Origin: a virus
IMG/VR virus record: IMGVR_UViG_3300042317_000655
Location: 1 to 25,936 of that record
Strand: one strand, 5' to 3'
Length of the DNA stretch: 25,936 nt
This document shows positions 1-25,936 of this stretch, piece by piece. Below the pieces are notes generated by a model. That model was not told the origin of the DNA. It saw nothing but the letters and a program-made list of their open reading frames with translations, and made no database searches. The position numbers and the translations under genes are program-made. Position 1 is the first letter of the stretch; each line of letters starts with the position of its first letter.

Positions 1-111
1 AAGTGCGCGCTGGAATGGGAAAAGGAAATCCGGCATGAATGTAGGTTCAAATCCAAACTCGCCTCCGAGTTGAGATTTCGCGTCTAAGAACTGTTCGTAG
101 GTTTGATTCAT
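1..111 (-). CDS. SNF2/DEAD-type phage helicase, N-terminus only (cut by left edge)
   Basis: Only the first 37 residues are in the window; the frame stays open to base 1. The N-terminus has an early YEQFLDAKSQ helix followed by GFEPTFMPDFLFPFQRAL. From memory, that is the pattern at the start of phage SNF2-like helicases, where a GFEP-x-(W/F)MP-x-x-L-F-x-FQ segment precedes the Walker A motif. The ATPase motifs themselves lie outside the window, so the call rests on this segment alone. The ATG is 4 bases past the stop of the 26-residue gene before it, so it is probably co-transcribed as the last visible gene of the early leftward operon. The likely role is in phage DNA replication or recombination. 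Confidence 0.6.
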   Translation of the reverse strand, partial: MNQTYEQFLDAKSQLGGEFGFEPTFMPDFLFPFQRAL

Positions 112-115
112 AAAG

Positions 116-196
116 TTACTCCTGCAAAAATGTCCGCACGCGGGCGATAAGTTGCTCCTTGGTCTCGCTGTCCGTGTCTGTCAGTTCGAGTTTCAT
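116..196 (-). CDS. 26-residue acidic micro-protein
   Basis: This is a tiny ORF of 26 residues starting MKLELTDTDSETKEQL. Its ATG overlaps the TGA of the preceding gene in an ATGA junction, and it ends four bases before the helicase ATG. It therefore fills the only gap between two genes exactly. It is predicted to be mostly helical, with an acidic N-terminal half. No family is recognised. The tight packing is the main evidence that it is translated; it could instead serve only to couple translation of the helicase to upstream genes. Confidence 0.5.
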   Translation of the reverse strand: MKLELTDTDSETKEQLIARVRTFLQE

Positions 197-483
197 GGCT
201 TTGCTTTGCGTTTCTTGGGTTCGTCGGCAGGCCACGGGATGCGGTTGCGCTCGGCCAAAAATTGGCAGGCTTCGAGTTCGGTGTCGGCGTCGGCTACTTT
301 GTTGCGGCGCATCAAATCGGCCATTGAATACTCATGGGCCAACTCAGTGAACGCCCGGCGCGTGCCGTCCTTCATTGTGATAGTCGCGAAGAAAGCCATC
401 CACGGGTAACGATGCCCCGCGCCTGCCAGCCGATGCGTGGCGACCGAGTTCTCGCGCTTGAATGTAGCGAGGGCCGTGCTCAT
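193..483 (-). CDS. Hypothetical early phage protein, 96 aa
   Basis: The 96-residue protein has a basic C-terminus (ends PKKRKAKP) and a central stretch around residues 26-45 rich in aromatic and beta-type residues (HRYPWMAFFATITMKDGT). This suggests a small beta-sheet fold followed by helices. The ATG overlaps the TGA of the preceding coiled-coil gene (ATGA), and its own TGA overlaps the next start, so it is a link in a translationally coupled chain. I do not recognise a family. It lies beside a helicase and an OB-fold-like gene, so a replication-related accessory role is possible but unproven. Confidence 0.7.
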   Translation of the reverse strand: MSTALATFKRENSVATHRLAGAGHRYPWMAFFATITMKDGTRRAFTELAHEYSMADLMRRNKVADADTELEACQFLAERNRIPWPADEPKKRKAKP

Positions 484-746
484 TGCATCAGGATGCTCTC
501 GGCGTGATTTAGTCGCTCCATCGCGGCGGCGAGGTCTGCGACTAGGCGGCGGTTGGCGTTGCGCAGGTCGGCGTTGTCGGCTTCCGCCTCGGCTGCGTCG
601 GCTTCGGCGGCGCGCAGGCTTTGGCGTGCGTTGTCGCGCTCGGCTTCGGCGGCGCGAAGCTCGCCCATTGCAAGCGCGAGGTCGCGCGATTGGTAGCTGA
701 TTTGGATGCGAAGGGTTTCTAATAGTTCGGCAATTTTTGTGTTCAT
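480..746 (-). CDS. Small coiled-coil protein, 88 aa
   Basis: Almost the whole 88-residue chain is a predicted helix with heptad-like spacing. The part from about residue 27 to 80 is dominated by Ala, Glu, Asp, Arg and Leu (repeated AAEAE and LR units), typical of a dimeric or trimeric coiled coil. There is no membrane segment or signal peptide. It is coupled on both sides by 4-base ATGA overlaps, and GGAGG lies upstream of the start inside the preceding gene, one of the few clear Shine-Dalgarno sequences here. No function is assigned. Confidence 0.7.
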   Translation of the reverse strand: MNTKIAELLETLRIQISYQSRDLALAMGELRAAEAERDNARQSLRAAEADAAEAEADNADLRNANRRLVADLAAAMERLNHAESILMQ

Positions 747-952
747 TTCATTGCCTCCAGTTCCAGCTTTTCCAGCCGATCCTTGGCGTTGCGCATCGTC
801 ACTGTTGCGAATGCAATGGCGAGTCCAGTGTCGTCACCTTCGGATTCGATGCGCTCCAACGTCTCAAGTGCTTCGTCGTATGCGGTGCGGGCGCGCACAA
901 GTTCCGGCGCGGGTGTTTCGGGAGTGTTCAATAGGTCGGGTTGTGTGTTCAT
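743..952 (-). CDS. Hypothetical helical protein, 69 aa
   Basis: The protein begins MNTQPDLLNTPETPAPELVR, a Pro-rich lead-in followed by a helix containing the pattern ALETLERIESEGDD. I chose this ATG because another small gene (957-1055) ends 4 bases before it. A longer form starting at 1006 is possible but would overlap that gene in another frame. The stop overlaps the next ATG (ATGA). The leader lacks a clear SD and is A/C-rich (CACACACTGACACA). No family is recognised. Confidence 0.55.
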   Translation of the reverse strand: MNTQPDLLNTPETPAPELVRARTAYDEALETLERIESEGDDTGLAIAFATVTMRNAKDRLEKLELEAMK

Positions 953-956
953 TGTG

Positions 957-1055
957 TCAGTGTGTGAAAGTGTTTTCCCCGGCGTGCCATCTGGTCGCCC
1001 GCGCATAAACCCAAGTCGGCTTTACTAGCCGCTCCATTTGTGACTTAGCATTCAT
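957..1055 (-). CDS. 32-residue micro-protein
   Basis: This short ORF (starts MNAKSQMERLVKPTWVYARA, ends ENTFTH) fills the gap between the 113-residue gene upstream and the 69-residue gene downstream, with its TGA four bases before the next ATG. It is basic, with two Trp residues. Fit to the gap and direction is the only evidence. No function is proposed. Confidence 0.4.
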   Translation of the reverse strand: MNAKSQMERLVKPTWVYARATRWHAGENTFTH

Positions 1056-1084
1056 GCGTGCAATTTACACGGGAAATTTGTTGG

Positions 1085-1426
1085 CTACTCAGTAGCGGCT
1101 GGCTCGTCGTCACGCCAAACGAGCGACAAAAAACGAGGCTCTGCGTGCATGTCAAAAAAGTCCACGCGCTCCCAATGCGGCACCGATTTACCCCAATAGT
1201 TGCGCGGCGAATACTGCCACACGTCATCGCCGTTTGCGAAGGCCGCTAGAAACTTCATCCGCTCGGCAACCTGCTCGCGACTGAACGGGTCGTGCAGGAA
1301 TGTCTTGAAGTCGTCAAACGTAACTTCGCCGCGCGTCGCCTCGCGTGCGTCGTTTTCGGTGTGGCGTAGCTGCGAGGCGGTCACGCGCTCGTCACGGTCG
1401 CTGATACTGTTGTGAAAGTCTGGCAT
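1085..1426 (-). CDS. Hypothetical phage protein, 113 aa
   Basis: The protein starts MPDFHNSISDRDERVTA and is acidic and mixed alpha/beta. The middle (about residues 40-60) reads DDFKTFLHDPFSREQ and the C-terminal half is rich in Trp and aromatics (VWQYSPRNYWGKSVPHWERV), suggesting a folded globular domain. A GTG at 1441 would add five residues. I prefer the ATG at 1426 because it follows the upstream stop by two bases, with GGGAA about ten bases before it. It lies in the early operon downstream of the OB-fold-like gene. No family is recognised. Confidence 0.65.
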   Translation of the reverse strand: MPDFHNSISDRDERVTASQLRHTENDAREATRGEVTFDDFKTFLHDPFSREQVAERMKFLAAFANGDDVWQYSPRNYWGKSVPHWERVDFFDMHAEPRFLSLVWRDDEPAATE

Positions 1427-1428
1427 GG

Positions 1429-1560
1429 CTAGAGTTCCCACGGCGGGATTTGCGACGCGCCTGCAAATGGCGATTCCGGCTCCTGCTGCCCACCTGCGGG
1501 GACAGGCTCAGGGCGCACGGTGTCGCGCGGGTTGGTTTGTTCTGTGCTAGGTTCAGTCAT
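1429..1560 (-). CDS. 43-residue Pro-rich micro-protein
   Basis: The ATG overlaps the TGA of the 119-residue gene (ATGA) and the frame ends TAG two bases before the next gene's ATG. Composition is Pro, Glu and Gln rich and probably disordered, ending SQIPPWEL. Short disordered proteins with a hydrophobic C-terminal peptide can act as docking adaptors. Here that is only an inference from the tail and from the neighbourhood of an OB-fold-like gene. Confidence 0.5.
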   Translation of the reverse strand: MTEPSTEQTNPRDTVRPEPVPAGGQQEPESPFAGASQIPPWEL

Positions 1561-1916
1561 TGGAGTTTGGTCTTTACGAACGTGATTAGCTTTTCCATTT
1601 GGTCGTCATAAAAGTGGTTGAAAATGCCGTCGCTGCCGAGTTGCTGCCACCAGATATAAAGCACAGCGCGAAGCCGTGTGCCGGGTGACTTGCCGATGCC
1701 GCGCTCGGTCTTGACCTCGACAAGCTCTGCGTCGGGCGTGTCGTGCGGCGTGATGAGCACCGAACAGGCGGTGCCGTGAAGCTGGATTAGCGTTCCGCTT
1801 TCGCTCGGTCGAAGCTCCGGCGTCTCCACCGAAAAGACGACGCTGTGATCCTTGCGGCTGCGCGTCTGCCCCATTTCACAAGATTCCAGCAAGATGGCTT
1901 TGAGTGGCGTGCTCAT
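1557..1916 (-). CDS. Conserved-looking early phage protein, 119 aa
   Basis: The globular protein starts MSTPLKAILLESCEMGQTRS. Two regions stand out: a beta-rich part with FSVETPELRPSESGTLIQLHG (about residues 28-48), and a C-terminal helical part with RLRAVLYIWWQQ and DDQMEKLITFVKTKL. I do not recall a functional name for the family. It directly follows the OB-fold-like gene, with a GC-rich hairpin in the 65-base gap. That arrangement suggests a partner in single-strand DNA handling, but no catalytic motif is visible. Confidence 0.7.
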   Translation of the reverse strand: MSTPLKAILLESCEMGQTRSRKDHSVVFSVETPELRPSESGTLIQLHGTACSVLITPHDTPDAELVEVKTERGIGKSPGTRLRAVLYIWWQQLGSDGIFNHFYDDQMEKLITFVKTKLQ

Positions 1917-1934
1917 AATGTCGTCCGCGTCCGC

Positions 1935-1961
1935 CGCGTCCCGGCCCTGTGCCGAGACGCG
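1935..1961 (-). other. Intergenic RNA hairpin, 11-bp stem
   Basis: On the minus strand the arms CGCGTCTCGGC and GCCGGGACGCG pair over 11 bp around a 5-base loop. One pair is G.U on the minus RNA and would be C.A on the plus RNA, so it only forms fully in the transcribed strand. No U-run follows, so it is not an ordinary terminator. It stands upstream of the gene starting at 1916 and could be an mRNA processing or stability element. Confidence 0.5.
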
Positions 1962-1981
1962 ACGGGGATGCGGGGTGTTGG

Positions 1982-2362
1982 TTAGAGCGGCACGTCGTCG
2001 AAGTCGTCCACCGGAGCGGCAGGCGCGGGCTTTGCTGCTGCCGTGGCGGGCTTTTTGAGGCTCACGCGGATGGCGAGCGTTGTCTTGCCCTGATACTCCA
2101 CGTCGCGAGCGGTCAGAATGACTTGCTTGCCAATCCAGTCGTCCGTCTCGTCACCGTAAAGCTGGCCGATGGTGCCAGCATTGGTCTTGTTGCAGACCAG
2201 TTTTTTCTCCTTGCCCTTGAAGCCGATGACGAGCTTCTGTTCTTTGTCTGCGCCTTGCCCGATTGATTCGAGTTCGACGCTGCTGATGGTGGCGATCACG
2301 TCTCGCCCTTGTAGGTCGTCCGCTTTCAAAAAGCTGGACGGATATGCTTCACTCAGTTTCAT
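1982..2362 (-). CDS. OB-fold-like ssDNA-binding-type protein with acidic SSB-like tail, 126 aa
   Basis: Residues 1-100 form a compact beta-rich domain, opening MKLSEAYPSSFLKADDLQG with the motif NKTNAGTIGQLYGDETDDWIG at 58-78. This pattern is frequent in phage early regions. A Pro/Ala/Lys linker (103-118) leads to a tail ending DDFDDVPL. Bacterial SSB proteins end in a similar acidic tip with hydrophobic residues that recruits replication partners, so tail plus domain suggests an ssDNA-binding or replisome-docking protein. The OB fold is inferred, not shown. The start has no SD; its leader is A/C-rich (AAAAACAAACCA). Confidence 0.65.
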   Translation of the reverse strand: MKLSEAYPSSFLKADDLQGRDVIATISSVELESIGQGADKEQKLVIGFKGKEKKLVCNKTNAGTIGQLYGDETDDWIGKQVILTARDVEYQGKTTLAIRVSLKKPATAAAKPAPAAPVDDFDDVPL

Positions 2363-2440
2363 TGGTTTGTTTTTTCTTGTGCCTGTATGCTCGATGAGCG
2401 GAGGCGGGTTTGTTGTTGTGCCGGTTCTACCGGCTGAAAG

Positions 2441-2632
2441 TTAGGGCAGCAATTCCGGCTGCGCGGCGTCCGGCTCGTCAGGCCGGTAATACTCCACCGC
2501 GATGTCAGCCTCCAATCGTGAGTGCGCGGTGACGAGGAAGTCGCGCCCGCCGTAGCGGATGGCGTATTCCGTCGCGCCTGTTGCGTCGGCGACGCATTGT
2601 ATCGCGCGGGAGTTGATGCGGATGGGGTTCAT
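2441..2632 (-). CDS. Hypothetical protein, 63 aa
   Basis: The protein starts MNPIRINSRAIQCVADATGA and ends EPDAAQPELLP. Predicted structure is a short beta-alpha-beta unit followed by an acidic tail. The ATG overlaps the TGA of the preceding gene (ATGA), with GAGGG upstream as a good SD. I chose this start over a longer in-frame one at 2680, which would intrude far into the upstream gene. No function is recognised. Confidence 0.6.
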   Translation of the reverse strand: MNPIRINSRAIQCVADATGATEYAIRYGGRDFLVTAHSRLEADIAVEYYRPDEPDAAQPELLP

Positions 2633-2895
2633 TTGCCCTCCTTGCCAAGCTCGGCGATGAGCGCGTCGGCGTAGCCACACGCAGCGCGAGCCGTGGCAGC
2701 TTGCAGGTCGGCGGGCTTGTACTCCGCAGCATCGGCGGGCGTCATAAGGCCGATGATGGCTGGCATTGCTTTGGCCGCGATGTATGCGCGCAGGCTCATG
2801 CCGGTAGTCAGGTGCGAGTCGGGAACCGAGAACGACATTTCGGAGCGCACAAACTCCGCGAACATTTTTGATTCTTCGGGCGTCATGTTTTTCAT
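2629..2895 (-). CDS. Hypothetical phage protein, 88 aa
   Basis: The protein begins MKNMTPEESKMFAEFVRSEM. The segment TTGMSLRAYIAAKAMPAIIG (about residues 30-49) and the C-terminal helix ending GYADALIAELGKEGK match a layout I have often seen in uncharacterised phage early proteins: an L-R-x-Y-x-AAKAM helix followed by a Y-A-DA-hydrophobic terminal helix. No function is known to me. An in-frame start at 3030 would add a low-complexity Arg/Pro/His segment and overlap the upstream gene, so ATG 2895 is preferred. Confidence 0.65.
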   Translation of the reverse strand: MKNMTPEESKMFAEFVRSEMSFSVPDSHLTTGMSLRAYIAAKAMPAIIGLMTPADAAEYKPADLQAATARAACGYADALIAELGKEGK

Positions 2896-2912
2896 AGGCG
2901 ACCTTGGTTCGG

Positions 2913-3050
2913 TTATTTGCGAAGGATGAGCCAGCCCGCGACGATGGCGGTTGCTAGCAGTATTGGCGCGAGGCGCATGGTCAGCCGCGCATTGCGGCGG
3001 CGGGTGGCGCGACATTCCGCGCAGTTGCAAGGGGTGGGTGTGTAGCTCAT
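2913..3050 (-). CDS. Small membrane protein with N-terminal CxxC, 45 aa
   Basis: The 45 residues divide into an N-terminal polar part with a Cys cluster (CNCAEC at about 8-13), an Arg-rich positive patch, and one transmembrane helix (about residues 28-42, RLAPILLATAIVAGWLIL) ending LRK. By the positive-inside rule the Cys cluster would face the cytoplasm. The length is well below usual annotation cut-offs. It is preceded by the 24-base hairpin at 3073-3096. Possible roles are membrane anchoring of a partner or superinfection exclusion; there is no specific evidence. Confidence 0.5.
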   Translation of the reverse strand: MSYTPTPCNCAECRATRRRNARLTMRLAPILLATAIVAGWLILRK

Positions 3051-3072
3051 GGTGGTGAGTCTCGCCGGGTAT

Positions 3073-3096
3073 CGCCCGCCCCTTTCGAGGCGAGCG
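3073..3096 (-). other. Intergenic RNA hairpin with GAAA tetraloop
   Basis: On the minus strand CGCTCGCCTC pairs with GGGGCGGGCG over 10 bp closed by a GAAA (GNRA-type) loop. Two of the pairs are G.U and would be mismatched on the plus RNA. It lies in the 64-base gap between the 54- and 45-residue genes, 22 bases before the ATG at 3050. No U-tract follows, so a structural, processing or translational-control role is more likely than termination. Confidence 0.55.
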
Positions 3097-3114
3097 TCAC
3101 CCGACAAGGTAGAG

Positions 3115-3279
3115 TTAGGCTGCGATGCGCGATTCAGCGGCGGCGTAGCTATCAGCGAAGTTCAGATTGAACTCGGCGAGGTCGCGGGCGTCTTGCATCG
3201 GGATTCCGTATGCGGCGGCGATTTTGGAGGCGAGAAGTTCTACATTCTCGATTGTGACGTGCGCTTTGTTGTTTTTCAT
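3115..3279 (-). CDS. Hypothetical protein, 54 aa
   Basis: The protein begins MKNNKAHVTIENVELLASKI, then AAAYGIPMQDARDLAEFNLN, and ends with an Ala/Glu helix. A short strand is followed by three predicted helices; the spacing suggests a small helical DNA-binding or dimerisation unit, but no HTH can be defined. It lies directly downstream of the HTH regulator gene in the same direction. Its start lacks a strong SD. Confidence 0.5.
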   Translation of the reverse strand: MKNNKAHVTIENVELLASKIAAAYGIPMQDARDLAEFNLNFADSYAAAESRIAA

Positions 3280-3362
3280 TTTGTCGGATGATTTGGTTTG
3301 GTTTCGCTCGGCGGGTTGCCTTGCTGGAAAACACTTAAGCGCACGCCGCCGAATCGCGCAAG

Positions 3363-3382
3363 AATTATTTTCAATTATTTTC
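3363..3382. repeat. Tandem 10-bp AT-rich repeat
   Basis: AATTATTTTC occurs twice in immediate tandem (3363-3372 and 3373-3382), flanked by GCGCAA and GCGCAG. It overlaps the last codons of the HTH gene. The 10-bp period places both copies on the same face of the helix, and the AT-rich block is out of keeping with the GC-rich surroundings, so it could be a protein-binding site. Confidence 0.6.
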
Positions 3383-3689
3383 GCGCAGTATTTTTAGCAC
3401 TTCGTAAAGCCTTGAGTTGCGGGGCAGCTACGCCGGATTTTGCCACCGCTCTTTTCCGGTATTCGCCGCGCTTTTTGCCCGCGTCGCTGCGCTTTTTCGG
3501 CGCGAGATTCGTGCGCGATTCCACGATTGCGCGCAGCCCTTTCGCCTCCTGCTCCGTGGGCGTCCAGATGCCATCGAACATGCGGCGCACGTTGCCGTAG
3601 TGCGTGCCGAGCAGCGCGGCGATTCTGCTGATTGCGCCGCGCTTGGGGCGGTTAGTGAGCGGGTCGGTGATGTATTTTTTCCAATTCAT
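3375..3689 (-). CDS. Small helix-turn-helix DNA-binding protein (candidate repressor or Cro-like regulator), 104 aa
   Basis: Residues 19-40 (AISRIAALLGTHYGNVRRMF) fit a helix-turn-helix: a first helix, a turn at LGTHY and a recognition helix. The C-terminal half is very basic (RSDAGKKRGEYRKRAVAKSG and similar) and may be a DNA- or RNA-binding extension. There is no dimerisation or RecA-cleavage domain as in lambda CI, so it is closer in size to Cro or a small repressor. It is transcribed divergently from the plus-strand pair at 3731, and its promoter lies back-to-back with theirs. This placement, at the head of the early leftward operon, is what one expects of an autoregulated switch protein. 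The regulatory role is inferred. Confidence 0.65.
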   Translation of the reverse strand: MNWKKYITDPLTNRPKRGAISRIAALLGTHYGNVRRMFDGIWTPTEQEAKGLRAIVESRTNLAPKKRSDAGKKRGEYRKRAVAKSGVAAPQLKALRSAKNTARK

Positions 3690-3692
3690 GTT

Positions 3693-3721
3693 TTGACTTT
3701 ATTTCGCCGATGTGCTTTTGT
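3693..3721 (+). promoter_or_regulatory. Opposing promoter for the 3731/RusA pair
   Basis: On the plus strand TTGACT (3693-3698), a 17-base spacer and TTTTGT (3716-3721) form a weaker pair interleaved with the minus-strand promoter. The two -35 boxes make an inverted repeat, TTGAC...GTCAA. One bound protein could block both. ATG 3731 is nine bases beyond the -10 box. Confidence 0.4.
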
Positions 3722-3724
3722 CAA
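3696..3724 (-). promoter_or_regulatory. Promoter for the HTH gene, near-leaderless
   Basis: On the minus strand TTGACA (3724-3719), a 17-base spacer and TAAAGT (3701-3696) form a good sigma-70-type pair. The ATG at 3689 begins only seven bases past the -10 box, so the transcript would have almost no leader, as reported for lambda cI transcribed from PRM. Confidence 0.6.
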
Positions 3725-3730
3725 GGCTGC

Positions 3731-3886
3731 ATGAAAAAACACCGCTTCATCGTCGTCGTGAAAACCGACATGGGCCGCGCGCACGCGGCAGGCGCGCTAA
3801 CGGCTGCGCTTGGATGGAGCGCGCCCGGCAGATGCGAATTTCATTTGTTGAAATCAGCACCGAAAAAGAAAAGCGGTGCGAAGTGA
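3731..3886 (+). CDS. 51-residue protein coupled to the resolvase gene
   Basis: The protein begins MKKHRFIVVVKTDMGRAHAA and ends SAPKKKSGAK. The N-terminal strand (HRFIVVVKTD) and Ala-rich helix suggest a small alpha/beta unit, and both ends are basic. Its TGA overlaps the GTG chosen as the RusA start (GTGA), the usual sign of coupled translation. It is the first gene behind the plus-strand promoter. No family is recognised. Confidence 0.5.
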   Translation: MKKHRFIVVVKTDMGRAHAAGALTAALGWSAPGRCEFHLLKSAPKKKSGAK

Positions 3887-4386
3887 CTGCGCTCCCCGCC
3901 AACGCCCGTCTGTGTCACCGCTGCGGAGAGCACTACATTGGCCGCGCGTGCCCGAAGTGCCCGCCTGCGCTCGCCAGCGCCCCGCCAGCGGCTCCGGTTG
4001 CGACGCGCTGTGCGGACGTGCCGAGGCTCGTCTTGCGGCTGACAGGGCAGGTGCGAGGCGGAAAAAACGGAATGGGAGTTACGCGCACCGGACGGCACTA
4101 CGCGAAGCCGACGTTCGCGCGCTGGCGCGATGATGCCGTGCGGCAGATTCGCTGCCAGCTTCCGAGCGGCTGGAAACCGATAGACGTGCCGTGCAACGTG
4201 CGACTGGACTACGTTGCCGGGGACAAGCGGCGTCGCGACATGCCGGCAGTGCTGGACGCCGTGTGGCACGTATTGGAGAAGGCCGGCGTGGTTGCGGACG
4301 ACACGCTGCTGTGGGCGGTGCAGTCCTCGCGTAGCTACAAGGCAGCGCCGGGCGTGACGATTACGTTCTTGGACGGCGTGCGGTGA
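3883..4386 (+). CDS. rusA-like: RusA-type Holliday junction resolvase with N-terminal zinc ribbon, 167 aa
   Basis: RusA-family enzymes cut four-way DNA junctions during phage recombination and replication. The C-terminal domain (about 46-167) has the family's features: GKNGMGVTRTGRHYAKP, the acidic segment KRRRDMPAVLDAVWHVLEKAGVVADDTLL, and Asp residues at 119, 125, 139 and 140 as likely metal ligands. The usual D-x-D-N is here RRDMPAVLD, a small departure. Residues 11-26 form a four-Cys unit (CHRCGEHYIGRACPKC), likely a zinc ribbon, joined by an Ala/Pro linker. I chose the GTG at 3883 because it overlaps the upstream stop and leaves the ribbon intact; longer in-frame starts would overlap the 51-residue gene. 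Confidence 0.75.
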   Translation: MTALPANARLCHRCGEHYIGRACPKCPPALASAPPAAPVATRCADVPRLVLRLTGQVRGGKNGMGVTRTGRHYAKPTFARWRDDAVRQIRCQLPSGWKPIDVPCNVRLDYVAGDKRRRDMPAVLDAVWHVLEKAGVVADDTLLWAVQSSRSYKAAPGVTITFLDGVR

Positions 4387-4387
4387 T

Positions 4388-4639
4388 TCACCACACCGCT
4401 TTCAGTGCCTTCATCTTCCGGCGAATATCACAAAGCCGGTCGTCCGCGTAAAACACAGCCTCGCGCACGCGGCACTCATCGCGAATGACGACGTGCCGCT
4501 CCACGATGCGACGCGACGGCATCGGCGCTGCGTCCATCTTGGATTGCTCCGCGCGCACGCGGCTCCAGCGGATGTTCACGCGCTCTCTAGCTTTTAGACT
4601 CGCGCGGCGTATGCTTTTGATTGTGCTCCACTTGCTCAT
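4388..4639 (-). CDS. Basic hypothetical protein, 83 aa
   Basis: This Arg/Lys-rich protein starts MSKWSTIKSIRRASLKARER, with a central VERHVVIRDECRVREAVFYA and a C-terminal helix. It may bind nucleic acid, judging only by charge. It is the last gene of the leftward accessory operon and ends one base from the RusA stop, so the two operons converge with no room for a terminator between them; antisense read-through would cover both 3' ends. Confidence 0.55.
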   Translation of the reverse strand: MSKWSTIKSIRRASLKARERVNIRWSRVRAEQSKMDAAPMPSRRIVERHVVIRDECRVREAVFYADDRLCDIRRKMKALKAVW

Positions 4640-4666
4640 TTTTCGGTATCGAGTTGAGTCGTATAA

Positions 4667-4753
4667 TTACTGGTTCCCCGACTCAGAGTGCCGAGGGTCG
4701 GCGTTACCCTTCGGAAGACCGGGCACGCATTCCTCGAAGCCGAGCGTTTTCAT
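4667..4753 (-). CDS. 28-residue micro-protein
   Basis: The ATG overlaps the TGA of the 151-residue gene (ATGA), and the ORF reads MKTLGFEECVPGLPKGNADP then eight more residues to TAA, 27 bases before the next gene. The overlap is the main support. No function is proposed. Confidence 0.35.
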   Translation of the reverse strand: MKTLGFEECVPGLPKGNADPRHSESGNQ

Positions 4754-5205
4754 TTCACGACGGTCTGCGATTTCAGTAGTTCGACCGTGTTCTGGAAAGC
4801 GCGCTGGAGAAGTTCATCAGACAGCTTTAGCTCATAGACGCTGCCGCTCCGAGCCATGCCAGCCATCACGCAATCCGCGATGTGCTCCAGCACGTCGAGC
4901 AGGTTCACGTCGTCCGGCACACCATCCGCCATGTTCAAGTGATGCCGATGGATTTTGCGGTGATTGTCCCACCACCCGGTTTGTTTGAAGCCGGTCACGA
5001 AATCCTCGTGAAACCAGTTAATCAGGCTGAGTTTGTCATAGTCATGGCCACCGGCTGCCTCGACCATTTTTGAGACAAAGAAAGCCATTCCCTTGACCAC
5101 GTCGCCGATGTGGACTCGGCTCGATTCAAGAAGCGTTTCCTTTGTAGTGTTGGCGAAGTCGCAGGTTCGCGTATCTGCGGTTGGTGATTTAGTGATTTCG
5201 ATCAT
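4750..5205 (-). CDS. His/Asp-rich phage protein, possible metal-dependent enzyme, 151 aa
   Basis: Candidate metal ligands are spread through the helical protein: H54-D55 in GGHDYDKLSLINWFHEDF, H82, H86, H88 and H89 in NHRKIHRHHL, and D104/E107/H108/D111 in LLDVLEHIADCVMAG. An HD pair with later His and Asp residues recalls HD-domain phosphohydrolases and the uncharacterised phage family annotated DUF5662, but I cannot confirm either. The nearby small genes have Cys pairs. Its ATG overlaps the stop of the preceding 55-residue gene and sits behind an A/C-rich leader (AAACCAACAAACACAC). Confidence 0.6.
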   Translation of the reverse strand: MIEITKSPTADTRTCDFANTTKETLLESSRVHIGDVVKGMAFFVSKMVEAAGGHDYDKLSLINWFHEDFVTGFKQTGWWDNHRKIHRHHLNMADGVPDDVNLLDVLEHIADCVMAGMARSGSVYELKLSDELLQRAFQNTVELLKSQTVVK

Positions 5206-5369
5206 GTGTGTTTGTTGGTTTGGTTTCTAAAAGTCCCCCCGCTCCAAAGAGGCACTCCCGATCCCGCGCCAGTGGTGATTTGAACGGGAGTCAGGGAACC
5301 AGACGCATCAGCAAACACGCCCATTGTCGTGCTGTTGCGCGGGGTGAGGATGTCAGGTGTCGTGCTCAT
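5202..5369 (-). CDS. 55-residue hypothetical protein
   Basis: The protein reads MSTTPDILTPRNSTTMGVFA, followed by a Gly/Ser/Thr-rich part (TGAGSGVPLWSGGTF) and NQTNKHT. Low helix content and Thr/Gly richness look like a short beta or structural peptide rather than an enzyme. Both ends overlap neighbours by 4 bases (ATGA), which supports translation. Unlike its neighbours it contains no Cys. Confidence 0.45.
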   Translation of the reverse strand: MSTTPDILTPRNSTTMGVFADASGSLTPVQITTGAGSGVPLWSGGTFRNQTNKHT

Positions 5370-5629
5370 GGGTTTTGTGTCGGCGTGTTGCTGTGCTCCC
5401 CGTTAGAATGCATTTTAGTCGCAACGCCGTTTTGTAGATTGACCTTGCTTCCGCAGTCGCAGGTGTGCGTGAGTTGTTCGCTCCAGTGTGCATACACATA
5501 CGCCGGATATTTGTGATACCTTCCGCAGTCGCACGTATAGCCGCTATCATCACCGGGCATTCTAACCATGCCAGTGCAGCGAACAGTCTCCTTGCCTGTC
5601 AGTTTTCGAGCGGTTTTCTTGGTCTTCAT
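5366..5629 (-). CDS. Small zinc-finger-like protein, 87 aa
   Basis: The basic N-terminus (MKTKKTARKLTGKETVRCTG) is followed by two CxC pairs, C33/C35 (TCDCGRY) and C57/C59 (TCDCGSK), 22 residues apart, which could hold one zinc ion. The segment between them has several aromatics (YHKYPAYVYAHW). This looks like a compact zinc-binding fold for protein or nucleic-acid contact. A GTG near 5737 in the same frame would add 36 residues beginning GGWEIARRIGKEVGI; I keep the ATG because that extension lacks a clear start signal, but it remains possible. Confidence 0.55.
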   Translation of the reverse strand: MKTKKTARKLTGKETVRCTGMVRMPGDDSGYTCDCGRYHKYPAYVYAHWSEQLTHTCDCGSKVNLQNGVATKMHSNGEHSNTPTQNP

Positions 5630-5743
5630 GTCAGTGGTTTTTGTTCGGTTTCTGTGATTGTGTCGGAGCCTGTCGCTGACCGGCAGCGTTATACCCACTT
5701 CCTTCCCGATCCGGCGCGCTATCTCCCAACCACCCACCCGCCT
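5630..5743. other. 114-base stretch without a convincing gene
   Basis: Between the stop at 5744 and ATG 5629 there is no independent gene I can support. The sequence may encode an N-terminal extension of the zinc-finger-like protein from a GTG near 5737. No promoter or terminator is apparent. Confidence 0.4.
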
Positions 5744-5929
5744 TCACTGGTGCCCTCCATCGTAGCTGTAGTGGTGATCCGAGTCGCCGGGTTGCGGAAT
5801 CCGCGACTCCGGTGGTCGGGATAGCCACTCAACTTGTCTTTTCCAGTATTCGACGTTGGCCTTAGCGACTTCGATTTCGGTTTCGTAGAGCCTGCCATCG
5901 GCGGCTTTGTATGCTTGTATTAGGTTCAT
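5744..5929 (-). CDS. Hypothetical protein, 61 aa
   Basis: The protein begins MNLIQAYKAADGRLYETEIE, continues as a helix (VAKANVEYWKRQVEWLSRPP), and ends in a polar tail with His and Tyr (SDHHYSYDGGHQ). It looks like the first reliable gene of the leftward accessory operon. The ATG is preceded by an A/C-rich leader (AAGTACAACACC) with no SD. No function is recognised. Confidence 0.5.
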   Translation of the reverse strand: MNLIQAYKAADGRLYETEIEVAKANVEYWKRQVEWLSRPPESRIPQPGDSDHHYSYDGGHQ

Positions 5930-6013
5930 GGTGTTGTACTTCCGGGTGTTGCTCCACCCGCTCCCCCACCGCCCGAGCGGCGCGAACGAGCGTTATGGTG
6001 TTCATGTTTTGCA

Positions 6014-6043
6014 CGAATAAACGCAACTTTACCGCGTGTCAAA
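6014..6043 (-). promoter_or_regulatory. Candidate promoter of the leftward accessory operon, containing a TTTGACAC copy
   Basis: TTGACA (6042-6037) is a perfect -35 on the minus strand. The best -10 choices are weak: TATTCG at 17-base spacing or TTTATT at 15. It lies in the divergent gap between the plus-strand genes at 6103 and the minus-strand genes. The -35 box is embedded in the same TTTGACAC word found before late genes, so it might also be a regulator-binding site. Confidence 0.35.
6036..6043 (-). repeat. TTTGACAC motif, copy 1
   Basis: This exact 8-base copy is the only one outside the structural region. The context is ATTTTGACACGCGG, close to the copy at 25581. It coincides with a -35 box. 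Confidence 0.7.
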
Positions 6044-6102
6044 ATAAATCTAAATCTTTTTTGCCTTGCCAGCGCGAGCGATGCGCGGCAACGTGCGCGG
6101 TC

Positions 6103-6342
6103 ATGCCATCCCGCGAGCCATTCACGTTTATTTCATTCCGCGCGGGCGAGCCTGCGTGCGCGGTCGAGCTTCACGCCGATAATCCCGCACTGTGGCAAAC
6201 GCTGTGCGGCGTGAGCCAAAGCCGCACAAGCGGTGCCGTGGTGCGCGGTGCGCGACGGTGCCGAGAGTGCCGTGCGGAGATGCAGCGGCGCGGACGCTAC
6301 ACGCCGAGCGCGCGGAAAATGGCAGGGCACTTTCCCGAATGA
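6103..6342 (+). CDS. Small Cys-containing protein, 79 aa
   Basis: The protein begins MPSREPFTFISFRAGEPACA and has a CRECRAEMQRRGRYTP segment (about residues 53-68) that could be half of a zinc knuckle. It is strongly basic towards the C-terminus. Its TGA overlaps the ATG of the next plus-strand gene (ATGA). The frame is open further upstream but without a good start. The role is unknown; location in a plus-strand cluster with an HNH nuclease suggests nucleic-acid contact. Confidence 0.45.
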   Translation: MPSREPFTFISFRAGEPACAVELHADNPALWQTLCGVSQSRTSGAVVRGARRCRECRAEMQRRGRYTPSARKMAGHFPE

Positions 6343-6509
6343 GCAAGCCATCCAAGAAGCCCGCAAAGTGCCGCGCGTGCGCGAAGCTGGAGCGCGCCCG
6401 CGTTGCGCTCCAAATCATTTCCACGTGGGCCACGTTTGAAGGCGGCGCGGTGTTCAATCGCGAGGACGTGCTGGCCCTCGCCACGAAAGTTTTGCGCGAG
6501 CTGAAATAG
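6339..6509 (+). CDS. Small Cys-containing protein, 56 aa
   Basis: The protein begins MSKPSKKPAKCRACAKLERA, so a CxxC pair sits in a basic N-terminus, followed by a helix-strand-helix ending REDVLALATKVLRELK. The preceding gene has a similar CRxC unit, so the two may be distant relatives or partners sharing one zinc site. The start is fixed by the ATGA overlap. GGGCACTTT lies just upstream, as it also does before the HNH gene. Confidence 0.5.
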   Translation: MSKPSKKPAKCRACAKLERARVALQIISTWATFEGGAVFNREDVLALATKVLRELK

Positions 6510-6516
6510 GGCTTGC

Positions 6517-6652
6517 AAAGTGCCCGCGCTGCGCGGAAGATGCGCCATCGGCAATTCCTGCCGGTAGCTGATTTCAGCCAGCTTCAAAACATTTCCTTGC
6601 CCCGCTTGTGCCGCGCTCTTTCGAGCCGGGCTGAACACAGGCGGGGCACTTT
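6517..6652. repeat. Inverted repeat bracketing the HNH leader, with related copies upstream
   Basis: AAAGTGCCC (6517-6525) and its complement GGGCACTTT (6644-6652) bracket the 149-base gap before the HNH gene. A second pair, GGGCACTTT (6325-6333) and AAAGTGCC (6365-6372), surrounds the start of the 56-residue gene. Inside the gap CCCCGCTTGTG (about 6600-6610) and CACAGGCGGGG (about 6636-6646) can form a long stem with an inner GCTC-TTTC-GAGC hairpin. No gene is seen in the gap. Confidence 0.5.
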
Positions 6653-6658
6653 GATAAA

Positions 6659-7213
6659 ATGCAAATTCATCTAGGTCGCCATGAATACAGAAATGAATAT
6701 CTGCGATGCGAGCATTGGACTGATTTCAGATCCAAAATCGTCGCGAAGTTCCCGCGATGCCAGAAATGCAATGAGCGCCCATCTTTGCATGTCCACCACT
6801 GCAACTACTACCGCCTTTATCGAGAGCGTGAATCTGATGTTTTGGCGCTTTGCCCTCCGTGTCACAAGCTGATTGAAATGGCAAAATCGTTCAAACTTAT
6901 CAGCCAAAATCACGATCAGTTCGCGGCTCGCTCTGTGAATCGAAAACAGATTGACGCACTGCGAAAAAGTGTCGGCACGCTCAGCTTAGAGCAAGCGATC
7001 AAAATCCAACATGCGAGCCTTTACATCCAACGGCGAATCGTAGGGTATTTGAAGCTGCCGTCGTTTCCATCCGACTGGCGCAACATAGTCGGAACCAAGC
7101 TGACCGCGCGGAAGTTTTGGTTTATCCAGATGTCACTTTCTGGAAAACTAAGCGGCGCGCCTCTGCGGAAAAAATCAAAAACTCTACTCAAGATTGTAAA
7201 AATCCACTACTAG
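6659..7213 (+). CDS. HNH-type nuclease with zinc-binding Cys pairs, 184 aa
   Basis: The HNH core is in the first 75 residues: C34-x2-C37 (RCQKC), the catalytic-type H44-V-H46-H47 (LHVHHCNYYR), D60, and C65-x2-C68-H69 (LCPPCHKLI). This is the Cys4-supported HNH layout of phage and homing endonucleases. Residues 90-184 are basic and helical and may be a DNA-binding part. The gene is visibly less GC-rich than its neighbours, and its leader is bounded by inverted repeats, both consistent with a recently acquired selfish gene. A phage packaging or recombination HNH role is the alternative; those are usually beside terminase, which is not the case here. Confidence 0.75.
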   Translation: MQIHLGRHEYRNEYLRCEHWTDFRSKIVAKFPRCQKCNERPSLHVHHCNYYRLYRERESDVLALCPPCHKLIEMAKSFKLISQNHDQFAARSVNRKQIDALRKSVGTLSLEQAIKIQHASLYIQRRIVGYLKLPSFPSDWRNIVGTKLTARKFWFIQMSLSGKLSGAPLRKKSKTLLKIVKIHY

Positions 7214-7252
7214 CTGCCCCGACCGCTCAAGCCTGTCCCGATGCAAGGCTTC

Positions 7253-7298
7253 GCGGACGCTAAACCTGCCGCGTGTATCGTCCGCTCCGAGTTTAGCG
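7253..7298 (+). terminator. Possible terminator with two competing stems after the HNH gene
   Basis: CGCTAAAC (7258-7265) and GTTTAGCG (7291-7298) pair and are followed by AATTTTC, a weak U-tract for a plus-strand transcript. GCGGACG (7253-7259) can instead pair with CGTCCGC (7279-7285), excluding the first stem's outer bases. It sits in the convergent gap between the HNH gene and the end of the late operon. The remainder of 7214-7357 holds no gene I can support. Confidence 0.35.
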
Positions 7299-7357
7299 AA
7301 TTTTCAATTACGGCGCGACTAAAACGCTTACAGGCCGCAGCCTAGCGGCAAAAACAA

Positions 7358-7441
7358 TTACCGCTTCCCGCCGATGCCCGCGCAAATCACGACGAGGCCA
7401 GCGAGGATGAGCACGGCGGCGATGCCGATGGCGAGGCTCAT
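7358..7441 (-). CDS. 27-residue single-span membrane peptide after endolysin
   Basis: The sequence runs MSLAIGIAAVLILAGLVVIC and ends AGIGGKR. Almost the entire peptide is one transmembrane helix with a short basic C-terminus. The ATG overlaps the endolysin TGA (ATGA), so it is likely translated by coupling. It is the last gene of the late transcript. Its size and position suggest a lysis modulator (pinholin-, antiholin- or toxin-like peptide), but no homologue is known to me. Confidence 0.5.
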   Translation of the reverse strand: MSLAIGIAAVLILAGLVVICAGIGGKR

Positions 7442-7995
7442 TGCGTCGCCTGTGCGTGCATGGAATCCCTGCCCCAGAAAGCCCCGGCACTCAGCCAGCC
7501 CTCGCGCGCGAATGCTTCCATCACCGCAAATGGCATCGTCGCGCGGACTGGCCATGCGACGTGGTTGCCGTTGTTGCTCGCGTCGAGGTCAATCGCAGCA
7601 CCACGGGCATGGAGTGACGGCAGAGATCCGCCGCGCATCGGGCGGTTGTTGTAGCAGCCGTCATAGATTTTCACCACGTCCGGCGCGACTGCGTATGCCG
7701 CTGTGAGCGCGCGGGCGAGGCTGGCAGCAACGAGGCGATGGCATCGAATGGTCTTGATGCGCTTGCCCTCGTAATACATCGGCACGGGCGCGGGGAGATT
7801 CACAAGCTGCGACTCGTCACCGGCTGCGCCGTAAAACTTGGTCAGGCTTGCTTGGTCAGACTTCGGCCAAGGGTTTGGCGAGGGCATGAGAGCGCGCAGA
7901 TACTTCTGGCAAGCGGCGATGGATTTCGGCCCCCAAAAACAATCCGGCACGACGCCGATTTTCGACTGAATCGCTTTGATTTCGGTAGAGGTCAC
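7438..7995 (-). CDS. Endolysin, M15-type D-Ala-D-Ala peptidase, 185 aa
   Basis: The C-terminal domain (about 80-185) carries the M15 zinc signature H129-x6-D136 (LHARGAAIDLDA) and the second His in GRDSMHAQATQ (H180, with D177). These are the zinc and catalytic positions of VanY-like L-alanyl-D-glutamate or D-Ala-D-Ala peptidases. The N-terminal 40 residues (IKAIQSKIGVVPDCFWGPKS) resemble a short peptidoglycan-binding repeat. There is no signal peptide, so release depends on the holin. The start is the GTG at 7995, overlapping the lipoprotein stop (GTGA). Confidence 0.85.
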   Translation of the reverse strand: MTSTEIKAIQSKIGVVPDCFWGPKSIAACQKYLRALMPSPNPWPKSDQASLTKFYGAAGDESQLVNLPAPVPMYYEGKRIKTIRCHRLVAASLARALTAAYAVAPDVVKIYDGCYNNRPMRGGSLPSLHARGAAIDLDASNNGNHVAWPVRATMPFAVMEAFAREGWLSAGAFWGRDSMHAQATQ

Positions 7996-8372
7996 TTCCC
8001 ACCGGCAAACGCCGCCTCGCTAAGTGCCGTCGCCACCGCGTTAATCACCGTGGATTTGCTCACGCTGCCCTTCGCCAGAGCCTCCGCCGCGATGCTCTCG
8101 ACGGCCTTGGCGGCTGCGGGATGCCCCGTTGCGGAGCGGACAAGCTGGCCGATGTCTGCCACGTCCACCGCGCCCCACGCGGCCTGCGCTGCGGCGTGCC
8201 CGTAGTCGCTGCCGAGGTTGCCAGCGACAAGCGTGCGGAGTTGCGCCACTGCCACTTTGCCGAGGATGGTTGCCGCGTCACGGCGCACCGCGCGCCAGTC
8301 GGTGCCCGCGCATCCGGTCAGGGCATGGATGAGCGTGGCGACAATGGCAAGGATGATGAGTTGCTTTTTCAT
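7992..8372 (-). CDS. Phage lipoprotein in the lysis block, 126 aa
   Basis: The N-terminus MKKQLIILAIVATLIHALTG-C is a lipoprotein signal with lipobox LTGC and Cys at residue 21. The mature part is Ala-rich and helical with an AAAQAAW segment. Rz1-type outer-membrane spanins are lipoproteins found in this place, but they are usually smaller and Pro-rich. This one may be an unusual outer-membrane spanin or a structural lipoprotein. The ATG overlaps the holin TGA. A lipoprotein here argues for a Gram-negative host. Confidence 0.7.
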   Translation of the reverse strand: MKKQLIILAIVATLIHALTGCAGTDWRAVRRDAATILGKVAVAQLRTLVAGNLGSDYGHAAAQAAWGAVDVADIGQLVRSATGHPAAAKAVESIAAEALAKGSVSKSTVINAVATALSEAAFAGGK

Positions 8373-8590
8373 TGGGGTTTGTTGGTTGAGTCAGGCGTCG
8401 GCGAGGGCGTCGGCGGCGCGAAGTATGCGAGGATTTTCAGCAGCACAGTTGCGATTGCCGAGGCGTAAGTGATGTAAGGCGTCCACTTCGGCGGAAGCAG
8501 TTGGAGGATGTCCTTGTCATAGCTCATGCCCGCGATGATGGTGAGCACGCCAGCGAGTGCGGCGAGTAGGTCGAGGAATCGTTTGTTCAT
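8369..8590 (-). CDS. Candidate holin, 73 aa, two transmembrane helices
   Basis: Two hydrophobic helices are visible, about residues 8-22 (LLAALAGVLTIIAGM) and 41-58 (TYASAIATVLLKILAYF), separated by a short polar turn with PPKW. A Pro/Ser/Thr-rich tail follows (APPTPSPTPDSTNKPQ). This is the topology and size of class II holins, which open the inner membrane for the endolysin. Position immediately upstream of the lipoprotein and endolysin supports it. Both ends overlap neighbours by 4 bases. Confidence 0.65.
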   Translation of the reverse strand: MNKRFLDLLAALAGVLTIIAGMSYDKDILQLLPPKWTPYITYASAIATVLLKILAYFAPPTPSPTPDSTNKPQ

Positions 8591-8880
8591 GGTTTTCGGC
8601 TGATGGCCTCCAAGGTTGCCGCCAACTTATCCTGTGTGCGGATTGAGAGCTGCTGCGACTCGGAGATTTTGGACAGGTTTGATTTAACCTCAGCCATCGT
8701 GGTCTCCACTAATGCCAGCCGAGCGTCTTGCCGAATCATCACCTCTCGCCCCTGCGTCCACACTCCGAGTCCGCCAATGAGCATCACGGCAGCAGTGAGG
8801 ACGTGCCCGAGGTTCACGGTGCCGTCGAATTTCCAACGGCGTGCCTCGGCTCTGTTTTGTTCTTGTTCGGTGTCGCTCAT
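8587..8880 (-). CDS. Membrane-anchored coiled-coil protein of the lysis block, 97 aa
   Basis: Order of parts: acidic cytoplasmic N-terminus (MSDTEQEQNRAEARRWKFDG), one transmembrane helix (about 27-44, LTAAVMLIGGLGVW), then a 50-residue helix with heptad spacing (ARLALVETTMAEVKSNLSKI). A single N-terminal anchor with a periplasmic coil is the layout of inner-membrane spanins (Rz), and a lipoprotein partner lies two genes downstream. It could also be a one-span holin or antiholin. No enzyme motif is seen. Confidence 0.55.
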   Translation of the reverse strand: MSDTEQEQNRAEARRWKFDGTVNLGHVLTAAVMLIGGLGVWTQGREVMIRQDARLALVETTMAEVKSNLSKISESQQLSIRTQDKLAATLEAISRKP

Positions 8881-8884
8881 TGCT

Positions 8885-9361
8885 TCATTTCACGGCGGCG
8901 AGTTGCGCTTCGAGTTCCTTCACACGCGCGGCTTTGGCAGCGGCTTCGCGCGCGGCGAACGGCGCATTGATCGCGGCGGCGAGCGTTGCCAGCGTCGCGC
9001 GTGCGGCGTCATACTTCGCGGAGTTCGCGGCGAGCTTGGCCTGCAAGTCGGCATACTCCGCGTCAATCGCCGCCCAGTCCAGCGCGGCGAGCAATTCGGC
9101 CGCGTGCTTCTGGTCTTGCGCGGTCATTGCGGCGAGTTCGGTAACGGCCTTGTCGCGCGCTGCGTTGGCCGTGGCGATAGCTGCGTCACTCGCGGCCTTG
9201 GCTGTCGCGGCGTCGGCGGCTGCTTTGTCGGCGGCTTCTTTTGCGTCGGCCTGCGCCGCTGCGAGGGCGTCCGCGCCTTCCTTGCGGAGTGCGTCGAGTT
9301 GTGCGGAGATGTCCAACCAGAGTTGGCCGGATTCAGTTTGGATGTCGAATAGTGATTTCAT
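8885..9361 (-). CDS. Ala-rich coiled-coil protein between fibre and lysis genes, 158 aa
   Basis: The protein begins MKSLFDIQTESGQLWLDISA and then is almost entirely Ala/Lys/Asp/Glu helix (units such as AAAQADAKEAADKAAADAAT), ending RVKELEAQLAAVK. There is no membrane segment or signal. The extended helix suggests a fibrous virion or fibre-assembly protein; the neighbouring fibre gene would be a natural partner. The leader is a clear A/C-rich, SD-less example (ACCCACAACCCACAAACCC). Confidence 0.65.
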   Translation of the reverse strand: MKSLFDIQTESGQLWLDISAQLDALRKEGADALAAAQADAKEAADKAAADAATAKAASDAAIATANAARDKAVTELAAMTAQDQKHAAELLAALDWAAIDAEYADLQAKLAANSAKYDAARATLATLAAAINAPFAAREAAAKAARVKELEAQLAAVK

Positions 9362-9379
9362 GGGTTTGTGGGTTGTGGG

Positions 9380-12300
9380 TTAGGCTAAGAGTCCGGCGTT
9401 CCGTAGTGCTTTGACTACTTGTGCAATAGTGTAGCCGTCAAACGTGTCGTCCGTTTTGATATTTGTCCCCCCGCCCGCGTGAGCAACGGTTGCGCTGGCA
9501 ACTGCCGTTGTCGGCTGAACGATTGGCGTCGCATTCCAGAAGCTAAGTTTCTGCGTTGTTGCCGCGCCTATCTTCGTTCCGGTCGTCGTGTTGAAAGCGA
9601 TGTTCTGCGCATCTCCTAACGTGATTCCGCCGTTAGCAGTAAGAAGCCCTGTAAACGTGCTCGCGCCGGTTACGGCGAGGGTGCCGCCGATGTTGACATT
9701 TTTCACCACGCCGAGACCGCCAGCGGTCACAATCGCTCCGGTCGTGGTGGTCGTGCTTTCGGTTGTGGCACCCACGCTCAAAACTGTCGTGGACGAGCCC
9801 GTAGAAACAGTCGTGCCGCTAAAACTGAAACCGACATTCCCGTTGTTATACCAGCCAATGCTGCCGGCCTGCACAGCTCCGGTGGTTTTGATTGCTCCAG
9901 TTGCGGAGATTGCTGCGGCGTATCCGTTGTTGCCAGCAATAGTGAGGTTTCCTGGGACAGTGATACCGTAGTTAGCATCAAGGTTTGACCCGTCCGTGGT
10001 AAGCGTAAACACCAATCCGCCGACCGCGCCGGGCGTGATGGTCGTGTATTTAGTTGGGCTTTGCTGTAAAACGATAGCCCCCGCCGTCACATTCAGCGCC
10101 GTGTTTGTCGTCCCGCCGCTCGCAGTCAATTCCAGCGCCACATTGGTTGAGGTCGTCCCGGTGTGCGTGTTGGAAATCACCGCACCCTTGGTGGTGATGC
10201 CGCTGGTGCCATTCGCGCCAGCCGTTGCCACGTTCAGCGCGGTCTGCGACGCCGCCGCCGCCGTGCCGCTTACTTGCAGGTCAAGCAGCTTGCCGCTGGT
10301 CAGTGACGAGCTTGCCGCGTAGATGCCGGTGCCGGTCGTGAGGCTGTTGCCCGCGACGGCGATGCCGCTGGCCGTGGTCGTGCCGGTGGTCGTGGGCAGC
10401 GTGAAGGTGTTCGTGGTGCCGGTGTAGGTGTTGCTGCCTTGCAGCGTCGCCAGCGTGCCACTCAGCGGCAGCGTAACCGTGCCCGTGCCGAGCGCGCCCG
10501 TCGCAGGCGCAAGCGTCGTGGTGCCCGAGGTGGCGTTGCGAAAGCCGATGTTGCCCACTGCGCTGCCTGCGGTGCCGAGGAGGAGGCTGGTGGTCGAGGT
10601 GAATGTGCCGGTCGCCGCTTCAACGGTGCCGAGCGTGCTGCCGTTCGTCGTGACTCTTAGCGTGCCGTTGGCTGGCGCGGTGAGAGCTGTGAAAAAGCCA
10701 GCAGTTCCAGATCCTATGTAGGTGCCGCTGCCTTTGGCGCTACAAAATGTTACATAGCCAGCCTGATCAAAAGGCTCAATGTTGAGGAAGTTATTGCTAC
10801 CGCCGATGATGTTTCCGCCTGCGGTGTCAGCTCCAAGAGGGAGGGTGCTGATATTCCATTGAATGTTTCGCGTAATGGACGATCCGGTGCCGAATATGTC
10901 TCCGGTTGAGTTTGCCTGCAAATATGCGGGAGTTCCGTCCGTGGTTTCGGATTTCAATGCGCCGTTGGCCCCGAAATTGCCATATACATAGTTACTCCCC
11001 CGAGTCCCGTCGTTCAAAATTTCAAAATGAAAAATCCGGCGCGCGGCATTCACATTCGGCCCGGCTGCTCCGTCTGCAAACAAATCCCAGTTGAACTCCT
11101 GCCTGACGGCCCCCGTGTCATTGGGCTGATAATCATTCTCCAGCGCGAGCCGGTGGCCACGTCCGGCGCTCAGTCGAGTCCATGTTGCGTCCGGCTGAAG
11201 TTGGACGTTATGACACCACATTAGCGCGTTATACCCGGAGCCGTAAGCTGACGACTGCGGTGCCCATGTCTGCGTTAGCACGGCGGGCTGATTGCCGTCG
11301 CTTGCCCGAAGGTCAAACACGCTATAAGCCTGTGCCGGACTGCTGCGCGTGATCGTGCCGTTGATGGTCGTGAATTGCTCGCCCGCGCCGCGCAACACAA
11401 CTCCAGCCGGAAGCGTGATATTACCGTCAAATGTGCCGGGGCCGATGCGGATTTCGTCGCCGCTTGCACACGCTGCGATTGCCGCCGCCAGCGCCACGCC
11501 GCGAGCCGCTGCGGTGTTGGCTGTCGGTGTGTAAAAGAGGGAGGTAACACCATTGCTCTTGACTACCGCAGGGACGGTCGTGACGAACGCCCCCGCGCTG
11601 CCCACGTTGATCGCCAGTGCCGTCGCGACTCCGGTGCCGACTGGTAGCTCTCCAAGCACGCCCGCGTTGTCGTAGAGGATGCGCCCGCTGGTGCCGCTGG
11701 CGATGGCTGTGGTGCCGACTGTGAGGCCAGTTGAGGTCGCAGGCTTCGGCGTAATCCACGCGCGGAGATCCGTGTTGGCCGTGATTGCGCCCGCGCTCGC
11801 CACCACCGTTGCCAGCGGGTAGCTGCCAGCCGTGAATGCCGTGGTGTTCACCGATGCCACGCCTGCCGCCGTCACCTCGATGTAGTTCGTCGCGTTGGTG
11901 ATTGCCAGCGATGACTGCGCTGCCACGAATGCGCCGTTGGCTGCGTAGCCCGCTGCGACGTTGACGAGCAGGCCGGTGCCGTTCGTGACTAGGAAATCGT
12001 TGCGGGCGATGATGGTGGCCGGCACGGTGTCATCCGCGCGCCCCACGTCCGGCTTGCAAATCACCGTCACGGTGTCGGACTTAGCCTGCATCGCCATGCT
12101 GACGGTATAATACACGTCGAGGTCAACCAGCTTGTTGCCCTCGTCGTCTGTGGTGTCGGCATTGTTTGCCGCAAGGTAGGTGTCGAGCGCGGTGCCGCCA
12201 ATGGTCTGCGCCGTCGCTTGGTAAAGCCCAGTGGTAGCCGATGCCGTCCATGTCGTCACTGCAACCAGCGCCGCGTTGTCGCCAAGCAGCGCAGGCTTGA

Positions 12301-12466
12301 TGCTCAGGTTGATCGCCCATGACGTGTCGAGCGCGTAGGGCGTGCCGTCCACCGTCACGTAGAGGTCAACGTCGCAAAGCTCCTGCCGCTTTATGTAGCC
12401 CGTGTCGCAGGTGATTGCGCCCGTGCGAATTTCCCAGTTGAGAGTGATTTTTCGGAGCGTGGCCAT
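9380..12466 (-). CDS. Tail fibre/receptor-binding protein with beta-helix, 1028 aa
   Basis: The N-terminal ~150 residues (MATLRKITLNWEIRTGAITC onward) form a globular domain likely to attach to the tail. A right-handed beta-helix or pectate-lyase-like part follows near residue 340 (IRIGPGTFDGNITLPAGVVL, then RGAGEQFTTINGTI). The rest is Gly/Thr/Ser/Ala-rich repeats of the beta-solenoid type, ending with an SFWNATPIVQPT segment and a short C-terminal helix (VVKALRNAGLLA). I recall that closing pattern from other environmental phage fibres. No catalytic pair for glycan cleavage can be singled out. TTTGACAC lies 12 bases before its ATG. Confidence 0.8.
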   Translation of the reverse strand: MATLRKITLNWEIRTGAITCDTGYIKRQELCDVDLYVTVDGTPYALDTSWAINLSIKPALLGDNAALVAVTTWTASATTGLYQATAQTIGGTALDTYLAANNADTTDDEGNKLVDLDVYYTVSMAMQAKSDTVTVICKPDVGRADDTVPATIIARNDFLVTNGTGLLVNVAAGYAANGAFVAAQSSLAITNATNYIEVTAAGVASVNTTAFTAGSYPLATVVASAGAITANTDLRAWITPKPATSTGLTVGTTAIASGTSGRILYDNAGVLGELPVGTGVATALAINVGSAGAFVTTVPAVVKSNGVTSLFYTPTANTAAARGVALAAAIAACASGDEIRIGPGTFDGNITLPAGVVLRGAGEQFTTINGTITRSSPAQAYSVFDLRASDGNQPAVLTQTWAPQSSAYGSGYNALMWCHNVQLQPDATWTRLSAGRGHRLALENDYQPNDTGAVRQEFNWDLFADGAAGPNVNAARRIFHFEILNDGTRGSNYVYGNFGANGALKSETTDGTPAYLQANSTGDIFGTGSSITRNIQWNISTLPLGADTAGGNIIGGSNNFLNIEPFDQAGYVTFCSAKGSGTYIGSGTAGFFTALTAPANGTLRVTTNGSTLGTVEAATGTFTSTTSLLLGTAGSAVGNIGFRNATSGTTTLAPATGALGTGTVTLPLSGTLATLQGSNTYTGTTNTFTLPTTTGTTTASGIAVAGNSLTTGTGIYAASSSLTSGKLLDLQVSGTAAAASQTALNVATAGANGTSGITTKGAVISNTHTGTTSTNVALELTASGGTTNTALNVTAGAIVLQQSPTKYTTITPGAVGGLVFTLTTDGSNLDANYGITVPGNLTIAGNNGYAAAISATGAIKTTGAVQAGSIGWYNNGNVGFSFSGTTVSTGSSTTVLSVGATTESTTTTTGAIVTAGGLGVVKNVNIGGTLAVTGASTFTGLLTANGGITLGDAQNIAFNTTTGTKIGAATTQKLSFWNATPIVQPTTAVASATVAHAGGGTNIKTDDTFDGYTIAQVVKALRNAGLLA

Positions 12467-12478
12467 GATTTTAGTGCG

Positions 12479-12486
12479 GTGTCAAA
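12479..12486 (-). repeat. TTTGACAC motif, copy 2
   Basis: This copy lies 12 bases upstream of the fibre ATG at 12466. There is no SD between motif and start (CGCACTAAAATC). Context AATTTGACACCGCAC. Confidence 0.75.
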
Positions 12487-12513
12487 TTTGGAATCTGTTT
12501 AGGTGAGCGCGGG

Positions 12514-13350
12514 TTAAATCACGGTTTCGTCAAAAAAGAGTTCTTCCGCGCCAATGTATGTGATCTGTCCGATGGAGTTGATCGTAACTTCGCGTATGAA
12601 AATCATCAGCTTGTTTCCATCTTTTTTGATGCGGGCAAACCCGGTGCCGTTCGTTTGGATGGAGTCGTAAGTTGGCGCGAGATTAACTGCCGACGTGTCC
12701 TTGCCTTTGCCGGTGGCAACCAAGTCCCAGTAATCCGTTTGGGCCGTGGTGACGCCGTAATCTGGCGGCATGAAATAGTTATAGAATGCCGTCCCCGGCA
12801 AATCGTCAATCGGCCCCCATCGGGTTTGGTTTACGCTAACCGTGCCCGCGTCCGTGACCGCGACGGTGGCGAGTTCGTAGTGGCGCGTGGCCGTGAGGTT
12901 GTTGTTTGCAGGCACTGCCGCCGCCGCTTCGATGGTGCGGGTGGTGATAGTGCTCACGATGTCTCCCGTGTTGCTTAGTGTCCTGTTCCACGTCACCTTG
13001 GCGTAAATCTTATTTCCGTTCGCGACGGCCAGCGTCGCAATCGGGCTGTCATTCACTGAGAATCCGGTGGGCAGGCTGCCGAACAGAGTGCCGTTGTAAA
13101 TCGCAACAGTGAAAGGGCTTAATGGTTCAATGTGAAACTCGCGAAACTCACGCTTGAAACGTCCATCGTTCTTTGCGCTAATCTTAAAGCCCGGCCCGCC
13201 CGCAACAGGTTCACAAAGGATTGTGTCAGACGAATGACACATCTTCTCAGCCTCCTGCAATATCGCCTTTAACGTTTTCGGCGCAAGCGTGAGCGCGTCA
13301 GATACTCCATCGTCTGCGTTGTTGATGAGTTGCTTTAGCTCTGGATTCAT
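12514..13350 (-). CDS. Tail-tip or baseplate-position structural protein, 278 aa
   Basis: The protein begins MNPELKQLINNADDGVSDAL with a helical N-terminus, then is largely beta (IYAKVTWNRTLSNTGDIVST and TSAVNLAPTYDSIQTNGTGF). It lies between the 204-residue protein and the fibre gene and overlaps the former by ATGA, a position usually held by distal-tail or fibre-connector proteins. No family is recognised. Composition is similar to the other tail proteins, so it is likely a virion component. Confidence 0.6.
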   Translation of the reverse strand: MNPELKQLINNADDGVSDALTLAPKTLKAILQEAEKMCHSSDTILCEPVAGGPGFKISAKNDGRFKREFREFHIEPLSPFTVAIYNGTLFGSLPTGFSVNDSPIATLAVANGNKIYAKVTWNRTLSNTGDIVSTITTRTIEAAAAVPANNNLTATRHYELATVAVTDAGTVSVNQTRWGPIDDLPGTAFYNYFMPPDYGVTTAQTDYWDLVATGKGKDTSAVNLAPTYDSIQTNGTGFARIKKDGNKLMIFIREVTINSIGQITYIGAEELFFDETVI

Positions 13351-13961
13351 GTGCGCGTGATGTATCTGACTTCAAAGTCCCACTGATGCGTTTCCGTGAT
13401 CTCGTGTAAATCACCTGCGCTTTTGATTGTTCGCCCAATCAATCTCCACCCCTTGAACCAAAAAGTGTAAGTCCAAAGAGCCGGGACTTCTTCGTAGAAA
13501 ACTGTGTCGCCGGGCACTTGGTCAGCATACTTCAAGGGCACATCAAACCTTCCAATTTTGGTAGTCGGAAGCGTGCGCGTGATATATGTGCGCGTGACTT
13601 GCGGTTTAGGGATTGATGCTTGCCAGTCAAAAGTCGGCTCGTAAATCTGAGGCGTCTCATCAGTGACCGAATACTGAAACTCATCCTCCTTTGTCTGGCT
13701 CTGGTTTTTGATTCCCAGATATGACACCTGCATGGTTGCGACGCCAGCCTTGTCGAACGTGACTGCTACGGTGTCCACCTTCATGCCAAAATAGGTGGAA
13801 TCCGCCGAACCGCGCAACGGCTCCAGCGTGAGGGCGACGGACTGCCAGCACTTAAACGTCCGACGCCCAGTGTCGAATCCTGCGCGCGTCGTGGTGAACG
13901 ATGAGCCGGGCTGCTCGACCAGCGAATATAGCTCGGAACCGCCGTGGATGGTTGCGCTCAT
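13347..13961 (-). CDS. Tail protein after the tape measure, 204 aa
   Basis: This beta-rich protein starts MSATIHGGSELYSLVEQPGS and contains GLHEITETH-like and WTYTFWFKGWRLIGRTIKSA strands. In lambda-like tails the genes directly after the tape measure encode distal tail and tip proteins, and this gene occupies that slot, overlapping the tape-measure stop (ATGA). The strongly aromatic C-terminal half is in keeping with a tail-ring fold, but the assignment is positional. Confidence 0.55.
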   Translation of the reverse strand: MSATIHGGSELYSLVEQPGSSFTTTRAGFDTGRRTFKCWQSVALTLEPLRGSADSTYFGMKVDTVAVTFDKAGVATMQVSYLGIKNQSQTKEDEFQYSVTDETPQIYEPTFDWQASIPKPQVTRTYITRTLPTTKIGRFDVPLKYADQVPGDTVFYEEVPALWTYTFWFKGWRLIGRTIKSAGDLHEITETHQWDFEVRYITRT

Positions 13962-15361
13962 TTGACTCCTAGTTTTTGCACAAGCAGGGTGATTTGCTTT
14001 TCAATCGCCGGGATGACCGCCATTGCATCCTCAATTTTCTTTTTGTCCAACTGCTTTTCTCCAAGGATGCGAGACTTTACGGCCTCAATTTCCTCCTTAG
14101 TCATCTTTGTTGCATCACCGCCATACTTGCGCCGAATCTCGTCGCGAGCGGCGATACCTGCCGCCTTCTCCCTTGCAAGTTCTTTCGCCCTATCGCTTAC
14201 GCGTTGTGCCGGTAAGCTTTCGCCGCCCAGAAGTCCTTGCAGTGCCCTATCGTCACGCTGCTTCTGTTCCTGCTCGCCTTTTTTAACGATGTCCTGCGCC
14301 TCCTGCAAACCCTGCTTGTTTCTTTCGAGTGCGTCCTTGTCTGCGTCTTCGATTGCTTTGAGTCGTTTTTTTTCCTCTTCCTCGGCGATGCGTGTTTTTT
14401 CGGCCTCATGTCGCCCAAACGCATCCATGCCAGCCTTTAGGGCTTTGGCTTCGTCGTCCTGCTTTTGCTTTAGTGCAGTTGCATCTTGTTCCGCTTTCCA
14501 TTCGTTGAAATGTTCCACTGCCTCCTGCTCGGCGGCGATGTCTTTCTCCTTCTGTGCCCACTCCTTATCGCTTTTGTCCGACGCTTCTTTGTTTGCCTTG
14601 TCTCTCGCCTCCTTGATTGGCTTGTCCTTGATCGCCTCAACTCGCAACGCGCCAGCTTCCTCGATTTGGCGAATTCTATCCTTTTGCTGCCAGTCAGTTG
14701 GGAATGGGTTCTTATTGGCGGCTGCAATCTCTCTTGCCAGCCTGTATTTTTCAGCCAATAGCTCAGCCTCTTCGATGTGCCCCTGGTTGATGAGGGTCTG
14801 AATCTCGTTCTGCTGTTTCATCAGAACGATATATTCTCTTGCCAAGTCAATCTGTCCCGAACGAACAATTGACTGCATCCCCTCCACCGGCGCGAGCGAC
14901 GGAATCCACGAATTCGCGCGCTCTTTAAGCTTTTCCATTTCCTCATCAGCGGCCTTCATTGCCGCAGAAATTTGTCCCATGTCCTTGCTACCCAGCGCGT
15001 CTCTGATTGCCTTGCCGGTTGCCTCTGCGCTTTTTTCAAGTTTGTCGCACTCAGTGATCGCGCTTGAAAACATCCCCACCAAAGACGCGCCGACGTTCAA
15101 CGCAACGCCGACGGCGAGGCTCGTCTTAAACACGTCGCCGAGGTTGCCCATCGTGTTTGCGAGCAAGTCGGCCCCGTTCCCCGCGTTCTTGAATCCATCC
15201 ACCCATGCCGTCAGCTTGCTCTCAACGCGACGGTCTCCCTCAAGCGCGCCACCTGCATCGCCGACTTTCTTCTTTAGCCGGTTTGTTTCGGCTATGACCT
15301 TCTGGAACTCACTCAGAAGCAGCTTTGATTCCGCTCCTAGTGTAACCGTAACGTCAGACAT
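13958..15361 (-). CDS. Tape measure protein (short), 467 aa
   Basis: Evidence is position (after tail tube and chaperone-position genes) and composition. An N-terminal helix (SKLLLSEFQKVIAETNRLKK) is followed by a hydrophobic segment around residues 80-100 (TSLAVGVALNVGASLVGMF), then about 300 residues of charged coiled coil rich in Lys, Glu and Ala. In siphophages tail length scales with tape-measure length at about 0.15 nm per residue, implying a tail near 70 nm. No peptidase or lytic domain is visible. The start overlaps the previous gene by 8 bases. Confidence 0.7.
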   Translation of the reverse strand: MSDVTVTLGAESKLLLSEFQKVIAETNRLKKKVGDAGGALEGDRRVESKLTAWVDGFKNAGNGADLLANTMGNLGDVFKTSLAVGVALNVGASLVGMFSSAITECDKLEKSAEATGKAIRDALGSKDMGQISAAMKAADEEMEKLKERANSWIPSLAPVEGMQSIVRSGQIDLAREYIVLMKQQNEIQTLINQGHIEEAELLAEKYRLAREIAAANKNPFPTDWQQKDRIRQIEEAGALRVEAIKDKPIKEARDKANKEASDKSDKEWAQKEKDIAAEQEAVEHFNEWKAEQDATALKQKQDDEAKALKAGMDAFGRHEAEKTRIAEEEEKKRLKAIEDADKDALERNKQGLQEAQDIVKKGEQEQKQRDDRALQGLLGGESLPAQRVSDRAKELAREKAAGIAARDEIRRKYGGDATKMTKEEIEAVKSRILGEKQLDKKKIEDAMAVIPAIEKQITLLVQKLGVK

Positions 15362-16031
15362 ATTCAGCCCTCCAGTCGCCCGCCAGCGTGCCTTCCGAGA
15401 GTTGTTTCAGCATAGCCCCGCGCGCCGCCGAGTCTTTCACGTTTTCGACTATCCAGCGCGCATTGATGTCGAACTCCTCACGCGCGGCGAGGGCTTCGGG
15501 TGTGCTCTGCTCGTCCATGTGCGCCAGTTCTTCTTCGGTGAGAATGTAGGTCTCGCCGGTCTCCTGTTCGTGCGCGGCCTGCACATACCACCATGCAAGG
15601 CCGTAGGGCATCCGCCATGCCCGGCGCTCGTCAATGCGCAGCTTCGTCATCAGGAAGGCGGTGCACCAAAGCTCCACGGGTGCGCCGTATTCGTTCAATG
15701 AGACGGTCGCGGTGATGCGTTGCTTCATCATCGGCGAGGATGCACAGAGGCGCATGTAGGCTCGCCATTTGGCAAGCTCGGTCGCCGCGTCGAAAGGTGC
15801 GGCATCCTCCGCAAACTCCAGCACCGGCTCGTCCGATGCGCAGATTTGCGCGGCGATGCTCAGTTCGTGCGGCTCAGGTTCCTCGCCAGTCCAGAGCTTG
15901 TTCTCCAACTGCGAAAGTTGGAACGAATGAAGAAGGCAGAACGGCTTTAGCGTCCTGCCGCAAACGACGTGACGGCCAGCTGCGCAGGCTGCGTCGGCAA
16001 CGATGGAATGGTAGAGGCGTTCCTCGGCCAC
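15354..16031 (-). CDS. Tail assembly chaperone-position protein, 225 aa
   Basis: The protein begins AEERLYHSIVADAACAAG after a GTG start. It sits where lambda has gpG/gpGT, between tail tube and tape measure, where chaperones coat the tape measure during assembly. It is mostly helical with an acidic C-terminal part (ETYILTEEELAHMDEQSTPE) and a segment RMPYGLAWWYVQAAHEQETG. I see no slippery sequence for the -1 frameshift typical of these genes. I chose the GTG at 16031, four bases after the upstream stop; the frame is open to 16142, but that would overlap the tube gene. Confidence 0.55.
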   Translation of the reverse strand: MAEERLYHSIVADAACAAGRHVVCGRTLKPFCLLHSFQLSQLENKLWTGEEPEPHELSIAAQICASDEPVLEFAEDAAPFDAATELAKWRAYMRLCASSPMMKQRITATVSLNEYGAPVELWCTAFLMTKLRIDERRAWRMPYGLAWWYVQAAHEQETGETYILTEEELAHMDEQSTPEALAAREEFDINARWIVENVKDSAARGAMLKQLSEGTLAGDWRAEYV

Positions 16032-16035
16032 ATCT

Positions 16036-16398
16036 TTAAGACAGCGTGAGGTATTCGTCCTTAACGAGAGTCGCCTTGCCCTCGACAAAGGATTTCGATG
16101 CCTTGGTTTCCGTGAAATTCTCGACGCGGTAGTCGCCGTCAAACTGCGCGGTCGCGGCGAGCGTCATCTTCGCGGCAATCACCGGGCGGGTGTAGCCGCT
16201 GGCAAAAGTGAACGTCACCTCCAGCGTGTCGGTCTGGTCGTCGTGGATTGAGGATGCGACTTGGCCGGAGTTGTTGGTGACAAACTCGTTAATCTTGTCC
16301 GATTTGGCAAGCGAGATGGACATGATTTGCGCGCTCGCGCCAAGGTAGGCGCCGTCGATGCCGAAGTAGAATGCGGTGCCGTGAGTTTTTGCAGCCAT
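16036..16398 (-). CDS. Major tail tube-like protein, 120 aa
   Basis: This small beta-rich protein starts MAAKTHGTAFYFGIDGAYLG and has QIMSISLAKSDKINEFVTNN and TDTLEVTFTFASGY in order. Tail tube subunits form stacked hexameric rings; the beta-sandwich pattern, the size and the position between tail terminator and tape measure fit this (lambda V slot). It is shorter than most tube proteins, so a core-only version is implied. A TTTGACAC copy lies 15 bases before the ATG. Confidence 0.6.
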   Translation of the reverse strand: MAAKTHGTAFYFGIDGAYLGASAQIMSISLAKSDKINEFVTNNSGQVASSIHDDQTDTLEVTFTFASGYTRPVIAAKMTLAATAQFDGDYRVENFTETKASKSFVEGKATLVKDEYLTLS

Positions 16399-16413
16399 AT
16401 TATAGAGTGAGTG

Positions 16414-16421
16414 GTGTCAAA
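16414..16421 (-). repeat. TTTGACAC motif, copy 3
   Basis: It lies one base after the stop of the 138-residue gene and 15 bases before the tail-tube ATG. TATAAT follows, but at only 10 bases, too close for a sigma-70 promoter. Context TAAATTTGACACCAC is shared with copy 6. Confidence 0.75.
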
Positions 16422-16422
16422 T

Positions 16423-16839
16423 TTAAGCGATGAGTCCGCCCGCCACGATCTTGATTCGGGCAAGGGTGGTTGAAGTCATCACGCCGAGCACGGTTGCGTA
16501 AACCGGGTTCACGTTGTCCGCTGCGGTCTTTGTGATGCCGCCCGCCGTGCCGCTAGTCCAAAGCGTGTCGCCGGAAAGGATCGTCGCGCCGATGGCGAAT
16601 CCGCCAGTGTCTTCTGTGCAGTAATACACACGCTGATTGACGCTCGCGCCGTTCGTGGCGATGCCCACAGCCGTGGCGATTGCCGCCGTTGAGTTCGCGT
16701 CGCAGAGCTTGAGAAGCAGTGTGACAGGCTCGACGTAAAGCACCTGGCCTGCCGTGATCGTTTCACCGGCTACGCCGTATTTGATGACGGCTGAACTCGA
16801 CGGAATAACGCTTCCGGCTGTGATTGCGATTGCTGCCAT
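16423..16839 (-). CDS. Decoration-like protein, second paralogue, 138 aa
   Basis: The protein starts MAAIAITAGSVIPSSSAVIK and aligns by eye along its whole length with the 140-residue gene at 25146-25568. Shared blocks are VIPS-x2-AVI, an AG-x-TI-x-AGQ unit, LKL-x-DA and GDTLW-x-S/G-TAGGIT. Both resemble the DUF2190-type capsid cement proteins that sit on the outside of heads. This copy is within the tail genes, so it may decorate the tail tube or neck instead. A TTTGACAC copy lies 12 bases before the ATG. Confidence 0.65.
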   Translation of the reverse strand: MAAIAITAGSVIPSSSAVIKYGVAGETITAGQVLYVEPVTLLLKLCDANSTAAIATAVGIATNGASVNQRVYYCTEDTGGFAIGATILSGDTLWTSGTAGGITKTAADNVNPVYATVLGVMTSTTLARIKIVAGGLIA

Positions 16840-16851
16840 GCCAAGGCAGCG

Positions 16852-16859
16852 GTGTCAAA
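16852..16859 (-). repeat. TTTGACAC motif, copy 4
   Basis: It lies six bases after the stop of the tail-terminator-like gene and 12 bases before ATG 16839. The 12 bases (CGCTGCCTTGGC) contain no SD. Confidence 0.75.
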
Positions 16860-16865
16860 ATACGG

Positions 16866-17363
16866 TCAGTTGTCCTGCGCCTCGCACGTCACCACGTAGC
16901 CGAGAGAACTGATGAGCATCCGCTCCGCACCAGCGTAATTGCTCTGCTGACTTTCCTCCTCCACGTCGTAAACGTAGAATCTCGTCACTGGTCGCGAGGT
17001 CGAGAGGTTGCCCTTGTTCGCGTGGGTTTGCAGCGCAACCACGTCCTCCATTGCGGCTTCGATGGCCTGCACGGTCGAACGGTGTGCGCTCCAGTTCAGC
17101 GCACGGTCGTTCGTTGCGCCTGCGATGCCGTCCTGATTCTGGTCAGTGTCAATCGGCGAGATGATTTCAACGGCGATCTGAATCCGCTTTGGTAGCGCGT
17201 CGGCGAACGCCTCCGCTACGCTGCCCACTGAGACGACGATGCACGGCGGTGTCTGTTCGCCGGGGTTCTGGCCTTTGAAAATGACGTGCCCATTTTGCGC
17301 GGCGACGGTGCCGAGGTAGGAGGCAACGGCGGTTTCGGCTTTGTATTTTAGCGGTTCGCTCAT
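16866..17363 (-). CDS. Tail terminator-like protein (lambda gpU slot), 165 aa
   Basis: The protein begins MSEPLKYKAETAVASYLGTV; beta strands follow (PPCIVVSVGSVAEAF, RIQIAVEIISPID), then a helix (RSTVQAIEAAMEDVV). This alpha/beta pattern, with an N-terminal helix before a sheet, resembles tail terminators, which cap the finished tube and join it to the head. The location after the Z-like gene and before the tube agrees. It overlaps the preceding gene by ATGA. There is no sequence-level identification. Confidence 0.55.
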   Translation of the reverse strand: MSEPLKYKAETAVASYLGTVAAQNGHVIFKGQNPGEQTPPCIVVSVGSVAEAFADALPKRIQIAVEIISPIDTDQNQDGIAGATNDRALNWSAHRSTVQAIEAAMEDVVALQTHANKGNLSTSRPVTRFYVYDVEEESQQSNYAGAERMLISSLGYVVTCEAQDN

Positions 17364-18139
17364 TCGGGTTGCAGAAGTTTGAGTTGAATCTTGAAATACT
17401 TGGTGAGCCGTTCCGCTGCTGCTCTTTCGATATATCCCTGGTAACGCGGTTCAATCGCCTCGTCAGCGTGCCGAACGTGGTTGTGGATGATGATGTGCTG
17501 GCTTTTCTGTCCTTGGAATTGTTTGCTCGCACTACCGAGAATGAGGCCCTTCTTTTTTTCGACTCGACTCACCCATTTCGGCACCTCGCTAACTCTCCCA
17601 AGGTCGCGCCAAGCTGCCACCCATCCAGCCTTCACCATGCCGACGTTGGACTGTTTGGCGGCGATGTATGTATTTAGCTTGCCTCTCTTGCTGCCGTCTT
17701 TGATCACAAACGTCGGTTTGGTGTTTTCCGCGACATGGCCACGATCACCGCGCGCCGCCTTGTGCGCTGCACCGCCGTCGAATTTCTGAATCTTCAGCCC
17801 TGCAAATGCAGGGGCTTTTGCCTGCATTAGTTTCTCAGCTTTTTTATACTGGCCTATCTGATAGAATGCCCAAAATGCTTTTGCCGATTCCTCTGAACCC
17901 ATCTGCCGAATTTCTCGAAACACGTCGGACGGCCCGGCGTATGCCCGGTAAACGTCGCGCTTCACAATCTTCTCCATCTTCACGTTGTCGCGCGGAAGGC
18001 TGTATTGCATGAATGATTTGCAGAGCGTGTTTGCTGCTATTGTCAGCCCGTCGATGATAGTTTTGCGCTTCTTCACCATCCACCGCGCCATGAGGTTCCG
18101 CAGTCCTGAGTCATCGAGATTGATGCTGACTCGAAGCAT
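17360..18139 (-). CDS. Neck/minor tail protein (HK97 gp10 or lambda gpZ slot), 259 aa
   Basis: The protein starts MLRVSINLDDSGLRNLMARW. The opening strand and helix with RKTIIDGLTIAANTLCKSFM resemble the start of HK97 gp10-like and gpZ-like neck proteins. The remainder is basic and rich in Lys and aromatics, with an HIIIHNHVRHADEAIEPR segment near residue 220. It is flanked by FII-like and U-like genes, exactly as in lambda. Overlaps at both ends (TAATG and ATGA) indicate coupled translation. Confidence 0.6.
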   Translation of the reverse strand: MLRVSINLDDSGLRNLMARWMVKKRKTIIDGLTIAANTLCKSFMQYSLPRDNVKMEKIVKRDVYRAYAGPSDVFREIRQMGSEESAKAFWAFYQIGQYKKAEKLMQAKAPAFAGLKIQKFDGGAAHKAARGDRGHVAENTKPTFVIKDGSKRGKLNTYIAAKQSNVGMVKAGWVAAWRDLGRVSEVPKWVSRVEKKKGLILGSASKQFQGQKSQHIIIHNHVRHADEAIEPRYQGYIERAAAERLTKYFKIQLKLLQPE

Positions 18140-18450
18140 TACCTTTTAGCCGTGTGCTCGGCGATAAGAGTGATGCTGATTTCGTCGCGCGTGATCTGCC
18201 GCACGGTGTAGCTGCGGTTGCGCGCCGTCACGCGCTCGCCGAGGCCGAGGTCAGGCTGGAAGGTCTGCGTCTTGATCGTGATTGAAATCGGTTCGCTTGG
18301 TATCGCCCCGCCCGCCGCGAACATTTCCGAGGCCACCACGTCGTCAATGACGGCACGGTAGGTGTCGCCGCGCAAGGTGATGCTCTCGCCGAGTAGCGAG
18401 GTCTGCATTGCCGTCTTGAGGCCTGCCGCTGAGAGCGTCGAAAAGTTCAC
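18139..18450 (-). CDS. Head-tail connector-like protein (lambda FII slot), 103 aa
   Basis: GTG-started, reading NFSTLSAAGLKTAMQTSLLG. The second half is a series of beta strands with RVTARNRSYTVRQITRDEIS, the layout of FII or stopper-type head completion proteins that form the last ring of the head gate. It ends with TAATG overlapping the neck gene. The match is by size, fold impression and position. A TTTGACAC copy lies 12 bases before the GTG. Confidence 0.6.
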   Translation of the reverse strand: MNFSTLSAAGLKTAMQTSLLGESITLRGDTYRAVIDDVVASEMFAAGGAIPSEPISITIKTQTFQPDLGLGERVTARNRSYTVRQITRDEISITLIAEHTAKR

Positions 18451-18462
18451 ACTTTCCGGCCC

Positions 18463-18470
18463 GTGTCAAA
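18463..18470 (-). repeat. TTTGACAC motif, copy 5
   Basis: It directly follows the TAG of the glycosyltransferase gene and lies 12 bases before GTG 18450. A GGAAAG element lies between motif and start. Confidence 0.75.
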
Positions 18471-19034
18471 CTACGGCGGCGGTGCCTCGGTCGTCTCGCT
18501 GCTGTGCCGATAGTAGTGCAGCACCTTCGATATGTGGACTTCGCGCAGGCCGGGGATCGCGCAGAGCGGTGCGGCGAATGCCCAGTCCTCGCCGTAGTTG
18601 CTCGCCGGGAATCGCGACTGAATCGCCAGCGTGCGCCGCCACGCGCAGACGTGCCATGCGTTGCGCTTGATCGTTTTCACTCCGTTCGGCGCTTCATTCG
18701 GATTGCCGAGCTTGAATTGCACCTCGAACTGCACCGCGTTGACTGTGCAATGCTGATTGAAGGTGATCACGTCAGGCGATTGCTTTGCGGCCTTCACAAG
18801 CTCGGCAACGTAGTCCCGCGAGATCCAATCGTCATCGTCCACGAAGGCGACGTATTCGCCCCGTGCCGCGCGCAGAAGGGCGTCGCGCTTCTCTCCCACG
18901 GTGCGCTGCTTGTTGTCGAGCAGGGTCAAGTGCTCCACGGCAAGCCCGCCGATTTGCCACACGAGTTCTTCGTATAGCCTTTCGAGTTGAGCCATGCGTG
19001 AGGGCACGGCGGGCGTGAGGATGGAGAGAATCAT
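18471..19034 (-). CDS. Family 2-like glycosyltransferase, 187 aa
   Basis: The protein begins MILSILTPAVPSRMAQLERL, a GT-A Rossmann-like opening, followed by TVGEKRDALLRAARGEYVAF and the acidic D66-D-D-D-W motif that in GT2 enzymes binds the metal and nucleotide sugar. A C-terminal part contains NYGEDWAFA, typical of the acceptor-side ED motif. At 187 residues it is shorter than most GT2 enzymes (about 230-300). It overlaps the trimodular gene's stop (ATGA), so they form one unit. Confidence 0.75.
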   Translation of the reverse strand: MILSILTPAVPSRMAQLERLYEELVWQIGGLAVEHLTLLDNKQRTVGEKRDALLRAARGEYVAFVDDDDWISRDYVAELVKAAKQSPDVITFNQHCTVNAVQFEVQFKLGNPNEAPNGVKTIKRNAWHVCAWRRTLAIQSRFPASNYGEDWAFAAPLCAIPGLREVHISKVLHYYRHSSETTEAPPP

Positions 19035-21328
19035 AGCGGCTGAATCCAGCAAGGGTGCATGACTGCCGCGCCGGGTAGCAATTCCTCGACCGCCTTCATC
19101 ACCGGCGGATGCTGCGCGTCGTGGCCAGCGAAGATGCCGCCCGGCTTCACCTTGCTTTTCCACGCGAGGATGTCGCGCTTCACGCCTTCGTATTCGTGCG
19201 CGGCGTCGATGTAGCAGAACGCCAGCGAGCCGTCCGCGATGAGTGCCGCGCTATTGGCGCTGTCGCCTTCGATGATTTGCACCATGTCAGCGACTCCGCA
19301 CCGGGCGAGATTCGCCTCGAATACGGCGCGGAGGCTTCCGCCGTGGGCTTTCACAATCTCGACGTGTTCCGGCTGGCCTGCCTCGCCTTTGAACGTGTCC
19401 ACGGCGATGAGCTTCACGCGCTTGCCCATGCGCTTGAGCGTCTGCGCCATGAAGATAATCGAGCGCCCCATCCACACGCCGACTTCCGCGATGGTGTCGC
19501 CGTCTTGCAGACGCTTTGCAATTGAGCCATAGAAGCCGTAGTAATTGAACCATCCGGGCACGGTTGACCAGTCGTTGCCGAGCATGAGTTCGTCGAAGAT
19601 GGCTTTGCCTTCCTCGTAGCGCGCGGGCGCGTTCTGCTGCGCATAGGTCGCATCCATGTTGTCGGCACCGAACGCCGGGTGGTGATGCTTGAACACAAGG
19701 TCGCGCGCTTCAATGACCGCGCCGCGCTCGTATGCGCGATGCGTGAACCAGTTATCGGAATAGACGCCAGTGAACCACGGATGGAAAAGGAACGCATCCG
19801 ATTCCGTGATGAACTTCCGCGTGCAAATAGCCATGCACAAAAGCGCGTCCGTGCGATGCCCGTCACTCACTGCCAGCACACGCGGTTCCGTCCAGTCGCC
19901 GATGCGCTCCATGATAAGGTCGTCCCACTTGTGCGGAGGCGTCCAGTCGTCCGACATTTGGACGATGACGGGTGCCTGTGTGACGCCCGCGCCACGGTTC
20001 CACGCTGCCACGCATCCGCCGCCCGCTGGCATCTCGGAATGATGGAAGCGGCGAAGGCAATGACTGGCGGTGTCGTCCGTGTCGAAGACGAATATGTGCT
20101 CGATGCTTTCGGGGTGCGCCGCCGCGTCGAGCCATACCTTGCGCGCTAGCGCGGCCTGCTTCGGCCTGCCGCGCGTGGCGTGGATGAGCGCGATGCGTGC
20201 GCCGCCCTCCTTATTGAATCGGTTCTGCCGAACGATTTCCGCCTGCGGATACATACGGTTCGCGCGAAGTGCCTGCGCGTAGATGTCGTCACCGAGCCAT
20301 TCGTAAAGCGCGGCCCTTTCGTTCCATTCCTTCACGTCCGGTCTGTCGGTAGCCATCATCTGCCGCGCGAATGCAAGGGCAATGTCCGAATCGCAGTTGT
20401 TCATCGCGTTGTTGCACAGCATGAGCAGCGGTTCTCGCCTGCGCGGGTCTGCTGCGTATGCTTGGTGATAGAGTGCCTCCTTCTGGCGCGGGTCTTCGCT
20501 GACTTGCGCGAGGTTCATAAAAAGCTCCATGCGCTCCGGCCTTCCGAGGTCGTCACAAGCGAGCACCTTTTTCGCCACTTCCACGCTGCCCTCAACGTCG
20601 CCGATGACGAGAAGCTCGATGTGCAAATGGTAGAGCAGCCCAGTCGTCATTTCCGCGTCGGGGATGCTGCGGAGAATGCGTAGGTTGCGGTCGTTGCTGC
20701 CTGTCTTTTCGCGGTGCGGGAGATGCTGAATCACCACGCGCTCATCCTCGATGGCTTGCACCGGCTGAATCCTGAACTCGTAATGCTCATGCACCGGGCA
20801 AACCCATTTGCCGGATCCGCGCAGCATCATGCGCTCACGCGGCACCGCCAGCCCTTTGCCGTGAATGGCATACGGGAACATGAAGCAGGTGTATGCGCCG
20901 CGCTCGGCGTGTTCGCGGATGAGTTCCGCGCCGCTTAACAAGATGTCGTCGGTGTCGCACCAGAAGCAATAGGTGCCGGTCGCGAGGTCGAAGCAAAGTT
21001 GGCGCGCGGCGGCGAAGTTGTCCACATGTGGCCAATCTTCGTGCCCGACTGCGTTGCGATACTCGCCGACGATTGCGCCGAACTTGTCGCGGGCGATGTC
21101 GAGCGTCGCATCAGGCTTGGCGCTTCCGATGGCGCGGACAACCACGATTTCGTCCGCGATGGGTGCGAATGATTTGAGGCAACGAACGATGTATTCCTCG
21201 ACGTTGCCGACAATGATGCAAAGGGAAATCAGCGGAGTCCGCGCGCCCGTGCCACCCGGTTCCGGCCCATCCCTGAGAGGTTCCAATGACGACACGGGCG
21301 GCGGAGAGTCTGCGGGATGGGCATTCAT
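19031..21328 (-). CDS. Trimodular glycosyltransferase-helical-glycosyltransferase-methyltransferase, 765 aa
   Basis: Modules in order: a GT2-like domain (about 33-190) with LISLCIIVGNVEEYIVRCL and a metal-binding D125-T-D127-D128; a helical repeat segment (about 225-365, TPR-like spacing); a second GT-A-like domain (about 377-560) with IALIHATRGRPKQAAL and S459-D-D-W; and a class I SAM methyltransferase (about 595-765) with EVGVWMGRS (615-623), VDTFKGEAG and DAAHEYEGV (708-716). It could build and methylate a glycan on a virion or cell-surface acceptor. It sits between major capsid and neck genes behind its own candidate promoter, like a moron. Which sugars or targets are used cannot be read here. 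Confidence 0.75.
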   Translation of the reverse strand: MNAHPADSPPPVSSLEPLRDGPEPGGTGARTPLISLCIIVGNVEEYIVRCLKSFAPIADEIVVVRAIGSAKPDATLDIARDKFGAIVGEYRNAVGHEDWPHVDNFAAARQLCFDLATGTYCFWCDTDDILLSGAELIREHAERGAYTCFMFPYAIHGKGLAVPRERMMLRGSGKWVCPVHEHYEFRIQPVQAIEDERVVIQHLPHREKTGSNDRNLRILRSIPDAEMTTGLLYHLHIELLVIGDVEGSVEVAKKVLACDDLGRPERMELFMNLAQVSEDPRQKEALYHQAYAADPRRREPLLMLCNNAMNNCDSDIALAFARQMMATDRPDVKEWNERAALYEWLGDDIYAQALRANRMYPQAEIVRQNRFNKEGGARIALIHATRGRPKQAALARKVWLDAAAHPESIEHIFVFDTDDTASHCLRRFHHSEMPAGGGCVAAWNRGAGVTQAPVIVQMSDDWTPPHKWDDLIMERIGDWTEPRVLAVSDGHRTDALLCMAICTRKFITESDAFLFHPWFTGVYSDNWFTHRAYERGAVIEARDLVFKHHHPAFGADNMDATYAQQNAPARYEEGKAIFDELMLGNDWSTVPGWFNYYGFYGSIAKRLQDGDTIAEVGVWMGRSIIFMAQTLKRMGKRVKLIAVDTFKGEAGQPEHVEIVKAHGGSLRAVFEANLARCGVADMVQIIEGDSANSAALIADGSLAFCYIDAAHEYEGVKRDILAWKSKVKPGGIFAGHDAQHPPVMKAVEELLPGAAVMHPCWIQPL

Positions 21329-21336
21329 AAGCCTGC

Positions 21337-21365
21337 CTTCTACGGTTTCATCGTCGACACGTCAA
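21337..21365 (-). promoter_or_regulatory. Candidate promoter for the glycosyltransferase unit
   Basis: On the minus strand TTGACG (21365-21360), a 17-base spacer and TAGAAG (21342-21337) lie just after the capsid terminator. The ATG at 21328 is eight bases beyond the -10 box, so the transcript would be near-leaderless. The same bases also contain AGGCAGG, which could instead be an SD on a read-through transcript. Confidence 0.45.
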
Positions 21366-21369
21366 GACA

Positions 21370-21403
21370 CAAAAGCGCCGAACCCGTTGCTGAGTTCGGC
21401 GCT
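21370..21403 (-). terminator. Intrinsic terminator after the major capsid gene
   Basis: On the minus strand AGCGCCGAAC and GTTCGGCGCT form a perfect 10-bp stem around a 10-base loop. The T-rich run TTTTGTGT begins with the last base of the stem. It starts 27 bases past the capsid stop. T7 has a comparable terminator after its capsid gene 10. Confidence 0.8.
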
Positions 21404-21429
21404 CCTGTATGAACTATCCAGCCTAAGGG

Positions 21430-22317
21430 CTAGTCGTCACGCTTGATGATGCGCGCACCGTTGGTGATGCCAGCGGAGTATCCGTAGTTGCACTCCAAGG
21501 CCATGTATCGCGTGCCGGTGGCCGGGTCGTAGAAGTCGCGGAGGCCGACCGTCGCGCCCGTGGTCGGGTCGCTGTAGGCTTGCGCGTTGTCGTATTCCTC
21601 GGGACGCTGCGGTGCGAGGTAGCGCATCGCGATTGCGATGGCGCTGCCGTGGCCGATGAAGGCGTTCACCGAGGCGGCGGAAACGAAGCTCGAATTGAGT
21701 TCGTAGAAGTCGAACCCGAGCGCACGCATGATTTTGCCCTCGGTGAGGACGTTCTGATCAGCGAACATCTGAGCCTGCACGAAGTTCGTGACGCCGAGCA
21801 GCGCATCCATGCCCACCGCGTCAAGCAGCGCAAAGCGCGGCGACTTCGGAGCGTTGGCTTGGTTGAGCGCGAGACGAGCGGCGCGGAGATGCGGCACGTT
21901 CAGATTCGCCGCGAGCGAGGTCGTGACGGAAGTAAAGTTTGCCGTGGTGACGAGCGTGAGCACGTCCTCCATAACCGCTTGCGCCAGCGCCGCGCCCTGC
22001 TGGAAGCCAAACGACTCCAGCGAAGAATCGCTGTTGTTGATGGCGTCCAAGTCGGTCTGGCCGATGGGCACGATCTTGTGGCGGTTGATAGTCACGGTCA
22101 CGACGCTCTTGGCGAAAGTCGTGATGGCGTAGGTGCCGCCGAACGTGGTAGCAACGAGGCCACCGATGAGCGGGACGAGAACGACGTTGCCCTGAGTGCG
22201 CCCGACTACATCGGGCGAGTAGGAACGCGAGAAGACATTGAGCGGCAGAAGCTCTTTGACGAAGCCCTCCAGCGCGGCATTCGCGAGGCGGGCGATATTC
22301 AGATTGGTGTAAGGCAT
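21430..22317 (-). CDS. Major capsid protein, 295 aa
   Basis: The protein starts MPYTNLNIARLANAALEGFV and contains PLNVFSRSYSPDVVGRTQGN and VTVTINRHKIVPIGQTDLDA, the strand-turn pattern of an HK97-fold coat protein with N-arm, E-loop and P-domain. The position after protease/scaffold and the strong terminator directly downstream agree with a highly expressed coat gene. There is no separate N-terminal delta domain; scaffold function is probably supplied by the upstream gene. The start follows an A/C-rich leader (CACCCATAAACCAAC) with no SD. Confidence 0.8.
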   Translation of the reverse strand: MPYTNLNIARLANAALEGFVKELLPLNVFSRSYSPDVVGRTQGNVVLVPLIGGLVATTFGGTYAITTFAKSVVTVTINRHKIVPIGQTDLDAINNSDSSLESFGFQQGAALAQAVMEDVLTLVTTANFTSVTTSLAANLNVPHLRAARLALNQANAPKSPRFALLDAVGMDALLGVTNFVQAQMFADQNVLTEGKIMRALGFDFYELNSSFVSAASVNAFIGHGSAIAIAMRYLAPQRPEEYDNAQAYSDPTTGATVGLRDFYDPATGTRYMALECNYGYSAGITNGARIIKRDD

Positions 22318-22336
22318 GTTGGTTTATGGGTGATTG

Positions 22337-22762
22337 TTACTTGGAGAACGTGGCGTCGATTGCGACCTTGTTTGCGCGGTAGAACCGGACGCGCTCGATG
22401 GGGTTTGCGATTGCGTTGAACTGCGTGAGGATTGCGTTCGGTTCCGGCGCGGCGGGACTGCCGATGACGACTGGCGTGGTGCCAGTCTGCGCGAGCATCG
22501 TCGCGGCCTTGGCGGAGACCTTGGTGTTGAAGTCGGAAAGAGCGGCGGCATGTTCTGCCGCCGTCTTTTCAATCGAGGCTTTGAGTTCAGAGATCACCGT
22601 GTCGGCGTCTTTTAGTTTGTTTGAAGCCTCGGAAAGTTTTGCGCTCAGGTCCGTCTTCTCGACGGTCAGTGCTTCAAAGTTGGCCTTGAGCGTCACGCCC
22701 TGCTCGCACGCGATCTTGTGTTCAGCGACGAGGGCGAGGTATTCGGGTGTTTCGATAAGCAT
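22337..22762 (-). CDS. Nested scaffold protein (internal start), 141 aa
   Basis: An in-frame ATG inside the protease gene starts MLIETPEYLALVAEHKIACE. It is preceded by a strongly A/C-rich stretch (CCAACAATCAACACACCAAG) of the type seen before other starts in this phage, and by a TTTGACAC copy 25 bases upstream. The product would be the scaffold alone, as lambda Nu3 is made inside C. If true, the phage makes two products from one frame. Confidence 0.5.
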   Translation of the reverse strand: MLIETPEYLALVAEHKIACEQGVTLKANFEALTVEKTDLSAKLSEASNKLKDADTVISELKASIEKTAAEHAAALSDFNTKVSAKAATMLAQTGTTPVVIGSPAAPEPNAILTQFNAIANPIERVRFYRANKVAIDATFSK

Positions 22763-23269
22763 TGGCTTGGTGTGTTGATTGTTGGTGGTGTCAAATTTAG
22801 AGAAGAGGCCGCTAGGGTTTGCGGCGGGTGAGTCCACGATGTCGCATGAATAGATTTCGAGGCAGCGCATGAACTGCGTCTCGCCTTCCTCGCCTTCCAG
22901 CGCGCCGGAAAAGCTAATGCTCAGGCCGAATGATTCCGGCATCGTCTCCGCCATTTCCAAGACAACCGCCGTTTGCGGATGCGACCTCAAAAGCTGCAAG
23001 TCCGCGCGGAGTTGCTGGCCTTCAATTCGGAAACTTGAAAGCTTGCCCACGATGGCATCCGCGCCGCTGCGGTGATTCATCTTCACCTTGAGTCCGCCGC
23101 CGTAGGTCTCCGCGCAGGTCTTGACGGTGCTCAAGCTCTCTGCGTCTATCATCACACCGTGACCTAGCGCCGGCCCTTCTGTGATGACGCTCACGCCGCT
23201 GATGGTGCGCGCGTCCGTGTTAATCGCGCCGGATGCGAAGGTTGTGCGGAATGCGTAGGTGCGGCCCAT
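22337..23269 (-). CDS. Prohead protease with C-terminal scaffold domain, 310 aa
   Basis: The protease part (about 1-157) fits the HK97/herpesvirus-type Ser-His fold: H66 in LKVKMNHRS and Ser in PESFGLSISF (S113; S117 or S119 are alternatives). A scaffold-like segment follows (about 170-310), a Lys/Glu/Ala coiled coil (DLSAKLSEASNKLKDADTVI) with a Pro-rich linker near residue 264. The start is the ATG at 23269, after the portal stop. Reading does not stop between the parts, as in lambda C/Nu3. A TTTGACAC copy lies 14 bases before the ATG. Confidence 0.75.
   Translation of the reverse strand: MGRTYAFRTTFASGAINTDARTISGVSVITEGPALGHGVMIDAESLSTVKTCAETYGGGLKVKMNHRSGADAIVGKLSSFRIEGQQLRADLQLLRSHPQTAVVLEMAETMPESFGLSISFSGALEGEEGETQFMRCLEIYSCDIVDSPAANPSGLFSKFDTTNNQHTKPMLIETPEYLALVAEHKIACEQGVTLKANFEALTVEKTDLSAKLSEASNKLKDADTVISELKASIEKTAAEHAAALSDFNTKVSAKAATMLAQTGTTPVVIGSPAAPEPNAILTQFNAIANPIERVRFYRANKVAIDATFSK
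22788..22795 (-). repeat. TTTGACAC motif, copy 6
   Basis: This copy lies inside the protease reading frame (read as F-D-T), 25 bases before the internal scaffold ATG. Context TAAATTTGACACCAC matches copy 3 for 15 bases. Here the TAA is out of frame. Confidence 0.75.
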
Positions 23270-23283
23270 TTTCTTTTCGTGCG

Positions 23284-23291
23284 GTGTCAAA
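23284..23291 (-). repeat. TTTGACAC motif, copy 7
   Basis: The TGA within the motif is the portal stop codon. The protease ATG is 14 bases further on. Confidence 0.75.
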
Positions 23292-24819
23292 CTTGGGGCG
23301 GCGTAACCACTGGCGCGGGTTCCGGCGCGGGGTCGTTCGGGTCTGCCACGGCTTGCCCGTTCATTCCACCGCCGACGCTCGCCGTTGCGGTCTGCTGTTG
23401 CATGAGCGAAAGCACCAGGCCGAACGGCACTTCCTTTTCGTTCGCCACTTCCAGCGCGTCGGTGAGCAAGTCCGCGACTTCGCCCTTCCGCTCGCGGCGG
23501 TGATGGTCGTATGCGATGCCTTGCTCGCCGAGGATGCCGCGCAAGTTTTTGTGCCCGAGCTTGTAGTCCTCGCGCCGTGATTGCCCGTCGCGCCCATTGT
23601 CGATGCTGAACTTCGGCGGGAGCGTGAACTTCCACCTCCACCAATCGGTCGAGCGCGAGATGCGCCCGATGTTCATGGCCTTGGAAAGTGCGTAGCGGAT
23701 TTCGCGCAGCGCCACGGATTGCAGTAGCTCTTGCCGGTCGAGGATGGTTGCCCGCGCAAGCTCGATTTGCGAACGCTCCGCAGGCCCGGTGAGTCCCGCG
23801 CCAGGCCAGCAAAGCGCATACGGCCAGCACGCGCCGACGAGGGCTTTCTTGAAGATGCGTTCTTGAAATGCCTCCCACGCGGGGCCGGGCTTGTTGCTCA
23901 GGAACTCTTCGAGCTTCGCGCCGCTCCCGGCTTTGAAATAGCGAATCATGCCGCCTTCCATGCGCTTGCTTGTGAACGTCTCTTCGTTCGTTCCGGTCTC
24001 GCCAAGCACAGTGCCGGGGTCGTTCGGGTCTGCCGCGCCGAGTTCGTTGTGCTCGATGAGGCCGATGGACGACGCGAGTTGATGCGTGATTTGTTCCCAT
24101 TGCTGACTCTGCCATGCGTCGCGGAGTTCGTTGATGGCGTGGCTGAACGTCGGCAGTCCGCGAATCTGGTCTGCGCGCGTGGCGTTGAAACAAAAGATGC
24201 AATCGTTCGCGATCACGTCGCGGTCGTCCTTTTCCGTCTCGCCGAGGATGCGGACGCCGACGACGCGGTTGAGGTCGTTGAGAATGACGCCCTGCTGGAT
24301 ACGAAATCCACGCAGCGGGCCTTTCTCCACGGTCGTCTTGTTCGTGTCGCGCACGCCGAGCTTGTGCGCCGGTAAATGCTGAATCGCCGGAAAGCCGCCC
24401 TCGGTCTCGGTGAGGATGACGAGGAAATCACCGTCAACGTCGAGCGCCACGGAGTCGTTAAAAAGCGAGGTCTTAAAGTCCCACTGGTCGCCGCGCACGT
24501 CGCACACGCCGAACCATTCCTCGGTGAGCCATTGCTCGGCTTCCTTGCCCCACTCGGCATCTTCGCCGGTGTAATTCGGGTTCCACGCGCGCCCCACGGC
24601 GTGCTGTGCCATCTGGTCAATCGCGCCCTTCACCAAGCCGTCGTTGGCGTAGAGCCTGCGCGAGTAGCTGACAACGGTGCGCCAGTCTTGGAACGGGATG
24701 TCCTTTTCCGTGTCGCGGATGCCATCGCGCCAATATGGTCGGTCGCCGGTATTCTTCTGCGCAGCGTGCAGAAGTTTCGACGAAACCGGGAAGCCTTGAG
24801 GGTCAACGAGCGATGCCAT
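23287..24819 (-). CDS. Portal protein, lambda gpB type, 510 aa
   Basis: The protein begins MASLVDPQGFPVSSKLLHAA. It has the conserved portal run RRLYANDGLVKGAIDQMAQH, then VGRAWNPNY (about 50-82), and further on RGLPTFSHAINELRDAWQSQ in the wing/stem region, as in lambda-type (Phage_portal_2) proteins. The C-terminal 40 residues are Gly/Pro-rich and probably disordered. Length is near lambda B (533 aa). The dodecameric ring is the DNA gate of the head. It starts three bases after the upstream gpW-like gene and ends in the TGA of a TTTGACAC copy. Confidence 0.85.
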   Translation of the reverse strand: MASLVDPQGFPVSSKLLHAAQKNTGDRPYWRDGIRDTEKDIPFQDWRTVVSYSRRLYANDGLVKGAIDQMAQHAVGRAWNPNYTGEDAEWGKEAEQWLTEEWFGVCDVRGDQWDFKTSLFNDSVALDVDGDFLVILTETEGGFPAIQHLPAHKLGVRDTNKTTVEKGPLRGFRIQQGVILNDLNRVVGVRILGETEKDDRDVIANDCIFCFNATRADQIRGLPTFSHAINELRDAWQSQQWEQITHQLASSIGLIEHNELGAADPNDPGTVLGETGTNEETFTSKRMEGGMIRYFKAGSGAKLEEFLSNKPGPAWEAFQERIFKKALVGACWPYALCWPGAGLTGPAERSQIELARATILDRQELLQSVALREIRYALSKAMNIGRISRSTDWWRWKFTLPPKFSIDNGRDGQSRREDYKLGHKNLRGILGEQGIAYDHHRRERKGEVADLLTDALEVANEKEVPFGLVLSLMQQQTATASVGGGMNGQAVADPNDPAPEPAPVVTPPQV

Positions 24820-24822
24820 AGC

Positions 24823-25125
24823 TTAGAACGATGCCCGCACGGTGGACTGTTTGCGAGTCGTAAAAAGCAAGGCGCGCTGCGTGGCGTCGAGCGAATCCCA
24901 CTGGCGGAGAGCGCGGTCGCAAGCAATCATCAGCGCATCGCTCGACATGCTCGCCGGGAGTGAGAACGAAAAGGATTTGCCGCCGACTGAGGTGTTGACG
25001 AGCTTGCCGCCGCCCTGCCCGCTCACGATGCTGAACTCCCCGAGGAAGACGGTCTCGATCACGTCTCGCCCGCGCAGTTTGATGACTCGCAAAAGGGCGA
25101 GGATAAATTCGGCGTCAATGCTCAC
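24823..25125 (-). CDS. gpW-like head-tail joining protein, 100 aa
   Basis: GTG-started, reading SIDAEFILALLRVIKLRGRD. Two helices flank a beta hairpin around residues 26-56 (FLGEFSIVSGQGGGK and SVGGKSFSFSLPA). Lambda W sits immediately upstream of portal gene B, as here, but W is only 68 residues, so this is a longer relative or functional analogue. A TTTGACAC copy lies 12 bases before the GTG, with AAGG between. Identification is mainly positional. Confidence 0.55.
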   Translation of the reverse strand: MSIDAEFILALLRVIKLRGRDVIETVFLGEFSIVSGQGGGKLVNTSVGGKSFSFSLPASMSSDALMIACDRALRQWDSLDATQRALLFTTRKQSTVRASF

Positions 25126-25137
25126 GCCTTTTCGGCG

Positions 25138-25145
25138 GTGTCAAA
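25138..25145 (-). repeat. TTTGACAC motif, copy 8
   Basis: It directly follows the TAG stop of the decoration gene and lies 12 bases before GTG 25125. Confidence 0.75.
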
Positions 25146-25568
25146 CTACGCCTTCACCGCGCCTGCCGGAATCATCTTGAAGTTGATCGTGCTGTTGACG
25201 ACCGTGCAAACGCCGATGCAGGTGATGTAGTCGCCCGCCTCCAAGTCCGCAAACGTCGAGGTGATGCCGCCTGCGGTGTCGCTGCCCCAAAGGGTGTCGC
25301 CCACTGCCATCGTGCAGCCGAGCACCAGCGCCGGGTCTTGCGTCACGTAGCGAACCTGCTGCCCGCTGGCTGCGCCGCCGAGGGCGATGCCCGCCATCGT
25401 CGAGGTGAGCGCCGAGCCGTCCGCGTCGTAGAGCTTCAGGACGTTGCTGTTCGCGGTGTCGATGTAGAGCGTTTGCCCTGCCACGATTGTCGCGCCGGCT
25501 GTGCCGATGGCGATGACTGCGTTTGCGGATGGGATGACGGAAGCGGGTGTGACGGTGAGATCGGCCAT
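25146..25568 (-). CDS. Capsid decoration (DUF2190-type) protein, 140 aa
   Basis: The protein begins MADLTVTPASVIPSANAVIA and has the shared blocks AGATIVAGQTLYIDTA, GVCTVVNSTINFK and GDTLWGSDTAGGIT. It is beta-rich and Gly/Ala/Thr-rich, as in head-cement proteins that trimerise on the capsid. It is the paralogue of 16423-16839 in the tail region. This copy lies upstream of the portal, unlike lambda D, which follows the protease. A TTTGACAC copy lies 12 bases before the ATG, and GGTGAGG is a good SD. Confidence 0.7.
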   Translation of the reverse strand: MADLTVTPASVIPSANAVIAIGTAGATIVAGQTLYIDTANSNVLKLYDADGSALTSTMAGIALGGAASGQQVRYVTQDPALVLGCTMAVGDTLWGSDTAGGITSTFADLEAGDYITCIGVCTVVNSTINFKMIPAGAVKA

Positions 25569-25580
25569 GCCCTCACCGCC

Positions 25581-25588
25581 GTGTCAAA
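25581..25588 (-). repeat. TTTGACAC motif, copy 9
   Basis: It lies six bases after the stop of the right-edge gene and 12 bases before ATG 25568. An SD (GGTGAGG) lies between motif and start. Confidence 0.75.
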
Positions 25589-25594
25589 ACTTGC

Positions 25595-25936
25595 TTACTT
25601 GAAGAGTGACATCTGCGCGTCGTGTTTTAGTTCTAGGCTTGAAAGGTCAATGATCGAAGCCTCGCCGCCGCATCGCACTTCCCTGATGTTCCCGAATGCG
25701 TCGAACAAGATGCACCTCGCGCACATCCTTTCTGCGTTTGTTCTTGGAATTAAAAAGCCCTTGCTCGTCGGCGTTGTGACCTCGCGAAAGTTAATCGCCT
25801 CACGCTTTGCCCATGCGTTGCGAAGCGTGCTTTTCGCGAACACGTAGAACACTCCGCGATCACCTATTCCGTAAAGCCATGTGTTATCGCTTCTGAAAAT
25901 TCCGCTTTCTGCGTAGTCGCCCGGGCGCGGCTGCGC
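25595..25936 (-). CDS. Hypothetical protein, 5' end outside window
   Basis: The frame is open from the right edge, entering as GDYAESGIFRSDNTWLYGIG. The visible part is 113 residues and ends KHDAQMSLFK. An internal GTG at 25852 would be a poor start, since the conserved-looking segment lies upstream of it, so I treat the gene as truncated. It contains CARC and a CGG with aromatic strands, giving an alpha/beta impression. Its place before the decoration and portal genes is where terminase or head accessory genes occur, but no terminase motif is visible. Confidence 0.6.
   Translation of the reverse strand, partial: AQPRPGDYAESGIFRSDNTWLYGIGDRGVFYVFAKSTLRNAWAKREAINFREVTTPTSKGFLIPRTNAERMCARCILFDAFGNIREVRCGGEASIIDLSSLELKHDAQMSLFK

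Follow-up and report, generated by a model that had tools for sequence, protein, structure and literature searches.

A 41-base phage intergenic region with candidate overlapping, divergent and near-leaderless promoters

Results

We consider it moderately probable that the 41-base gap described here, which lies in a virus record of 25,936 bases (the whole of this stretch is referred to as the window), is a compact overlapping divergent promoter that would be used by the main sigma factor of the host and may be autoregulated by the HTH protein. The gap separates the gene of an HTH-like protein from a 51-aa ORF and a RusA-like gene, which together occupy 3731-4386 and run rightward; with frames read by eye, most other genes of the window run leftward. 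Two promoter-like sites with 17-base spacers, TTGACA-TAAAGT leftward and TTGACT-TTTTGT rightward, interleave over the 32 bases of 3693-3724. Both sites, and the inverted repeat TTGAC...GTCAA formed by their -35 boxes, could be read directly in the window as the original prediction had described them. The features of the region are:

3375..3689, minus strand: HTH-like protein of 104 aa, first gene left of the gap (relatives, alignment, structure model)
3689, minus strand: predicted leftward transcription start at the A of the HTH gene's ATG (leaderless), the seventh base after the -10 box
3690..3730, no strand: shared intergenic region of 41 bases, common to both promoters (read directly)
3693..3698, plus strand: rightward -35-like box TTGACT, the other strand of AGTCAA (read directly; GTCAA kept in 9/9 rows)
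3696..3701, minus strand: leftward -10 box TAAAGT (read directly; invariant in 9/9 rows; 17-base spacer in the window)
3716..3721, plus strand: rightward -10-like box TTTTGT, weak (read directly; 3/6 to consensus; variable in relatives)
3719..3724, minus strand: leftward -35 box TTGACA (read directly; invariant in 9/9 rows)
3731..3886, plus strand: 51-aa ORF, first gene right of the gap (read from frames)
3883..4386, plus strand: RusA-like Holliday junction resolvase of 167 aa (PHROG 34, E 2.9e-7)

The leftward site

The leftward hexamers match the sigma70 consensus at 6/6 positions of the -35 box and 4/6 of the -10 box. When both strands of the window were scored with a matrix of E. coli frequencies, which assumes the sigma specificity of the host from E. 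coli and for which we rely on ranks and not on absolute bits, the site came out above all other positions among 51,810 (14.7 bits), and when the local 141 bases were shuffled 3000 times, 0.13% of the shuffles had a site as good.

A protein scan with the HTH protein gave nine loci, and a second scan of the viral contigs, with a profile, returned the same nine contigs. One of these, L002, does not differ from the window in the HTH protein or in the 160 bases that precede it and was left out, giving an alignment of nine rows (the window and eight relatives). Protein identity of the relatives is 76-93%, so the conservation is not between distant sequences. The leftward hexamers are invariant in 12/12 columns as against 8/17 columns of the spacer, which measures 17 bases in five rows and 18 in the other four. 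The gap between the -10 box and the ATG is 6 bases in seven rows; the two others have 8 and 9. By reading, GTCAA is present in 9/9 rows, and its CAA falls beyond the leftward -10 box; inspected by eye, synonymous conservation at the 5' end of the HTH gene did not stand out. From its hexamers, a spacer within 16-18 bases in every row and its conservation, the leftward site thus appears to be a sigma70-type promoter.

Transcription usually starts 6-7 bases from the -10 box. In the window 6 bases lie between the leftward -10 box and the ATG at 3689, and with a start codon 6-9 bases beyond the -10 box in all nine rows the leftward promoter is predicted to be leaderless or near-leaderless. The predicted 5' untranslated length, taken from the positions of the boxes, is 0-3 bases; in the definition given in PMC10783764, leaderless mRNAs have a 5' untranslated region of less than 8 nucleotides. 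The near-leaderless spacing that had been proposed for both start codons therefore stands, with distances from the -10 boxes of 6 and 9 bases in place of the "seven to nine" first given.

The rightward site

The rightward site of the window has a 17-base spacer and 9 bases between its -10 box and the ATG at 3731, so that its mRNA would start at about 3728, some 3 bases before the ATG. Its score of 9.6 bits is reached by 26 of the 51,810 positions and in 14.6% of the local shuffles; alone, it is therefore no better than local chance. The -10 box reads TTTTGT, TATTTG or TCTTGT across the nine rows, each 3/6 to consensus, and none has both the A2 and the T6 of a sigma70 -10 element (TTTTGT and TCTTGT lack A2, TATTTG lacks T6). 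Another plus-strand site scores the same or higher in five of the nine rows (L003, L004, L005, L007 and L009; 9.6-11.5 versus 9.2-9.6 bits). TTTTGT stays 17 bases from the -35 box in the window, L006, L007 and L010. The claim of two promoters thus holds well for the leftward one, which is the best site of the window and is conserved in 9/9 rows, and weakly for the rightward one, with its -10 box at 3/6.

The mirrored TTGAC pair is itself rare, occurring in 0.13% of local shuffles. The pattern TTGAC-N20..24-GTCAA is found twice in the window (3693 and 9411) versus 0.105 expected per shuffled window. The 9411 pair (plus strand) lies near the 3' end of the frame at 9380-12466, has a like sequence in G005 and in part in G006, and is probably a coding chance. 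Inverted TTGAC cores need no operator because any two mirrored -35 boxes yield them. As had been predicted, one protein bound here would affect both directions; RNA polymerase itself would serve as well. The name "regulatory switch" is an inferred label.

Flanking genes and probable host

The model of the HTH-like protein has a helical N-terminus and a pLDDT of 69.2, with blocks of 76-86 at residues 11-60. The best match in a structure search was CylR2 (Z 5.5 over 53 residues), below the tool's guide of Z 8 and in the noise range; the matches, all with Z of 5.5 or less, are mostly XRE-type HTH chains and also include P22 c2 and YdaS. No PHROG family was found for the protein, and Pfam gave only an unrelated family at 15.7 bits against a cut-off of 32. 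We assign it as an HTH protein with moderate confidence.

On the other side of the gap, the 51-aa ORF has no PHROG or Pfam match, and the RusA-like protein scores 18.7 bits against Pfam RusA, below the 22.8 cut-off. In L010 a longer RusA-type protein (PHROG 34, E 5.7e-7) begins in place of the small ORF, and in L007 sequence of no assigned family stands where the RusA-like part would be; the gap is kept in both. The L007 protein has no PHROG match and in Pfam only a sub-threshold zinc-ribbon match, and we do not call it a resolvase. The RusA-like protein of the window also starts with a possible zinc ribbon (3883-3970, plus strand; Pfam DZR, below cut-off), which is common to it and to L007, where the remaining protein differs.

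The only named phage found in a search with the portal protein was Verrucomicrobia phage P8625 (30% identity over 78%). Relatives of the head protein in genome contigs comprise five loci, four in Verrucomicrobiota MAGs and one in an Armatimonadota MAG. Thus a verrucomicrobial host is likely for the window phage, though not proven. Among isolate and MAG genomes, 193 pattern stretches yielded no relative of the HTH protein. The phage-record collection gave no DNA match for 3375-4386, a literature search by titles returned nothing on this locus, and the proteins scanned yielded no lysogeny gene. Elsewhere in the window, a glycosyltransferase-like gene (18471-19163, minus strand; PHROG 14775, E 1.9e-29) adjoins a 765-aa frame amid structural genes (18471-21328, minus strand).

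A similar layout in a second, unrelated phage group

The bait pattern CTTGACAA-N14..17-WTAAAGTCAA, run over viral contigs, gave 62 stretches in 25 clusters, with nine in the cluster of the window. Because the bait included the leftward promoter, the independent test is limited to the right-hand start. Divergent starts flank two of the 24 other clusters, as against 0.8% of random positions (about 0.2 clusters expected); 22 of the 24 are without them. One of the two, L097, is a single stretch with starts on both sides. The other, which we refer to as the terS family, comprises 17 stretches in nine distinct contexts at 35-41% GC. Its right gene is terS-like (PHROG 51, E 5.3e-13, for L093); its left gene is of varying make-up and by eye coiled-coil-like in most contexts. 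On both sides the start codon lies one base from the motif. In L093 (10231-10265) the boxes read TTGACA-17-TATAAA-6-ATG one way and TTGACT-17-TAAATT-7-ATG the opposite way. Mean identity between contexts is 98% in the motif, 88% in the first 63 bases of the right gene and 48% in those of the left gene. The site had no DNA match in the phage-record collection.

By analogy, the two-way reading of the HTH/RusA gap is made credible by this family, because it is unrelated and repeats the mirrored arrangement, near-leaderless on both sides, with good boxes in each direction. The two gaps may be independent cases in which phages reached the same minimal two-way switch more than once, a possibility that we put forward tentatively and hold to be rather doubtful. 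If it is true, mirrored sigma70 promoters would be packed into about 35-45 bases with each mRNA starting at or within a few bases of its start codon, and start codons, promoters and mutual exclusion would form a single element that lacks a leader and perhaps also a dedicated operator.

Start-spaced words before late genes

The word TTTGACAC, which shares the TTGAC core, occurs nine times in the window versus 0.68 expected, always on the minus strand. Its distance to the next open start is 12 bases in five places and 14, 15, 25 and 30 bases in one each (the last at the 6043 site), so that it sits 12-15 bases before late-gene starts in seven of the nine. Seven of the nine HTH-bearing records were scanned for TTTGACAC-N11..16-RTG, and five of these (G003, G004, G005, G006 and G009; 14-41 kb) have no such site and keep the focal region. 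Three sites were found in G007 and one, of the promoter-like 6043 type, in G008; plain TTTGACAC words number two each in G008 and G009. The word therefore appears to track a late-gene module and not the HTH gene, since HTH-bearing records mostly have no start-spaced copy. We accordingly rejected the proposal that the HTH protein is the common ligand of TTTGACAC, on the records lacking the start-spaced word and on its single strand and fixed distance to start codons. A role as the -35 box of late genes was likewise rejected for the seven words at 12-15 bases from a start, since a -10 box 16-18 bases further on would lie within the gene. An oriented word at a mostly fixed distance would suit a start-linked signal, in translation or transcription, and not a dispersed operator.

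TTTGAC lies exactly 14 bases before the ATG or GTG of five late genes of the window (first base at 25588, 25145, 18470, 16859 and 12486, minus strand), and 119 permuted hexamers gave a maximum of one such site. At 25145 and 18470 it comes directly after a TAG. The focal site contains a further TTTGAC-N14, at 3692 on the plus strand; the GTG that it precedes, at 3712, has an open long frame in the window, in L007 and in 0/7 of the other aligned relatives and is probably not a real start. Among head-protein relatives the spaced starts number four in L056, two in L061 and two in L062 (permuted maxima 1, 2 and 1), those of L061 and L062 preceding same-length frames and so not being independent, and one in L030 (permuted maximum 2). 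None was found in L031, L035, L047 or P8625, or in the 7-kb L158, whose head protein shares 89% identity over 130 residues. Six HTH-bearing records together have three, with permuted hexamers reaching six. In three MAGs TTTGAC-N14-ATG has 4, 15 and 19 matches versus 1, 5 and 3 for the reversed pattern, which is suggestive of a host signal, one not separated from codon effects.

A separate site at 6005-6043 (minus strand) reads TTGACA-17-TATTCG-8-ATG before a 47-aa ORF and, judged by its boxes, looks like a promoter, unlike the seven start-spaced TTTGACAC words. A like site has 8 bases to an ATG in G008 and is without a close ATG in G007, and three sites of P8625, with TATTGG or TATCTG as the second box, resemble it in form.

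Proposed mechanism and alternatives

In the mechanism that we propose, the strong leftward promoter would give a leaderless or near-leaderless mRNA from the ATG of the small HTH-like regulator that heads the leftward gene run. The weaker rightward promoter, whose -35 box is read from the strand opposite the GTCAA that lies at and behind the leftward -10 box, would serve the 51-aa ORF and the RusA-like resolvase. Because the two RNA polymerase footprints would overlap almost completely, only one direction could be occupied at a time, and the leftward promoter would most likely win early. We infer that the accumulating HTH protein would then repress its own promoter and free the rightward one, turning on the resolvase.

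It is unlikely, although with an appreciable chance of being right, that only the leftward promoter is real, that GTCAA is an operator half-site or a start-region signal, and that transcription of the right genes begins elsewhere, for instance about 20 bases ahead of their ATG from TTTATT/TTTAAT. The poor rightward -10 box and the equal or better plus-strand sites in the five relatives named above speak for such an arrangement. It leaves unaccounted for, however, the invariance of TTGACT, the TTTTGT held at 17 bases in four of the rows, and the good rightward -10 box at the same place in the unrelated terS family. At the other extreme, both sets of boxes might be chance in an AT-richer gap. 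A simple consensus scan of positions 1-13000 of the window found three promoter-like sites versus 3.7 expected and hence no excess, and sites like the rightward one are common locally; the leftward site, by contrast, ranks first in the window and keeps a near-fixed distance to its start codon in 9/9 rows. Chance is already unlikely for the leftward half, and we regard it as exceedingly improbable for the boxes as a whole.

A single operator for an HTH dimer could also produce TTGAC...GTCAA, with the HTH protein binding TTTGACAC as well and so tying the late genes to the switch. The shared TTGAC core, the over-representation of TTTGACAC and the three start-spaced words in the HTH-bearing G007 would fit, but start-spaced copies are missing from 5/7 HTH-bearing records, and the word keeps one orientation and the same 12-base start distance in 5/9 places. 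The inverted repeat, moreover, is not constant among relatives, its internal spacing differing by one base, and at 32-33 bases it would be long for an XRE dimer site. We judge this reading very improbable and retain the overlapping divergent promoter.

Comparison with known systems

Divergent promoters under a small HTH regulator are found in the lambdoid repressor/Cro and the Tn10 and Tn1721 tet regions, and lambda cI transcribed from PRM and Tn1721 tetR are leaderless. The present gap differs from these regions in that it is only 41 bases long, its operators are only putative and the proteins scanned include no recognized lysogeny gene.

In the divergent restriction-modification controllers of the EcoRV type and CfrBI, as PMC5333194 describes them, overlapping core promoters exclude double occupancy by RNA polymerase; the likeness to our gap lies in the divergent genes, the overlapping promoters and the small regulator gene on one side. 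Here, in contrast, no restriction-modification genes were noticed and HTH binding is only putative, and in the same account the EcoRV C transcript is not leaderless. AhdI, a convergent system, has a leaderless C protein transcript (PMC5333194, same account). Bidirectional promoters of E. coli and Salmonella similarly engage RNA polymerase in two orientations on one DNA stretch, with starts 7-25 bp apart, most often 18, and overlapping -10 elements, according to PMC12825309 and PMC10268837. The present sites fall outside the definition given in PMC10268837, with predicted starts at 3689 and 3728 that are 39 bp apart and -10 boxes that do not overlap; unlike in those promoters, each -35 box lies beside or in the -10/start side of the other promoter.

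Overlapping divergent promoters with a small regulator, bidirectional promoters and leaderless regulators are thus already known, and it is the compactness of the 41-base gap that is unusual. What remains of most interest is that the double near-leaderless layout apparently recurs. The second, unrelated phage group suggests a reusable two-way control design in less than 45 bases. The gap would be a small module for how phages of poorly cultured, partly Shine-Dalgarno-scarce bacteria start and choose transcription.

Near-leaderless spacing in related phages

In P8625 an ATG opening a frame of at least 40 codons follows TTGACA by 28-32 bases at five of 20 sites, four of them at exactly 30. The corresponding figure for 179 permuted hexamers was 82/2246; none reached a count of five, and six, all rarer hexamers, reached the same rate. 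By reading, three of the five sites have TATTGG or TATCTG at 17 bases. These TTGACA-17-TATTGG/TATCTG-7-ATG starts and a resolvase gene liken P8625 to the window, but its 52 annotated genes all run one way, and it therefore has no such divergent gap. In six HTH-bearing records TTGACA-N28..32-ATG was found at 17/50 sites versus 281/7506 for permuted hexamers, a count reached by none and a rate reached by one; the focal site itself accounts for six of the 17, the records are related to one another, and no -10-like box accompanies some of the other sites. The window has 2/13, a count that 5/179 permuted hexamers reach, and head-protein relatives show no excess of this spacing (1/40). Some Verrucomicrobia, including Akkermansia muciniphila, are listed as Shine-Dalgarno-scarce in PMC10783764, and such scarcity agrees with the near-leaderless spacing.
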